Shown: piece by piece, positions 1-64,000 of the stretch
How the letters are laid out: each line of letters begins with the position of its first letter
How positions within the stretch are numbered: position 1 is the stretch's first letter
Source: Rhodopseudomonas julia
GTDB lineage: Bacteria > Pseudomonadota > Alphaproteobacteria > Rhizobiales > Afifellaceae
Assembly (NCBI RefSeq): GCF_030813515.1
Contig: NZ_JAUSUK010000002.1
Span: forward strand, 992,001-1,056,000
Reading direction: 5' to 3'
DNA: 64,000 nt
Translations under genes and position numbers: made by a program
The notes under the pieces: model-generated
Seen by the model: only the letters and a program-made list of their open reading frames with translations
What the model was told of the DNA's origin: nothing
The model's database searches: none

Positions 1-1314
1 CTCATCGCCATGGGCCGCAACATGCAGGTCGCCATTCTCGACGAGAAGGGCAAGGAGAGGTCGAGCCATCGCGTTCCGTACGGCGCCAAGCTGTTCGTGG
101 ACGAGGGCGACAAGATCAAGCGCGGGCAGCGGATCGCCGAATGGGATCCGTACACTCGGCCGATCGTCACCGAAGTCGGCGGCAAGGTGTCGTTTGAGGA
201 TATGGTCGAAGGCGCGTCCGTCACGGAGACGGCCGACGAATCGACCGGCATCACCAAGCGTGTCGTCATCGACTGGCGGGCGAGCCCACGTGGCGCGAAT
301 TTGAAGCCTGCTCTCGTTGTCTTCGATGCGAACGGCGAACCGGCCAAGCTCGAGCGCGGCGGCGACGCCCGCTACCAGCTGTCGGTCGATGCCATTCTCT
401 CGGTTGAGCCGGGAGACGAGGTTTCGCCGGGCGATGTGCTGGCACGTATCCCGCTTGAAAGCGCCAAGACGCGCGACATCACCGGCGGTCTTCCGCGGGT
501 GGCGGAACTCTTCGAAGCGCGGCGTCCGAAGGATCACGCTATCATTGCCGAGCAGGCAGGCATGGTTCGTTTCGGCCGCGACTACAAGAACAAGCGGCGT
601 ATTGTGATCGAGCCTGTCGATGGCGAAGGCGAGCCGGTGGAATACTTGATCCCGAAGGGACGGCCGTTCCATCTGCAAGAGGGAGACGTCATCGAGAAGG
701 GCGACTTCATCCTCGACGGTCTGCCGGCCCCGCACGACATCCTGGCGATCAAGGGCGTGGAAGAGCTTGCTGCCTACCTCGTCAACGAGATCCAGGAGGT
801 CTACCGGCTGCAGGGCGTGTTGATCAACGACAAGCACATCGAGGTGATCGTTCGCCAGATGCTGCAGAAGGTTGAGATCACCGAGCAGGGCGACAGCGAC
901 CTCATCTCGGGCGAGCAGGTCGATCGTATCGAGCTCGATGCCATCAATGCGCGGCTCCACGAGGAAGGCAAGCGGACGGCGGAAGGCGTGCCGGTTCTGC
1001 TGGGTATCACCAAGGCGAGCCTGCAGACCCGCTCGTTCATCTCCGCGGCCTCCTTCCAGGAGACCACTCGGGTGCTCACCGATGCTGCCGTCAACGGCAA
1101 GATCGATACGCTCGAAGGCCTCAAGGAGAACGTCATCGTCGGCCGCCTCATTCCGGCTGGTACCGGTGGCGCGATCGCGCGGCTGCGGGCGATCGCCCAG
1201 CGGCGTGACGAGCTCATTGCCGAGGACGAGCGCAAGCGGGCGGAGATCTCCGCCAAGGCGGCTCTCGTCGATCTCAGCGGTGGCGAGGGTGCCCCTGTCG
1301 ACGCGGCTGAATAG
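1..1314 (+). CDS. rpoC: DNA-directed RNA polymerase subunit beta', C-terminal part (5' end outside window)
   Basis: Last ~437 residues of the beta' subunit of RNA polymerase; the frame is open from base 1, so the gene begins upstream. Conserved beta' stretches are visible, including [19 protein letters not shown] and, near the end, a trigger-loop-distal segment followed by LIPAGTGG. The C-terminus is a short acidic tail ending in DAAE, as in other alphaproteobacteria. It is followed at once by an intrinsic terminator and then by the str operon, the usual order in Hyphomicrobiales. Identification is by direct recognition of family sequence; only the start is missing. Confidence 0.97.
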
Positions 1315-1341
1315 CCTCTCGCAGGCTCTCTGTTGAGTTTG

Positions 1342-1369
1342 AAAGCCCCGGCCGAGTGCCGGGGCTTTT
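1342..1369 (+). terminator. Intrinsic terminator after rpoC
   Basis: Perfect 11-bp stem, AAAGCCCCGGC paired with GCCGGGGCTTT around a 5-base loop, followed by T residues, 27 bases past the rpoC stop. It should end the rpoBC transcript. Confidence 0.85.
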
Positions 1370-1484
1370 CGCGTCTGAGGGATGGGTCCGCGTGCCGGTG
1401 ACATGGCCTCTGTGGCCGGCGGAACACATGCCTCTGCGAACTGCGCCCCGTTTACTTCCTCGACATTTTCTCGCGTGAAAATCG

Positions 1485-1513
1485 CTTGTGCAGGCCGGCG
1501 ATTCCTTTAGAGC
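1485..1513 (+). promoter_or_regulatory. Possible sigma-70 promoter for the 29-codon ORF
   Basis: CTTGTG, 17-base spacer, TAGAGC. It is a weak match to the alphaproteobacterial consensus, but it lies between the rpoC terminator and the small ORF at 1633, where a promoter would be expected. Confidence 0.3.
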
Positions 1514-1632
1514 AGCGCGGCCGGCGAAGAACCGCCGCAAGGCTCACAAGATCAGGCACTGGGGAATGAACCTTTTCGGCCGCCCGCCGTTAACGGGGCC
1601 GAGGGGAACCAGAACTCAACGGAACAGGATAG

Positions 1633-1722
1633 ATGGCCGGACACCTAGTCAAACGCACCCTGCTGTTTTTCGGGTTGACGTTCGGGTACGCGACGATCGC
1701 TGCGATCCCGTACCTCAACTGA
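1633..1722 (+). CDS. Candidate 29-aa membrane microprotein between rpoC and rpsL
   Basis: Small ORF starting MAGHLVKRTLLFFGLTFG and ending AAIPYLN. It has a basic N-terminus (K7, R8) and then one hydrophobic stretch of about 18-20 residues, long enough for a single transmembrane helix with the N-terminus inside. The upstream GGAACAGGAT is a poor to moderate ribosome-binding site. The main support is layout: an rpoC terminator upstream and a second strong terminator 20-45 bases downstream isolate it as its own transcription unit. I do not recognise a family. It could also be a chance ORF inside a small non-coding RNA. Confidence 0.45.
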   Translation: MAGHLVKRTLLFFGLTFGYATIAAIPYLN

Positions 1723-1741
1723 GGCAGATTTTCAGTTCACC

Positions 1742-1773
1742 AAAAGGGCCGGCCGTTGCGCCGGCCTTTTTTC
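1742..1773 (+). terminator. Intrinsic terminator after the 29-codon ORF
   Basis: GC-rich stem GGCCGGC/GCCGGCC with a 6-base loop, flanked by AAAA on the left and a run of six T on the right (outer A/T pairs extend the stem). No long gene ends here; it serves the small ORF at 1633-1722 or an RNA covering it. Confidence 0.8.
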
Positions 1774-2302
1774 GTTTGGGGATGGTGCGAGGGCGCTCGG
1801 GGAATCGCGGCGGGACGCCAATGGGATAGGCCGACGATTCGCCTTAGGCGAATTTCGCGCGCTGAAGGCCTTGCGGCCGCGATTCTGTTTCGATTAGAAT
1901 CACTTGGCGTCAAATTTCTCAGGCAATCGTGCCATACTTCGCCTTGCAGCGAACGATATGACGATCGAGGCGACCCGGATGGGAGCTTCTGAGCCGCCGT
2001 TTCCGGGCTCTATGCCGCAAACGTTAAGAAAACCCGGGCCTCGGGGTTGACGTAGTCCCTGCCACTGGCTAGATGAGCATCACCCAAGGGGCAGGCGGTA
2101 AGCCAAGCCCTGTTTCGTGCGTCCATTGCGCGAGACTACAAGGCTTAAACGCTGCCCGGGTTTGAATGCGATACGAGTTTTGGATCATGATTGCGGTATC
2201 CCGCAATCCTCTGTTTCGAGCGCTGCAACCTTCAAAAGGTGATGCGGCGCGATTCGCGTCGTGTTCGTGAGGGATTCGTTAGAACGGAAGCCGGACATAT
2301 TA
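1774..2302 (+). other. Long intergenic region upstream of rpsL (str operon leader)
   Basis: About 530 bases with no supportable gene. It holds a dyad ATTCGCC-TTA-GGCGAAT at 1837-1853 of unknown use, the best promoter candidate at 2047-2075, and a hairpin ATTGCGG-TATC-CCGCAAT at 2190-2207 in the presumed untranslated leader of rpsL. The hairpin lacks a T run, so it is not a simple terminator. The region is AT-richer around 1900-1960 than the flanking genes. Confidence 0.5.
2047..2075 (+). promoter_or_regulatory. Promoter of the str operon (rpsL-rpsG-fusA-tuf)
   Basis: TTGACG, 17-base spacer, TAGATG, close to the alphaproteobacterial housekeeping consensus. It would start transcription near 2082 and give a leader of about 220 bases before rpsL. 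Confidence 0.6.
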
Positions 2303-2674
2303 ATGCCGACGATCAACCAGCTCATCCGCAAGCCGCGTCACGACAAGCCGCGGCGTAACAAGGTGCCGGCGCTCGAGGCCAATCCGCAAAAGCGCGGTGT
2401 GTGCACGCGCGTCTACACGACGACGCCGAAGAAGCCGAACTCCGCGCTGCGTAAGGTCGCCAAGGTGCGCCTCACCAACGGCTACGAAGTCGTCGGCTAC
2501 ATTCCGGGCGAGGGTCACAATCTTCAGGAGCACTCCGTGGTGATGATCCGCGGCGGTCGCGTGAAGGACCTTCCGGGTGTTCGCTATCACATTCTGCGCG
2601 GCGTTCTCGACACGCAGGGCGTCAAAGACCGTCGCCAGCGTCGTTCGAAGTACGGCGCGAAACGGCCGAAGTAA
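2303..2674 (+). CDS. rpsL: 30S ribosomal protein S12
   Basis: S12 of the ribosomal decoding centre, 123 residues, full family length. The start [11 protein letters not shown] is chosen because that is the universal S12 N-terminus; 14 further in-frame codons upstream are not conserved. TPKKPNS carries Lys43 and [10 protein letters not shown] carries Lys88, the two classical streptomycin-resistance positions, both in the wild-type (sensitive) state. First gene of the str operon, 11 bases before rpsG. Confidence 0.98.
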
Positions 2675-2685
2675 GGAGAGGGGCG

Positions 2686-3156
2686 ATGTCGCGACGCCGT
2701 CGTGCAGACAAGCGGGAAATCAATCCCGATCCGAAATATGGAGATCGCGTGATCTCCAAGTTCATGAACTCCGTGATGTATCACGGTAAGAAATCGGCCG
2801 CTGAATCGATCGTCTACGGGGCGCTCGAGAGTGTGGAAGGTCGGATGCGCCAGGATCCTGTCGCGATCTTCCATCAGGCGCTCGACAACGTCATGCCGCA
2901 TGTGGAAGTGCGCTCCCGCCGTGTCGGTGGTGCGACCTACCAGGTGCCGGTCGAGGTTCGGGTGGATCGTCGGCAGGCGCTGGCCATTCGCTGGCTGATC
3001 ACGGCCGCACGCGGCCGTAACGAGCGGACCATGAAGGAGCGCCTTTCCGGCGAGCTCATGGACGCTGCCAACAACCGCGGAAATGCGGTGAAGAAGCGCG
3101 AAGACACGCACCGCATGGCGGAAGCGAACCGCGCCTTCTCCCATTACCGCTGGTAA
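2686..3156 (+). CDS. rpsG: 30S ribosomal protein S7
   Basis: S7, primary 16S rRNA-binding protein that starts assembly of the 30S head; 156 residues as usual. Starts [12 protein letters not shown] after AAGGAG seven bases upstream. Conserved features include [11 protein letters not shown] in the middle and the C-terminal [21 protein letters not shown]. It lies between rpsL and fusA in the standard str order. In well-studied bacteria S7 represses this operon by binding its mRNA; whether that happens here cannot be seen. Confidence 0.98.
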
Positions 3157-3177
3157 CCGCAAGAAACGGGGCCGCAT

Positions 3178-5268
3178 ATGCCACGCGACTATAAGATCGA
3201 GGACTACCGCAATTTCGGCATCATGGCGCACATTGATGCTGGAAAGACCACGACTACGGAGCGGATCCTCTTCTACACCGGCAAGAGCCATAAGATGGGC
3301 GAGGTCCATGAGGGCGCCGCCACCATGGATTGGATGGAGCAGGAGCAGGAGCGGGGCATCACGATCACGTCGGCTGCGACGACCACCTTCTGGGCGGGTC
3401 GCGACGGCAAGAAGCGGCGCCTCAATATCATCGACACTCCGGGCCACGTGGACTTCACGATTGAAGTCGAGCGTTCCCTGCGCGTGCTCGATGGTGCGAT
3501 TGCCCTCCTCGACGCCAATGCCGGCGTCGAGCCTCAGACCGAGACGGTTTGGCGTCAGGCGGACAAATACAAAGTCCCGCGCATGATCTTCGTCAACAAA
3601 ATGGACAAGATCGGTGCCGACTTTTACCGCTGCGTTGAGATGATCGAAGATCGTCTTGGTGCTCAGCCGCTGGTCCTCCAGCTGCCGGTCGGCGCTGAAA
3701 GCGACTTCAAGGGCGTCGTCGATCTCATTGAGATGAATGCACGCCTGTGGCGCGACGAGACGCTTGGCGCGCAGTGGGACGACGTGGAGATCCCGGAAGA
3801 TCTTCGCGATAGGGCCGAAGAGTGGCGCGAGAAGCTGATCGAGACCGTCGTCGAGCTCGATGACACCGTCATGGAAGCCTATCTGGAAGGCAACGTTCCG
3901 GATAACGACACGATCCGCCGGCTCGTCCGTAAGGGCACCTGCGCCGTGCAGTTCTTCCCGATCCTCGCTGGCTCTGCGTTCAAGAACAAGGGCGTCCAGC
4001 TTCTGCTCGACGCGGTGGTCGATTACCTGCCGAGCCCGGTCGAAGTGCATGCCATCCGTGGCATCGACCCAAAGACGGGCGAAGAGGTCAAGCGGGTTTC
4101 ATCTGACGACGAGCCGCTTTCGATGCTCGCCTTCAAGATCATGAATGACCCGTTCGTCGGTTCTCTGACCTTTGCGCGCATCTATTCCGGCAAGCTGGAA
4201 TCGGGTGCGAGCCTTATGAACACGGTGAAGGAGAAGCGGGAACGCATCGGTCGTATGCTTCTCATGCACTCCAACAACCGCGAAGAGATCAAGGAAGCGT
4301 TCGCTGGCGACATCGTCGCGCTCGTCGGTCTTAAGGACACGACGACGGGTGATACGCTTTGCGATCCGGTGAAGCCGGTCATCCTGGAGCGGATGGAGTT
4401 CCCTGATCCGGTCATCGAGATCGCGATCGAGCCGAATTCCAAGGCTGACCAGGAGAAGATGGGTCTCGCTCTCAACCGCCTGGCGCAGGAGGATCCGTCC
4501 TTCCGCGTGAAGACGGACGAGGAATCCGGGCAGACGATCATCGCCGGCATGGGCGAGCTTCACCTCGACATTCTCGTCGATCGCATGAAGCGCGAATTCA
4601 AGGTCGCTGCGAATGTCGGTCAGCCGCAGGTGGCGTATCGCGAGACCATCACGCAGGCCGCCGAGATCGACTACACGCATAAGAAGCAGAGCGGCGGTTC
4701 GGGCCAGTTCGCCCGCGTCAAGATCGTGTTCGAGCCGCAGGAGGCCGGTGCTGGCTTTGCGTTCGAATCCAAGATCGTCGGCGGCAACGTGCCGAAGGAA
4801 TATATCCCGGGTGTCCAGAAGGGCCTCGAGAGTGTTCTGGGGAACGGCGTGCTCGCCGGCTTCCCGATGGTCGACCTCAAGGCAACGCTCCTCGACGGCG
4901 CGTACCATGACGTTGACTCCTCGGTGCTGGCGTTCGAGATCGCGGCGCGTGCTGCGTTCCGCGAAGGTGCCCAGAAGGCCAAGCCGGTTCTTCTTGAGCC
5001 GGTCATGAAGGTCGAGGTGGTGACGCCGGAGGATTACACCGGATCTGTGATCGGTGACCTCAATTCCCGGCGAGGGCAGGTGCAGGGCCAGGAGATGCGG
5101 GGCAATGCCACCGTCATCAATGCCATGGTGCCGCTTGCCAACATGTTTGGTTACGTCAACACGCTGCGCTCGATGAGCCAGGGGCGTGCTCAGTACACCA
5201 TGCAGTTCGACCATTACTCACCGGTGCCGAGCCAGGTCGCCCAGGAAATTCAATCGAAATACGCCTGA
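3178..5268 (+). CDS. fusA: Elongation factor G
   Basis: Translocation GTPase, 696 residues. G1 motif AHIDAGKTT at about residues 17-25, DTPGHVDF near 88, and NKMDKIG near 142 form the GTP site. The rest follows the EF-G layout: domain II, domains III-V with [10 protein letters not shown] and the [11 protein letters not shown] segment of domain IV. Third gene of the str operon, 21 bases after rpsG and 41 before tuf. No alternative such as a ribosome-protection protein fits the locus or the sequence. Confidence 0.98.
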
Positions 5269-5309
5269 TTTCTTCAGAAACAGGTTGAGAAGTCAGACGG
5301 AGAGAGCTG

Positions 5310-6485
<1,176 letters not shown>

Positions 6486-6547
6486 CCGCGATCGGGCGTG
6501 GCTTGTTCGCACCCGCGGACACCACGCCCCGTCTGTGAGGCAATGAA

Positions 6548-6856
6548 ATGAACGGACAGAACATCCGGATCCGGCTTAAGGCCTTCGATCACCGCGTTCT
6601 CGATTCGTCGACGGCGGAAATCGTCTCGACGGCGAAGAGGACCGGGGCGCAGGTCCGCGGGCCGATCCCGCTGCCGACCCGGATTGAGAAGTTCACGGTG
6701 AACCGGTCGCCGCATGTCGACAAGAAAAGCCGCGAGCAGTTTGAAATCCGCACGCACAAGCGCCTGCTCGATATCCTCGATCCCACACCGCAGACGGTCG
6801 ATGCTTTGATGAAGCTCGACCTCGCGGCGGGCGTCGACGTCGAGATCAAGCTCTAG
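6548..6856 (+). CDS. rpsJ: 30S ribosomal protein S10
   Basis: S10 (NusE), which also takes part in antitermination with NusB; 102 residues. The sequence [16 protein letters not shown] near the start and [20 protein letters not shown] toward the end are diagnostic. First gene of the S10 operon, starting after GAGGCA. It is directly downstream of tuf, so readthrough from the str promoter is possible; I see no clear separate promoter in the 62-base gap. Confidence 0.97.
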
Positions 6857-6883
6857 CGGATACCTGACGAAGGGAAGACCAGG

Positions 6884-7609
6884 ATGCGTTCTGGCGTCAT
6901 CGCAAAAAAACTCGGCATGACCCGGGTCTACACGGAAGCCGGCGAGCAGGTGCCGGTCACCGTTTTGAGGCTCGATAATTGCCAGGTCGTCGCTCAGCGC
7001 ACAGCGGAGAAGGACGGCTACACGGCCGTGCAGCTCGGTGTCGGGCGCGCCAAGCCGAAGAATACCGTGAAGGCCATGCGCGGCCACTTCGCCAAGGCCG
7101 AAGTGGAGCCGAAGCGTAAGGTCGCCGAATTCCGCGTAAGCCCGGAAAACATGATCGAAGTCGGGGCCGAGATTACAGCCGAGCATTTTCTGCCCGGTCA
7201 GTATGTCGACGTCACCGGCACCTCGATCGGTAAGGGTTTTGCGGGTGCCATGAAGCGGCACAATTTCGGTGGTCTGCGTGCCACCCACGGCGTGTCCGTG
7301 TCGCACCGTTCTCACGGTTCGACCGGTAACCGCCAGGATCCGGGCAAGGTCTTCAAGAACAAGAAGATGGCCGGTCATATGGGCGACACGCGGGTGACGA
7401 CGCAGAATCTGCAGATCGTCCGCACCGACGCGGAGAAGGGCCTTCTTCTCGTGCGGGGCGCTGTCCCGGGTGCCAAGGGCGGTTGGCTTTTGGTTCGCGA
7501 CGCGATCAAGAAAGCGGCGCCTGAGGGTGTTCCGACGCCGGCCGCGCTGCGCAAGGCTGATGCTGGTGCTGCCGCAACGCCCGAGACCGCCGAAGGGGGC
7601 GCAGAATAA
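6884..7609 (+). CDS. rplC: 50S ribosomal protein L3
   Basis: L3, early 23S rRNA-binding protein near the peptidyl-transferase centre; 241 residues. Starts [18 protein letters not shown]. The conserved loop with [21 protein letters not shown] lies mid-protein, including the Gln that is methylated by PrmB in other bacteria. The C-terminal ~35 residues are an Ala/Glu-rich extension, common in alphaproteobacteria and longer than the ~209-residue enterobacterial form. The TAATG junction couples it to rplD. Confidence 0.97.
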
Positions 7610-8229
7610 TGGAACTTCAAGTCACCACGCTCGCCGGTGAAGCTGCCGGGCAGGTGTCGGTATCGGATGAGGTCTTTGGCCTCGAGCCGCGGCAGGATCT
7701 GCTGCAGCGCATGATCCGCTACCAGCTCCTGAAGCGTCAGGCGGGAACGCATAAGGCGAAGGATCGCGGCGAGGTCTCCATGACGACCGCCAAGATGTAT
7801 CGCCAGAAGGGCACTGGCCGCGCTCGGCACGGTTCGAAAAAGCCTGGTGTGTTTCGCGGCGGCGGCAAGTCGCACGGGCCGGTCGCTCGCAGCCATGCGA
7901 TCGAGCTGCCGAAGAAGGTTCGCGCTCTTGCTCTGAAGCACGCTCTTTCGGTGCGTGCCCGGACCGAGACGCTGATCGTCATCGATGACGCCAAAGCCGG
8001 CGAAGCGAAGACCAAGGGTCTTGCCGCTCAGTTTGCCGAGCTCGGGCTGAGGAGCGTCCTCATTGTGGGCGGCGCTCAGCTCGATGACAATTTCGCCAAG
8101 GCGGCTCGCAATCTGCACAATGTCGATGTGCTGCCGGTTCAAGGCATCAACGTCTACGACATCTTGCGTCGCGAGAAGCTGGTTTTGACGAAATCCGCGA
8201 TCGAGGCGCTGGAGGAGCGGTTCAAATGA
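7609..8229 (+). CDS. rplD: 50S ribosomal protein L4
   Basis: L4 lines the ribosomal exit tunnel with L22; 206 residues. The tunnel-loop motif [17 protein letters not shown] is clear near residues 60-80. Its ATG overlaps the rplC stop by one base, and its own end overlaps rplW by four (ATGA), so the three genes are translationally coupled. In other bacteria L4 autoregulates the S10 operon. Confidence 0.97.
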
Positions 8230-8519
8230 CCAGCCTCAAACACTACGACACAATCCTGTCGCCGGTGATCACGGAGAAGTCGACCTTTGCGTCTGAGAAC
8301 AATCAGGTCGTCTTCAAGGTGAAGAAGGATGCCACGAAGCCGGAGATCCGTGCTGCCGTGGAAGAGCTCTTCAAGGTCAAAGTGACGGCGGTGAACACGC
8401 TTCTCCGTAAGGGTAAAACCAAGCGGTTCCGCGGCATCAAAGGCCGCCAGAGCGATTTCAAAAAAGCGATCGTGACCCTTCAGGAAGGGCACTCGATCGA
8501 CGTGACGACGGGTCTTTAA
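8226..8519 (+). CDS. rplW: 50S ribosomal protein L23
   Basis: L23, docking site at the tunnel exit for trigger factor and SRP; 97 residues. [15 protein letters not shown] at the start and [22 protein letters not shown] are typical. Starts inside the last codons of rplD and ends three bases before rplB. Confidence 0.97.
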
Positions 8520-8522
8520 GCG

Positions 8523-9359
8523 ATGGCTTTGAAAACCTTCAATCCGCGTACGCCGGGCCAGCGTCAGCTGGTCATCGTCGACCGCTCGGGCCTCTGGAAT
8601 GGCAAGCCCGAGAAGAGCTTGACGGAAGGTCTGACGAAGTCGGGCGGGCGCAACAATCTCGGTCGGGCGACAGCGCGTCGGCGTGGCGGTGGTCACAAAC
8701 GCAGCTATCGCATCATCGATTTCAAGCGTCGCAAGTTCGACGTGCCGGCAACGGTTGAGCGTCTCGAATACGATCCGAACAGATCGGCTTTCATCGCGCT
8801 GGTGCGTTACGAGGACGGCGAGCTTTCGTACATTCTCGCGCCGCAGCGTGTGGCCGAGGGCGACACGATCGTTTCGGGCCAGGCAAATGTCGACGTGAAG
8901 CCGGGCAACGCCATGCCTTTGCGTGCGATGCCGGTTGGCACGATCGTCCATAACGTCGAGTTGAAGCCGGGCCGTGGCGGCCAGATGGCGCGCTCGGCAG
9001 GTGCCTATGCCCAGATCGTCGGACGCGACCAGGGCTATACGGTTCTTCGGCTTGGGTCTGGCGAGCAGCGTCTCGTTCAGGGCGTGTGCATGGCGACAGT
9101 CGGCGCCGTCTCCAACCCGGACCATTCCAATGTGAGCCTCGGCAAGGCCGGGCGGTCGCGTTGGCTCGGACGTCGGCCGAGTGTTCGTGGTGTGGCGATG
9201 AACCCGATCGACCATCCGCACGGCGGTGGTGAGGGACGCACTTCGGGCGGCCGTCATCCGGTGACGCCCTGGGGCAAGCCGACAAAGGGCAAGCGCACGC
9301 GGTCCAACAAGGCATCGCAGAAATACATCGTCCGCTCTCGCCACGCCCGCAAGAAGTAA
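8523..9359 (+). CDS. rplB: 50S ribosomal protein L2
   Basis: L2, a core large-subunit protein near the peptidyl-transferase centre; 278 residues. Recognised by [17 protein letters not shown] at the N-terminus, [18 protein letters not shown] in the body, and the conserved [20 protein letters not shown] with the key histidine region. Three bases after rplW. Confidence 0.98.
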
Positions 9360-9395
9360 CGGGCCGGCACAGGCAGGATCAGGAGTTCAATCGAA

Positions 9396-9674
9396 GTGGC
9401 ACGTTCAGTCTGGAAAGGTCCGTTCTTTGACGGCTTCCTCCTCAAGAAGGCGGAGAAGGCCCGCGAGTCCGGCCGCAAGGAAGTGATCAAGATCTGGAGC
9501 CGTCGCTCCACCATTCTCCCGCAGTTCGTCGGGCTCACTTTCGGCGTCCATAACGGGCACAAGCATATCCCTGTGCTCGTGACGGAAGACATGATCGGGC
9601 ACAAGTTCGGCGAATTCGCTCCGACCCGCACCTATTACGGTCATGCGGCGGACAAGAAGGCGAAGAGGAAGTAA
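9396..9674 (+). CDS. rpsS: 30S ribosomal protein S19
   Basis: S19 of the 30S head; 92 residues. Starts at GTG ([18 protein letters not shown]), preceded by AGGAGT; no ATG gives the family N-terminus. The core [19 protein letters not shown] and the [12 protein letters not shown] segment are conserved. Two bases separate it from rplV. Confidence 0.97.
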
Positions 9675-9676
9675 CC

Positions 9677-10057
9677 ATGGGTAAGCCCAAGCGTGAGCGG
9701 GCGCTCGGCGACAACGAGGCCAAAGCGGTTGCGCGCATGATGCGTATTTCGCCGCAAAAGCTGAACCTGGTTGCCGGCCTCATCCGTGGCAAGAAGGTGT
9801 CGACGGCGATCGCCGATCTCACCTTCTCGCGCAAACGCATCGCGATTCAGGTGAAGAAAACCTTGGAGAGCGCGGTTGCGAATGCGGAGAACAATCACGA
9901 CTTGGACGTCGACAACTTGGTTGTCGCGGAAGCTCACGTCGGCAAGGCGCTCGTGATGAAGCGCTTTTCACCGAGAGCGCGCGGCCGGGTCGGACGTATC
10001 ACCAAGCCGTTTTCCAATCTCACCATCGTCGTGCGCGAAGTCGAGGACGCGGCCTAA
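9677..10057 (+). CDS. rplV: 50S ribosomal protein L22
   Basis: L22, exit-tunnel protein; 126 residues. [20 protein letters not shown] near the start and the C-terminal beta-hairpin region [19 protein letters not shown], which reaches into the tunnel, are intact. Lies between rpsS and rpsC as usual. Confidence 0.97.
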
Positions 10058-10074
10058 GCGCCGGGGAGTAAGGT

Positions 10075-10773
10075 ATGGGACAGAAAGTCAATCCGATCGG
10101 CCTCAGGCTCGGCATCAACAAGACCTGGGATTCTCGCTGGTTCGCCAGTGACGCAGAATACGGGCCCTTGTTGCACGAGGATCTCCGGATCCGCCGCGCT
10201 CTGATGGAAGATCTCAAGCAGGCCGCGGTGTCGCGCATCGTGATCGAACGTCCGCACAAAAAGTGCCGCGTGACGATCCAGACGGCGCGTCCGGGCATCG
10301 TCATCGGCAAGAAGGGCGCCGATATCGAGAAGCTGCGCCGCAAGGTGGCGCGGATGACCGACTCGGAAGTGCACATCAACATCGTTGAAGTGCGCAAGCC
10401 TGAGACCGACGCGGCCTTGATTGCACAGTCGATCGCGCAGCAGCTGGAGCGGCGCGTCGCGTTCCGCCGGGCTATGAAGCGCTCGGTGCAGTCGGCGATG
10501 CGTCTTGGCGCCCAGGGTATTCGGATCGCATGCGGTGGTCGTCTCGGCGGCGCTGAGATTGCGCGGGCGGAATGGTATCGCGAAGGTCGCGTTCCGCTGC
10601 ACACGCTGCGCGCGGACATCGATTTCGGTACGGCCACGGCGCATACCGCCTATGGCACGATCGGTATCAAGGTGTGGGTGTTTAAGGGCGAGATCCTCGA
10701 GCACGACCCGTTTGCATCCGAGAAGCGGCTCCTTGAAGGGCCTGATGCCTCGCGCCGTGGCGCGTCGGCCTAA
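10075..10773 (+). CDS. rpsC: 30S ribosomal protein S3
   Basis: S3 at the mRNA entry tunnel; 232 residues. [20 protein letters not shown] at the start and a KH-type domain with [16 protein letters not shown] are clear, followed by the C-terminal [13 protein letters not shown] region. Starts after GGGGAG. A 41-base gap precedes rplP. Confidence 0.97.
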
Positions 10774-10814
10774 ACAAGCCGCGGCTGATCGGACAAGGGA
10801 ATTGAGAGAAGAAC

Positions 10815-11228
10815 ATGCTGCAACCCAAACGCACCAAGTTCCGCAAGGCGCATAAGGGCCGCATCCACGGAGCGGCAAAGGGCGGGACGGATCTGAACTT
10901 CGGGTCCTTCGGTCTTAAGGCGATGGAGCCGGAGCGGATTACCGCAAGGCAAATCGAAGCGGCCCGTCGGGCGATCACGCGTCATATGAAGCGTGCCGGC
11001 CGAGTATGGATCCGCATTTTCCCGGACGTGCCGGTGTCGTCGAAGCCGACCGAAGTTCGTATGGGTAAAGGCAAGGGCTCGCCGGAATACTGGGCGTGCC
11101 GCGTTCATCCGGGCCGCGTTATGTTTGAGATCGACGGTGTCGGCGAGGCGACTGCGCGCGAGGCGCTGCGTCTTGGAGCTGCAAAGCTGCCGGTGAAGAC
11201 GCGCGTCGTCACCCGGATCGGCGAGTGA
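10815..11228 (+). CDS. rplP: 50S ribosomal protein L16
   Basis: L16, which positions tRNAs in the A site of the large subunit; 137 residues. [19 protein letters not shown] and [19 protein letters not shown] identify it, the latter covering the region near the hydroxylated arginine known in Escherichia coli. Followed ten bases later by rpmC. Confidence 0.97.
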
Positions 11229-11238
11229 GGAAGAGGCC

Positions 11239-11442
11239 ATGAAGGCGAGCGAACTTCATACCAAATCGGTGGACGAGCTTAACGACGAGCTCGGCCGCTT
11301 GAAGAAGGAGCAGCTCAATCTGCGCTTCCAGCAGGCATCCGGCCAGCTGGAGAAGACCGCCCGCATCCGCGAGGTCCGCCGCACGATTGCGCGTATCAAA
11401 ACCATAGCGGCGCAGAAGCATGCCGCCGCGGCGAAGGCTTGA
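11239..11442 (+). CDS. rpmC: 50S ribosomal protein L29
   Basis: L29, small two-helix protein near L23 at the tunnel exit; 67 residues. [18 protein letters not shown] and the basic helix with [16 protein letters not shown] fit the family. A good GGAAGAGG precedes the start. Confidence 0.96.
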
Positions 11443-11452
11443 GGAGCGAAGA

Positions 11453-11698
11453 ATGCCGAAACGCGTGTTGCAAGGCACGGTGGTAAGCGACATCTCCGAC
11501 AAGACGGTCACCGTCGACGTCGAGCGGCGCTTTACACATCCGCTCCTGAAGAAGACGGTCCGTCGGACGAAGAAGTATCAGGCGCATGACCCGAACAATG
11601 AGTTCAAGGTCGGCGACGTGATCTTCATCCAGGAGACCCGTCCCATCTCGAAGAACAAGTGCTGGCTGGCGATCGGCCGCGAAGCACCGACCGAATAG
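11453..11698 (+). CDS. rpsQ: 30S ribosomal protein S17
   Basis: S17, OB-fold primary 16S rRNA-binding protein; 81 residues. Start set at [13 protein letters not shown], the family N-terminus, after GGAGCGAAG; an in-frame ATG 33 bases upstream lies inside rpmC and is not conserved. [18 protein letters not shown] and the ISKNKCWL segment are typical. Confidence 0.96.
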
Positions 11699-11758
11699 CG
11701 CACAGAAACAACTGTCGGAACAGCGGTTCCGGATGAAGAACAAGAAGGACGTCGGGCC

Positions 11759-12127
11759 ATGATCCAGATGCAGACCAACCTCGATGTGGCGGACAATTCC
11801 GGCGCGCGCCGCGTGCAGTGCATCAAGGTGCTCGGCGGCTCGAAGAGAAAGTACGCACATGTCGGCGACATCATCGTCGTCTCTGTCAAGGAAGCCATTC
11901 CGCGCGGTCGCGTGAAGAAGGGCGACGTGATGAAGGCGGTCGTGGTGCGCACCGCGAAGGACATTCGTCGCGCGGACGGCAGCGTCATCCGCTTCGACAA
12001 GAATGCGGCTGTGCTGGTGAACAACCAGAAAGAGCCGGTCGGCACGCGTATCTTCGGCCCGGTTCCGCGCGAGCTGCGCGCGAAGAACCACATGAAGATC
12101 ATCTCGCTGGCACCGGAAGTGCTGTGA
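11759..12127 (+). CDS. rplN: 50S ribosomal protein L14
   Basis: L14, intersubunit-bridge protein; 122 residues, highly conserved. [20 protein letters not shown] at the start and the [20 protein letters not shown] end are diagnostic. A 60-base gap from rpsQ is the longest inside the S10/spc part and marks the usual start of the spc group; no convincing promoter is visible in it. Confidence 0.97.
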
Positions 12128-12140
12128 AAAGGGTTTGTTG

Positions 12141-12458
12141 ATGGCCGCGAAGATCAAAAAGGGTGATCGGGTCATCGTTCTTGCGGGCAAGGATAAGGGC
12201 CGCAAGGGCGAAGTGATCCGGGTGATCCCGAAAGAGAACCGGGCGCTGGTGCGCGGAGTGAATATGATCACTCGCCATCAGCGTCAGACCGCGAGCGAAG
12301 AGGGCGGTATCGTGCGCAAGGAAGCGCCGGTGCATCTGTCCAATCTCGCGCTCGAAGACAAAGAGACGGGCGGCCCGACGCGGGTTGGCTTCCGGGTTCT
12401 GGAAGACGGCCGCAAGGTCCGCTACGCCAAGCGCTCAGGAGAAACGATCGATGGCTGA
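12141..12458 (+). CDS. rplX: 50S ribosomal protein L24
   Basis: L24, early assembly protein with a KOW motif; 105 residues. Start set at ATG 12141 ([20 protein letters not shown]) rather than the two TTG codons just before it, because this matches family length. Its stop overlaps the rplE start by eight bases, implying coupling. Confidence 0.96.
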
Positions 12459-13023
12459 GGCTGCTTTCGATATCGACAGCTACTCGCCGCGGCTGCAGGC
12501 CCAGTACCGCGACGTGATCGTGCCGAAGCTGAAGGAAGAGTTCGGCTACGCGAATCCGATGGTGGTGCCGCGGCTCGACAAGGTCGTCCTCAATATGGGC
12601 GTTGGCGAAGCCGTTGCGGACTCCAAGAAGGTTCAGTCGGCGGCCGAGGATCTTGCCCTGATCGCAGGTCAGAAGCCGGTGATCACGCGGGCGCGGAAGT
12701 CGATTGCGACGTTCAAGCTGCGTGAGGGTATGCCGGTCGGCGTCAAGGTGACGCTGCGCCGCGAGCGGATGTTCGAGTTCATCGATCGTCTCGTCAATGT
12801 CGCTCTGCCGCGTGTGCGTGACTTCCGTGGCCTTAATCCCAAGAGCTTCGACGGTCGCGGAAACTATGCGCTCGGCATCAAAGAGCACATCGTTTTCCCG
12901 GAAGTGAACTACGACAAAGTCGATCAGATCTGGGGCATGGACATCATCGTCTGCACGACAGCGCAGACGGACGATGAGGGGCGGGCGCTCCTCAAGGCAT
13001 TCAACTTTCCCTTCCGGCAGTAG
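12451..13023 (+). CDS. rplE: 50S ribosomal protein L5
   Basis: L5, 5S rRNA-binding protein contacting P-site tRNA; 190 residues. Start [16 protein letters not shown] follows CAGGAGAA inside the end of rplX. Conserved [32 protein letters not shown] and [17 protein letters not shown] are present. Confidence 0.97.
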
Positions 13024-13067
13024 CAGGCGCGGCCTGCTAGACGCGGTTAGGGCGTGAAGAGGTAAGT

Positions 13068-13373
13068 ATGGCGAAGAAGAGCGCAATCGAGAAGAACCGG
13101 CACCGCATGAAGCTCGTGAAGCAGTATGCGGCGAAGCGGGAGGCGCTGAAGGCGCTGGCGGCGGACGAATCGCTGTCGGACCAGGAGCGTTTCGCGGCCC
13201 GGCTTAAGCTTGCGAAGCTGCCGCGGAACTCGGCGCCAAGCCGGGTGCGGAACCGCTGCGAGGTGACGGGTCGTCCGCGTGCGTTCTACCGCAAGCTTCA
13301 GATGAGCCGTATTGCCCTTCGCGAGCTGGGCAACGAGGGCAAGATCCCCGGCCTCGTCAAGTCGAGCTGGTAG
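13068..13373 (+). CDS. rpsN: 30S ribosomal protein S14
   Basis: S14, late 30S head protein; 101 residues. This is the long, zinc-free form: only one cysteine (in [14 protein letters not shown]) and no CXXC pairs. [19 protein letters not shown] at the start. Lies between rplE and rpsH as in other spc operons. Confidence 0.97.
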
Positions 13374-13383
13374 GAGCGATATC

Positions 13384-13782
13384 ATGCTTATCAATGATCC
13401 TCTCGGCGATATGCTGACCCGTATCCGCAATGCGCAGGGGCGCCGGCGGACCTCGGTCAGCTCTCCGTCCTCGAAGCTCAGGATGCGAGTGCTCGACGTC
13501 TTGCAGGCGGAAGGTTACATTCGCGGCTATTCGGAAGTCGATCACGCCAACGGTATTTCGGAGCTCGAGATCGAGCTGAAGTACAACGAGGGCGAGCCGG
13601 TCATCCGCGAGATTCAGCGCGTCTCCACGCCGGGGCGGCGGGTCTACGCGTCTGTGAAATCGATCCCGACCGTTCACAAGGGCTTGGGCGTTTCGATCCT
13701 CTCCACGCCGAAAGGTGTCATGGCGGATTATGACGCTCGCGAGCAGAATGTGGGCGGCGAGGTGCTGTGCCGCGTCTTCTAG
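13384..13782 (+). CDS. rpsH: 30S ribosomal protein S8
   Basis: S8, central-domain 16S rRNA-binding protein; 132 residues. Start [18 protein letters not shown] is the family N-terminus; the 24 in-frame codons upstream overlap rpsN and are not conserved. The C-terminal [13 protein letters not shown] and GGEVLCRVF are standard. In Escherichia coli S8 represses the spc operon. Confidence 0.97.
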
Positions 13783-13810
13783 GCGCGGCTGAAGAAGCGA
13801 GTAAGAGATC

Positions 13811-14344
13811 ATGTCGCGAATTGGCAAGAAGCCCGTTACGATCCCGTCCGGCGTGACGGCGTCCGTTGACGGCCACACGGTCAAAGCGAAGGGCCCGAAG
13901 GGCGAGCTTTCGGTGGTCCTCGTCGATGACGTCGATGTCGCCATGGATGATGACGGCATCAAAGTCGATCCGGTCAACAAGTCGAAGAAGGCCCGCTCAG
14001 CTTGGGGGATGTCCCGTACCTTGGTGCAGAACATCGTTACCGGCGTGAGCCAGGGCTTTGAGAAGCGTCTGGAGATCAACGGCGTTGGCTATCGTGCGCA
14101 GGCCCAGGGCCAGGCGCTGAGCCTTTCGCTTGGCTACAGCCACGACGTCACCTATCCGGTGCCGGAAGGTATCCAGATTCAGACGCCGCGTCCGACGGAA
14201 ATCGTCATCAGCGGTATCGACAAGCAAATGGTCGGCCAGGTGGCCGCAGAAATCCGCGATTGGCGCCCGCCTGAGCCCTATAAGGGCAAGGGTGTCAAAT
14301 ACGCAGAGGAACGTATCTTCCGCAAGGAAGGTAAGAAGAAGTAA
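13811..14344 (+). CDS. rplF: 50S ribosomal protein L6
   Basis: L6, near the factor-binding site at the base of the stalk; 177 residues. [15 protein letters not shown] at the N-terminus and the C-terminal [19 protein letters not shown] are diagnostic. Both L6 half-domains are present. Confidence 0.97.
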
Positions 14345-14356
14345 CGGAGCGCAACG

Positions 14357-14731
14357 ATGGGAACCTCAACGACGCGTCAACGGATGCGCACTGAGCGCCG
14401 CAAAGGCCGTGTGCGGGCGGCGCTGAAGCGGGTTGCTTACGGGCGGCCGCGGCTTTCCGTGTTCCGTTCTTCGCAGCACATCTATGTGCAGATCATCGAT
14501 GACACGCAGGGGCGGACTTTGGTTTCCGCTTCGACCGTGGACAAGGATCTGCGTGAGACGCTGAAGAGCGGCGCGAATGTCCAGGCCGCGACTGCTGTTG
14601 GCAAGCTTCTAGCGGAGCGGGCGAAGGCAGCCGGTATTGAAAAGGTGCAGTTTGACCGCGGTGGCTATATCTATCATGGGCGAATCAAGGCCCTGGCGGA
14701 TGCCGCTCGCGAAGCCGGACTGGACTTTTAG
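14357..14731 (+). CDS. rplR: 50S ribosomal protein L18
   Basis: L18, 5S rRNA-binding protein; 124 residues. [20 protein letters not shown] is the family signature and [20 protein letters not shown] the C-terminal one. Twelve bases after rplF, 62 before rpsE. Confidence 0.97.
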
Positions 14732-14793
14732 GAATATGAGACAGGTCGTCGGGCCGACCCGGCAGTCGAGCAAACAGACGGACGAAGGTTAAA

Positions 14794-15378
14794 ATGGCGC
14801 AAAGAGAACGTTCACAGCGCGGTGGCGGCGGACGCCGGGAGCGCGAGGAGAAGGTCGACAGCGAATTCGTCGACAAGCTCGTGCATATCAACCGCGTCGC
14901 CAAGGTCGTGAAGGGCGGTCGGCGCTTTGGTTTCGCCGCCCTCGTCGTGGTTGGCGATCAGCGTGGTCGGGTTGGCTTCGGTCACGGCAAAGCGCGCGAG
15001 GTTCCGGAAGCAATTCGCAAAGCCACGGAAGCGGCGAAGCGGTCGATGATCCGGGTTCCGCTGCGCGAAGGCCGGACCTTGCATCACGACATTCACGGTC
15101 GTCACGGCGCCGGACGTGTCCTGATGCGCGCGGCTCCGGCCGGTACCGGCATCATCGCCGGCGGTCCGATGCGCGCCGTCTTCGAGACGCTCGGTGTCCA
15201 TGACGTGGTTGCGAAGTCTCTCGGGACGTCCAACCCGTACAACATGGTGCGTGCGACGTTCGAGGCGCTTAAGAAGCAGGACAGCCCGCGCTCCGTCGCG
15301 GCACGTCGCGGCATCAAAGTGTCGACACTGCAGGCTCGTCGCCAGCACGAAGTCGGCAGCGAGGCGCAGGGAGCCTGA
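14794..15378 (+). CDS. rpsE: 30S ribosomal protein S5
   Basis: S5, accuracy and mRNA-helicase protein of the 30S body; 194 residues. The dsRBD-like N-domain has [20 protein letters not shown] with the GGRR loop that is mutated in spectinomycin resistance; it is wild type here. [19 protein letters not shown] follows. An Arg/Gly-rich N-terminal extension ([10 protein letters not shown]) is usual for the order. Confidence 0.97.
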
Positions 15379-15380
15379 TC

Positions 15381-15569
15381 ATGGCTGAGAAGACCATCAC
15401 TGTGGAGCAGACGGGCAGCCCGCTGCGCCGCCCAGGCGTGCAGCGGCAAACGCTGATCGGGCTTGGACTGAACAAGCAGCGTCGTCGGTCCGTTCTGCCT
15501 GACAATCCGGCAACCCGCGGCATGATTGCCAAGGTTCAGCATCTCGTTCGCGTCGTCGACGAGAACTGA
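15381..15569 (+). CDS. rpmD: 50S ribosomal protein L30
   Basis: L30, 62 residues. [19 protein letters not shown] and [20 protein letters not shown] are typical of the small bacterial L30. Two bases after rpsE and 31 before rplO. Confidence 0.96.
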
Positions 15570-15600
15570 CACAACGATTTCGAATCGGGGCTTAAACCCA

Positions 15601-16107
15601 ATGAAACTCAACGAACTTTCCGATAATCCGGGAGCCGTCAAAGAGCGCAAGCGCGTCGGACGCGGCATCGGGTCGGGCCTCGGCAAGACCGGCGGCCGCG
15701 GCGTGAAGGGTCAGACCTCGCGTTCGGGCGTCGCAATCAAGGGCTTCGAGGGCGGCCAGATGCCGCTGCATCGTCGTCTGCCGAAGCGGGGCTTCACCAA
15801 CATCTTCGCCAAGGACTTCACGGAAGTGAATGTCGGGCGTCTGCAGCAGGCAATCGATGCCGGCAAGCTGGACGCAAAGGCCGACGTGGATGCGGCTGCG
15901 CTCAAGGCCGCCGGTGTGATCCGTCGGACCAAGGACGGTGTTCGTATCCTCGGCGATGGCGAGCTCACGGCGAAGTTGACCCTCAAGGTTGCTGGCGCTT
16001 CGCGCGCGGCCATTGAGGCTGTGGAGAAGGCTGGCGGCTCGGTCACGATCATCGAGCCTGTCCCGGCCAAATCCCAATCCGGCACGAGCGAAGACGCCTC
16101 CGCCTAA
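15601..16107 (+). CDS. rplO: 50S ribosomal protein L15
   Basis: L15, 168 residues. Start [20 protein letters not shown] is the family N-terminus; earlier in-frame codons overlap rpmD. The Gly/Arg-rich [19 protein letters not shown] and the [18 protein letters not shown] segment are diagnostic. A Ser/Pro/Ala C-terminal tail extends beyond the conserved end. Confidence 0.97.
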
Positions 16108-16147
16108 GCGAAGACGGCTCCCTGCCTCAACCGCATTCGGAGTTCCA

Positions 16148-17485
16148 ATGGCTTCTGCAGCCGAACAGCTTGCCGCGAATTTGAACTTCGGCGCCTTTTC
16201 GAAGGCGACGGAGCTCAAAAAGCGGATCTGGTTCACTCTCGGTGCGCTGCTCGTTTATCGGCTCGGCACGTATATCCCGCTGCCGGGCATCAACATCGAA
16301 GCCCTGCAGCAGGCGTTCGAGCAGCAGTCGCAGGGTATCCTGGGCGTCTTCAACATGTTTGCCGGCGGTGCCGTCGGCCGCATGGCGATCTTCGCGCTCG
16401 GGATCATGCCCTATATCTCGGCGTCGATCATCATTCAGCTGATGACGACGGTTATCCCGACGCTCGAGACGCTGAAGAAAGAAGGCGAGCAGGGCCGAAA
16501 GGTCATCAACCAGTACACGCGGTATCTGACCGTCGTGCTGGCTGCGTTCCAGTCCTATGGCATCGCGGTTGGGCTCGAGGGCTCTTCGAGCGGCATCGTT
16601 GCAGATCCGGGCTGGTTCTTCCGGTTTACCGCCGTCGTGACGCTGACCGGTGGCACGATGTTTCTGATGTGGCTCGGCGAGCAAATCACCTCGCGGGGCA
16701 TCGGCAACGGCATTTCTCTGATCATCTTCTCAGGCATCGTCGCCAATCTGCCGAACGCTTTGGCGGGTACGCTTGAGCTCGGGCGTCAGGGCGCGTTGTC
16801 GACGCCGGTGATTTTGACGGTGATGACGCTCGTCGTCGTCGTCATTGCTTTCATCGTGTTCGTCGAGCGTGCGCAGCGGCGATTGATCATTCAGTATCCC
16901 AAGCGTCAGATGGGCAACCGGATGTTCCAGGGCGATACCTCGCACCTGCCGCTGAAGCTCAACACCTCGGGCGTCATCCCGCCGATCTTCGCTTCGTCGC
17001 TGCTGCTTCTGCCGATCACGGTCGCGAATTTCTCGGCCGGGCAGGGACCGGCCTGGCTCGCCCAGGTGACGGCGATGCTGGGGCGGGGTCAGCCGCTGCA
17101 TATGGCCATCTACGCGGCGTTGATCATCTTCTTCGCGTTCTTCTACACGGCGATCGTGTTCAATCCGAAAGACACGGCCGACCAGCTGAAGAAGCATGGA
17201 GGCTTCATCCCGGGCATCCGCCCAGGCGAGCGCACCGCGGAGTATATCGACTACGTGCTGACGCGGATCACGGTTGCCGGTGCGGCCTACCTCGTCATCG
17301 TGTGTCTTCTTCCTGAATTTCTGATCGCAGAGCTCTCTGTGCCGTTCTATTTCGGCGGCACGTCGCTCCTCATCGTTGTCAGTGTGACTATGGATACTGT
17401 TTCACAGGTGCAGGGCCATCTGCTCGCGCACCAGTACGAAGGGTTGGTCAAGAAATCGAAGCTGCGCGGGAGCCGGCGTCGATGA
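16148..17485 (+). CDS. secY: Protein translocase subunit SecY
   Basis: Central channel of the Sec translocon in the inner membrane; 445 residues, ten hydrophobic segments. Start MASAAEQLAANLNFGAF is chosen from family alignment and position after rplO. LGIMPYISASIIIQL (TM2), GIGNGISLIIFSGIVA, and GGFIPGIRPGERTAEYIDYV (cytosolic loop before TM9) are clear family motifs. Its stop overlaps the adk start by four bases (ATGA). Confidence 0.97.
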   Translation: MASAAEQLAANLNFGAFSKATELKKRIWFTLGALLVYRLGTYIPLPGINIEALQQAFEQQSQGILGVFNMFAGGAVGRMAIFALGIMPYISASIIIQLMTTVIPTLETLKKEGEQGRKVINQYTRYLTVVLAAFQSYGIAVGLEGSSSGIVADPGWFFRFTAVVTLTGGTMFLMWLGEQITSRGIGNGISLIIFSGIVANLPNALAGTLELGRQGALSTPVILTVMTLVVVVIAFIVFVERAQRRLIIQYPKRQMGNRMFQGDTSHLPLKLNTSGVIPPIFASSLLLLPITVANFSAGQGPAWLAQVTAMLGRGQPLHMAIYAALIIFFAFFYTAIVFNPKDTADQLKKHGGFIPGIRPGERTAEYIDYVLTRITVAGAAYLVIVCLLPEFLIAELSVPFYFGGTSLLIVVSVTMDTVSQVQGHLLAHQYEGLVKKSKLRGSRRR

Positions 17486-18138
17486 GACTGATCATTCTGG
17501 GACCTCCCGGAGCCGGGAAGGGCACCCAGGCCCAGCGCCTTGTAGAGAAGCACGGCCTCGTGCAGCTTTCGACCGGTGATATGCTTCGCGGCGCGGCCGC
17601 TGCGGGCAGTGACGTCGGCCTCAAGGCGAAGGCCATTATGGACAACGGCAATCTCGTCCCTGACGAGGTTGTCATCAACATCGTGTCTGAGCGGCTCGAC
17701 GAGCCGGACGTTCAGAAGGGCTTCGTGCTCGACGGCTTCCCGCGGACTTTGCCGCAGGCGGATGCACTTGAAGTTCTGCTCGCGGAAAAGGGCATGCCGC
17801 TCGACGGTGTCGTGCTTTTGACCGTCGAAGACGAGGCTCTGGTCGAGCGCGTGGCTGGTCGGTATTCTTGCGCCAAATGTGGCGAGATCTACCACGACAA
17901 GACGAAGAAGCCGGCGAAAGAAGGCGTCTGCGACGTTTGCGGCTCGACCGAATTCCGGCGGCGCGACGACGACAACGCGGAAACGATTCGCCGGCGGCTC
18001 TCGGCCTATTATCGGGATACGGCACCCCTCGTTGGCTATTACTGGGCGAAGGGAAAGCTCCGTCAGGTCGACGGAATGACGTCTGCAAAAGACGTTGCAG
18101 CCGCGATTGAAGACGTTATGGGCGATTTGAAGGGCTGA
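17482..18138 (+). CDS. adk: Adenylate kinase, zinc-lid type
   Basis: Converts ATP + AMP to 2 ADP; 218 residues. P-loop GPPGAGKGT at 7-15 and the AMP-site FVLDGFPRT near 81-89. The long LID carries Cys130, Cys133, Cys150 and Cys153, a four-cysteine zinc site typical of many Gram-positive and some alphaproteobacterial enzymes, whereas enterobacteria have a polar network instead. Translationally coupled to secY. A terminator-like hairpin follows at 18207. Confidence 0.96.
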   Translation: MRLIILGPPGAGKGTQAQRLVEKHGLVQLSTGDMLRGAAAAGSDVGLKAKAIMDNGNLVPDEVVINIVSERLDEPDVQKGFVLDGFPRTLPQADALEVLLAEKGMPLDGVVLLTVEDEALVERVAGRYSCAKCGEIYHDKTKKPAKEGVCDVCGSTEFRRRDDDNAETIRRRLSAYYRDTAPLVGYYWAKGKLRQVDGMTSAKDVAAAIEDVMGDLKG

Positions 18139-18154
18139 TCTTCTGTCGTTGCGG

Positions 18155-18182
18155 TTGACGGGCGGCCGCGTAAGGACTATCT
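18155..18182 (+). promoter_or_regulatory. Promoter of the alpha operon (rpsM-rpsK-rpoA-rplQ)
   Basis: TTGACG, 16-base spacer, CTATCT: one of the best promoter matches in the window. Predicted start near 18189, only about 18 bases before the hairpin at 18207. Confidence 0.65.
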
Positions 18183-18206
18183 CCGGCGCAATCCTGAAGT
18201 GCGGAT

Positions 18207-18248
18207 AACGGCGCCGAAGCTCGGATGAAGCTTGGGGCGTCGTTTTTT
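18207..18248 (+). terminator. Terminator-like hairpin between adk and rpsM, possible attenuator
   Basis: Long imperfect stem: AACGGCGCCGAAGCT (18207-18221) pairs with AGCTTGGGGCGTCGTT (18229-18244) with one G-T pair and a small internal mismatch, then six T. It can end the spc transcript after adk. Because a strong promoter lies just upstream, it would also sit in the leader of the rpsM transcript and could attenuate it. Confidence 0.7.
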
Positions 18249-18322
18249 GGCGTTTCGTCCCGAATAGGTGAAGCCGGGGCGCTCCGCGGATGCGGTCTGC
18301 GCCAGACAAAGAGGAGAAAGAC

Positions 18323-18691
<369 letters not shown>

Positions 18692-18713
18692 CGCCAAGGA
18701 AGGCCTGACTTAG

Positions 18714-19103
18714 ATGGCGAAAGATACCACCAGGGTGCGTCGGCGCGAACGTAAGAACATTACGTCGGGCATTGCTCACGTGAGTTCGACGTTCAACAAC
18801 ACGATGATCACCATCACGGATGTTCAGGGTAACGCGATTTCGTGGTCCTCTGCCGGCGCGATGGGGTTCAAAGGGTCGCGCAAGTCGACGCCCTATGCCG
18901 CTCAGATTGCGGCTGAGACTGCTGCCCAGAAGGCGCAGGAGCATGGCATGCGGACGCTCGAGGTCGAGGTTTCCGGCCCAGGGTCCGGCCGCGAATCGGC
19001 GCTGCGCGCGCTGCAGGCTGCGGGCTTCACCATTACCTCGATCCGTGACGTGACGCCGATCCCCCATAACGGCTGCCGTCCCCCGAAGCGGCGCCGCGTC
19101 TGA
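18714..19103 (+). CDS. rpsK: 30S ribosomal protein S11
   Basis: S11 of the 30S platform; 129 residues. [20 protein letters not shown] and the end [13 protein letters not shown] are universal S11 features. Note that the usual bacterial rpsD (S4) does not follow here, as in many alphaproteobacteria where rpsD is elsewhere. Confidence 0.97.
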
Positions 19104-19182
19104 TCTCGCATTTGAGGTTTATGCGGCTCGCTGATGCGAGTCGCGTCTGCATGCGAGAGCACAAAACGAAAGGTTCGTCCCC

Positions 19183-20202
19183 GTGGTGATACAAAAGAAC
19201 TGGCAGGATCTCATTAAGCCGAACAAGCTTGATGTGAAGCACGGGTCCGATGCGAGCCGCATCGCTACCGTCGTCGCAGAACCGCTTGAGCGCGGCTTCG
19301 GCCTGACGCTCGGCAATGCGCTGCGTCGCGTGCTGTTGTCGTCGCTGCAGGGTGCGGCGGTGACCAGCTTGCAGATCGATGGCGTGCTGCACGAATTTTC
19401 CTCCATCGCCGGCGTTCGGGAAGATGTCACAGACATCGTCCTCAATGTGAAAGAGATCGCCATCAAGATGGAGAGCGAAGGTCCGAAGCGGCTGACGCTC
19501 AGGAAGTCCGGCCCGGGCGTGGTCCTGGCTGGCGATATCCAAACTGTCGGCGACATCGAAGTCCTCAATCCTGATCACGTTCTGTGCACGCTCGACGAGG
19601 GCGCCGATATCCGCATGGAGCTGACGGTCGATACGGGTAAGGGCTACGTTCCTGCTGATCGGAATCGCCCGGAAGATGCGCCGATCGGGCTCATCCCGGT
19701 CGACAGCCTCTATTCGCCGGTCAAGAAGGTGTCCTATCGCGTCGAGAATACGCGCGAAGGCCAGGTGCTCGACTACGACAAGCTGACGTTGTCGCTGGAG
19801 ACCGACGGTTCGGTTTCGCCGGACGATGCGGTCGCCTACGCTGCGCGGATCCTGCAGGATCAGCTTTCGATCTTCGTCAACTTCGACGAGCCGAAGAAGG
19901 AAGAGGTCCACGAGGCTACTCCGGAGCTCGCCTTCAATCCGGCGCTTCTGAAGAAGGTCGACGAGCTCGAGCTTTCGGTTCGTTCGGCCAACTGCTTGAA
20001 GAACGACAACATCGTCTATATCGGCGACCTCATTCAGAAGACCGAGGCGGAGATGCTGCGCACTCCGAACTTCGGCCGCAAGTCGCTGAATGAGATCAAG
20101 GAGGTTCTCGCCTCCATGGGCCTGCATCTCGGTATGGAAGTGGCCAATTGGCCGCCCGACAATATCGACGATCTCGCCAAACGCTTTGAAGATCAATACT
20201 AA
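19183..20202 (+). CDS. rpoA: DNA-directed RNA polymerase subunit alpha
   Basis: Alpha subunit, 339 residues. N-terminal assembly domain with [21 protein letters not shown]-terminal DNA/activator-binding domain with [19 protein letters not shown] and [17 protein letters not shown]. Starts at one of two adjacent GTG codons (19183 or 19186); relatives begin MIQKNWQ or MVIQKNWQ, so either is possible. Lies between rpsK and rplQ. Confidence 0.97.
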
Positions 20203-20252
20203 GCTTTGATGAACAGCGGCGGGAGCCGCCGTTCGAATGAGGAGACAGGGCC

Positions 20253-20678
20253 ATGCGCCACAGAAAGACCGGCCGTAAGCTGAACCGGACGTCGAGCCAT
20301 CGTCAGGCGATGTTCGCCAACATGGCAGCGGCGCTCATTCGCCACGAGCAGATCGTGACAACCCTGCCGAAGGCGAAGGAGCTCAGGCCGTTCGTGGAGA
20401 AGCTCGTCACGCTTGGAAAGCGCGGCGACCTGCATGCGCGCCGTATCGCGATGTCGCGGCTGCGTGACGAAGAGATGGTCAAGAAGCTCTTCGAGACGAT
20501 CGGGCCGCGCTACGGCGAGCGCAACGGCGGTTACACGCGCGTGCTCAAAGCTGGGTTCCGTTATGGTGACAGTGCGCCTGTGGGCGTGATCGAATTCGTC
20601 GATCGCGACGAGGATGCGCGCGGCGCCGGAGATCGGGCTCGCATGGAAGCGGCCGAGGTCGCGGAAGCTGCGGCGTAA
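20253..20678 (+). CDS. rplQ: 50S ribosomal protein L17
   Basis: L17, 141 residues. [20 protein letters not shown] is the universal N-terminus and [19 protein letters not shown] the second conserved block. An Ala/Glu-rich tail of about 20 residues follows. Last gene of the ribosomal block, ended by a strong terminator. Confidence 0.97.
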
Positions 20679-20703
20679 GGCTCGCTGTCCTTCCTGAATT
20701 TTG

Positions 20704-20729
20704 AAAGGGGCCCCTGCGGCCCCTTTTTT
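20704..20729 (+). terminator. Intrinsic terminator after rplQ
   Basis: AAAGGGGCC paired with GGCCCCTTT around a 5-base loop, then T6. It closes the 18-kb ribosomal block. Confidence 0.9.
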
Positions 20730-20880
20730 GTTGGTTTCGCCGAAACGCGGCCGATCATTGCGTGCGCGACCATAGAATTTCCGGATTTAGCCGTTTCCTG
20801 GCTCACTCTTTCGCAAGCGAGAACGAACACGGGCTGCGCCCCGATCGCTCCCGTACCCCGTTGCCATATTGGAGGCTCTC

Positions 20881-22329
20881 GTGACGTCGTTTCGTCAGTT
20901 TCGCCTTGCCTGCTGTGTCCTGCTCGCCTCTGCCGGTTTCTCGAGCGGTATCCTCGTCGCCGTGCCCCCGGCGCATGCCCAGGACGTGCCTCAAAGCCGG
21001 GAAGAGATTTCTCTCTCCTTTGCGCCCATTGTGAAGAAAGCTGCACCGGCCGTCGTCAACGTTTATGCGAAGCAGATCGTGCGCACTGCGCCGTCGCCCT
21101 TCGCGGACGACCCGTTCTTCCGGCATTTCTTTGGTGATGGGGGAGGCTTCGGCTCACCTTTCGGTGTGCCGCGCGAGCGGGCGCGCAATTCGCTCGGCTC
21201 CGGCGTCATTGTCGATGCGTCCGGTCTCGTCGTCACGAACTACCACGTCATTCGCGGCGCCGACGAAGTGAAGGTGGCCTTGTCCGACGGACGCGAGTTC
21301 GAAGCCGAGATACTTTTGCGTGACGAGCAGAGCGATCTCGCGGTCCTGAAGATCTCGGACGGCGAGGCAGACTTCCCAACGCTCGCCTTCGCCGATTCGG
21401 ACGATCTCGAGGTGGGCGATCTCGTGCTCGCGATCGGCAACCCTTTCGGTGTGGGACAGACGGTGACGAGCGGCATCGTTTCGGCGGTGGCACGTACCGA
21501 GGTCGGCATCTCCGACATGTCATTCTTCATTCAGACCGATGCGGCGATTAACCCGGGCAATTCCGGTGGCGCATTGATCGATGTGAAGGGGCGCCTCGTC
21601 GGCATCAATTCGGCGATCTTTTCGCGCTCCGGTGGGTCGAACGGGATCGGTTTTGCTATTCCCTCCAACATGGCGCAGGCCGTGGCCGCTCAGGCGCTTG
21701 CCGGGGGCACGGAAGTGGTGCGGCCGTGGATCGGCGCGACCTTCCAGAAGGTGACGCCTGATATTGCCCGCTCACTTGATCTGCCGCGTCCGCAGGGCGC
21801 GCTCGTCGTCAAGGTGTTCGAGGGCTCTCCTGCCGAAAAGGCCGGTCTTGCGGTCGGCGATCTTGTTTTGTCCGCCGATGGCTACGAGGTGGCCAATCCT
21901 CGCTCGCTTGAATATCGGCTGACGATCAAGGGCATCGGGGAGACGGAAAAACTCGTCGTCCTTCGCGATGGCGCACAGCAGACCCTGACGGTTTCTCTCG
22001 AATCAGCGCCGGAGACGGTGCGGGCCGACGAGCAGCTTCTCGAAGGCTATTCGCCGCTCACCGGCGCGACGGTCGCCAATCTTTCGCCGAGGCTTGCGGA
22101 GAGACTGCGGCTGCCGAGCGATCAAGAGGGCGTCGCGGTGACAAAGGTGGAACCGCGTTCACCTGCCGCACAGCTCGGTCTGCAGGCTGGCGATATTGTT
22201 GTTGCCGTGCAGGGGCACGCTGTTGAATCGTCTCGCGAACTGAAGCGCATGACGAGCCGAAAGCAGCGCCTGTGGCGGCTTACGATCAACCGCGGCGGTC
22301 GGGTGTCGCGGCTTGTTATCGGCGGATGA
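20881..22329 (+). CDS. DegP/DegQ-family periplasmic serine endoprotease with two PDZ domains
   Basis: HtrA-type protease of envelope quality control, 482 residues. Start is GTG 20881, five bases after GGAGG; a TTG 12 bases upstream overlaps that site and is unlikely. A signal peptide covers about residues 1-33, cut after AHA. The trypsin-like domain has His122 (VTNYHVIRG), Asp152 (SDLAVL) and Ser228 (NPGNSGGAL). PDZ1 is near 262-350 and PDZ2 near 390-480. The Phe/Asp-rich insertion FADDPFFRHFFGDGGG matches the flexible LA loop of family members. DegP versus DegQ cannot be settled by sequence reading. A separate unit after the rplQ terminator; rarA follows directly. Confidence 0.93.
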   Translation: MTSFRQFRLACCVLLASAGFSSGILVAVPPAHAQDVPQSREEISLSFAPIVKKAAPAVVNVYAKQIVRTAPSPFADDPFFRHFFGDGGGFGSPFGVPRERARNSLGSGVIVDASGLVVTNYHVIRGADEVKVALSDGREFEAEILLRDEQSDLAVLKISDGEADFPTLAFADSDDLEVGDLVLAIGNPFGVGQTVTSGIVSAVARTEVGISDMSFFIQTDAAINPGNSGGALIDVKGRLVGINSAIFSRSGGSNGIGFAIPSNMAQAVAAQALAGGTEVVRPWIGATFQKVTPDIARSLDLPRPQGALVVKVFEGSPAEKAGLAVGDLVLSADGYEVANPRSLEYRLTIKGIGETEKLVVLRDGAQQTLTVSLESAPETVRADEQLLEGYSPLTGATVANLSPRLAERLRLPSDQEGVAVTKVEPRSPAAQLGLQAGDIVVAVQGHAVESSRELKRMTSRKQRLWRLTINRGGRVSRLVIGG

Positions 22330-22336
22330 GGGTCGT

Positions 22337-23662
22337 TTGTCGGACAATCTCTTTACAGCAGCCGGATTGGAAAAAAGCGCGCCGCAGCCATTGCCCGATC
22401 GGCTGCGGCCCAAGAAGCTCGCCGATGTCGTGGGTCAGCCGCATCTGACGGGTGAAGACGGCACGCTCACGCGAATGCTCCGCACTCGTTCGCTCGGCTC
22501 TCTGGTCTTCTGGGGGCCGCCAGGTACGGGAAAGACCACGGTCGCGCGGCTTCTGGCTCGCGAAACGGACCTTTATTTCCAGCAGCTTTCAGCGATCTTT
22601 TCGGGCGTTGCCGACCTCAAGAAGCATTTCGAGGCGGCGCGAGCCCGCCGGCAGACGGGGCAGGGGACGCTCCTCTTCGTCGACGAAATTCACCGCTTCA
22701 ATCGCGCCCAGCAGGACAGTTTTCTTCCCGTCATGGAGGACGGGACAGTCACGCTCGTCGGTGCGACCACCGAAAATCCGTCCTTTGAGCTCAATGCGGC
22801 GCTCCTCTCTCGGGCTGCTGTTCTGGTGTTTCGTCCGCTCGATGCGGCCGCGCTGGCCAAGCTGGTGGAGCGCGCAGAAAAAGAGGAAGGGCGGAAGTTG
22901 CCGCTCGACGAGGAGGCGCGCGGCGTTCTCCTGCGTATGGCCGACGGTGACGGACGGGCGGTCCTCGCGCTGGCGGAAGAGGTCTGGCGCGCAGCGGGAA
23001 AGGACGAAACGTTCGATGCAAAGCGCCTGCAGGAGGTTCTGCAGCGGCGGGCGCCGATCTACGACAAGAGCCAGGACGGCCATTACAATCTGATTTCGGC
23101 GCTGCATAAATCCGTGCGCGGTTCCGACCCGCAGGCGGCTCTCTACTATCTCGGGCGCATGCTCGATGCGGGCGAAGACCCGATGTATCTGGCCCGGCGC
23201 GTCATCCGCATGGCGGTGGAGGATATCGGCCTTGCCGATCCACAGGGGCTCGTGCAGGCGAACGCCGCGAAAGAGGCGTACCACATGCTGGGCACGCCGG
23301 AAGGCGAGCTCGCGCTTGCTCAGGCTGTCGTCTATCTGGCGACGGCGCCCAAATCGAATGCTCTCTACAAGGCCTATGGAGCTGCGCGCCGAACGGCCAA
23401 GGAGGCCGGCTCGCTTCCTCCTCCAAAGCACATCCTCAACGCCCCGACGAAGCTGATGCAGTCGGAAGGCTATGGGGCCGGCTACGCCTACGATCATGCT
23501 CAGGAAGAGGCGTTTTCGGGGCAGGATTATTTTCCCGACGAGCTTGATCGGCAGGAATTTTACGTGCCGACCGGACGGGGTTTCGAAGCGGAGCTCAAAC
23601 GACGCCTCGATCATTGGGATCGCCTGCGCCGCGAGCGTGCCAAAGACCAAGACGAGACCTGA
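22337..23662 (+). CDS. rarA: Replication-associated recombination protein A (AAA+ ATPase)
   Basis: RarA/MgsA acts at stalled forks and gaps; 441 residues, normal length. Start chosen at TTG 22337 (MSDNLFTAAGLEK), four bases after GAGGG and matching family N-termini; a TTG at 22313 would overlap the protease gene. Walker A GPPGTGKTT at 60-68, Walker B LLFVDEIHRFN, sensor GATTENPSFELN, and the C-terminal tetramerisation part with ALYYLGRMLDAGEDPMYLARR are all present. Seven bases after the protease gene, so probably co-transcribed. Confidence 0.93.
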   Translation: MSDNLFTAAGLEKSAPQPLPDRLRPKKLADVVGQPHLTGEDGTLTRMLRTRSLGSLVFWGPPGTGKTTVARLLARETDLYFQQLSAIFSGVADLKKHFEAARARRQTGQGTLLFVDEIHRFNRAQQDSFLPVMEDGTVTLVGATTENPSFELNAALLSRAAVLVFRPLDAAALAKLVERAEKEEGRKLPLDEEARGVLLRMADGDGRAVLALAEEVWRAAGKDETFDAKRLQEVLQRRAPIYDKSQDGHYNLISALHKSVRGSDPQAALYYLGRMLDAGEDPMYLARRVIRMAVEDIGLADPQGLVQANAAKEAYHMLGTPEGELALAQAVVYLATAPKSNALYKAYGAARRTAKEAGSLPPPKHILNAPTKLMQSEGYGAGYAYDHAQEEAFSGQDYFPDELDRQEFYVPTGRGFEAELKRRLDHWDRLRRERAKDQDET

Positions 23663-24054
23663 TCGATCGACGGCGAGACGCCAAACGGCGTCGCTTTCGT
23701 ACCCGAAGTGCTTTTTTTGGGTTTGGGTGGGCATTCGATCGAAGGAATCGACAGGATAATTCGAGAAGGCTGAGAGAGGCGCAGCCGCGCCCATCCGCAA
23801 ACGCTGCCTCTCCCGTCAAGTGTCTGAGACTGCGAAGAGATCTGTCTGAAACATTGCGCTATCTCGGAGTGCCGTGACGGCAGGTCGGATGCGATTGTCA
23901 CCAGAAAACGGTCCTGAGGTGGCAAAAATCTGACGTGCCCTTCCTTGACCCTGCGGTGCCGCTTTCTACCTGCTTTTGGGCTTCATAAAGATGTGCGACG
24001 GATCCCGCCTTAGAGCGGTGCTTTCGTTCGTCCAACAGACAAACGAGGAGCCAT
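23663..24054 (+). other. Intergenic region between rarA and the BCCT transporter gene
   Basis: 392 bases with no convincing gene. A short hairpin GACGCC-AAAC-GGCGTC at 23677-23692 lies just after rarA and could be a weak terminator, though only a short T run follows. A possible promoter for the transporter is at 23945. Short ORFs here show no conserved features. Confidence 0.5.
23945..23972 (+). promoter_or_regulatory. Possible promoter of the BCCT transporter gene
   Basis: TTGACC, 16-base spacer, TACCTG (or CTACCT with a 15-base spacer), 83 bases before the start codon. Moderate match. Confidence 0.4.
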
Positions 24055-25689
24055 ATGAGCGAACAGACGGTGGATCAAACAGGCGATGCGACCGAGGACA
24101 TACCGACCGACTACGAGGTTGGTCAGGACAACATCCAGGTCTTCGGCCTCGATTTTCACAACCCCGTATTCATCGTGTCAGGGCTGACGATCATTCTGTT
24201 CGTTGCTCTCTCCCTTATCTTTCAGGAGGGGGCGGAGAGCTTCTTCACCTGGCTGCGCCCGTTCCTGACGTCGAACCTCGACTGGCTCTTTTTGATAGCC
24301 GGAAACGTCTTCGTCCTCTTTTCCCTGTTTTTGATCGTCTCGCCTTTCGGGAAAATTCGGCTGGGCGGTCCTGATGCCAGACCGGAGTACAATTACGCGG
24401 GCTGGTTCGCCATGCTCTTCGCTGCGGGCATGGGTATCGGCCTCATGTTCTACGGCGTTTCGGAGCCGCTGACCCATTATAACGCTTCCGTCGCAGCGGA
24501 TGCCGCGCAAGCCGGGAGCGATGCGCCTTTGATGGGCGCGCCTGGCGATCCCGAAGGCGCGAGGCGGCTCGCGATGGCGGCCACGATCTTCCACTGGGGT
24601 CTGCATCCCTGGGCGATCTATGCCGTTGTCGCGCTTGCCCTTGCGCTTTTCAGCTACAACAAGGGCCTGCCTTTAACGATCCGCTCCGCCTTTTATCCGA
24701 TCTTCGGTGAAGCCGTGTGGGGTTGGCTCGGCCATGTCATCGATACGCTCGCGGTCTTTGCGACGCTCTTCGGACTGGCGACATCGCTCGGTTTCGGTGC
24801 GGAACAGGCGCTTGCGGGTCTCAACCACATCTTCGGCATTCCGGACACAGATCCGTGGAAGGTGGGCCTGATCGTCGCCATCACCGGCTGCGCACTCACC
24901 TCGGTTGTGGCTGGTCTCGATGCGGGCGTGAAACGGCTGAGCGAGATCAATATGGTCCTCGCCTTCCTTCTCCTCGTTTTCGTGGTGGCCGTGGGTCCGA
25001 CGCTTGCGATCGTCTCAGGCTTTTTTGAGAACATCGTCGCCTATGCGCGCGACATCATTCCGCTGTCGAACCCGATCGGCCGCAGCGATGACAGTTTCCG
25101 CAATGGCTGGACGACTTTCTACTGGGCCTGGTGGATTTCCTGGTCGCCCTTCGTCGGCATGTTCATTGCACGCGTTTCGTATGGGCGGACGGTGCGTGAG
25201 TTCATGATCTGCGTCCTCATCATCCCGACGGTCGTCAGCATCTTCTGGATGACGGCCTTTGGCGGAACCGCGATTTCGCAGCTGATGAATGGCTATGAAG
25301 GGGCCGTCAGCGCCGAGCTGCCTGTGAAGCTCTTCCTGATGCTGGAGCATCTGCCTCTCGCTTCGATCACGTCGTTCATCGGCATCGTTCTGGTGATTGT
25401 CTTCTTCGTGACGTCGTCGGATTCCGGCTCGCTGGTGATCGATACGATCACGGCTGGAGGCAAGGTCGATGCGCCGGTCGCCCAGCGTGTCTTCTGGGCG
25501 ACCTTCGAGGGACTTGTCGCGATTGCGCTCCTTCTCGGGGGCGGGCTCAAGGCCTTGCAATCGGCAGCTGTCGCCACGGGTTTCCCCTTCGCGCTCATTC
25601 TGCTCCTCATGATCTGGTGCATTTATCAGGGATTGAAGGGCGAGCAGCGCGCGCTGATAGAAGCGGAGGAAGCTGAGGTGACGGCCTGA
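24055..25689 (+). CDS. BCCT-family (betaine/choline/carnitine) transporter
   Basis: Inner-membrane secondary transporter for a quaternary-ammonium compound, 544 residues, about 12 hydrophobic segments after a ~35-residue polar N-terminus. Family motifs: GMGIGLMFYGVSEPLTHY, and WWISWSPFVGMFIARVS in the substrate-site helix with the conserved tryptophans; TSSDSGSLVIDT follows. The start follows GAGGAG. The C-terminal tail is short, so an osmosensing domain as long as that of BetP is absent. Glycine betaine or choline is likely but not provable here. Monocistronic, with its own terminator. Confidence 0.92.
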   Translation: MSEQTVDQTGDATEDIPTDYEVGQDNIQVFGLDFHNPVFIVSGLTIILFVALSLIFQEGAESFFTWLRPFLTSNLDWLFLIAGNVFVLFSLFLIVSPFGKIRLGGPDARPEYNYAGWFAMLFAAGMGIGLMFYGVSEPLTHYNASVAADAAQAGSDAPLMGAPGDPEGARRLAMAATIFHWGLHPWAIYAVVALALALFSYNKGLPLTIRSAFYPIFGEAVWGWLGHVIDTLAVFATLFGLATSLGFGAEQALAGLNHIFGIPDTDPWKVGLIVAITGCALTSVVAGLDAGVKRLSEINMVLAFLLLVFVVAVGPTLAIVSGFFENIVAYARDIIPLSNPIGRSDDSFRNGWTTFYWAWWISWSPFVGMFIARVSYGRTVREFMICVLIIPTVVSIFWMTAFGGTAISQLMNGYEGAVSAELPVKLFLMLEHLPLASITSFIGIVLVIVFFVTSSDSGSLVIDTITAGGKVDAPVAQRVFWATFEGLVAIALLLGGGLKALQSAAVATGFPFALILLLMIWCIYQGLKGEQRALIEAEEAEVTA

Positions 25690-25715
25690 CCGGGGAATTT
25701 CGAAGTTCCTGGAGA

Positions 25716-25742
25716 GGGCGCGGTGATCCCGCGCCCTTTTTT
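25716..25742 (+). terminator. Intrinsic terminator after the BCCT gene
   Basis: GGGCGCGG paired with CCGCGCCC around a 5-base loop, followed by T6-7. Confidence 0.85.
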
Positions 25743-25931
25743 GTTGAGGTTCGGGACGCAAAAACGCGTGGTCACTGCGAGGCGGGCTTCATTCGGCCGG
25801 CAAAACGCTCTAAGCGCTGCGGTTATGAAGCAGATCCCTATTTCCGCCCGTGACCAGTATTTCGGCCTTCGCGTCAGGCCGACGGCCTTCGTGTCGCGTT
25901 CGTCAGGCGCCCCAGTTTTCGGGAGAATATC

Positions 25932-26927
25932 ATGAGCGCGCCGGCTTCCGTCGTCATGCGCCGCGTCGACCGGGACGAATCCGGCATGCGCGTCGATCGT
26001 TGGTTCAAGGAGCATTATCCGGGCCTGGGTTTCGGCCATCTGCAGAAGCTTCTTCGCTCCGGCCAGGTGCGTGTGGATGGGGGCCGGGTGAAGACTTCGA
26101 CCCGCCTGATCGCTGGTCAGGAGGTGCGTGTGCCTCCGCTTGCAACAGGCGATGTGCGCCCGCAGACGAAAGCGACCATCCGTGACCGGCGCGATGTCGA
26201 TGTGCTCAACGAAGCGCTCCTTTACGAGGACAGTCAGGTCTACGTCTTCAACAAGCCCGCCGGGCTTGCGGTTCAGGGCGGATCTGGCGTCAATCGTCAC
26301 GTCGACGGGATGCTGGAGGCGCTTCGCGATCGCCAAGGCCGCAAGCCGCGTCTCGTCCATCGTCTCGATCGCGATACGGCAGGCGTGCTTGTCGTGGCCC
26401 GCACGCGAAGTGCGGCGGCCTTTTTCGGCAAGGCCTTCAAGGAGCGCGAGAGCCGCAAGTTTTACTGGGCGCTGGTGAAGGGCGTTCCAAAGCCGCCGCA
26501 GGGCAAGATTTCGACGTTCCTCGTGCGCGGAGAGGGTGACGACGCTGAGCGTATGCGGGTCGCCCGTCACGGCGAGCGGGGCGCGGATCACGCGCTGTCG
26601 CACTATGCCGTTGCCGACCAGGCCGGTTCGCGTTTGTCATGGCTCGTCATGCGGCCGGTGACGGGACGCACGCATCAGCTGAGAGCCCATGCCGCTCATA
26701 TCGGAAACCCGATTATCGGTGATTCGAAATATTTCGACGTGGAGAACTGGGAGTTGCCGGGCGGCATTCAAAACCGGCTGCATCTCCTTGCGCGGAGAAT
26801 CATTTTGCCACATCCCACCGGCGGCACTCTCGACGTGACGGCGCCCCTGCCACCGCATATGGCGCAGAGCTGGGCCGTGCTCGGTTTCGACGAGACGGGC
26901 GCGGAGGCTGCGGCTGAGGCCGTTTGA
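25932..26927 (+). CDS. RluA-family 23S rRNA pseudouridine synthase, RluC/RluD-like
   Basis: Isomerises specific uridines in RNA; 331 residues. N-terminal S4 RNA-binding domain (about 18-75, with LRSGQVRVDGGRVK) and a catalytic domain with HRLDRDTAG, where Asp146 is the nucleophile; NKPAGLAVQGG and RPVTGRTHQLRAH are further family motifs. S4 plus catalytic domain fits RluC or RluD rather than RluA. Possibly co-transcribed with the ATP12 gene downstream. Confidence 0.9.
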   Translation: MSAPASVVMRRVDRDESGMRVDRWFKEHYPGLGFGHLQKLLRSGQVRVDGGRVKTSTRLIAGQEVRVPPLATGDVRPQTKATIRDRRDVDVLNEALLYEDSQVYVFNKPAGLAVQGGSGVNRHVDGMLEALRDRQGRKPRLVHRLDRDTAGVLVVARTRSAAAFFGKAFKERESRKFYWALVKGVPKPPQGKISTFLVRGEGDDAERMRVARHGERGADHALSHYAVADQAGSRLSWLVMRPVTGRTHQLRAHAAHIGNPIIGDSKYFDVENWELPGGIQNRLHLLARRIILPHPTGGTLDVTAPLPPHMAQSWAVLGFDETGAEAAAEAV

Positions 26928-27004
26928 TTGCGTCGCCGGATTTCGTAGCCCGGATTCGTTCCGGGCACCTTTCATCTGAGGCAGGTTGCGACTATCTCCG
27001 CGGC

Positions 27005-27793
27005 ATGAACGGTGATGAAAACTCTATTTTCCCTCTCTCGCGCGAGGGTGACGGCCCGGCCGATGCCCAGGCTAAGGCACGTCAGCACGCGGCAAGAAGC
27101 CTGCCAAAGAGATTCTATAAACAGGCCGAAGCTATTGAAACGGAATCAGGTTTTGAGCTTCGGCTAGATGGGCGCCCAGCCCGCACGCCGGGCAAGAAGC
27201 CGCTTGCCGTCGCACGCGCGGATCTTGGGCGAAGCCTCGCCGACGAGTGGGAGTCCCAGGGCGAATTCATCGATCCGTTGACGATGCCGCTCACCCGGCT
27301 TGCCAATGTGGCGATCGACGGTGTGGCCGACGAAATGCCTGCGGTGCGCGAAGAAGTGGCGGCTTATGCGGGCACCGACCTTCTCTTTTACCGCGCCGGC
27401 GAGCCGGAAGCCCTCGTGGCACGGCAGCGCGATGTCTGGGACCCGCTGCTTGCCTGGGCGGAAAGTCGCTTTTCGGTTCGCTTCCGTCTGGTCGAAGGGG
27501 TCATGCCGGTCGATCAACCGGAAGAGGGGCTTCAGGCGGTGCGCCAGGCTCTCGAGGCATTTGACGAGCCACTTTCGCTCGCGGCCTTGCACACGGCGAC
27601 GACGCTGACCGGATCGGCACTCATTGCGCTCGCCCTGGCGGAAGGCGTGATCGACGCCGAGGCTGCCTGGGCGGCCGCGCATGTCGACGAGGATTTCAAC
27701 ATCTCGCAATGGGGTGAGGATTTCGAGGCGAAGGAGCGGCGTGAACGCCGCGGCTCGGAATTTTTCGTGGCTGCGACGGTGCTGCGCGCCTGA
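27005..27793 (+). CDS. ATP12-family chaperone for F1-ATPase assembly
   Basis: Related to mitochondrial Atp12, which helps the F1 alpha subunit assemble; in bacteria almost confined to Alphaproteobacteria. 262 residues from ATG 27005. Motifs: KRFYKQAEA, FELRLDGRPARTPGKKPLAV, LADEWESQGEFIDP, LTRLANVAIDG and TDLLFYRA. A TTG at 26924 would extend it by 27 residues, but that stretch contains a hairpin (GCCCGGA/TCCGGGC, 26947-26965) and is not family-like. The chosen ATG lacks a strong Shine-Dalgarno sequence, so the start is uncertain. Confidence 0.92.
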   Translation: MNGDENSIFPLSREGDGPADAQAKARQHAARSLPKRFYKQAEAIETESGFELRLDGRPARTPGKKPLAVARADLGRSLADEWESQGEFIDPLTMPLTRLANVAIDGVADEMPAVREEVAAYAGTDLLFYRAGEPEALVARQRDVWDPLLAWAESRFSVRFRLVEGVMPVDQPEEGLQAVRQALEAFDEPLSLAALHTATTLTGSALIALALAEGVIDAEAAWAAAHVDEDFNISQWGEDFEAKERRERRGSEFFVAATVLRA

Positions 27794-27823
27794 GCCGTTC
27801 TTCGGCTTCGGCGGCGGAGGCCC

Positions 27824-28585
27824 TCAGATGCCGGCATACCATTCGTAGCCGCGATCTTCCCAATAGCCGCCTTTGCCACCGCGAATGGAGGCTAGGCTTG
27901 TCACGACCTCTATCCCCATGAGGTACTTCGCCATCTTGTAGCCGAGCTGTCGTTCGACGCGCACACGCAGCGGCGCGCCGTTTGCCACCGGCAGCGTTTC
28001 ATCGTTCAGGCCGTAAGCGAGGATCGTTTGCGGGTGACGTGCATCGATCATGTCGATCGATTCGTAGTATTTTTCGCGACCGAGCGTGTCCGCGCAACGG
28101 AACACGACATAGCTGCCGCCGGGTTTGACTCCGGCCTCGTCGAGCACGGCGGCGAGCGGCACACCCGTCCATTTGGCAATGCAGCTCCATCCCTCGACGC
28201 AGTCATGCCGCGTGATTTGCGTGCGCGCCGGCATGGCGCGCAGCTCATCGAGAGACAATGATTGCGGCCGCTCGACGAGACCGGTGACGGAAAGACGCCA
28301 ATCGGCAAAGCCATTTGCGGCCATTCTCCGATAGTCCGGATCGCGCGGGCTGATCGACCCATTCGGACGCTGCGGCTGGATGATCTCGCTTTCGGAATAT
28401 TCGCGCGCCAGGGCCTCGCGATCGAGCAGGCTACGCTGGGCGGCCATGGTGAGTTCTTCGGCGCGCTCAAGGAAGGCGCGTGCGGAGGAATTCTGGACGA
28501 TGCGATCGCAACCGGAAAGAAGCGCTGCACCACCGCCGATGGCGGCGGCTCGGATGAGGCGGCGACGCGTCAAGGTGATGGTCAT
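27824..28585 (-). CDS. Tat-exported molybdopterin-binding oxidoreductase (sulfite-oxidase fold), lipobox present
   Basis: 253 residues. The N-terminus TRRRLIRAAAIGGGAALL is a twin-arginine signal, and LLSGC at 22-26 is a lipobox, so a periplasmic, membrane-anchored lipoprotein is likely. The rest is the oxidoreductase molybdopterin domain: Cys129 in RHDCVEGW should ligate Mo, followed by WTGVPLAAVLDEAGVKPG and GAPLRVRVERQLGYKMAK. The dimerisation domain of true sulfite oxidases is missing. Its ATG overlaps the stop of the upstream cytochrome b gene by four bases. Substrate unknown. Confidence 0.85.
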   Translation of the reverse strand: MTITLTRRRLIRAAAIGGGAALLSGCDRIVQNSSARAFLERAEELTMAAQRSLLDREALAREYSESEIIQPQRPNGSISPRDPDYRRMAANGFADWRLSVTGLVERPQSLSLDELRAMPARTQITRHDCVEGWSCIAKWTGVPLAAVLDEAGVKPGGSYVVFRCADTLGREKYYESIDMIDARHPQTILAYGLNDETLPVANGAPLRVRVERQLGYKMAKYLMGIEVVTSLASIRGGKGGYWEDRGYEWYAGI

Positions 28586-29412
28586 GCGGTCTCCTTGCTC
28601 GCCGGGCGCCGCACGCGGTACCGCCCGGTGATGATGGCACGCATTTCGTTGACCGGGCCCGCCGCCAAGACCATGGCGATGTGAACGACAAAGAAGAGGA
28701 CGAGCAGGCTCATCGTTACGAAATGCAGCGTGCGCGCCGACTGCCGTCCGCCGAAAAGATCGAGAAGCCAGGGCATTGCAGCATCCATCCCCGGCGACAT
28801 GGCGAGACCGGTGGCGACCATCGCGGGAATGAGCCCGAGGATGACGATGAGGTATGTGAGCTTCTGCAGGATGTTGTAATGCGCCTCTCGTCCGAAGCGG
28901 AAGCGGAGGTGATCGCCGATCGTGCGCGGCGCGGTGCGCAGTTCACCCCATTCTGGAATCAGATCGCGGCGGAAATGGCCATTGAAAAGGCTCGCGCAGA
29001 CATAAGCGAGGCCGCTTGCGACCAGTACCCAGGCGAAAAAGAAATGCACGACCCGACCGGTCGCAAGGTCGCGGTAACTCGGGATGGTTGCCCAGGCGGG
29101 AAAGCCACGGGCGACAAGCGCTTCGCTGCCTTCGCGGGAGGCCCCCAGAAAGCCCGTCGTGTCGAAATCCATGCTGCCGATTTCCGTCAGTCCTCTTAGG
29201 CTGCCATCACCCGTCCGCTCGGCGGTCATGGACAGGAGAGGGGCGGAGAAGTTCGACTGGGCGCCAAGATAGAGCGCGGGATGGGCGTTGAAGATCTGCA
29301 GGCCGCTCGCGAGAAGGAAGAAGAGGCAGAAAGCGTTGAGCCAGTGCCAGATTCGCGTTGCCCACCTGTGCCGATAGACGACTTCCGTTTGCGTCTCGGC
29401 CTGGTCGGACAT
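28582..29412 (-). CDS. Cytochrome b561-type membrane subunit (Ni/Fe-hydrogenase b-type family)
   Basis: 276 residues with four to five hydrophobic segments and histidines placed for heme b: HRWATRIWHWLNAF near the N-terminus, VVHFFFAW in the middle and FFVVHIAMVL near the end. Starts after GGAGGG. Co-translated with the molybdoprotein through an ATGA overlap, so it very likely passes electrons between the quinone pool and that enzyme. An insertion of about 60 residues between the first and second helices is probably periplasmic. It is not the MsrQ family, whose sequence differs. Confidence 0.85.
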   Translation of the reverse strand: MSDQAETQTEVVYRHRWATRIWHWLNAFCLFFLLASGLQIFNAHPALYLGAQSNFSAPLLSMTAERTGDGSLRGLTEIGSMDFDTTGFLGASREGSEALVARGFPAWATIPSYRDLATGRVVHFFFAWVLVASGLAYVCASLFNGHFRRDLIPEWGELRTAPRTIGDHLRFRFGREAHYNILQKLTYLIVILGLIPAMVATGLAMSPGMDAAMPWLLDLFGGRQSARTLHFVTMSLLVLFFVVHIAMVLAAGPVNEMRAIITGRYRVRRPASKETA

Positions 29413-29615
29413 CGGTGCATTCCCTCCTTGGTGGCCGTCAATATAGCGTGCGTCGTCGCCCGAAATGTCACGAAGCGGTCATGCCACTTCACATCAACGC
29501 TAGATTCGCATTCGTTCGCTCTCAACAAACGGCGTCGATTGGCGTAGGCGGTTATGTGAAGACAACACTTTAGACCTGCTGGCACCCATGTTGGCGAATA
29601 TGATTGGGAGGTAGA

Positions 29616-31148
29616 ATGCGTGACGTTCTGGTGGAGCTGGAGAAACGGCGTGCGAATGCGCGTGCGGGCGGCGGCGAGAAACGTATTGAGGGGCAGCATG
29701 ACAAGGGCAAGCTGACCGCGCGCGAGCGCCTGGTGGTGCTCCTCGATGACAGCTCGTTCGAAGAGTTCGACATGTTCGTCGAGCATCGTTCTTCGGCTTT
29801 TGGCATGGAGGAGCAGAAGATCGCCGGCGACGGCGTCGTCACGGGCTGGGGCACCATCAACGGGCGGCCGGTCTATGTTTTTGCCAAGGACTTCACCGTC
29901 TTCGGCGGTTCGCTTTCCGAGGCGCATGCGGAGAAGATCTGCAAAGTCCAGGACATGGCGCTCAGGAACGGCACGCCGATCATCGGGCTTTTCGATGCCG
30001 GTGGCGCGCGCATCCAGGAGGGCGTGGCGGCTCTTGGCGGCTACGCCGAGATTTTTCAGCGCAACGTGCTTGCCTCCGGCGTCATTCCGCAGATCTCGGT
30101 GATCATGGGGCCCTGCGCGGGCGGCGATGTCTATTCGCCGGCAATGACCGATTTCATCTTCATGGTGCGCGGCACGTCCTACATGTTCGTGACCGGCCCG
30201 GATGTCGTGAAGACGGTGACCAACGAGACGGTCACGGCCGAAGAGCTCGGTGGCGCGTCGGTGCATTGTGTGAAGTCGTCCGTGGCAGACGGCGGCTTTG
30301 AAAACGACGTCGAGGCGCTTCTGGAGATCCGTCGTCTCTACGACTACCTGCCTCTCAACAACAAAGCCGAGGTGCCGGAGATCCCGGTCCACGATCCTTG
30401 GGATCGGCAGGAGAAGTCGCTCGATACGCTGGTGCCCGATTCGGCGACCACGCCGTACGACATCAAGGAAGCGATCTTGAAGACGGTCGATGAGGGGGCT
30501 TTCTTCGAAATCCAGGCCGATCATGCCAAGAACATTCTCACCGGTTTCGGTCGCATCGAGGGACGTACGGTCGGTGTCGTGGCGAACCAGCCGATGGTTT
30601 TGGCCGGCGTCCTTGATTCGGATGCCTCGCGGAAGGCCGCACGCTTCGTACGCTTCTGCGATTGTTTCGGCATTCCGATCCTGACCTTCGTCGATGTTCC
30701 GGGTTTCCTGCCTGGCACGTCGCAGGAATATGGCGGCCTCATCAAACACGGCGCCAAGCTGCTCTTTGCCTATGCCGAGGCGACGGTGCCGAAGGTGACC
30801 GTGATCACGCGCAAAGCCTTCGGCGGCGCCTATGACGTCATGGCCTCAAAGCATTTGCGCGGCGATATCAACTACGCCTGGCCGACGGCACAAATTGCCG
30901 TCATGGGCGCGAAGGGTGCGGTGGAGATCATCTTCCGCAAGGATATCAACAACCCCGAGAAAATTGCCGAGCATGCCAAGACCTATGAGGATCACTTCCT
31001 CAATCCGTTCGTGGCGGCGGAGCGGGGCTATATCGACGATGTGATCATGCCGCAATCGACCAGACGGCGGGTGGCCCGAGCCTTTCGGCTCTTGCGCCGC
31101 AAGGAACTCGCCAATCCCTGGAAGAAGCACGACAACATCCCGCTCTGA
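29616..31148 (+). CDS. pccB: Propionyl-CoA carboxylase beta chain (carboxyltransferase)
   Basis: Transfers carboxyl from biotin to propionyl-CoA to give methylmalonyl-CoA; 510 residues. Start [19 protein letters not shown] follows GGGAGG by five bases. Carboxyltransferase features: [45 protein letters not shown] (N-terminal oxyanion region), and [19 protein letters not shown] with [15 protein letters not shown] in the C-terminal half. The C-terminus [17 protein letters not shown] is typical of PccB. The biotin-carrying alpha subunit is not next to it in this window. Confidence 0.95.
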
Positions 31149-31171
31149 GCATCTCACCGCTTGAGCCTTTT

Positions 31172-31208
31172 AAACCGCCGGTTGCCTCAGTGGGTGACCG
31201 GCGGCTTT
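31172..31208. terminator. Hairpin between convergent pccB and an EamA gene
   Basis: CCGCCGGT (31175-31182) pairs with ACCGGCGG (31197-31204), flanked by AAA on the left and CTTT on the right. It overlaps the last codons of the leftward gene. Possibly a bidirectional terminator; the loop is long (14 bases). Confidence 0.45.
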
Positions 31209-32140
31209 GCCGTCGTGCGGGCGATGCGGTGTTCGCGCAGATAGATGAAAATGCCGGAGCCGACGACGATTGCCATGCCCACCCATTTCGGGGCGTCCGG
31301 GAGGTCGCCGAAGACTAGGAGGCCGAGAGCGACTGCGGAAACGATCTCGGTATAGCCGAAAGGGGCGAGGACCGAGGCCGGCGCAAGCTGGTATGCCCGG
31401 TTGAAGAGAAGATGGGCGAACGTTCCAATGACGCCTGTTGCCAGCAACAGAACCCAGGCGAGGGTGCTGGCCGGCCATGAGAAGGTAAGATCGTCGATGC
31501 CGAATGGACGGCAGACGATCATCGCGGCGACGATGACCGCAAAGCCGCCGAGAGCTGCATAAAACTGCATCGCGAAGGCGCTTGCACCCCGCGCAACGTG
31601 GCGGCTCAAGATGAAATAGATCCCCACGAGAAAGGCTGTCAGCGCCGGCAGGAGGGCGGGCAGTCCGAAGACCGCGTAGCTCGGCCGGATGATGATGAGC
31701 GCTCCGGCAAATCCGACAAGAACCGCGACGATCCTCCGCCAGCCCACCTTTTCGCCGAGGAAGAGGCCGGACATCAGCGTGACGATCATCGGCTCGACCA
31801 TGAAGATCGCAATCGCGTCGGCGAGCGGAAGAAAGCGCAGCGCGGCGAAGAAGGCGAGGCTGCCGAAGCCGAGGCAGGCGCCGCGCAGGAGGTTGAGCCC
31901 GAGATGCGGAATGCGCAGAGCTGCGGTCCCTTCCCAATGAAGGAGCAGCGGCAAGATCAGCACGCCCTGAAGAAAGAGACGAACGGCCCCGACTTCGCCG
32001 GCCGACAGGCCGTGCTCCGTGATGAGGAGCTTACTCAAGGCATCCATCGTCGGAATGATCATGCCGCCGGCGACGAAGATCATGATGCCGCGCACCATCT
32101 CGGCGGGTGTGTTGGTCAAGGAGGAGGGGAGCGTTGCCAT
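31187..32140 (-). CDS. EamA/DMT-family transporter
   Basis: Drug/metabolite-superfamily inner-membrane protein, 317 residues, ten predicted helices in two EamA repeats. The conserved second-repeat region ATGVIGTFAHLLFNRAYQLA and FLGEKVGWRRIVAVLVGFAG in the first are typical. A polar tail ends the protein. Substrate unknown; such proteins often export amino acids or nucleobase-like compounds. Separate from the next EamA gene by 115 bases on the same strand. Confidence 0.85.
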   Translation of the reverse strand: MATLPSSLTNTPAEMVRGIMIFVAGGMIIPTMDALSKLLITEHGLSAGEVGAVRLFLQGVLILPLLLHWEGTAALRIPHLGLNLLRGACLGFGSLAFFAALRFLPLADAIAIFMVEPMIVTLMSGLFLGEKVGWRRIVAVLVGFAGALIIIRPSYAVFGLPALLPALTAFLVGIYFILSRHVARGASAFAMQFYAALGGFAVIVAAMIVCRPFGIDDLTFSWPASTLAWVLLLATGVIGTFAHLLFNRAYQLAPASVLAPFGYTEIVSAVALGLLVFGDLPDAPKWVGMAIVVGSGIFIYLREHRIARTTAKPPVTH

Positions 32141-32255
32141 TCATCGTCCTTGCCATAAAGCCGCAAGGCGAGCCACCAATGCGTGATGGCATGGCCAGCG
32201 CCACGCTGGGATCAGGCGTTGGCTCTCACGGTGGTGCTGTTGCTATCGGGGACGG

Positions 32256-33191
32256 TCATCCGGGCGAGGGCGCGCGCCGCGCATGACGGCCGGCGAAGAG
32301 GAGCCCATAGAGCGCCACGCAGATCACCACCATCGCCAGGATCTGGAACGTTTCCACCTGCCCGCCGAGCACGACCACCGTGATCAGCATGGTGACGGCC
32401 GGGGTCGGTACGGTGATCGAGCTCGCGACGGAGACGTCGATGTGGCGTATGGCGTTGAACCACAAGACGAGCTCCAGATAGTAGGCGACTCCAAGAAGGA
32501 TCGCAGCTTTTTGGAAGGTCGGGTCGGTGAACCCCTGCAAGAGGGCGCCCGGTTCGCCAATGACCGCCTGAAGGGCGAGAAGCACGACGCCGGAGACGAC
32601 AAGGCGGGTGACGGTCACCTGGTTTGGCGTGATCGACGTCGTCGTCAGGATCTGGCGCAGCAGCACATGCGCGACGGCCCATAGGGCCGGGATGCCGAGT
32701 GCGTAGGCTGACCACCAGGAGATGTCCGCCATGCGGAACGTGCCGCCGGTGGTGAGGTAGACCAGGGCTGCAAGGAGGAGCGCGGTGAAGCCGAGTTCGG
32801 TCGCGCTCTTGCGCTTGCCGAGAAGAATCGCCTCCAGGAGGATGGCGAAGAGGGGATAGGCCTGCAGCGCGATCACCATGCTGACCGGCCCGGCTTTCTT
32901 GGCTGCCACCACATACATGTAGGTCGCCACCGCGAACATTGCTCCGGTCAAGAGCGCGACAGCGATCGTTCGGGCGGAAGGTCGCTGCGCCACCCCTCCC
33001 GCGGAGGTGCCGCGCCGTGCCTCAACGACAAAGAGCGGAAGGCCCGCAACGAGCTGCCAGAAAGTGAGCCAGATGGCGAAAGCGAGGCCGCTCGACCCGT
33101 CCGGGCGTGCATCGGCGATGAGTGGCATCGCCGAGAGGATGAGGAGGCAAAGAAGCGCGTACAGAATGCCGCTGCGCGGGGATGAAGACAT
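32256..33191 (-). CDS. EamA/DMT-family transporter, divergent from a MocR regulator
   Basis: 311 residues, ten predicted helices; EamA repeats with AKKAGPVSMVIALQAYPLFAI and a second repeat ending in the FAGRHARR tail. It is only distantly similar to the neighbouring EamA protein, so recent duplication is unlikely. Its start lies 77 bases from the divergent MocR-type regulator at 33269, an arrangement that usually means the regulator controls it. Substrate probably an amine or amino acid linked to PLP chemistry, but this is inference. Confidence 0.85.
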   Translation of the reverse strand: MSSSPRSGILYALLCLLILSAMPLIADARPDGSSGLAFAIWLTFWQLVAGLPLFVVEARRGTSAGGVAQRPSARTIAVALLTGAMFAVATYMYVVAAKKAGPVSMVIALQAYPLFAILLEAILLGKRKSATELGFTALLLAALVYLTTGGTFRMADISWWSAYALGIPALWAVAHVLLRQILTTTSITPNQVTVTRLVVSGVVLLALQAVIGEPGALLQGFTDPTFQKAAILLGVAYYLELVLWFNAIRHIDVSVASSITVPTPAVTMLITVVVLGGQVETFQILAMVVICVALYGLLFAGRHARRAPSPG

Positions 33192-33216
33192 CGCCGTTTC
33201 CCAGGATAAGATCGCG

Positions 33217-33269
33217 ATTGCATTGGTATGTCTCGCGCAATAATGAAGGCAATCGGATTATTGTATTGA
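33217..33269. promoter_or_regulatory. Candidate operator region shared by the EamA and MocR genes
   Basis: Inverted repeat CAATAAT (33238-33244), 12 bases, ATTATTG (33257-33263), plus a related direct pair ATTGCATTGG (33217-33226) and ATTGTATTGA (33260-33269). The stretch is AT-rich compared with the flanks and lies between two divergent starts. MocR-type regulators usually bind direct or mixed repeats at such places. Confidence 0.4.
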
Positions 33270-34672
33270 TGGCAATGTGGACTCCCGATCTTTCACGCTT
33301 TTCCGGCCCTGCCTATACGGCGCTCGCGGAGGCGATCGGCACGGCGATTTCCGAGGGTGAATTGCGCGCCGGCGAGCGGTTGCCACCGCAACGAGATCTT
33401 TCCTGGCGGTTGGGTCTGTCGCTGTCGACGGTGACGCGCGGCTACGGGGAGGCGGTGCGTCGGGGCTTCCTGGAAGGCAGTGTCGGGCGCGGCACCTATG
33501 TGCGCGATGCGAGAGCGGTCACGGCGGCAGCAAGCGGCGCATGGAATGCAGGTCTGGCACGGCCCACCGGCGAGACGATCGATTTCGCCAACAATCTGCC
33601 GCCGCTCGGTGGGGCCGAGAGGGAGTTTGCCGAGGCGTTGCGGGCACTTTCGGGCGAGCCGGGGCTCTCGGCCTTTCTCGATCACTGGCCGGGACGAACG
33701 GCGGAGCGGCATGCAGAGGCCGCGGGCGCATGGATCGAAACGCTCGGGCTTTCTCGCCAGGGGCGGTCAATCGTGCTCACCAACGGCTCGCAGCAGGGGC
33801 TCTTCGTAGCGCTCCTGGCGCTGGCGCGGCCTGGCGACGCGATCCTCGCCGAGGCGCTCTCTTATGCACCTGTCCTGGCGGCGGCCGAGCGTCTCGGTCT
33901 CAGGGTTTTTCCCGTCGCCATGGACGGGGAGGGCCTCTTGCCTGAATCTCTCGACGAGCAATGCAAGGCGACGGCGGCGCGGCTCCTCTACACCATGCCG
34001 ACGCTGCATACTCCGACGACGGCGACGATGAGTGAGGCGCGCCGACGGGCTGTCGCTGCGGTTGCTGAGCGGCACGGTATCGACATTCTGGAAGATGACG
34101 TCTTCGGCTTTCTGCCGCGCTTACGAGCGGCGCCCCTCGGCGCCTATTTGCCCGAGCAGACAATCTACGTCGCAAGCACTTCAAAGAGCCTCGCGCCGGG
34201 GTTGCGCGTTGGCTATCTGAGCGCGCCTCTGCGTCATGAGAGGGCTTTGCGGGCGGGCGTCGCTCTCTCCTCGTGGATGCCACCGCCGCTGATGGCGGAG
34301 ATTGCGACGCGGTGGATCGAGGACGGGACGGCGGCGCGCCTCAATGAGGAGAAGCGCCAGGCCGCAGAGGAACGGCAAGCCTTGGCGTGTGAGACGTTGA
34401 AAGGGAGCCGCTTTGCCGCCGACCCGGCGGGCTTTCATATCTGGCTGCAGCTGCCCGAGGGCTGGCGGCCGGATGCGTTCGAAGCTGCGGCGCAGCGTGA
34501 GCGTGTCGCCCTGCGCTCGGCGCGCTCCTTTTGTGTCAATCCCGCCTCGGCGCCTGCCGCGGTTCGTATCTGCCTCAGCCATGAGGCGTCTCGGTCACGG
34601 GTGGAAGAGGGGCTTTTGCGCCTCAAACGGCTTCTCGGCGAAAGCCCCGGCGAGGCGGCCTTCATCGTCTGA
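33269..34672 (+). CDS. MocR-type GntR/aminotransferase transcriptional regulator
   Basis: 467 residues. Winged-helix DNA-binding domain at about 10-80 (AIGTAISEGELRAGERLPPQ, DLSWRLGLSLSTVTRGYGEA), then a class-I aminotransferase-like domain with the PLP-lysine segment YVASTSKSLAPGLRVGYLS. Start taken at ATG 33269; earlier in-frame codons run into the divergent gene. These regulators bind PLP or a PLP adduct as signal. Probable target: the divergent EamA transporter and itself. Confidence 0.9.
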   Translation: MAMWTPDLSRFSGPAYTALAEAIGTAISEGELRAGERLPPQRDLSWRLGLSLSTVTRGYGEAVRRGFLEGSVGRGTYVRDARAVTAAASGAWNAGLARPTGETIDFANNLPPLGGAEREFAEALRALSGEPGLSAFLDHWPGRTAERHAEAAGAWIETLGLSRQGRSIVLTNGSQQGLFVALLALARPGDAILAEALSYAPVLAAAERLGLRVFPVAMDGEGLLPESLDEQCKATAARLLYTMPTLHTPTTATMSEARRRAVAAVAERHGIDILEDDVFGFLPRLRAAPLGAYLPEQTIYVASTSKSLAPGLRVGYLSAPLRHERALRAGVALSSWMPPPLMAEIATRWIEDGTAARLNEEKRQAAEERQALACETLKGSRFAADPAGFHIWLQLPEGWRPDAFEAAAQRERVALRSARSFCVNPASAPAAVRICLSHEASRSRVEEGLLRLKRLLGESPGEAAFIV

Positions 34673-34759
34673 GCGGGCTCTTGTGTGCTTGGGAGACGGC
34701 CGCATCGAGGCTTATTCCTTGCCGCCAGGCTGGAGCTTCCGCGCGACGATCGGGCACAA

Positions 34760-34790
34760 AATTGTCCTTGATGCAAATCAAGGTGCAATT
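34760..34790 (+). promoter_or_regulatory. Candidate operator/promoter upstream of the sugar-binding protein gene
   Basis: Nested dyad: inner CCTTGAT-GCAA-ATCAAGG (34766-34783), outer AATTG (34760-34764) and CAATT (34786-34790). It overlaps a plausible promoter TTGATG, 16 bases, TAAAAG. Likely a repressor site for the transporter genes downstream. Confidence 0.45.
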
Positions 34791-34841
34791 AAAAGGGCGG
34801 GAGCAGCGTGCCCTCCTCCTCGGAGACAAAGGAGACCCATA

Positions 34842-35843
34842 GTGATTACAAGAAGAACATTGCTCGGTTCCGCCGCCCTTCTGACGGCTGGTGCCGCGCT
34901 TCCGGGAGCGTCGAAAGTCTGGGCTCAGCCCAAGAAATTCGAAATCGTCATGTGTGCCAAGCAGGAGGGTATCTCCTGGTTCGACGATATGCGCACGGGC
35001 GTGGAGGATTTCGCCAAGGATTTCGGCGTCAACGCCTATCAGATCGCGCCCGAGACCGGAGATCCTGCCAAGCAGGCGCAGATGGTCGAAAGCCTGATCG
35101 CCAAGAATGTCGACGCCATCCTCGTCGTCCCCAACGATCCGAAGTCCATGGAGCCGGTGCTGCAGAAGGCCAAGGACGCTGGTATCGTCATCGTCAGCCA
35201 TGAGGCGAAGAGCCTTGCGGGCACGGCCGATTACGATGTCGAAGCCTTCAAGAACGAGGATTTCGGCGCCCTCATGTTCGACAAGCTCGCCAAGGCCATG
35301 AATGGGGAAGGCAAGTTCGTCGCGATCGTCGGGGCGCTGACGATGGAAACGCACATGCAGTGGTTCAATGCCGGCATGGAGCACATCAAGGCCGATTACC
35401 CGGACATGGAATTCGTCCTGTCTGAGCCCATCGAAGACAACAACGACGAGAAGACCGCGCTCGACAAGGTCAACGAGGTGCTGAAGCGTTATCCGGACCT
35501 CAAGGGCATCGTCGGCTGCTCGGTGTCGGGCACGTCGATGGCGGCCCTCGCTGTCGAGAAGCTGCGGCGCAAGGACATCGCTGTGGTCGGCCTCGGCCTC
35601 CCGAGCATCAATGGCCCCTATCTCGAAGACGGCTATCAGAATGTGGCGCTGTGCTGGCGTCCTGCCGACGCCGGCTATGCTTCCGCCTTTGTCGCCTACA
35701 AGCTTCTGAACGGCGAAACTGTCGAGGCGGGCATGGATCTGAAGCGGCCGGGCTACGACAGCGTCACCATCGAGGACGGCGTCGTGTATGGCGATGCGAC
35801 GCTCATCCTGACCGCAGAGAACTGGAAGAACTACAAGTTCTGA
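34842..35843 (+). CDS. Periplasmic sugar-binding protein of an ABC transporter (LsrB/RhaS/RbsB type)
   Basis: 333 residues from GTG 34842, seven bases after AAAGGAGA. The N-terminus MITRRTLLGSAALLTAG has RR and a signal cut after WAQ. It is a type-1 periplasmic binding protein with KQAQMVESLIAKNVDAILVV and PNDPKSMEPVLQKAKDAGI, the pattern of autoinducer-2/rhamnose-type solute-binding proteins. It partners with the ATPase downstream and, by inference, the two permeases on the other strand at 37987-40136. Ligand unknown. Confidence 0.88.
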   Translation: MITRRTLLGSAALLTAGAALPGASKVWAQPKKFEIVMCAKQEGISWFDDMRTGVEDFAKDFGVNAYQIAPETGDPAKQAQMVESLIAKNVDAILVVPNDPKSMEPVLQKAKDAGIVIVSHEAKSLAGTADYDVEAFKNEDFGALMFDKLAKAMNGEGKFVAIVGALTMETHMQWFNAGMEHIKADYPDMEFVLSEPIEDNNDEKTALDKVNEVLKRYPDLKGIVGCSVSGTSMAALAVEKLRRKDIAVVGLGLPSINGPYLEDGYQNVALCWRPADAGYASAFVAYKLLNGETVEAGMDLKRPGYDSVTIEDGVVYGDATLILTAENWKNYKF

Positions 35844-35864
35844 CCCAGGGGATGCTCAGCGATC

Positions 35865-37355
35865 ATGGCTGAACTGATCCGCTTGGAGGGCCTGAGCAAG
35901 CGATATATCGCGACCCAGGCCCTCGATCATGTCGACCTGTCGATCGCCGCCGGCGAGGTGTTGTGCATCGCCGGCACGAACGGTTCCGGCAAGTCGACAC
36001 TCATGAAGTGCATCTGCGGTGCCGAGGAACCGGATTCGGGCAACATCGTCTTCGATGGCCATGCCTATAAGCGCTTGAGCCCGTCGCAGGCGATGCGCCT
36101 CGGCATTCAGATCATCTACCAGGATCTGGCGATCTTTCCCGATCTGACGGTTGCCGAGAACATCGCGTTTCACGAGATCCAGCACCGCAAGGGTTTGTGG
36201 GTCGATTGGAAAGCCTGCCGGAAGACAGCGGAAGAGGCTCTTGCCTCTCTCGGGGCCAAGCTGCCGCTCGATGCAAGGCTCGGCGATCTGTCCTTCGGCG
36301 CGAAGCAAACGACGGCTATTGCACGCGCGCTGACGCAGGAGTGTCGGCTGCTCATCATGGACGAGCCGACAAGCGCGCTGCCGGCGCGCGACGTCGAGCA
36401 ATTGCTCGCCATGGTGCGGCGCCTCAAGGAACGCGGCATCTCGGTCATCTTCGTCAGCCACAAGCTCGACGAGGTCTTCGAGATTGCAGACCGCATCTAT
36501 GTGCTGCGTGACGGTAAGGAAGTGGGTGAATACGCGCCCGCCGATATCGACGTCAGCGAGCTCGGTTTCCTGATGACCGGTGTGCGGGTCGTCGCCGGCA
36601 AGAGTGACGAGGTGAGGGCGGATGCTCCGGTCCTCCTCGAAGTCCAGGATCTCCAGCGCGACGGCCAGTATCGCGATTTGTCTTTCGCGTTGCGGGCGGG
36701 CGAGGTTTTGGGCTTTGCCGGCCTGACCGGCTCCGGCCGCACAGAGACCGCTCTTTCTCTCTTCGGTCTCAATCCGGCGAAGTCCGGCCGTGTGCTCGTC
36801 GACGGCAAAGAATTGCGTATCACCTCGCCGCAGGATGCGGTGCGCGCGGGGATCGTGCTCGTCTCCGAGGATCGGGCGAGCCAAGGTCTTTTCGGCCGCA
36901 AGCCGATCCGTATGAACATCGCCTCGTCGATCTATGAGCGCATCAAGGGCTCGCTGTCGCTCATCTCGAGCGACAAGGAAGCGACGATCGGCGACGAATG
37001 GGTGACGAAGGTGCGGGTGAAGACCCCGTCGGCCGCAGAGGCCGTACAGAGCCTCTCAGGCGGCAACCAGCAGAAGGTCGTGCTCGCCAAATGGCTGGCG
37101 ACCGAGCCGAAGATCCTGATCCTCGACAATCCGACGGCCGGCATCGATGTCGGCTCCAAGGCGGAGATTCACGAAATCGTGCAGACGCTGGCGCGCGAGG
37201 GCTGCGGCGTCATCATGATTTCCGACGATATCGACGAGCTCGCCATGAGCTGCAACCGCGTCCTCGTCTTCCGCACGGGGCGGATCGTCGAGGAATTTTC
37301 GGGTCCGGAGATCACGTCGGGTCGCATTGCTGCAACCATCCGACAGGACGACTGA
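35865..37355 (+). CDS. Sugar ABC transporter ATPase with two nucleotide-binding domains (RbsA/MglA type)
   Basis: 496 residues, tandem ABC domains. First half: GTNGSGKSTLMKC (Walker A), LSFGAKQTTAIARAL (atypical signature) and LLIMDEPTSAL (Walker B). Second half: GLTGSGRTETALSLFG, a degenerate P-loop with Arg for Lys as usual in this family, and LSGGNQQKVVLAKWLA. Starts 21 bases after the binding-protein gene. It energises the uptake of a pentose-like sugar or related ligand. Confidence 0.92.
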   Translation: MAELIRLEGLSKRYIATQALDHVDLSIAAGEVLCIAGTNGSGKSTLMKCICGAEEPDSGNIVFDGHAYKRLSPSQAMRLGIQIIYQDLAIFPDLTVAENIAFHEIQHRKGLWVDWKACRKTAEEALASLGAKLPLDARLGDLSFGAKQTTAIARALTQECRLLIMDEPTSALPARDVEQLLAMVRRLKERGISVIFVSHKLDEVFEIADRIYVLRDGKEVGEYAPADIDVSELGFLMTGVRVVAGKSDEVRADAPVLLEVQDLQRDGQYRDLSFALRAGEVLGFAGLTGSGRTETALSLFGLNPAKSGRVLVDGKELRITSPQDAVRAGIVLVSEDRASQGLFGRKPIRMNIASSIYERIKGSLSLISSDKEATIGDEWVTKVRVKTPSAAEAVQSLSGGNQQKVVLAKWLATEPKILILDNPTAGIDVGSKAEIHEIVQTLAREGCGVIMISDDIDELAMSCNRVLVFRTGRIVEEFSGPEITSGRIAATIRQDD

Positions 37356-37412
37356 GCGCCCTGTCGGCCCCGATCTCAATGTGAGCTTAAGCGCTTGGTG
37401 GACGCCGCAACG

Positions 37413-37973
37413 TCATTCGACGTTGCGGTGACGCCCGACCATGGTTTCGCGGTCGATCTGCATGCGCTCGGCGAGCGCGATCACGATCTGGTCGAAGAGA
37501 ATGAGAAGGGCCTGCTCGAAGAGGTTGCCCATCGGCTGGCTGGAAGGCACTACGTCGGCCTTGCCCTTGAAGACGGCGGCCGGCAGGAACAGGCGTTGTT
37601 TCGCCTTCTGCGCCGTCGTGCCGCTCGGATCGCCGGTGACGACGATGGTGGCGGCGCCGGCCGCGACCGCCTGATCATGAATATAGTCGATATGGCCGAT
37701 CGAGCCGCTGCCGGATGTGGCGATCAGCAGGTCGCCCGGGCCGATCGAGGGCGTCGTGTCGTCCCAGATCCAATGCGCTTCCTTGCCGAGATGCATGAGG
37801 CGCATGGTGAAGGCACGTGTCGACAGACCTTCGCGCCCGACACCGATCAGAAAGACCCGTTTGGCCCCGACGATCGCATCCATGAAGGCGCTGATTTCGG
37901 CTTCATCCAGGCGCTTCGCCACCTGGCTCAGCTCTTCGACGGCCCGTTTGAAGCCGCTTGTGATCGTATCCAT
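37413..37973 (-). CDS. SIS-domain sugar-phosphate isomerase, 6-phospho-3-hexuloisomerase-like
   Basis: 186 residues from ATG 37973, six bases after AGGAG; a longer reading would overlap the permease gene. SIS-domain features: RVFLIGVGREGLSTRAFTMR, LLIATSGSGSIGHI and TIVVTGDPSGTTAQKA. Closest family by eye is HxlB, which interconverts 3-hexulose-6-phosphate and fructose-6-phosphate, but no hexulose-phosphate synthase is present. Downstream of two permease genes, so it probably acts on the phosphorylated form of the imported sugar. Confidence 0.8.
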   Translation of the reverse strand: MDTITSGFKRAVEELSQVAKRLDEAEISAFMDAIVGAKRVFLIGVGREGLSTRAFTMRLMHLGKEAHWIWDDTTPSIGPGDLLIATSGSGSIGHIDYIHDQAVAAGAATIVVTGDPSGTTAQKAKQRLFLPAAVFKGKADVVPSSQPMGNLFEQALLILFDQIVIALAERMQIDRETMVGRHRNVE

Positions 37974-37986
37974 TGTCATCTCCTGA

Positions 37987-39045
37987 TCAGCCAGCACGGA
38001 GCGCGGCACGCGTCAGCGAGCGCCTCACGATCCTGCGCACGAAGAAGTTCAACGCCATGAAGATGAGGAGAAGCCCGCCCCAAATCATCTTCTTGGCGTA
38101 GGGCGAAAGCCCTTCGATGGTGAAGGCGTTCTCCACGCATTGCAAAAGCAGGACGGCGGCAAGCACGTTGAGAAGCCGTCCACGGCCGCCATAGGGGTCC
38201 ATGCCGGCAAGCACCGCCACCAGGATCGCCTGCAGCAGAAACGTGTCGCCGAAGCCGACCTTCATGGAATTGAAGCGCGCCAGCATGATGAGGCCGGCGG
38301 CGCCGGCGAGGAGGCCGGAAAGCGCATAGGAAATCAAGATGGCGCGATTGATCGGCAGGCCCGTGAAAAGGGCCGCGACCTTGTTGTCGCCGTAGAGATA
38401 GAGGGTTTTTCCGAAGAGCGAGTTGCGGATGTAGAAGGATGCCAGGACGAAGAGCACCGCCAATGCGCAGAAAGAAACGGGGATCGGCCCGAGCTTCAGC
38501 ATCAAAATGTCGGTGAATGTGGAAGGCATGCCGGTGATGCCGACGCCGCCCGTCAGCCCCGATGCGAGGCCGAAATAAAGCAGCATCGTGCCGAGCGTCG
38601 TTACCAGCGCCGGGACGCCGAAACGGGCGATGATGATGCCGTTGAAGAGCCCCATCAGCACCGACGATCCGAGCGCCACGAAGGTGGCGAGCGCGATCGC
38701 GCCGCCGGGGCCAAGCGCGTCGACGATGCTCGGATTGGTCATGATGTAGGCGGCGAAGATTGCCGAGAGGTCGGCCACGGCAATGACGGAAAGATCGATG
38801 CCGCCGGTGATCATGGCAATCGCCATGGCGAGCGAGAAAAGAGCAAATTCCGGCACCTGCTCGAGAACCGAGACAAGGTTGGTGGAATTGAAGAAAGCAC
38901 CGCCAAGGCGCATGGCGATCAGGGCCAGCACGATCGCCGCGATGCCGTAGAGAACGACTTCGGCCAGGAATTCTTCGTTGAGGCGGGCCTGCAATCCTGG
39001 CCGTTTGCGCGGCGGTGCGACGTGAGAAGGCGTTGTATCAGCCAT
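37987..39045 (-). CDS. Sugar ABC transporter permease (RbsC type), second of a pair
   Basis: 352 residues from ATG 39045; a GTG at 39057 overlapping the stop of the upstream permease gene (GTGA) is an alternative start. About nine or ten hydrophobic segments; ITGGIDLSVIAVADLSAIFA is the conserved early segment of ribose-type permeases, and NSLFGKTLYLYGDNKVAALFTGL the later cytoplasmic loop. Forms the channel with the other permease and the ATPase at 35865. Confidence 0.88.
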   Translation of the reverse strand: MADTTPSHVAPPRKRPGLQARLNEEFLAEVVLYGIAAIVLALIAMRLGGAFFNSTNLVSVLEQVPEFALFSLAMAIAMITGGIDLSVIAVADLSAIFAAYIMTNPSIVDALGPGGAIALATFVALGSSVLMGLFNGIIIARFGVPALVTTLGTMLLYFGLASGLTGGVGITGMPSTFTDILMLKLGPIPVSFCALAVLFVLASFYIRNSLFGKTLYLYGDNKVAALFTGLPINRAILISYALSGLLAGAAGLIMLARFNSMKVGFGDTFLLQAILVAVLAGMDPYGGRGRLLNVLAAVLLLQCVENAFTIEGLSPYAKKMIWGGLLLIFMALNFFVRRIVRRSLTRAALRAG

Positions 39046-39053
39046 GGCCGTGC

Positions 39054-40136
39054 TCACACATCCTGGAAGTTGAGGAGCTTCAGATTGCGCTGCTTCGCCC
39101 GGTAGTGAGAGATCGCAGCGATGGCCACCATGGCCGCGCCAATGAAGAAGCGATTCCACGAGGCGGACAGCCCAAGCGTCACCAGCGTGTTGCTCAAGAG
39201 CGTGATCAGCGCCATGCCGAGAACGACGCCACCGACGGAGCCTGTGCCGCCTGTCAGCTTCGCGCCTCCGATGACGACCGCCGCAAGCACGATGAGCTCG
39301 TTGCCGACGAGCGAGACCGGGTTCACGAGGCGGATTTCCGACACCATCATCAAGCCGGTGAGGCCTGCGAGCGCGCCGGCATAGCCGTAGACGACGAGGT
39401 TGATCTTCAAGACTTCGACGCCGGAGCGCACGGCGCCGAGAGGGTTGGAGCCGAGCGCATAACTCGCCCGTCCGATCGGCGTCCGGTTGAGAAGATACCA
39501 GGTCAGGGCGATCACGATCACGAGGGGAATTGCGAAGACCGAAAGCCCGGTGAAGCCGGGGCCGGCCGGGATTTCAAACAGGACGGCGGTGCCGAAATCG
39601 CGCAGCGAGGAGGGCATGAAGCCCGCCGTGATCGGCCGTGCACCGAGAAAGACCATGAGCACGCCTTGCAGAACCCCCTGCATCGCAAGGGTCGTGATCA
39701 AGGTGGGCAGCGAGAATAGATAGATGATCAGGCCGTTGACGAGGCCGACGAAGGTGCCGATGCCAATCGCGACCGTGAGGGCGAAGGCGAGGCTGTCGAT
39801 CCCGAGCGCATTCGATAACGCCGTGGCGATCCAGGCCGACAAAATAGCGTTTGCCAGGAACGACACATCGATGCCGCCGGTGACCATGACGACGAGGACC
39901 CCGAGCGCGACGATGGTGAGCGCGGAGCCTGTGCGGATCAGATCGAACAGAGATGCGAGCGACAGGAAATCCGGTGACTGAATCGTCACGATGACGATGT
40001 AGGCAAGGATAATCAGGGCCAGGAGCCGCAGGTTTTCACCAGCTCCGCTCCCGCCGCGAGGCCATAGCCGCTCGCGCCAGGATGCGCCTGCACCTGGCGT
40101 TGGCGCATTTGGCTCAAAGGCGGACCTCGTCGTCAT
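39054..40136 (-). CDS. Sugar ABC transporter permease (RbsC type), first of a pair
   Basis: 360 residues, multi-pass. VMVTGGIDVSFLANAILSAW and the loop RASYALGSNPLGAVRSGVEV are family motifs. Its end overlaps the alternative GTG start of the next permease gene. The N-terminal ~35 residues are polar and Pro/Gly/Arg-rich, ahead of the first helix. Read in the opposite direction to the binding-protein and ATPase genes of what seems to be the same transporter. Confidence 0.88.
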   Translation of the reverse strand: MTTRSAFEPNAPTPGAGASWRERLWPRGGSGAGENLRLLALIILAYIVIVTIQSPDFLSLASLFDLIRTGSALTIVALGVLVVMVTGGIDVSFLANAILSAWIATALSNALGIDSLAFALTVAIGIGTFVGLVNGLIIYLFSLPTLITTLAMQGVLQGVLMVFLGARPITAGFMPSSLRDFGTAVLFEIPAGPGFTGLSVFAIPLVIVIALTWYLLNRTPIGRASYALGSNPLGAVRSGVEVLKINLVVYGYAGALAGLTGLMMVSEIRLVNPVSLVGNELIVLAAVVIGGAKLTGGTGSVGGVVLGMALITLLSNTLVTLGLSASWNRFFIGAAMVAIAAISHYRAKQRNLKLLNFQDV

Positions 40137-40562
40137 CCACTTCCCCAGAACTCGTTCTCATCGTTGGCGTCAGGCAGGGCCAGCGCTCAGCGTCCGATTG
40201 CATGGCTCGCTGATCACGGTCAAGTTTGTACGACTATGTAACAGAAGAACCATGTGGCCCGTTGCCCACGTGCCGGCTGATGCGCCCGTTCTCTGGCGAG
40301 AGACATGTGTGTCTCTTCGTGGCGCTTGTAGGCTCTGGTGAATGACATCAGATTAGGGCGGTCGACGGCGCTGGGTCAGGCTATTCAACCTGCGCATGAC
40401 CGAGAGCGATCGAGGCCGGCAACGGCGCGCGGCGGCTTGCCGGAAGGGTTGAGTTGATCCGCGCAATGTCGCAATGCGCGTCATGCCGCCTTGCACATGC
40501 GGCTTCGGAGTGCAGGTTGCGCCGAATCGTCTTTCTGAGAATGTGAACGTCAGGATCTTTCC
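40137..40562. other. Divergent intergenic region between the permease and FabF-like genes
   Basis: 426 bases without a supportable gene. It contains the dyad AGAGACA-TGTG-TGTCTCT at 40299-40316, a possible operator, and two direct copies of CGCAATG near 40465-40480. No clear promoter for either gene stands out. The dyad found ahead of the binding-protein gene at 34766 is not repeated here. Confidence 0.45.
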
Positions 40563-41834
40563 ATGAACCCGAACAAGCGTGTGGTCGTGACTGGACTCGG
40601 CGTCGTCTCGCCGCTCGGCTGCGGTGTGGACCTCGTCTGGAGCCGGTTGATCGAAGCCCGCTCCGGCATCCGCGCACTCCCCGACGATGTCGTCCCCGAT
40701 ATCCCGTCCAAGATCGGCGGTGTCGTTCCCTCCCTTTCCGATGATGCGGAAGGCGGCTTCGAGCCCACGCGCGTGGTGCCGGAGAAAGACCTCAAGAAGA
40801 TGGACCGCTTCATCCAGATGGCGATGGTGGCGGCGGAAGAGGCCCTCGGGCAGGCCGACTGGCATCCCGAGGATGAAGGAGAGCGCGAGCGCACCGGTAC
40901 GGTGATCGGTTCGGGCGTCGGCGGCTTTCCGGCAATGCGGGCGGCCGCAGACCTGACCACGGCCCGCGGTGCGCGGCGTCTGTCGCCTTTTCTCGTTCCG
41001 TCGTTCCTGGTCAACTTGGCTGCGGGTCAGGTCTCTATCCGGCACCATTTTCGCGGGCCGATCGGCGCGCCCGTCACGGCCTGCGCGGCCAGCGTGCAGG
41101 CGATCGGCGATGCGGCGCGGCTGATCCGGGACGGCGAGGCGGATGTGATTCTGGCGGGCGGCGCGGAGGCCTGCATCGACCGCGTCAGCCTTGGCGGGTT
41201 TGCGGCGGCACGGGCGCTTTCCACGCATTTCAACGAGACGCCCGAAAAGGCCTCACGGCCGTTCGATCGCGATCACGACGGCTTCGTGATGGGCGAGGGC
41301 GCGGCCATGCTGGTGCTGGAGACCCTGGAACATGCCGAAGCGCGCGGCGCGACGCCGATCGCGGAAGTCCTCGGATATGGGACCACTGCCGACGCCTATC
41401 ATCTGACGGCTGGCCCGGAAGATGGGGCCGGTAACCGCCGCGCCATGGCCATCGCGCTTCGGCAGGCCGGTATTGAACCTTCTGCCGTCGGCTATCTCAA
41501 CGCGCACGCGACGTCGACGCCTGTTGGCGACGCCGGTGAGCTTGCCGGTGTCAGGTCCGTCTTCGGCGACCACAAGGTTGCGATTTCGTCGACCAAATCG
41601 GCGACAGGCCATCTTCTCGGCGCGGCCGGCGGATTGGAGGCGGTCTTTACCATTCTGGCGTTGCGCGACGGCATTCTGCCGCCGACCCTCAACCTGGAAA
41701 ATCCGATGGAAGGCGCAGAGGGCCTCGATCTCATCGGGCCTGAAGCCCGCGAGCAGAAGGTCGATGTCGCCATGTCGAACGGCTTCGGCTTTGGCGGCGT
41801 GAACGCCAGCGTCGTTCTGAAGCGCTGGAACTGA
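40563..41834 (+). CDS. 3-oxoacyl-ACP synthase II (FabF/KAS II family)
   Basis: 423 residues. Condensing-enzyme triad is complete: Cys174 in VTACAASVQAIG, His315 in NAHATSTPVGD, His350 in KSATGHLLGAAGG. The start MNPNKRVVVTGLGVVSPLG is standard. It is not beside acpP, fabD or fabG here, so it may be a second FabF with a specialised role rather than the main one of the fab cluster. Ended by a 12-bp hairpin. Confidence 0.88.
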   Translation: MNPNKRVVVTGLGVVSPLGCGVDLVWSRLIEARSGIRALPDDVVPDIPSKIGGVVPSLSDDAEGGFEPTRVVPEKDLKKMDRFIQMAMVAAEEALGQADWHPEDEGERERTGTVIGSGVGGFPAMRAAADLTTARGARRLSPFLVPSFLVNLAAGQVSIRHHFRGPIGAPVTACAASVQAIGDAARLIRDGEADVILAGGAEACIDRVSLGGFAAARALSTHFNETPEKASRPFDRDHDGFVMGEGAAMLVLETLEHAEARGATPIAEVLGYGTTADAYHLTAGPEDGAGNRRAMAIALRQAGIEPSAVGYLNAHATSTPVGDAGELAGVRSVFGDHKVAISSTKSATGHLLGAAGGLEAVFTILALRDGILPPTLNLENPMEGAEGLDLIGPEAREQKVDVAMSNGFGFGGVNASVVLKRWN

Positions 41835-41856
41835 CGGCGCAGATCAATTTTTCAGG

Positions 41857-41885
41857 AAGGGCGGCTCATGTTGTGAGCCGCCCTT
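41857..41885 (+). terminator. Hairpin after the FabF-like gene
   Basis: Perfect 12-bp stem, AAGGGCGGCTCA with TGAGCCGCCCTT, around a 5-base loop 22 bases after the stop. No long T run follows, so it may terminate weakly or protect the RNA end. Confidence 0.65.
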
Positions 41886-42146
41886 CGTCGGTATCAGCGT
41901 CATTGGCCGGGCGGCGGATAAGCAGCCCGGCCGGCGCGACTCGCGGATTTTTCAGCCGCGGCTTTTTCATCTCGTAAAACTCATTGTCGCCACACGTGCC
42001 GTCCCATAGGACGGGGCGGGTGGGAGGCGTCCGTCGCCGCTTTAAGCGACCGACCGCGGCGGAGCACGGCCCCATTCTGCCCTGTGACCTGGAACGTCGT
42101 TTCTTGGTCGGGGCAGAAAAGGAAAGTCTCCAAGAAGGACAATGCG
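41886..42146 (+). other. Intergenic region before the TPP-enzyme gene
   Basis: About 260 bases (312 counting the hairpin) with no gene. A small stem CGCGG/CCGCG followed by GCTTTTTC near 41941-41970 may be a second terminator. The AAGAAGGAC ahead of 42147 is the ribosome-binding site of the next gene. Confidence 0.4.
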
Positions 42147-43685
42147 ATGAACGGCGCACATAGCCTCGTCAGAACCCTCCTCAATCAAGGCGTCGACACC
42201 TGTTTCGCCAATCCCGGGACGAGCGAGATGCACTTCGTCGCGGCGCTCGACCAGATCGACGGCATGCGCTGTGTCCTCGGGCTGCAGGAGAACGTCGTCA
42301 CGGGGATGGCCGATGGCTATGCGCGGATCGCTGGCAGGCCGGCCTGCACGCTTCTGCATTGCGGGCCTGGCCTCGCGAACGGCCTCGCCAATCTCCACAA
42401 CGCGCGCCGGGCAAGAGCCGCGATCGTCAACATCGTCGGTGACCAGGCGACGTATCATCGCCCGCACGACGCGCCACTGACGATGGATACGAGCAGCCTC
42501 GCCCATACGGTTTCCGGCTTCGTGCGTTCTTCAAGCTCTGCTGCCGATGTCGGGCGGGATGCCGCGGCCGCGACGCAGGCCGCGCGTGCGCTGCCTGGGC
42601 AGGTCGCGACCCTGATCCTGCCGTCCGATACGTGCTGGAGCGAGGGCGGGATCGTGGCCGAGGCTCTGCCGGCGCTGCCCGCGGCACCGCTCGATCCCCA
42701 TTCCATCGAGACGGCCGCGCGGATGCTGCAGAGCGGCCGCGAGACCCTCATCCTCCTCGGTGGGGCCGGGCTGCTCCAGCCGGCCCAGGAGCTCGCCTGG
42801 CGCGTGGCGCAAGCGACGGGTGCCACACTCATGGCGGATTTCGTCTGCGGGCAGGTGGCGCGAGGGCAGGGCCGCGTGCCGCTCGCCCGGGTTCCTTATG
42901 TGGCCGAAGCGGCGCGGGCCGCGCTTGAGCGATTCGAGCAGATTATTCTCGTCGCGGCAAAGCCGCCGGTCTCCTTCTTCGGGTATCCCGGTCAGCCCTC
43001 GATCGAATATCGCGCGGAGGCAGAGCTGCAGACATTGGCGCGCGGCGACCAGGATGTTGTGGTCGCGCTCCAGGCGCTCATCGATGAGCTTGGAGCTCCT
43101 CCTGCGGCAATGCCGGATCCGGGACCGCGGCCGGAGGTGGCACACGGCGCGCCGACGTCTGAAGGTCTGGCCCGCACCGTCGCGGCCCTGATGCCGGAGA
43201 ATGCCATCCTCTGCGAGGAGGCTATCTCCTATAGCCGTGGCTTGTACGATGAGACCTATGCCGCGCCGGCGCACGACATGCTGCACCTCGCCGGCGGAGC
43301 GATTGGCGATGGCATGCCCGTCGCGACGGGAGCTGCTGTTGCAGGCGCGGGGCGTCGGGTGATCAATCTCCAGGCCGACGGTTCGGCCATGTACACGATC
43401 CAATCGCTGTGGACGCAGGCGCGCGAGCGACTGCCGGTCACGACCGTCATCTTGAACAACCGCCAATATGCGATCCTGCTCGGCGAGTACGCCAATGTCG
43501 GTGCGACGCCGGGAGCGACGGCGATGCAGATGCTCGACCTCGGCAATCCCGATCTCGGCTGGATCCAGCTTGCCGAAGGCATGGGTGTCGAGGCCGCACG
43601 CGCAAAAACGCTGGAGGAGCTTGCAGACCTGATGCGGGCAAGCTTCGGGCGCGAGGGGCCGTTCCTGATCGAATTGATGATCTGA
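42147..43685 (+). CDS. Thiamine-diphosphate-dependent enzyme, acetolactate-synthase large-subunit-like
   Basis: 512 residues. N-terminal pyrimidine domain with GLQENVVTGMADGYAR, which holds the catalytic glutamate; C-terminal diphosphate domain with QADGSAMYTIQSLWTQAR and VILNNRQYAI, i.e. the DG...NN Mg/ThDP motif with Ala in place of the usual first Gly. This subgroup is often annotated as acetolactate synthase or benzoylformate-decarboxylase-like, but real activities are largely unknown. No small regulatory subunit or ilvC nearby, so a branched-chain biosynthetic role is doubtful. Confidence 0.85.
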   Translation: MNGAHSLVRTLLNQGVDTCFANPGTSEMHFVAALDQIDGMRCVLGLQENVVTGMADGYARIAGRPACTLLHCGPGLANGLANLHNARRARAAIVNIVGDQATYHRPHDAPLTMDTSSLAHTVSGFVRSSSSAADVGRDAAAATQAARALPGQVATLILPSDTCWSEGGIVAEALPALPAAPLDPHSIETAARMLQSGRETLILLGGAGLLQPAQELAWRVAQATGATLMADFVCGQVARGQGRVPLARVPYVAEAARAALERFEQIILVAAKPPVSFFGYPGQPSIEYRAEAELQTLARGDQDVVVALQALIDELGAPPAAMPDPGPRPEVAHGAPTSEGLARTVAALMPENAILCEEAISYSRGLYDETYAAPAHDMLHLAGGAIGDGMPVATGAAVAGAGRRVINLQADGSAMYTIQSLWTQARERLPVTTVILNNRQYAILLGEYANVGATPGATAMQMLDLGNPDLGWIQLAEGMGVEAARAKTLEELADLMRASFGREGPFLIELMI

Positions 43686-43873
43686 GGCTCTCGGCTCGCC
43701 TGATTCGTCCGGCGGGCCGAGATCATTCTGCCGCAGCACGTGAAATGCAGCTTGGCTGCGAGCCCAAACGCGGGCTCACGGTCACGGGAAGCTGTCTGAC
43801 GGTTCTGTTCTCGGGAAAGGCGGCGCCTCGCGCCGTATTCTCGGGGCGAATCGCATGTGCGAAGCCGGGAGAA

Positions 43874-43949
43874 TGGTACGCCCAAGGGGAATCGAACCCC
43901 TGTTTCCGCCGTGAAAGGGCGGCGTCCTAGACCGCTAGACGATGGGCGC
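43874..43949 (-). tRNA. tRNA-Glu (anticodon TTC)
   Basis: 76 bases including an encoded CCA. Reads GCGCCCATCGTCTAG at the 5' end; anticodon stem CCGCC/GGCGG encloses loop CTTTCAC, giving TTC; T-arm AGGGGTTCGATTCCCCT. Acceptor stem GCGCCCA pairs with TGGGCGT (one G-T pair). Confidence 0.95.
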
Positions 43950-43960
43950 TTCGCGGCGCC

Positions 43961-43989
43961 TTATAGTCGGGCACGGCGCCGCAAACAAG
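43961..43989 (-). promoter_or_regulatory. Promoter of tRNA-Glu
   Basis: On the minus strand CTTGTT, 17-base spacer, CTATAA, with the -10 box ending 12 bases before the mature tRNA. A strong match to the alphaproteobacterial consensus. Confidence 0.6.
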
Positions 43990-44086
43990 TCATGCAAGGA
44001 AAATCATATGTGGGAAATTTGATTGGCCTTGCCAGGCCTCTCGCTCAGACGGTCGGCGAGGGCCGCGCGCCTGGGCGAAAGCGCTC

Positions 44087-44527
44087 TTACCAGGAGCCGG
44101 TGTTCTGCATCGAGGCCCAGGGCTCGGCCGGCGGCAACGCGTCGCCTTTTTGCAGAAGCTCGATCGAGATCCCGTCCGGCGAGCGCACGAACGCCATATG
44201 GCCGTCGCGCGGGGGGCGGTTGATCGTCACACCGCCATCCATCAACTTCTGGCAGGTGTCGTAGATGTTGTCCGTAGCGAAGGCGAGATGGCCGAAATTC
44301 CGGCCGCCGTCGTATTCTTCCGGGTCCCAGTTGTAAGTGAGCTCCAGGAGCGGTGCGCGTTCCGTCTCCGCACGGGCCTTGTCATCCGGCGCTGCGAGGA
44401 AGATCAGCGTGAAGCGGCCTTTCTCGCTCTCGCTGCGGCGGACCTCTTCCATCCCGAGCTTGTTGCAGTAGAAGTCGAGCGACTGGTCGACGTCTTTGAT
44501 GCGCACCATAGTGTGCAGATATTTCAT
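44087..44527 (-). CDS. gloA: Lactoylglutathione lyase (glyoxalase I)
   Basis: Detoxifies methylglyoxal as its glutathione hemithioacetal; 146 residues. The four metal ligands are at expected places: His5 (YLHTMVRI), Glu62 (PLLELTYNW), His80 (NFGHLAF) and Glu123 (GISIELLQ). Start ATG 44527 follows GGAGG by eight bases. Divergent from the sirtuin gene, with only 34 bases between the starts. Confidence 0.93.
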
Positions 44528-44561
44528 TGCATGCCTCCGTGAGTGGTTGGCGGGAAAGCTT

Positions 44562-45365
44562 ATGGCACAGATCCAAACTGACAATGACACGCTCTCGGGT
44601 GAGGTCGCGCATCTCCAGCGTCTGGTCGATGAGGCGAAGGCGATCGTCGCCTTCTGCGGGGCCGGTATTTCGACCGAATCAGGAATTCCAGATTTTCGTT
44701 CGCCCGGTGGTATCTGGTCGAAGATGGAGCCGATCACCTACCAGGAATTCATGGCGAGCGAGGAGGTGCGGCTTGAGGATTGGCGGCGGCGTTTCATGCT
44801 CGACGAAATCTATTCGAAGGCCGAGCCGAACATCGCGCACCGTGTCCTTGCCCATCTCGTTGCGGAAGGGCGCTCGCCGGGGGTGGTCACCCAAAATGTC
44901 GACGGATTGCACCAACGGGCCGGCCTGCCGCCCGAATATCTCGTCGAGCTTCACGGCAATGCCACCTATGCGCATTGTCTCGACTGCCGCGAGCCCTTCA
45001 CGCTCGGCGAAGTCCATAAAATGATCGAAGCGAAAGGTGAAAGCCCGCGCTGCCCCGATTGCGGTGGTTTCATCAAGAGCGCGATCATTTCCTTCGGCGA
45101 GGCGATGCCCGAACATGAGATGCGGCGGGCATTCGAGCTTGCCAAGGAATGCGATTTGATGATCGTCCTCGGCTCGTCGCTGGTGGTCCATCCGGCAGCT
45201 ACAATACCGCTCGTTGCCAAGCAGTCTGGAGCACGACTGGTGATTTTGAATCGGGAGGAGACGCCTCTCGACGACGTCGCGGACAGCTGTTTTTCGGGCG
45301 AGATCGGTGCGCTTCTTAGTGCTTTATTTCCCGAGCTCCGCGGTGGTGCACAAGGAAAGCCGTGA
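44562..45365 (+). CDS. NAD-dependent protein deacylase (sirtuin, Sir2 family)
   Basis: 267 residues. NAD site GAGIS at 33-37 and TQNVDGLH near 110-117; catalytic His131 (ELHGNA); zinc site Cys139, Cys142, Cys164 and Cys167. Start at ATG 44562 (MAQIQTDND); an earlier in-frame ATG would overlap the divergent gloA start. Acyl specificity cannot be told: I do not see the Tyr-X-X-Arg pair of desuccinylases clearly. Removes acyl groups from lysines of cytosolic proteins. Confidence 0.92.
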
Positions 45366-45490
45366 AAACTTCTTAAAGGTCTTGTGGCCTCTGGCCGCAC
45401 CGATGTTATGCTTTTTTGCACGAATCAATGGACCGATTTTGGAAGCGCTGCCGTTCGCAGGCTCGAAGGTCCTCGATGGAGTGGTCTCGT

Positions 45491-46066
45491 ATGGGCTTCA
45501 AGCCGCAAGCGGATGTCCGCGAAGACGCTGTTCGCGACGAGGCCGCGTCTGAGGTGATCGAAGTTTCGGGCCATATCAAATGGTTCGATGTCGCCAAGGG
45601 GTACGGCTTCATCGTGCCCGACAACGGCATGCCGGACGTCTTGTTGCATGTCACATGTCTCAGGCGGGACGGTTTTCAGGCCGCCTATGAAGGCGCCCGC
45701 GTGGTGTGCGAGGTGCTGCCGGGCGCAAAGGGACTGCAGGCGATGCGCGTCCTTGCGATGGACGAAAGCGAGGCGCCACACCCGTCCACATTGCCACCGA
45801 CGAGCCAGCGCAGCACGGTCACGCCGACGAGCCCGCTCGTGACGGCAACGGTCAAATGGTTCAACCGTCTGAAGGGTTACGGCTTCGTCACGGAAGGCGA
45901 TGACGCTCCCGACATTTTCGTCCACATGGAAACCTTGCGGCGCTTCGGAATGGCCGAGCTTCGCCCGGGTCAGCTTGTGCTCGTGCGCTACGGCGAGGGC
46001 GAAAAGGGCCTGATGGCCGCCGAGATCCGGCCACATTCGGGCGGCCATATTCCCGTGTCCCACTGA
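45491..46066 (+). CDS. Protein with two cold-shock domains
   Basis: 191 residues from ATG 45491 after GGAG. First cold-shock domain at about 24-90 ([15 protein letters not shown], then VLLHV), second at about 117-182 ([16 protein letters not shown], then DIFVH); each keeps RNP1 and RNP2. The domains are joined by a Pro/Ser/Thr linker. This double layout is common in Hyphomicrobiales and differs from the single-domain ~70-residue CspA. Likely binds single-stranded RNA or DNA. Probably in one unit with the DUF192 gene 61 bases downstream. Confidence 0.9.
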
Positions 46067-46127
46067 TTTCCCAATGTCTCGGGCGGTCGGGACCGTATCT
46101 CTCATCTTGAACTGAAGGCTTGGTGTG

Positions 46128-46577
46128 ATGGCAGTCCGGCTGCTCTCTTTCTTCGTCAGTCTCGTTCTGTTGGCGGCAGGCGCCGCGGCCCAAGGGGCGA
46201 CCGAGCCGCTCACCATCGAGAGCGCCAAGGGTTCGCATACCTTCAATGTGGAGCTTGCTCTCACCCAACAGGAGCGGTCGCGCGGTCTCATGTACCGCCG
46301 TGAGGTGCCGCGCGGGACCGGCATGCTCTTCGATTTCGGCTCCGACCGCCCGATCACCATGTGGATGAAAAACACCTACGTGCCTCTCGACATGGTGTTC
46401 ATCGGCTCCGACCATAAAGTGCAGAGCATCGCCAAGGAGACGACGCCCCTGTCTGAAACGACGATCGCCTCTGAGCGGCCGGTGCGTTTCGTGCTCGAAG
46501 TGGCCGGTGGGACGGCGGACCGGCTTCATATCCGGCCGGGCGATCGGGTTTCGGGACAAGCGATCGAGCGAAACTGA
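46128..46577 (+). CDS. Secreted DUF192 protein
   Basis: 149 residues from ATG 46128 (a GTG one codon earlier is possible). Signal peptide MAVRLLSFFVSLVLLAAGAA, likely cut near AAAQG. The mature part is a DUF192 domain: VELALTQQERSRGLMYRREV, GTGMLFDFGSDRPITMWMKN and YVPLDMVFIGSD. Members are small extracytoplasmic proteins of unknown biochemical role, frequent next to cold-shock genes in this group. Confidence 0.88.
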   Translation: MAVRLLSFFVSLVLLAAGAAAQGATEPLTIESAKGSHTFNVELALTQQERSRGLMYRREVPRGTGMLFDFGSDRPITMWMKNTYVPLDMVFIGSDHKVQSIAKETTPLSETTIASERPVRFVLEVAGGTADRLHIRPGDRVSGQAIERN

Positions 46578-46648
46578 CGGGCTGCCCGTTTCGCCCTCGA
46601 AAGATGTCAAGCAGATAGGCGCGTCAGATCAGCTGTTGCGAGCTGCCC

Positions 46649-47014
46649 TCAGGCTGATCGGGCACGCTTTCGTTCCGCCTTCTCAAAATCCTCCAGAACT
46701 TTGGCGCCCGGCAGGTTGGTGACGAAGCCGTGGAGGACGAGCGCGACCATGAAAGCGGTGGTGAAATCGTCGAGATCGACATCGGGCCTGTCGCCCATGC
46801 GGCGAATCCAGGAATAGACGGAGATGTCTTCAAACAATCGGTCTGTCGGGACGGATTGTCCGCCGCCCAGCCGTTCCAGTCCGAAATCGGTCACCGCCCA
46901 TTGACGGCCCTGCCACAAGACCCCGTCTTGTGGGCCGATCACGGAGGAGGGGGACTTCTCCCCAGACGTTGAAACGGCGGGTGGTTGGTCGGTTGCAGGC
47001 TCGTCGTTCATCAT
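46649..47014 (-). CDS. Conserved-looking hypothetical protein, 121 aa
   Basis: Unrecognised. The first ~25 residues are polar and Pro/Ser-rich; the rest contains QGRQWAVTDFGLERLG, RLFEDISVYSWIRRMGDRPD and DFTTAFMVALVLHGF, and looks like a compact mixed fold. No signal peptide. GGAG lies eight bases before the start (ATG-ATG, 47014 or 47011). Convergent with the DUF192 gene and next to tRNA-Pro. Codon use is like the neighbours, so it is probably a real core gene. Confidence 0.6.
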   Translation of the reverse strand: MMNDEPATDQPPAVSTSGEKSPSSVIGPQDGVLWQGRQWAVTDFGLERLGGGQSVPTDRLFEDISVYSWIRRMGDRPDVDLDDFTTAFMVALVLHGFVTNLPGAKVLEDFEKAERKRARSA

Positions 47015-47186
47015 TCATTTCTCCAGAATTGCGGCGGGCTTAGCAAAGTGCCGGCATTTTGGACAATGGTTGGAGGACAGTCCGGAGGCCGCGAGCTGGC
47101 TCGTGAGGACGACACAGGACGGCGGCGAAGGTGACGGTGCCGTTTTCCGGAATTCTGGGCTTTCGCCTTCATCCTCACTTTCCCGC

Positions 47187-47215
47187 TTGCGCCGGCGGCG
47201 TCAGCCCCCTAGTTT
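47187..47215 (+). promoter_or_regulatory. Promoter of tRNA-Pro
   Basis: TTGCGC, 17-base spacer, TAGTTT, ending 17 bases before the mature tRNA. Confidence 0.45.
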
Positions 47216-47232
47216 CCGCGCAATTGTGGCGT

Positions 47233-47279
<47 letters not shown>

Positions 47280-47309
<30 letters not shown>

Positions 47310-47357
47310 TTAAGCCTCTGATAATCAAGATATTTTGGGTCGGTCATTTCGTCTGAC
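47280..47357. repeat. Left attachment-type direct repeat (attL)
   Basis: 78 bases: the 30-base 3' end of tRNA-Pro plus 48 bases beyond it. Differs from the right copy at three sites only, all C/T changes. The CRISPR array begins about ten bases further on. Confidence 0.9.
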
Positions 47358-47368
47358 GATGTGCCGCC

Positions 47369-47928
47369 AACGATCATTGGCGGCCCTGCGTGAGGGCGAC
47401 ATCCGCAGCCCCGTTCCCCTCTCAGATTGAAGCGTTTCGATCCACGCCCCTGCGTGAGGGGCGACTGCCGATCGACGCGGACGACACGGCCTTTCAGGAG
47501 TTTCGATCCACGCCCCTGCGTGAGGGGCGACGCTATCTCGACGCTTTCGCGCAGGTGCAGGCGAAGTTTCGATCCACGCCCCTGCGTGAGGGGCGACATC
47601 ACTGCCGCAGCCGGGGTCAGCTGAGGCTGAGTTTCGATCCACGCCCCTGCGTGAGGGGCGACCACGCCGGCGGCCGAGATGTTTCTCGCAGACCAGTTTC
47701 GATCCACGCCCCTGCGTGAGGGGCGACCTGGCGACCTAATTTGCAACATCAATGGGTCAGCCGTTTCGATCCACGCCCCTGCGTGAGGGGCGACCAGCCG
47801 CTGTCAACGGCGCGCCAGCGCTTGTTTCCGTTTCGATCCACGCCCCTGCGTGAGGGGCGACATGCGGTCAAGAACGTCGGCTCCGGGCTGGCAGCCGTTT
47901 CGATCCACGCCCCTGCGTGAGGGGCGAC
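47369..47928 (-). CRISPR. Type I-C CRISPR array, 8 perfect repeats plus 1 degenerate, 8 spacers
   Basis: 32-base repeats at 47434, 47500, 47566, 47631, 47696, 47763, 47830 and 47897 (starts), all identical. On the minus strand each begins GTCGCCCCTCACG and ends GTGGATCGAAAC, the I-C pattern, and can form a 7-bp stem CGCCCCT/AGGGGCG. Spacers are 33-35 bases and all differ. The ninth repeat (about 47369-47400) is damaged: it keeps CGATC and CCTGCGTGAGGG but has changes and indels, as expected for the leader-distal end. Transcription is therefore leftwards from the cas2 side. Spacer targets cannot be determined here. Confidence 0.97.
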
Positions 47929-48142
47929 CGCCTCAAGATAAAGCGAGACCAGGTCAGAGAAAACGACGATGTTTGCGCGAACCGTGCCTCGGCGTGCGTC
48001 TGGAGGACGGCGCGCCGGGAAGTGCGTCCGTTTCAGTGCAGTGTTTTCAGGAGGTTGAGACTTGCGCGAACCTGCCGGGAAAACGCGGCACGCTTGCGGT
48101 TCGCGACAGCTCTTCAGCGTTGCCACCGCTTTCGGTGGAGGA
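47929..48142 (-). promoter_or_regulatory. CRISPR leader region
   Basis: 214 bases between cas2 and the first repeat. It should hold the leader and promoter of the array, read leftwards; the part next to the first repeat is locally richer in A/T. A hairpin CCACCG-AAAG-CGGTGG (48123-48138) lies just after the cas2 stop and may end the cas transcript. No clear -35/-10 pair was found. Confidence 0.6.
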
Positions 48143-48433
48143 TCATACGATCAGGGGGCCTTCTAGATCGGATGCTGGCTTGGCGCCAACATGCTCGACG
48201 CGGCGTTGCCCTTTTGCGCCGAGATAATAATAGCGCAAGCTGTCGGCTGCCGGATCGATAATGCCTTCCAGCCGCGCCTTCAGTTTCGTCCATTGGGCCG
48301 GGTCGACCTCAATCTCGAAGACCGAGAATTGCACGCGCTGGCCGAAATCGCGGCAAGCCTTGGCGATGCGTCGGAGCCGCCTGGCACCGCCCGGGTCACT
48401 CGTTCTCACGTCATAGGTTACGAGAACCAGCAT
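48143..48433 (-). CDS. cas2: CRISPR-associated endonuclease Cas2
   Basis: 96 residues. [10 protein letters not shown] at the start has the conserved Asp, and the ferredoxin-like core with [16 protein letters not shown] follows; the end [19 protein letters not shown] is typical of the I-C type. Structural partner of Cas1 in spacer integration. Three bases after cas1 and last in the cas operon, next to the leader. Confidence 0.95.
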
Positions 48434-48436
48434 CGT

Positions 48437-49471
48437 CTATTTCCAGAACCAGGGCGGGTAGGCGTCGAGGTCGCCGCGAAGATGCCGCGAGAGCATCTGC
48501 GCCTGGATGTACGGGACGAGGCCGAGCGGTGCTTTTTCGCCCAGGAAGGGGTGGAGAAGCTCTTCACGCTTGCGTTCCTGCCAGGCCGTCAGAACGGTGC
48601 GGCGAGCCTCGTCACGCATGATCACCGCGCCGCCCTCGCGTGTCTCGAAATCGTCGGCAGCAAGCTGCCTGCGATTGATCAACGACAACGCCAGCCGGTC
48701 GGCCAGTACGGGGCGCAACTCCTCCATCAGGTCGAGCGCAAGGCTCGGACGTCCAGGGCGGTCGCGGTGCAAGAAGCCCACGGCTGGATCGAGTCCGACG
48801 GCTTCCGCCGCACCACGGCAATCATGCGTCAAAAGCGTGTAGAGGAAGGAGAGGAGCGCGTTGACGGGATCGAGCGGCGGGCGACGCGAACGGCCGCGAA
48901 AACGCATGTTACCGTCTTCAACGCGGATCAGATGGTCGAAGACGGTGAAATAGAGCGCTGCGGCCTCGCCTTCGGCGCCGCGCAGCGCTTCTGCGTCACC
49001 TCCGCCAAGTTCGACCCGTCGCAAGATCTGAGCAAGTCGCGCGACCGCGCTTTCAAGTGCCTGACGCGCTTCTTCGTTCAGTCCGGTGCTATGGTCGCGC
49101 AAACCTCGCATCAAGACAGTGCGTTGGTTCGCGATCTTGCCCAAAAGGAGGGCGCGGACGATGTCGGCAGGCGTCTCGGAGGCGGCGTATTGGGCGCGCC
49201 GCAAGAGCACGTTACCGCTCACGGGCCCTTCGATGCGCGCCTGAAAACGGCCGACGCGGTCGAGAAGCACGATCGTCATGCCCTGCGCCGCCGCCGCCCC
49301 GATCATCGCGGGCGAGACGGCGATCGGGCCGAAGAGAACGATCGAGGCGAGCATGTGGAAGGGAACGCGCGCCCGCTCAATACCATCGACGGAGACGACA
49401 GCGTTCTCTCCGTCCTTGCGCAGCACAGCTCCCTCGGTAGTGACGTACAAGGTGTTGAGGAGCTTCTTCAC
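48437..49471 (-). CDS. cas1: CRISPR-associated integrase Cas1 (type I-C)
   Basis: 344 residues. N-terminal beta domain (LLNTLYVTTEGAVLRKDGE) and helical C-domain with the metal-site residues in RGAEGEAAALYF (Glu), GFLHRDRPGRPSLALDLMEE (His and Asp/Glu). Catalyses insertion of new spacers at the leader end. Its start overlaps the cas4 stop by four bases. Confidence 0.96.
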   Translation of the reverse strand: MKKLLNTLYVTTEGAVLRKDGENAVVSVDGIERARVPFHMLASIVLFGPIAVSPAMIGAAAAQGMTIVLLDRVGRFQARIEGPVSGNVLLRRAQYAASETPADIVRALLLGKIANQRTVLMRGLRDHSTGLNEEARQALESAVARLAQILRRVELGGGDAEALRGAEGEAAALYFTVFDHLIRVEDGNMRFRGRSRRPPLDPVNALLSFLYTLLTHDCRGAAEAVGLDPAVGFLHRDRPGRPSLALDLMEELRPVLADRLALSLINRRQLAADDFETREGGAVIMRDEARRTVLTAWQERKREELLHPFLGEKAPLGLVPYIQAQMLSRHLRGDLDAYPPWFWK

Positions 49472-50166
49472 CCGGTGTCCCCCGGCGTCTCCGCAAGGAG
49501 GTCAGCGAGCCTCTGCTGTGTCCAGGCGCCGGCGGAGCGGGCCACCGCCTTCGGACGGCAGAGCTCGGAGAGCGAGCACGCCCGACACCGGCTCTTGTGA
49601 GGCGTGGGAGCGGGGGTCACGTGCTTCGAAAAGACGGCGCGGAGTTTGGCGGCGGTCTCTTCGGTCAAAGCGCGCAGGCCGGTGTCGAAAGTGACGGCGA
49701 CACGTCGACGCGTCTCGCCGTAGAAGAGCGCGCCTTCCGGCACGGGCCGTCCGAACATCTCTTCCAGGCACAAGCCCTGGGCGCAGAGCTGCACCTCGTC
49801 GGCACGATGCGGTTTCGGCTTGCCGCGCTTGTATTCGACGGGAAGCGGGATCTCCCGCCCGTCCTCCGTCTTCAGGAATTCCACCATGTCGGCGACGCCA
49901 GCGAGGCCGAGACGCGTGCTCGCGATGGGGAGGGAAGAGACCCGGCGCACGCCGCGCACTCGCCGCTGGCCGGGCCGGTCGGTGGCGATGTGGAGGATGT
50001 CGCCCTCGACCGTGAAGCGGTTTTCCGCCCACATCCGCTCCAGATGGATGAGCGCCGCCTGGCGCAGGCAGTAGACGGCGTGCTGAAGGGCGGAGAGGGG
50101 AATGGGCTCGGCGCCCTCTGCAGGGGCTTCTCTACCGAGAAGATCCGCCGCCGCCATCGCCGTCAC
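49468..50166 (-). CDS. cas4: CRISPR-associated exonuclease Cas4 (type I-C)
   Basis: 232 residues. RecB-like nuclease with an iron-sulfur site: one cysteine in HAVYCLRQAA near the N-terminus and three in CRACSLSELC near the C-terminus; GVADMVEFL and LPVEYKRGKPK carry the acidic residues and Lys of the nuclease core. Trims pre-spacers and sets PAM and orientation during adaptation. Overlaps cas7 and cas1 by four bases each. Confidence 0.94.
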   Translation of the reverse strand: MTAMAAADLLGREAPAEGAEPIPLSALQHAVYCLRQAALIHLERMWAENRFTVEGDILHIATDRPGQRRVRGVRRVSSLPIASTRLGLAGVADMVEFLKTEDGREIPLPVEYKRGKPKPHRADEVQLCAQGLCLEEMFGRPVPEGALFYGETRRRVAVTFDTGLRALTEETAAKLRAVFSKHVTPAPTPHKSRCRACSLSELCRPKAVARSAGAWTQQRLADLLAETPGDTG

Positions 50167-51116
50167 AGCCGCTCGATGATCTCCACCCCGTCCGGCAGGT
50201 TCTCCCGGTCGATCGTCACGGCATAGTCAGAAAAGGCGCGGGCGGGAGGCGCGTTGTCGAGGCGTTCGCTGCCCGGCTCGTACGTCTCGCCCTTGAAGGC
50301 GCGCCAGATCTTGACGCGATCGAAGAGGCTATGGGCGGGCGCATTGCCGAGCGCGGTCGCATGGCGGAAGACGATGAGCTTCCTGGTCGCCATCTCGCCG
50401 CGTGCGGCTGAATGGTCATGCTCGAACATGGCTTCCAGCGCTTCCATGAGGAGTGCCAGGTCATCGTCCGAGAAGCCGGTGCGCTCCGCAAGTTTTGCAG
50501 AGATGAAGCCATGAGCGCGATAAACGCCATAGGGGACAATGTGCTTGCGGCCCATGGTGCGGTTTTCCGTGCGGGCATTGTCGTCATCGGCCTCGCCTTC
50601 GCGGCGTTCTTCTTTTTCTCTGGCGGTGGTCGCGGCCATGCGGGTGATGGAAATCTCCTGCGGAACGATTGGCTCGGCCGATTGGGCAAAGGTCATCTGC
50701 ACAGGGCCACGCACCTGACCGCAATTGATGCCTGTCGACATGACGGCCCCGAAGGTGCGGACATCGAAGAAATTGTCGCACATGAAGCGGCGCAGCTTGT
50801 CGGCTTCCTCGTCACCGTGGGGGTTGAGCTTCGCGCCATCGACCTTTTCGCCCGGCCGAATGGCCTTGTAGGCCTCGCGGTGCTTCTCGTTCAGGATTGC
50901 GCCTTCTTGCACGTAGATGGCCCGGCCGCTTTCTCCTCCATGTGCGATCTCTACGTAATTGCGGATCTTGCGCTTCAGGCTGACGTCAGAGACGAGGCCG
51001 TGACCCGTTTCCGGATCGAGTCGGGGCAGGTTTCCCGCATCGGGATCGCCGTTCGGATTGCCGTTCTTGACGTCGAAGATCAGAACGAAGTCGTGGCGTT
51101 GCGTAAGATCAGGCAT
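50163..51116 (-). CDS. cas7: Cascade backbone protein Cas7 (Csd2 family)
   Basis: 317 residues. RAMP-type protein that coats the crRNA spacer. DFVLIFDVKNGNPNGDPDAG and LPRLDPETGHGLVSDVSLKR at the start and IVPYGVYRAHGFISAKLAE in the second half are hallmarks of Csd2. Its start overlaps the end of cas8c by eight bases. Confidence 0.95.
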   Translation of the reverse strand: MPDLTQRHDFVLIFDVKNGNPNGDPDAGNLPRLDPETGHGLVSDVSLKRKIRNYVEIAHGGESGRAIYVQEGAILNEKHREAYKAIRPGEKVDGAKLNPHGDEEADKLRRFMCDNFFDVRTFGAVMSTGINCGQVRGPVQMTFAQSAEPIVPQEISITRMAATTAREKEERREGEADDDNARTENRTMGRKHIVPYGVYRAHGFISAKLAERTGFSDDDLALLMEALEAMFEHDHSAARGEMATRKLIVFRHATALGNAPAHSLFDRVKIWRAFKGETYEPGSERLDNAPPARAFSDYAVTIDRENLPDGVEIIERL

Positions 51117-52872
51117 CGGTCGAGGTCTCCTCAGAGGGAATTTCTTTGGTCGCGAAAAAGGCGTTGCGTTGATGGTAATAACCGAGACCGAAAAGAGCCT
51201 GCTCGGTGGCGGATAGGGTGGCGGGGAAGGGGTCCGAATTCGGATCCATCAGGTCCATGATCCCGCCGATCGTGCGCTCCATATGGATGCGCTGGCCCGG
51301 TCGGACCTTGCCAATCTTCGAGAGATGGTTGGCCGAACCTGCCTCCAGGAGTGCGAAGACTTTTCTCGGCTGGGCGGAGGCCGCACCGTAGAATTTGTCC
51401 TTGATGGTGGCGTTGACGCCGCGGCCGAGTGCGCCGGTCTGGGCGTGCTCGTAGGCCGCGAAGAGGCGGCCGAGCAGATAGCCTTTGTTGCGATTGTCCG
51501 GGTCAAGCGCCACAGGGGCCTCCTTTTCCATGCGAAAGTTGCGAACGAGAACGGCTTTCAGCATCGACGCGCGGCGGGCGTTGATGATCCCGTCGGAGCG
51601 AATGCGCATGAGAACCGTATTGAGAAGCGTGAGCGGGTAGGGCGTTCCCGTCAGAATTGAACGCGTCCACTCGCCGGCGAGGTTCGGCGGAACGTTTTCG
51701 CGCTTGCCGAGGACCGCCGTTTCGGAAAGATACTGCCAGAGCGCCGGCGTGCCGTGTGGGTCAGGCGGCGCGATGTGCATGTCCGCGCTGTAGCGGCCGT
51801 AGTTTTTCGCAAGCTCGCCGAAACTCTCCGCCAGCCAGAAGCGGACAGAAATGCGCGCAGCGTTCGGCGCCAGGCCCAGCACGTAAAAGCGAACGCCATC
51901 GCCGAGCTTCGGTTCGACGTCTTTCAGCGCCTGGCCGGCGCGGATTTTCTCAAGCACGATGCCGACCCGCTTTGCCGCGGCTTCCTCCTCCGCGGCCGAC
52001 GCCTTAGTGTCCGCTCCGCCGACCATCGCTCCGAAGATTTTCTCCGACAGAGCGGCCATTTGCGTGTCGTCTGCTTCCGCCCAGAACACGGTCGACGCGT
52101 CACCGATCTGCACGCGGTGTCCGGAATCCTTTTGGAGGAAATGGTTGAGTGCGCCGGCATAAGCTTCGGCGGCGCTTTCCGAGACCGGCGCGTTCTCACC
52201 TTGCTCATGGCCGTAGGATTCGAAGGCGTCGAGATTGAAAGACACGATCGAGCCGCCAGAGGATTGTCCGCCCCAAACGCCCTTGATCGCCGGGTGCAAC
52301 CGCGCGAACGGCGCACGTTTTCCCGAGATGAGGCAGATCTGTCCGCCACCCTCTGTGTCGGCTGTATTCAGAATCTTAAGGGCCGCAGGGCGGTCATGCA
52401 GATGAATGTTTTGCAGCCGCTCGTCTTCCAGCGCGAAGACGACGTTCTCGTCCCTTAGATCCTCCGAAAAATGCGCCTCGTACATTTCAGGCTGCCACAG
52501 GTCGAGAAAGCGGAGAAAGGCAAGCAAGCCCGGATCGTCTGTCGCGCCAATCAGTTTGCGGTGATGATCGACGAAGGCCTGATGCTCCTGCACCGTGCGC
52601 TTGCCAGATCCGGCGGTTACCCCCAGCGCGTAAGACGTCTTGTCCCAGAACGTGTTCGGAAGGATCGCGACCGTCCGCTTCACCGGGGCCGGCACCGACA
52701 TCTGCCGCGCGACCTTTTTCTTGCCTTGCGCTTCCCTCAGGTCTGAGACGGTCGCGATTGTCCCGTCGGCGTTCAATCCGATAACGAGCCCGATCTTCTG
52801 CGTGGCGAAACCAGGCGGTGGTGCGTCGGGAATCCGCTCATAGGCGCGCGCCAGGGATTGAAGGATGGTCAT
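51109..52872 (-). CDS. cas8c: Cascade large subunit Cas8c (Csd1 family)
   Basis: 587 residues, normal for Csd1. Begins MTILQSLARAYERIPD; KTSYALGVTAGSGKRTVQEH, SGGSIVSFNLDAFESYG and the C-terminal LGYYHQRNAFF are typical. In type I-C it recognises the PAM; an internal start within the gene often also yields the Cas11 small subunit, which I could not locate with confidence. Overlaps cas5 by four and cas7 by eight bases. Confidence 0.94.
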   Translation of the reverse strand: MTILQSLARAYERIPDAPPPGFATQKIGLVIGLNADGTIATVSDLREAQGKKKVARQMSVPAPVKRTVAILPNTFWDKTSYALGVTAGSGKRTVQEHQAFVDHHRKLIGATDDPGLLAFLRFLDLWQPEMYEAHFSEDLRDENVVFALEDERLQNIHLHDRPAALKILNTADTEGGGQICLISGKRAPFARLHPAIKGVWGGQSSGGSIVSFNLDAFESYGHEQGENAPVSESAAEAYAGALNHFLQKDSGHRVQIGDASTVFWAEADDTQMAALSEKIFGAMVGGADTKASAAEEEAAAKRVGIVLEKIRAGQALKDVEPKLGDGVRFYVLGLAPNAARISVRFWLAESFGELAKNYGRYSADMHIAPPDPHGTPALWQYLSETAVLGKRENVPPNLAGEWTRSILTGTPYPLTLLNTVLMRIRSDGIINARRASMLKAVLVRNFRMEKEAPVALDPDNRNKGYLLGRLFAAYEHAQTGALGRGVNATIKDKFYGAASAQPRKVFALLEAGSANHLSKIGKVRPGQRIHMERTIGGIMDLMDPNSDPFPATLSATEQALFGLGYYHQRNAFFATKEIPSEETSTDA

Positions 52873-53567
52873 CGCAGGATCTCCGGCGAGCCGAGGGGAG
52901 GCACCTTCACGACGCCGTTTTGAAGCATGGCGCGAAAAAACAGCGACGGCCGCCCCTTCGCCTGGTGGTCAATGTCGAAGAGCATGAAACCGAGATCGCG
53001 AGGGGTGCCGTAGCCGAGCTCGGCCGTATGTGCGGAGGTGTCGGGTTCGGGGATCGGTTCATCCAGGTCGATCAACCGGAAACGGGCGTCGAACTCCCGC
53101 GTGCCGAGGCAGGGCTGGTGGAAACACTGTCCATTGCGCGCCCGGCGATTGAACATGTCGAGATGCTTGCCTTCGTTGTCCTGCGGCCCGGCCTTTTCCG
53201 TCATCTCGAAATGCGCGGCGATGACGTAGGCGACGTCGACGAGGATGGTGGAGGCGCGCTGCTGACGGTCTTCGTCGACGAGGAGGGCGAGGCCGGAGAG
53301 ATCGCCGCGATTCATTGCCGTCTTGGCATTGCGGGCGGAGGCTTTGTGACCCACCTCGTTGCGGCGGATGGAGCGGAAGCGGATCGGCTTCAGCACATGG
53401 ATCTCGTCGATCACCCAACGGATCGCGGGCTTCCAGTGGATTGCCTCCAGAATGCCGCGCGCTGCCGACGGCGTCATCACGTCATAGGAGACGCGCTCCA
53501 CCTTCATTTCCGGCCGAGTGAAGCAGGCGAAGGGGCCTGAGACCAAAAGACGGATGCCGTAGGTCAT
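52869..53567 (-). CDS. cas5: Cas5 of type I-C, crRNA-processing subunit
   Basis: 232 residues. In I-C systems, which lack Cas6, Cas5 itself cleaves the pre-crRNA and caps the 5' handle. RLLVSGPFACFTRPEMKVER, SYDVMTPSAARGILEAIHWK and PAIRWVIDEIHVL at the N-terminus are the family signature; LGTREFDARF follows. First of the tightly packed cas5-cas8c-cas7-cas4-cas1-cas2 set; a 137-base gap separates it from cas3. Confidence 0.95.
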   Translation of the reverse strand: MTYGIRLLVSGPFACFTRPEMKVERVSYDVMTPSAARGILEAIHWKPAIRWVIDEIHVLKPIRFRSIRRNEVGHKASARNAKTAMNRGDLSGLALLVDEDRQQRASTILVDVAYVIAAHFEMTEKAGPQDNEGKHLDMFNRRARNGQCFHQPCLGTREFDARFRLIDLDEPIPEPDTSAHTAELGYGTPRDLGFMLFDIDHQAKGRPSLFFRAMLQNGVVKVPPLGSPEILR

Positions 53568-53704
53568 GGTGAATCGCCCCCACCTTTGTTTTCTCGGTTA
53601 CTGATTATCCCGTCTCTTATGGAGATCGTGCAACTGGGCCGTGTAGCCGCAGAGAAGGTCGTTTTCTAAGCGATGGTGTTTTCGAGCGCCAAGTACTCCG
53701 CATT
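53568..53704 (-). other. Gap between cas3 and cas5
   Basis: 137 bases, no gene. It is the only sizeable break in the cas operon and could hold a separate promoter for cas5 onwards; I found no good consensus match. Confidence 0.4.
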
Positions 53705-55954
53705 CTACCAGAGCAGACCAACGTCTTCCTCGTAGAGCGTGTCCGTCTTCAGGATCGCGAACTGATCTCCCCGTAAATCCGGATGTGCAAAGGCGATATG
53801 TCCGTTTTTCTTGAGGAGTGCCCGCGCCCGGGGTGGGACCGAAACTATGTAGGGCTGCAGCTCACGGGCGATAGCGCCCGAGGGGATGGTCGGAACTCCG
53901 AGCTTTGCGATCGCCTGTTGCGCGCGTTTTTCGCCCGCGACGATCACCGGCGCCATGCCGTCTTCGATCATCCTGTAGTGTTCGGCGATGGTGCGATAGG
54001 CAATGTCCGGACCGTAGCTCTGCGAGCATTGTGAAAGATCTAGGATCGGCTTGCCGAGGCGTTCCTCGCCGGCCTGCCAGTAGACCTCGTGAAAATAGCG
54101 CTCTATGGCCTCCGGCGCGAAATGGTTCTCGAAGAGATCCTTCATCCGCTCCATGCTGCCGATGAGGCTTTTGATTTCGGCGGGCGGCGCATGGTCCGGG
54201 TCGGATGGCCTGAAAACTGTGACGACGCTTTCGTCTACTGGTCGCCGCATCTCACGGTTCACCCGCCCCGCGGCCTGGGCGATCTGATCAAGCCCCGCTT
54301 CGGCCCGCCAGGCGACGGGAAAATCGACATCGACGCCCGCTTCGATCAGTGACGTGGCGATCAGACGGCAGGGGCGTCCGTCTTTGAGGCGCTTTTTCAC
54401 GTTAGTGAGGATGCGGCGCCGGTGCGCCGCGTATTGCCGGGTCGTCAGGTGCACGAGCCCGTCCACCTCTTCTGCCTGCGCCGCCCGATAGAGATCGAGG
54501 GCATGGCGGCGACTGTTGACGATGACGAGCGCCTGCGGATGCTCCTTGAGAGCTTCCACGAGAGCCTCGTCGCTCATCTCGTCGGCGAAGACGAGACGTC
54601 CGCGCTCAAAGGCTTTGTGAAGTCGTGGCGGGTCGGGTGCGAGCTCGCGGCCGTCGAGATCGAGCGCCAGGAGATGATTCGGCTTCAGCGCGTTCAGCTT
54701 GCGTGCATCGAAGGCAGGCTGGGTCGCTGTGCACAGAACGATCGAGCAGCCGTAATTGCGGCAGAGCTCGTCGATCGCCCAGACTGTCGGCGCCAAGAGC
54801 TTCTTCGGTAAGACTTGTGCTTCGTCGAGCACAACGACGCTGCCGGCGATGTTGTGGAGCTTACGGCAGCGCGAGGTGCGGGCGGCGAACAGGCTCTCGA
54901 ACAGCTGCACATGCGTTGTGACGATAATGGGTGCGGCCCAGTCTTCCATAGCGAACCGCATCTTGGCCTTCATCGATCGGGTGCTGTCCGCTGCGCCGAC
55001 GTGACCGGTCTCTTCATCCTCGACGGCAGAATGATGCTCCAGCACAAGATCGTCGCCCAGGATCGCCCGGAAGATCGCGGCCGTCTGGTCGATGATTGAG
55101 GTGAAAGGTATGCCGAAGATGATCCGGCGATGACCGTGGTGTTTCGCATGATCGAGCGCAAAGCCGAGCGAAGCGAGCGTCTTGCCGCCGCCGGTCGGCA
55201 CGTTGAGCGTGAAGAGGCCGGGGGGCATCGCGGCGCGTGCCCGCGCAGTGGCAAGAATTTCGGCCCGCAATCGCCCGATCTCGCTCTGCGGCTCGCCGAA
55301 GGCGGCGATCCGTTCCTCGAAGGCCGCCAAAAAGGTGGGCAGGCATTCCGCAAGGCTCGGCCAGTCGCGGTCCTTCGCGACGTCTCCGGTTTTTTGGTAG
55401 AAGAGCTCGGTCTCCTTGAAATCGGCGTCGACGAGGCAGGAGAAGAGCATGCGCCCGAGCATGGCGAAGCGAAAGGCGCGGCGAGGCCAGTCGGGGGCCC
55501 TCCAGTCGAAGGGCGGCATGAGTTCGGACGGCGTGTCGGGGAGGAGGTCGGCCCAGCCCGGCGCCAAAGCTTCCATGGCAAAACCGTCCAGCCGCTCCTC
55601 CAGGGAGCCGGGCTGATGGCTGGCCCGGTCCGGCAGGCCGGCATGGTGGCCGGCGATCGCCTGCGCCATGAGCCACGCGATCCAGTGGTTCGGCGCATGC
55701 GCAAAGAGATCGAGAATGGCCTTGGCGCCGGCCGTAGAATGATCGACCTGTTCGCCCGAGCCTTGCAGCCGCGCCTGAAAGATCGGCGAGAATTTCCCCA
55801 CGTCATGCGCTGCGGCGCTGAAAGCGGCAGCCTCTGCGATCTTCAAGGGCGCGGCGAATTCGCGTGCTCGCCGCTCCACGGCGCTGAGGTGATCGCAGAG
55901 AGGCTCCCAGTCGCTGCAATCGGTTGTCTGGGTGGAATGGGCGTAGAATATCAT
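53705..55954 (-). CDS. cas3: CRISPR-associated helicase-nuclease Cas3
   Basis: 749 residues, HD nuclease fused to a superfamily-2 helicase. HD part: early His in FYAHS, AAHDVGKFSPIFQARL with the HD pair near 49-50, VDHSTAGA and AIAGHHAGLPD. Helicase part: Walker A PTGGGKTLASLGFA, DEAQ box VVLDEAQVL, LCTATQPA (motif III), ATSLIEAGVDVDFPVAWRAE (motif V) and QAAGRVNR (motif VI). All key residues are present, so the system looks active for interference. First gene of the cas operon. Confidence 0.96.
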   Translation of the reverse strand: MIFYAHSTQTTDCSDWEPLCDHLSAVERRAREFAAPLKIAEAAAFSAAAHDVGKFSPIFQARLQGSGEQVDHSTAGAKAILDLFAHAPNHWIAWLMAQAIAGHHAGLPDRASHQPGSLEERLDGFAMEALAPGWADLLPDTPSELMPPFDWRAPDWPRRAFRFAMLGRMLFSCLVDADFKETELFYQKTGDVAKDRDWPSLAECLPTFLAAFEERIAAFGEPQSEIGRLRAEILATARARAAMPPGLFTLNVPTGGGKTLASLGFALDHAKHHGHRRIIFGIPFTSIIDQTAAIFRAILGDDLVLEHHSAVEDEETGHVGAADSTRSMKAKMRFAMEDWAAPIIVTTHVQLFESLFAARTSRCRKLHNIAGSVVVLDEAQVLPKKLLAPTVWAIDELCRNYGCSIVLCTATQPAFDARKLNALKPNHLLALDLDGRELAPDPPRLHKAFERGRLVFADEMSDEALVEALKEHPQALVIVNSRRHALDLYRAAQAEEVDGLVHLTTRQYAAHRRRILTNVKKRLKDGRPCRLIATSLIEAGVDVDFPVAWRAEAGLDQIAQAAGRVNREMRRPVDESVVTVFRPSDPDHAPPAEIKSLIGSMERMKDLFENHFAPEAIERYFHEVYWQAGEERLGKPILDLSQCSQSYGPDIAYRTIAEHYRMIEDGMAPVIVAGEKRAQQAIAKLGVPTIPSGAIARELQPYIVSVPPRARALLKKNGHIAFAHPDLRGDQFAILKTDTLYEEDVGLLW

Positions 55955-56089
55955 CGTCCGTTACTATCACGGGTTTGCGAAGCAGAAGTAAGTTATGGTC
56001 ATGCGCCCCGGAGATCTCGGGCACATTGCTTATTCAAGCTAATCTAAAAAATCCAACCTGAAATCGAATATCAAGAGAATTCTCAAATG
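55955..56089 (-). promoter_or_regulatory. Region upstream of cas3, presumed cas promoter
   Basis: 135 bases, strongly AT-rich at 56035-56095 compared with everything around it. Several TTGA-type boxes occur on the minus strand, but no pair has good spacing, so the promoter is placed only roughly. Confidence 0.35.
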
Positions 56090-56659
56090 TTATCGCGATT
56101 CACGTGACGTGTGGAAAAGAATAGAGTCGCATGCAGGCGCTTGTTGCCAGAAGCGCAAAGTGTGCCTTCGCCCGCCTGGTTGGAGAGCGCCATGTGGAGG
56201 CCGTCCCAGTGGAGACACGTTCATCGGCGAAAACAGCTCTCGTCTTGACTCCCTGACGATCTCTGTCTTGCGTTTTTCCGTCGGCGCATCGGCGACCTGT
56301 TTGCCCCAGGTGGGAAAGCGCGGCAGCCTCGGAGAGTGGGCGGGGTGCCACGAAAGAAGAAAAGCGCCAGGCTCTGGCTCCGGCCGGAGCGAGACGACAA
56401 GAACGGTGCCCTCACACACGAGAGCGCCTGGGTCATCCTCGACAGTGGCCGACAAATCCGTGCTGGATGCCGCGCTGAGGAGAGTGATCGAGCTCACATC
56501 ATCCTCGCCGGGTACATCAAAGGGCGAGACGCGGAGAAATTTGTCCCCGGCTCGTCCCGGCGCCCGGCACATCTTGTCACCGTAGCGGAGGTTGTCGCCC
56601 GTTACTTCGAAGCGAAGCATGACGCCGTCGCGCGTCCGGCGGAACTGGGCAGTAGGCAC
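56090..56659 (-). CDS. Orphan ORF of the island, 189 codons, function unknown
   Basis: Starts at GTG 56659 (MPTAQFRRTRDGVMLRFEV). The first ~110 residues have coding-like composition, with VEDDPGALVCEGTVLVVSLR; the last ~45 are Pro/His/Arg-rich and look like an out-of-frame read, so the gene may have a frameshift near its end. No family recognised, no signal peptide or helices. It is divergent from the integrase remnant and upstream of cas3 on the same strand. It could be cargo of the element or a decaying gene. Confidence 0.4.
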   Translation of the reverse strand: MPTAQFRRTRDGVMLRFEVTGDNLRYGDKMCRAPGRAGDKFLRVSPFDVPGEDDVSSITLLSAASSTDLSATVEDDPGALVCEGTVLVVSLRPEPEPGAFLLSWHPAHSPRLPRFPTWGKQVADAPTEKRKTEIVRESRRELFSPMNVSPLGRPPHGALQPGGRRHTLRFWQQAPACDSILFHTSRESR

Positions 56660-57083
56660 GGCGCTTCCTCAAATGGTGGGGAGAGCGCACATGCGAAGAC
56701 ATCACCTCGATCACGTGCCAGCAGTATGTCCGCTCGCGGGCCGGGAAGCCGTGGCGCTCGTGCAAGCCCGAGGCGATGGGCAACCCCGTCCGCCTGACAA
56801 GCACCGTCGGCGCACGACGGGAGTTGGAGATGCTCCGCGCAGCGCTCCGGCTGGCGGTCAAAGACCAGATCCTGACTGAACATGTGACGGTTTATCTGCC
56901 CCCGAGGAGGGGCAGCGAGAGGACTGGCTGACGGAAGAGGAGGTTGAACTCCTGTGCCGTATCGCCAGAGAAACCCCCGAACGCCAGCGTGGACATCGTG
57001 GTGCCCAGACCGGAGAGATCCTCGAAACCGATGAACGCCCGTTGGCACATCGCAGGTTCGAATCCTGCTGCCCCGATCATTAA
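56656..57083 (+). pseudogene. Decayed tyrosine recombinase (phage-type integrase) next to attR
   Basis: Two frames together read as the N-terminal and core-binding part of an integrase. Frame one, 56656-56930: ARRFLKWWGERTCEDIT, then CQQYVRSRAGKPWRS and ARRELEMLRAALRLAVK, ending near YLPPRRG. Frame two, from about 56919: EDWLTEEEVELLCRIAR. This is the pattern seen in integrases (W-G, DIT, Y, RREL, LRAA, LPP, WLT.EE). A frameshift lies near 56905-56920, the 5' end is lost, and the catalytic domain with the Arg-His-Arg-Tyr residues is absent; frame two runs into the right repeat and stops at 57083. Confidence 0.7.
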
Positions 57084-57127
57084 GTCTCTGATAATCAAGA
57101 TATTTTGGGTCGGTCACTTCGTCTGAC
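57050..57127. repeat. Right attachment-type direct repeat (attR)
   Basis: Copy of 47280-47357 with 75 of 78 bases identical. It contains only the last 30 bases of tRNA-Pro, so it is not a tRNA gene. The similarity stops sharply on both sides. Confidence 0.9.
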
Positions 57128-57477
57128 AACGGCGTGCGGAAGGCCTTTATGTTCTACATGTTCTACGCAGTTGGCGTTGAAGCAGCCTACATTGGAACCT
57201 TCGCGCAAATCTCCGTCCGTCAGCCCTCAAGCTCAAGGGCCAAGCGCAGTGCCGCACTGCCGCAAGCGATACAGAAGGAGTGCCGCGGCGCATCCGTGAA
57301 ACGGCGCTCGAGCGCGTTTACGTCGCCGATCTCATCAGCCGGTTCCCGACGGCCTCATCTTTCCATCCGCAGGGCAAGCCAGGAGCTTTTCGCAAAGCGT
57401 AAGGCGTGTCCGCCAGATGCGATTCGGAGACCAGCTCGGCCAGAGCATGTGGCCACGCCGGTGGCGAATCGCTCCGG
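57128..57477. other. Region right of the island, no supported gene
   Basis: 350 bases between attR and the dehydratase gene. Reading frames here give low-complexity or Ser/Arg-rich translations with no family features. It may contain further remnants of the element or of a displaced chromosomal gene. Confidence 0.4.
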
Positions 57478-58413
57478 TCAGAGAGGCGGCAGGCCAGCGC
57501 CACAGACCGGCGCACAGACAATCTCGTTGTCTCGCGTCGAAATGGAGCCGGTCGCAAGCGCCGCCATCGCCGCCGCACCGCTCGAATCCGCAGCGAGACC
57601 GAACTCGAACCAGAGCTGCTTTGCCGCCGCTTCCATGGCGGCATCTTCGATCAACACGACTTCGTCGACGACTTGCCGCGTCAGCGCAAACAGCCGCTCG
57701 TCGGTCCGCTGGCATGCCATCGTCGGCACGTTGCTGGTGACTTGATCCAGGGTGACGACATGCCCGGCCTTGAGCGAGGCATGGAGCGTCGGCGATCCGA
57801 CCGGCTCCACTCCGATGATCCGGATCGAGGGTTTCAGCGCCTTGAGCGCCACGGCGGCCCCGGTGATGAACCCGCCGCCGCCGACGGCAATGACCACCGT
57901 CTCGACATCCGGAAGGTCGTCGAAAATCTCCAGGCCGACGGTTCCCTGGCCGGCAACGATCAGGGGGTCGGCGAAGGAGTGGAAGTAAAGCGCGCCGGTC
58001 TTCTCGACATAGGCGTGTGCGCCGGCATTGGCCTCGTCGAAATTGGCGCCGCCAATCACCGTCTCGGCGCCCCAGCGGCGCATCTTGTCGACTTTCTCGG
58101 CCTGAACGTTTTCCGGCAGGAAGATGGTGGCCGGGACGTTCTTGAGGCTCGCGCTGCGGGCAACGGCGAGGCCGTGATTGCCGCCCGAAGCCGCCACCAG
58201 GCCGCGCTCGACATCCTTCGGATCGGAGGCGAGGAGCTTGTTGGCGGCCCCGCGCGCTTTGAACGAGCCGGAAGGCTGAAGACATTCGAGCTTCAGATGG
58301 AGGCTGCCCGCGCAGACGGGATTGCGGAACTGCGTGGCAGGCAGAAGCGGCGTGCGCCGGACATAGCCGTCGATCCGTCGGGCTGCGGCGCGAACGTCGT
58401 CGAGATCGATCAT
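57478..58413 (-). CDS. PLP-dependent threonine/serine dehydratase-like enzyme
   Basis: 311 residues, fold type II. The PLP lysine is Lys52 in PSGSFKARGA; SGGNHGLAVARSA and the Gly loop VGGGGFITG bind the cofactor. No C-terminal ACT domain, so it is the short catabolic form. Related enzymes include EutB of ectoine catabolism and hydroxyaspartate dehydratases. Start ATG 58413 follows AGAAGG and overlaps the stop of the deacylase gene (ATGA). The product, a 2-aminoacrylate-type enamine, is the kind of compound RidA clears, and a RidA gene is in the same locus. Confidence 0.85.
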   Translation of the reverse strand: MIDLDDVRAAARRIDGYVRRTPLLPATQFRNPVCAGSLHLKLECLQPSGSFKARGAANKLLASDPKDVERGLVAASGGNHGLAVARSASLKNVPATIFLPENVQAEKVDKMRRWGAETVIGGANFDEANAGAHAYVEKTGALYFHSFADPLIVAGQGTVGLEIFDDLPDVETVVIAVGGGGFITGAAVALKALKPSIRIIGVEPVGSPTLHASLKAGHVVTLDQVTSNVPTMACQRTDERLFALTRQVVDEVVLIEDAAMEAAAKQLWFEFGLAADSSGAAAMAALATGSISTRDNEIVCAPVCGAGLPPL

Positions 58414-59474
58414 ATGAGATCCTTCTGGTAGGGGGCGGCGACGACAAGACAGCAATTGCCGGGATTGACCCGCCCAGGATGCCGCCGTCCATAGAGAATG
58501 CCGTCCTGGCCGTAGGCAAGATCGAGCGGGGTGCGTGTCGGATTGTCGACGAAATGAATGCGTCCCGCCGCCTGGTTCTTTTTCACCCAGGTTCCATTGG
58601 CATGGAAGGGCTCGAAGACACCGGCCTCCGGCGCGAAGACGTAACCGCGCTCGCCAGGTATCTCCAGGACGTTCCGTTCTTCCTGCGCTTTGTTTGGCTC
58701 TCCGGCGATGACGCCGAGATGGTGTAGCACATTGTGCACGCCGCGTCTGGCAATCGACAGCGCTTCGAGCGAGACGGTGCCCGCGCCGGCCATCTCCGTG
58801 CCGACCGTGGTCAGTCCCGCATGGACGGCGGCCGCGGTCGAGGTGCGCTCCTCGCCGAGATTGCTGATGACGACCGTTAGCGGCGCGTCGAAGGCGAGCA
58901 CGGCCTCGATGTTGCGCTTCAGATGCTCGGGATCCTTTGTGGGCTCGACGATGGCGCTCGGCAGAATGTCGAGCGAAGAACCGCCGGAATGCAGATCGAT
59001 GAAGGCATCGGCGATCGGATAGAGGCGGTCGCAGACAAAGGCCGAAATCTGCTGCGAGATGGTGCCGGCCGGATCGCCCGGATAGGTGCGGTTGAGGTTG
59101 AGCCCATCGACGGGCGAGGTGCGATGCGCAGCCTGTACGGCCGGCAGGTTGAGCGCCGGGACGATGATGACGCGGCCCGAAATGTCCTCCGGCTTCAACT
59201 CGCGGAAGAGCTCGCCAAGCACGATCGGTCCCTCGTGCTCGTCACCGTGATTGCCGCCGGTGAGGAGCACCGTTGGGCCATTGCCGTTCTTGATGACCGC
59301 GATGGGGATTCGTACCGCCCCCCAGGCGTCGTCATGCGGCGAATGCGGAATGTGAATATGGCCGGTCTGGCGGCCTTCACGCTCGAAATCGATCGTCGCA
59401 AAAGCCGTGCTCTTGCGGGGTCTTTTCTCATTGAAATCGGTCAATTGCACTGCCTGCAGCCGAGGGGTTGTCAT
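58410..59474 (-). CDS. Succinylglutamate desuccinylase/aspartoacylase-family deacylase, DoeB-like
   Basis: 354 residues from ATG 59474; an earlier in-frame codon at 59501 would cover the operator and is rejected. Zinc ligands: His76 and Glu79 in GGNHGDEHEGP, and His162 in DLHSGG; NLNR at 127-130 fits the substrate-carboxylate site of the family. The overall pattern, including HSPHDDAWGAVRIPI and SIARRGVHNVLHHLG, resembles N-acetyl-diaminobutyrate deacetylase DoeB/EutE. It should hydrolyse an N-acyl amino acid. Coupled to the dehydratase downstream. Confidence 0.82.
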   Translation of the reverse strand: MTTPRLQAVQLTDFNEKRPRKSTAFATIDFEREGRQTGHIHIPHSPHDDAWGAVRIPIAVIKNGNGPTVLLTGGNHGDEHEGPIVLGELFRELKPEDISGRVIIVPALNLPAVQAAHRTSPVDGLNLNRTYPGDPAGTISQQISAFVCDRLYPIADAFIDLHSGGSSLDILPSAIVEPTKDPEHLKRNIEAVLAFDAPLTVVISNLGEERTSTAAAVHAGLTTVGTEMAGAGTVSLEALSIARRGVHNVLHHLGVIAGEPNKAQEERNVLEIPGERGYVFAPEAGVFEPFHANGTWVKKNQAAGRIHFVDNPTRTPLDLAYGQDGILYGRRHPGRVNPGNCCLVVAAPYQKDLI

Positions 59475-59485
59475 CCATAACAAAA

Positions 59486-59501
59486 ATGATAACGTTGTCA
59501 T
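59486..59501. promoter_or_regulatory. Candidate LacI-family operator between divergent catabolic genes
   Basis: ATGATAACGTTGTCAT, a 16-bp palindrome with one mismatched pair and central CG, the layout of LacI-family sites. It lies 12 bases from the deacylase start and 71 from the PLP-enzyme start, so one regulator could control both directions. No regulator gene is in the window. Confidence 0.5.
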
Positions 59502-59571
59502 TACTCCGTGTCCACAACGTCAGACTCGTCATTTGGGGCACGAAGCGTCAGCAGGGGGCGAGCGGGATTTC

Positions 59572-60927
59572 ATGGTTATGGATGCATCGGCAGCTGCGTC
59601 TGGCGGCACGAGCGTTGGCAGTTGCGACGGATCTCTGGCCGCCGAGATGGCGCATGATTTTATTGTCGACGACACGCTTCGCGGCATTCCGGCGGGGACG
59701 GATCCCTTCCCGGGTGCGGAGATTGCCGCGCGTGCCTGGTCCCCGACGGCGGGCGACCTTGCCTGTCCCGTGCTCACGGTGCAGGAAAGTGCCTATCGCT
59801 CGAACCGGGACGCAATTTTCGCCTATGTCCGGGAGGCGGGCGCACTTCTTGCCCCGCATGCCAAGACGCCAATGTCGCCGGCGCTCGCACGCGATCTCGT
59901 CGCCCATGGCGCATGGGGGCTTTCCGCCGCCAATCTCCAGCAGGCGAGCGTGCTTCTCAAGGCGGGCGTGACGCGTCTGCTTCTCGCCAACCAGATCGGC
60001 GGTGAGGTGAACGGCGAACGTCTTGGGCGCCTGCTTGCACGCTATCCGGAGGCGGAGATCGTGCTTTTTGTCGATTCCCCAACCGCATTGGCAGCGGCCG
60101 CGCGCGCAGGCGAGGCGGCCGGACGGTCGCAGCCTGTGATGATCGAGGTGGGGCTCGCGCGTGCCGGCTGCCGGACGGCGGAGGTAGCTCAATGCCTCAT
60201 CGATATCGCTTGCGATACACCGCAGATCGCGCTTGCCGGTGTGGCCGCCTATGAAGGTGCTGTTGCGAGCGAGGACGAAGCCGTGACGCAGAAGGCTATC
60301 GCGGCGCTGAACCGTCTGGCGGCCGATGTGTTTGCCAGCGTGCGCAAGGCCGAACCGAAACGTCGCCTCATCCTCTCGGCCGGTGGCTCGCAGTTCTTCG
60401 ACCTCGTCGTCGAGAAACTGAAGGCGGTCGCCGACGCCGACGGCAATGCGGATCTGATGCTGCGGAGCGGCGCGATCTTCTTTCACGATCACGGCGTCTA
60501 CGCCCGCGCTTTTAAGCGGATGGATACCCGTCGCGGCTTTGTGCGCGACGGCGAAATCGTGGCGGCGTCCGACATTTTCAAGCCGGCGATGCGGCTATGG
60601 GCCGAAGTGCTTTCGCGGCCTGAGCCCAGTCTCGCGATCTGCGGCCTCGGCATGCGCGATGTGTCTTTCGATCAGGGTTTCCCGATCGCGCTTGCCGCAT
60701 GGCGGGGAGGGGAGAAGGGCGAGAACCTTCGAGGCGTCGCGGCGATCGAGAAGCTCAACGATCAGCACGGTTTTCTGCGTATCGACGAAGAGGTTTCGCT
60801 GTCGGTGGGCGACATCGTCGAATTCGGCATTTCGCATCCCTGCACCTGCTTCGATCGCTGGCGTGCCTTCTTCGTGATCAATGACGCGCATCGCGTCACG
60901 TCGGTCCATCAAACCTTCTTCGGCTGA
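59572..60927 (+). CDS. DSD1-type PLP enzyme (D-serine/D-threonine/hydroxyaspartate dehydratase-like amino-acid deaminase)
   Basis: 451 residues from ATG 59572; ATG 59578 is also possible. Fold type III (alanine-racemase-like) barrel with the PLP lysine Lys98 in APHAKTPMSPALA, then a beta domain ending in GISHPCTCFDRWR, whose His and Cys match the zinc site of eukaryotic-type D-serine dehydratase. Relatives remove the hydroxyl and amino groups of D-serine, D-threonine or hydroxyaspartate. It carries an unusually long N-terminus of ~60 residues. First gene of the rightward operon, six bases before the first permease gene. Confidence 0.82.
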   Translation: MVMDASAAASGGTSVGSCDGSLAAEMAHDFIVDDTLRGIPAGTDPFPGAEIAARAWSPTAGDLACPVLTVQESAYRSNRDAIFAYVREAGALLAPHAKTPMSPALARDLVAHGAWGLSAANLQQASVLLKAGVTRLLLANQIGGEVNGERLGRLLARYPEAEIVLFVDSPTALAAAARAGEAAGRSQPVMIEVGLARAGCRTAEVAQCLIDIACDTPQIALAGVAAYEGAVASEDEAVTQKAIAALNRLAADVFASVRKAEPKRRLILSAGGSQFFDLVVEKLKAVADADGNADLMLRSGAIFFHDHGVYARAFKRMDTRRGFVRDGEIVAASDIFKPAMRLWAEVLSRPEPSLAICGLGMRDVSFDQGFPIALAAWRGGEKGENLRGVAAIEKLNDQHGFLRIDEEVSLSVGDIVEFGISHPCTCFDRWRAFFVINDAHRVTSVHQTFFG

Positions 60928-60933
60928 GGTTTC

Positions 60934-61602
60934 ATGCAGAATCTCAATTTTCAGCAGGTCTTGCGATATCGCGAGGAGTTCATCGACGGCCTGCTGGCAA
61001 CATTGCAGATGACTGGCATTTCCGCCTTTTTCGGGCTTATCATTGGTGTCGTGGGTGCACTCCTCCTCACCCGCGGGCCGAAGCCGCTTCGCATCCTCCT
61101 GAAGAGCTACATCGAGATCATCCGCAATACGCCGCCGCTGATCCAGCTCTTCATCATCTTCTTCATCTTTCCGAGCATTGGCGTGCGCCTGTCGCCGTTC
61201 CCGGCCGCCTGCGTCGCGCTCAGCATCTACTTCGGCGCTTACGCCATCGAGATCATCCGCTCGGGCCTCAATTCGATCCCGAAGAGCCAGATTGAGGCGG
61301 GCGAATGCCTCGGCCTGACGTCCTTTGAGGTGTTCCGCTTCGTCATTCTTCCGCCGGCGCTGCGCAACATCTATCCCTCGCTCACCAGCCAGCTCGTGCT
61401 GCTGCTTCTCGGCACGTCGGTTGCCTCGCAGATCGCGGCGACGGAGCTCTTCCACACGGCGACCTTCGTGGAATCGCGCACCTTCCGTTCTTTTGAGGTC
61501 TATGCGCTGATTTCCGCAATCTACGTCGTCGTCGTCGTCGCAAGCCGGGTCATGTTCGCCGCCATCGGAGCGTTTGCGTTCCGCTGGCCCGTGCGCCGCT
61601 AG
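60934..61602 (+). CDS. Amino-acid ABC transporter permease (HisM/GlnP type), first
   Basis: 222 residues, about five helices. The polar-amino-acid permease loop is seen in EIIRSGLNSIPKSQIEAGECLGLT, and ILPPALRNIYPSLTSQLVLL follows. The N-terminal helix region includes EFIDGLLATLQMTGISAFFG. Works with the permease and ATPase downstream. Confidence 0.9.
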   Translation: MQNLNFQQVLRYREEFIDGLLATLQMTGISAFFGLIIGVVGALLLTRGPKPLRILLKSYIEIIRNTPPLIQLFIIFFIFPSIGVRLSPFPAACVALSIYFGAYAIEIIRSGLNSIPKSQIEAGECLGLTSFEVFRFVILPPALRNIYPSLTSQLVLLLLGTSVASQIAATELFHTATFVESRTFRSFEVYALISAIYVVVVVASRVMFAAIGAFAFRWPVRR

Positions 61603-61624
61603 GCCTTCCGGAGATACGCCCAAG

Positions 61625-62275
61625 ATGCGCAGCCTTTCGACTGTCGACCTCATTGCCTTTTTGTACGGCTTCCAGTGGACGCTGGTGCTGGTCGTGCTCT
61701 CCTTCTTTTTCGGAGGTCTGCTCGGTCTCGTTCTGGCGCTTCTGCGCACGAGCCCGTTCCTGCCGCTCCGGCTGTTTGCCGCGCTCATCCTGCAGGTTGT
61801 GCAGGGTGTGCCGCTGCTGGCGCTCCTGATGTTCTTTTACTTCGGCATGCCGGTGTTCCTGGGCGTCGAAGTGCCGTCGCTGGCGGCGGTGACGGTCGCC
61901 TTCTCCATCTATTCCGGCGTCTTCCTGGGCGAAATCTGGCGGGGCGGCATCCAGGCGGTCAAATTCACCCAATGGGAGGCGGGCGCCTCGCTCGGGCTCA
62001 GCCGCTACGAGCAGTTCCGCTTCATCATCGCGCCGCAGGCTCTGAAGATCTCGCTGCCGGCGACGGTCGGCTTCCTCGTCCAGCTCATCAAGGGCACATC
62101 GCTTGCGGCGGTCGTCGGCTTCGTGGAGCTGACGCGGGCCGGCCAGATCGCCGCTGCGGCGACGTTCCAGCAGATCCTCGTCTACTCCATCGTCGCGGCG
62201 GTCTATTTCGCGATCTGCTTCCCGCTCACCACCTGGTCCCGTTCACTCGAGGCGCGTCTCAATGGCACTGGTTGA
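61625..62275 (+). CDS. Amino-acid ABC transporter permease (HisM/GlnP type), second
   Basis: 216 residues; start at ATG 61625 after GGAGA, because the longer reading overlaps the previous gene. Conserved loop GEIWRGGIQAVKFTQWEAGA, then ASLGLSRYEQFRFIIAPQAL. Its end overlaps the ATPase gene by 14 bases, so the two are coupled. Confidence 0.9.
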   Translation: MRSLSTVDLIAFLYGFQWTLVLVVLSFFFGGLLGLVLALLRTSPFLPLRLFAALILQVVQGVPLLALLMFFYFGMPVFLGVEVPSLAAVTVAFSIYSGVFLGEIWRGGIQAVKFTQWEAGASLGLSRYEQFRFIIAPQALKISLPATVGFLVQLIKGTSLAAVVGFVELTRAGQIAAAATFQQILVYSIVAAVYFAICFPLTTWSRSLEARLNGTG

Positions 62276-62993
62276 AATCAAGAACGTCCGCAAATCCTTC
62301 GGAGATCTGGAGGTACTGAAGGACGTCTCGCTCAATATCGAGGAAGGCGAGATCGTCACGATCATCGGGCGCAGTGGCTCGGGCAAGAGCACCCTCTTGC
62401 GTTGCATTAACGCGCTCGAAGCCATTCAGGCCGGCGAGATCCAGGTCGAGGGGCAGAGCGTCTTTCCGAAGATGAATGGCCTCCGCGAACTGCGCCAGAA
62501 GGTTGGCATCGTTTTCCAGGCCTTCAATCTGTTTCCGCATCTGACGGTAGAGCGCAATATCACGCTGGCGCCGGTCCGCACGAAAAGGGTCGACAAGGCG
62601 GGGGCGCGCGCGCTTGCCGAGAAGGTGCTCACGCAAGTCGGGCTAGCGGAGAAGATCGACGCCTACCCCGAACAGCTTTCGGGCGGCCAGCAGCAGCGCG
62701 TGGCGATTGCGCGCTGTCTCGCCATGTCGCCCAATCTCATGCTCTTCGATGAGGTCACGTCGGCGCTCGATCCCGAACTCGTCGGGGAAGTTCTCAAGGT
62801 CATGGAGGACATGGCCAGGAGGGGCATGACGATGATCCTGGTCACCCACGAAATGGGCTTTGCCCGCAACGTGGCGACCAAGCTCGTCTTCATGCATCAG
62901 GGCAAGGTCTGGGAAGAAGGACCACCCGCGGAATTGTTCGCAAATCCCAAGACGCCGGAGCTCCAGAGCTTCATAGGCTCACACCGTCACTAG
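62262..62993 (+). CDS. Amino-acid ABC transporter ATP-binding protein
   Basis: 243 residues. Walker A GRSGSGKST, Q-loop GIVFQAFNLFPHLTV, signature LSGGQQQRVAIARCLAM, Walker B MLFDEVTSALDP and H-loop VTHEMGFA are all intact. Belongs to the polar amino-acid uptake (GlnQ/HisP) group. Confidence 0.93.
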   Translation: MALVEIKNVRKSFGDLEVLKDVSLNIEEGEIVTIIGRSGSGKSTLLRCINALEAIQAGEIQVEGQSVFPKMNGLRELRQKVGIVFQAFNLFPHLTVERNITLAPVRTKRVDKAGARALAEKVLTQVGLAEKIDAYPEQLSGGQQQRVAIARCLAMSPNLMLFDEVTSALDPELVGEVLKVMEDMARRGMTMILVTHEMGFARNVATKLVFMHQGKVWEEGPPAELFANPKTPELQSFIGSHRH

Positions 62994-63005
62994 AGGAAGA
63001 CAGCC

Positions 63006-63791
63006 ATGTTCAAGCTTAAAGCGTTTGCGATCGCCGTCGGCATCGCGATTGCTTCAACCATCCCCGCCAAGGCCGACAAGCTTCAGGACATCCTGTCCGC
63101 TGGCGAAATCCGCGTTGGCGTGCTGCTCGATGTCGCCCCCTGGGGCTTCAAGGACGAAAACGGCGACCCCGCCGGGCTCGACGTCGATGTTGCCAATCTC
63201 CTGGCGGACGATCTCGGCGTTGACCTAAAGCTCGTTCAGGTGACCGGCCCCAACCGCATTCCGAGCCTGCTCGCCGACAAGGTCGACGTTCTCGTGGCGG
63301 CGCTCGGTGCCACGCCGGAACGCGCCCAGCAGGTTGCCTTCTCGCAGCCCTATGCCGCCGTCCAGCTTGGTGTCTACGGCCCGGCCGATATGGAAAAGGC
63401 CGAAACGCCCGACCAGCTCGCCGGCCAGAGCATCGCCGTTGCCAAGGGCACGACGCTCGATCTGTGGCTGAGCGATAATGCGCCGGACGCCAATCTCATC
63501 CGCTTCGAAGACGTTCCCTCGGTGCTCTCCGCCTATATGGCCGGTCAGGCAAGCTCGTTTGCCGAAAACAGCGCCATCGTCGCCGAAGCGGCCAAGAACA
63601 ATCCGGACGTAGAGATGGACCTCAAGTTCCTCATCCGCCAGTCGCCGGCGCATATCGGCATCCGTCATGGCGAGCCGGACTTGCTGCGCTGGCTGGACAC
63701 CTTCCTTTTCTCCAATCGCATGAACGGCAAGCTGCCGGAGCTGCAGGAGAAGTGGTTCAACGTGAAGCAGGATAACCTGCCTCACATCTGA
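63006..63791 (+). CDS. Amino-acid ABC transporter substrate-binding protein
   Basis: 261 residues. Signal peptide MFKLKAFAIAVGIAIASTIP, likely cut after AKA. Family 3 solute-binding features: GEIRVGVLLDVAPWGFKDE, GLDVDVANLLADDLGVD, and the NRIPSLLADKVDVLVAALGATPER region with the conserved T-PER. The ligand carboxylate/amine residues fit an alpha-amino acid; the exact one is unknown. Last transporter gene, 27 bases before the RidA gene. Confidence 0.9.
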   Translation: MFKLKAFAIAVGIAIASTIPAKADKLQDILSAGEIRVGVLLDVAPWGFKDENGDPAGLDVDVANLLADDLGVDLKLVQVTGPNRIPSLLADKVDVLVAALGATPERAQQVAFSQPYAAVQLGVYGPADMEKAETPDQLAGQSIAVAKGTTLDLWLSDNAPDANLIRFEDVPSVLSAYMAGQASSFAENSAIVAEAAKNNPDVEMDLKFLIRQSPAHIGIRHGEPDLLRWLDTFLFSNRMNGKLPELQEKWFNVKQDNLPHI

Positions 63792-63818
63792 TCGAAAAAA
63801 GAGAGTAGACGGAAAGAC

Positions 63819-64000
63819 ATGACCATCACGCGTTACGAAAGCGGTCCGCGCATGAGCCAGGCCGTTGCGGCCAACGGCTTCGTCCATGTCGCCGGCCAGG
63901 TGGCCGACAACCGCAAGGCTTCCATCGAGCAACAGACGGAGGAAGTCCTTGCAAAAATCCTGGCCCTCGTCGAGGGCGCTGGATCAGACAAGTCGAAGAT
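63819..64000 (+). CDS. RidA (YjgF/YER057c/UK114) family protein, 5' part
   Basis: First 60 residues only; the gene runs off the window. TRYESGPRMSQAVAANGFVH and HVAGQVADN match the start of RidA-family proteins, though the stretch is closer to the variant subgroups than to canonical RidA. Such proteins hydrolyse reactive enamines and imines made by PLP dehydratases, which fits the two PLP enzymes of this locus. Starts after GGAAAGA. Confidence 0.8.
   Translation, partial: MTITRYESGPRMSQAVAANGFVHVAGQVADNRKASIEQQTEEVLAKILALVEGAGSDKSK

Follow-up and report, generated by a model that had tools for sequence, protein, structure and literature searches.

The type I-C CRISPR-Cas locus in the 64,000-nt stretch of DNA analyzed here (the window) is best read as a real, decayed integrative island at tRNA-Pro, which carries the CRISPR-Cas genes and would later have been immobilized by damage to its integrase gene; we put the probability of this reading at roughly 0.8. 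The evidence for it includes a direct repeat of a tRNA end on both sides of the locus, an empty site with a single copy of that repeat in a relative from the same genus, and an integrase remnant abutting the right repeat, the last being a new observation here. If the reading is true, the locus, with its empty site, shared insertion and integrase remnant, offers a clean example of CRISPR-Cas travelling by tRNA integration and then being fixed.

The repeat-bounded CRISPR-Cas locus

A repeat search of the window, followed by a recount, gave a 78-bp direct repeat whose copies are identical at 75 of 78 positions (mismatches at left-copy positions 47307, 47315 and 47347) and lie 9770 bp apart from start to start (Table 1). 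The original prediction, that a repeat beginning in tRNA-Pro(TGG) brackets the CRISPR-Cas locus, was borne out by this search together with ARAGORN, which places the start of the left copy at base 48 of a whole tRNA-Pro and its end 48 bp beyond the tRNA. A repeat of the tRNA 3’ end is present at both island ends, and a 75/78 match starting within a tRNA gene is far beyond chance. A 161-bp query of the site found six matches in the window’s own genome (3.79 Mb in five contigs), and only the two repeat copies go beyond query base 112; since no other match reaches well past the tRNA end, the 78-bp site is not a dispersed repeat. The prediction had named a commonly dispersed sequence downstream of tRNA-Pro as the finding that would speak against it, and none was seen in this genome; on the same genome-wide search we rejected a dispersed or chance origin of the repeat. 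The GC content of the island (62.8%) carries no foreign signature relative to that of the window (62.3%), which counts against the island reading.

Table 1 Features of the locus and its right flank (positions in the window)
Feature	Coordinates	Strand	Basis
tRNA-Pro(TGG), insertion target, whole at left end	47233..47309	+	ARAGORN
Left 78-bp repeat copy (attL side)	47280..47357	+	Repeat search, recount
Degenerate partial CRISPR repeat (3’ part), past the last full one	47381..47400		Spotted by eye
CRISPR array, 8 repeats/7 spacers	47434..47928	- (transcription strand inferred from cas genes)	Array analysis
Probable leader, cas2-array gap	47929..48142	-	Inferred from position only
cas2	48143..48433	-	TIGR01573, PF09827
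cas1 (type I-C)	48437..49471	-	TIGR03640
cas4	49468..50166	-	TIGR00372
cas7/csd2	50163..51116	-	TIGR02589
cas8c/csd1	51109..52872	-	TIGR01863; PADLOC Cas8c
cas5c	52869..53567	-	TIGR01876
cas3, 749 aa	53705..55954	-	TIGR01587, TIGR01596; PADLOC Cas3c
Tyrosine integrase remnant, three pieces in three frames (56345-56656, 56647-56901, 56904-57050)	56345..57050	+	Match to intact G006 integrase
Right 78-bp repeat copy (attR side), tRNA-Pro bases 48-77 plus downstream sequence	57050..57127	+	Repeat search, recount
Right-hand variable block, outside the CRISPR island, continuing to ~67.85 kb beyond the window	57128..64000		In G002, absent here in G001; dS

The interval between the repeats holds a complete type I-C system, as had been claimed. 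All seven cas genes reach their NCBIfam cut-offs, four of them through models named for type I-C (Cas1c, Cas7/Csd2, Cas8c/Csd1 and Cas5c), and they form one cluster with an array of eight identical 32-nt repeats and seven spacers of 33–35 nt. The available text of PMC6360697 gives 32 bp as the repeat length of type I-C. The Cas3 protein is 13 residues shorter than the 762 residues of its counterpart in an Afifella marina relative. Because the cas genes and the array look whole, judged by their open reading frames, CRISPR immunity may well still work. None of the seven spacers had an exact match in viral contigs (first 26 nt as the pattern, with three free positions), and a search of the whole array against phages gave no match; in a plasmid search, 11 records matched the array at 60–80% identity, which we take to be repeats of other arrays. 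The degenerate repeat copy sits between the left repeat and the array, whose eroded far end it may represent.

Apart from the array and the cas genes, the interval between the repeats has room only for the probable leader and a right-end stretch of about 1.1 kb. No relaxase or conjugation gene was recognizable in this interval, which consists of CRISPR-Cas and the integrase remnant, and the seven longer frames of the last 1.1 kb had no Pfam match at its cut-off. The remnant was recognized by its similarity to an intact integrase frame of 448 codons in G006, a genome from another genus of the same family (48, 64 and 57% identity for the three pieces in order; combined E 3e-65). In the intact protein, PF00589 covers residues 239–382 of 418; the remnant ends at RPLAH, at about residue 235 on the G006 count and before the Pfam catalytic domain, and the right repeat follows directly. 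The element contains only this broken remnant and no intact integrase gene. Two results weigh on the other side: the remnant pieces by themselves gave weak profile matches (Pfam 0.15; for one piece, PHROG integrase 0.0019), and the mobility of the island would have to be deduced from integrase homologues, none of them intact inside it. Within the genus, the G006 integrase finds a match in two of five genomes (that of the window and G004).

Empty site, shared insertion and age of the island

We compared five genomes of the genus, including that of the window, and only G001 and G002 were informative at the tRNA-Pro(TGG) site. In G003 and G004, the match to the window around this tRNA is confined to the tRNA itself, and these two genomes therefore have no bearing on the empty-site question. 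In G002, window positions 44726–47356 align with L037 19901–17178 and positions 57050–64000 with L037 17256–10311, so that the two alignments, on an 885-kb contig, have just one site copy in common. Cas8c finds no match in G002 (family-wide, it occurs in 3 of 11 genomes, the window’s included), and the site there has no integrase remnant. A relative without cas genes had been expected to carry one site copy and to run from tRNA-Pro straight into the sequence to the right of 57127, and precisely this arrangement, an empty site, was found in G002. The reverse situation, a relative without cas genes that still has both repeat copies, was not seen, G002 having one copy in the region examined.

G001, which we take to be Afifella marina DSM 2698, has the same junction at tRNA-Pro as the window. 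It is without the stretch matching window 48477–50108, which is nearly all of cas1 and cas4, and in its CRISPR locus (L036 5891–6539) the cas2 frame is whole, two repeat cores are left and most of the array is missing; judging from these sequences, the G001 locus can probably no longer take up spacers. Alignment of G001 to the window breaks off at 56328, immediately ahead of the integrase remnant, and picks up again at 67845. Between these points G001 has about 7.2 kb of other DNA (L036 12748–19986), and the A. marina stretch L049 has no right repeat copy. By eye from the translations, the 7.2-kb stretch contains cytochrome c-like and molybdopterin oxidoreductase-like genes.

The claim that ordinary chromosomal genes lie outside the repeat fails for the right side. 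G001 does not have the block from 57.13 to 67.85 kb at this position, and the synonymous divergence (dS) between the window and G002 is low in it, with a median of 0.11 for 6 genes vs 0.32 for 16 others (p 4.0e-4), the values being taken by hand and one of the 16 others (0.038) lying below the block. By these comparisons the right flank is not simply ordinary backbone; it varies between species and has its own history. The genes in the block (L044) include threonine dehydratase-like, DoeB-like and aldolase-like ones, all below the NCBIfam cut-offs, and further on there are ABC transporter genes, by reading of the frames.

Divergence between the window and G001 bears on the age of the island. 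For five cas genes, with cas1 and cas4 left out, dS is 0.057–0.256 (median 0.156), vs 0.258–0.566 (median 0.343) for 17 flank genes (exact Mann-Whitney p 3.8e-5); the genes in this test are not independent, and cas3 (0.256) comes close to the lowest flank gene (0.258). The flank set, chosen by hand, comprises four genes on the left and, on the right, 13 frames whose dN is clearly lower than dS; six further frames on the right, overlapping or antisense and with dN close to dS or higher, were dropped, as were two ABC transporter rows whose G001 matches are distant paralogues. The two repeats of the window are alike at 48 of 51 positions from the tRNA end on and are 73–79% alike to their counterparts in G001 and G002. 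The lower cas dS and the greater likeness of the window’s own repeats point to arrival, or exchange, after the species split.

These same observations stand against the strongest alternative, in which the island already occupied this site in the ancestor of the window, G001 and G002 and later disappeared from G002, either through excision or through recombination of one direct repeat with the other. We consider this history possible, if rather unlikely. The junction is common to the window and G001, yet the intergenic DNA upstream of the tRNA is closer between G001 and G002 (146 of 160 positions alike) than in the other pairs (122/162 and 124/163), and an old gain with one loss fits this tree. 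In a Cas8c tree (31 rows, midpoint-drawn, with a long-branch warning outside the Afifella group), the A. pfennigii sequence clusters with those of the two remaining Afifella at support 99/98, so that Afifella Cas8c forms one supported group; together with the closeness of G001 and G002 upstream of the tRNA, this grouping suits an old gain and a loss in G002. The grouping also means that the type I-C system may be old in the genus, which counts against our main reading. The 5.1-kb flank available from A. pfennigii matched none of the four remaining genomes of the genus at the DNA level. An ancestral island would have entered in the same way as in the reading we prefer; it differs only in gain vs loss and is not exclusive of it. 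The original proposal of site-specific integration with CRISPR-Cas as the cargo is supported by the repeat, the empty site in G002 and the remnant; either a gain in this lineage or a loss in G002 may lie behind the difference between the two.

Integrase family, use of tRNA-Pro and probable decay of the island

Homologues of the integrase (E 1e-30 or better) occur in 35 of 297 genomes of the order Hyphomicrobiales. We examined the loci of 30 of the 40 matches listed, including that of the G006 query itself. A 3’ fragment of tRNA-Pro lies no more than about 205 bp downstream of the homologue in 11 of these 30 loci (the query’s own included), and there is one locus with tRNA-Met and one with a tRNA-Arg fragment. 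The family thus appears as one that repeatedly uses tRNA-Pro in Hyphomicrobiales, with one member sharing a contig with candidate defence genes. Three results count against our main reading of the window: with a library of 59 tRNA sequences, no tRNA fragment was recognized in 17 of the 30 loci; the anticodon is CGG, not TGG, in 10 of the 11 related islands (by best library match or typed fragment); and no CRISPR-Cas was seen in the fetched homologue islands. In G220, contigs 54 and 68 (L142, L140, L130) carry one whole tRNA-Pro, two 3’ fragments and two integrase homologues, which suggests that two islands used the same tRNA.

The whole tRNA and its fragment were found on one contig and in one orientation in 4 of the 10 genomes searched out of these 11, at distances of 51.7 kb (G004), 63.7 kb (G164), 41.8 kb (G107) and 42.1 kb (G076); in the remaining six, they are on different contigs or the search gave the fragment alone. 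Of the nine genomes with both copies, seven show agreement at 13–22 of the 48 positions that follow the tRNA, one at 29/48 and one at 43/48. With 46 of 48 positions in agreement, the window’s extended match beyond its tRNA is unusual but not unique.

The tRNA-Pro fragments at the homologue loci begin at tRNA base 28–33, and the right copy in the window begins at base 48. On its left, the right copy is therefore most likely bounded by a deletion edge and not by the original edge of the attachment site, and the deletion probably took the catalytic half of the integrase together with part of the site. We propose that the island was inserted at tRNA-Pro, with the whole tRNA at the left and a 3’ tRNA fragment at the right beside the integrase gene, and that frameshifts in the integrase gene came later. 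One deletion would then have joined the middle of the integrase directly to sequence within the right site. With it would have gone the catalytic half and the segment of the site in which identity between the copies sets in among related islands, such that about 17 bases (15–20) were replaced by integrase sequence. For integrases that target tRNA genes, that segment of the attachment site is where recombination would take place. The island would probably be unable to excise itself now, leaving CRISPR-Cas fixed in place. A single deletion from the integrase interior to the right-site interior is the probable course of events, for which no intermediate was seen, and from these comparisons we infer the order of events, the loss of mobility, the transfer between Afifella species and the activity of the CRISPR system.

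More specifically, and only tentatively, a minimal tRNA-Pro island may have carried the system, as its sole cargo, from one Afifella species to another, after which that one deletion of the integrase catalytic half and part of the attachment site locked it in place, with the A. marina relative losing cas1 and cas4, the genes for spacer acquisition, and keeping the effector genes. On this view, a mobile immune system would have been caught as it turned into a fixed host gene set.

In another alternative, the remnant and the repeats belong to an older tRNA-Pro island and CRISPR-Cas entered this relic later, for example by homologous recombination between species. Related islands measure 41.8–63.7 kb between their ends vs 9.8 kb here, the G006 contig with the closest intact homologue carries other cargo in a genome without a Cas8c match, and the right block shows recombination between species. 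Between the repeats, however, no further trace of an older island can be recognized, and the G002 site is without any remnant; we regard this course as improbable. Exchange between species on both sides of the locus would also accommodate a repeat that arose by segmental duplication or flank recombination, without site-specific insertion, and borders the cas genes by chance, a notion made very hard to uphold by the broken integrase, which abuts the right repeat in the same orientation as its homologues beside tRNA-Pro fragments, and by the empty site, which closes at the repeat.

Comparison with other CRISPR-Cas loci and mobile elements

The Cas8c loci that we retrieved do not show residence in a tRNA island to be usual for type I-C in this group. 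A tRNA lies on the retrieved stretch in 9 of 29 Cas8c loci, L049 from A. marina among them, and none of these nine has a second, attachment-like copy of the tRNA end; the other matches in them were one pair of tRNA genes 73% alike and one 22-nt match in L066, and one inverted match in L076. A scan of the 29 Cas8c loci, L038 and L039 for tyrosine recombinase motifs, run with strict filters and no positive control, gave nothing and carries little weight.

In Pseudomonas aeruginosa, type I-C systems occur on pKLC102-like conjugative elements. The available part of PMC7913775 likewise places type I-C on a mobile element, a likeness by description only and in another host group. CRISPR-Cas on tRNA islands is already known, and the present locus adds a well resolved example. 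As described in the accessible text of PMC6360697, CRISPR-Cas is found in Vibrionaceae on islands that have an integrase and attachment sites; some of these islands, with types II-B and III-A, are located at tRNA genes, and empty relatives are shown. Type I-C in that paper is for the most part found in regions that are Tn7-like or contain transposases, or else by itself with no recognizable element. Those islands are larger and have integrases, in contrast to the window island with its tRNA-Pro target and broken integrase. Another parallel comes from the Mesorhizobium element ICEMspSymAA22 (PMC8627217, in the text available), an ICE from the same bacterial order that, like the window island, is integrative and carries type I-C; ICEs next to tRNA-Pro are also reported there. 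That system has no cas4, cas1 or cas2, which resembles the absence of nearly all of cas1 and cas4 from the A. marina relative. ICEMspSymAA22 is a very large conjugative element, and the window island spans 9.8 kb with no recognizable transfer genes. Among the titles and abstract beginnings available on Afifella and CRISPR, none was titled on this locus.

The G006 locus resembles the window in its integrase, to which the remnant is 48–64% identical, and in the tRNA-Pro 3’ fragment just downstream of the gene. It differs in that the left end of its island is off the contig, the cargo is other than CRISPR-Cas and the genome has no Cas8c match. This cargo, on the 21-kb contig 11 (L086, L082) with the closest intact integrase, includes an AAA_13 protein that matches the PADLOC candidate PDC-S06, a C5 methylase, a Rep3 protein and two radical SAM proteins, one of them with a weak viperin match.
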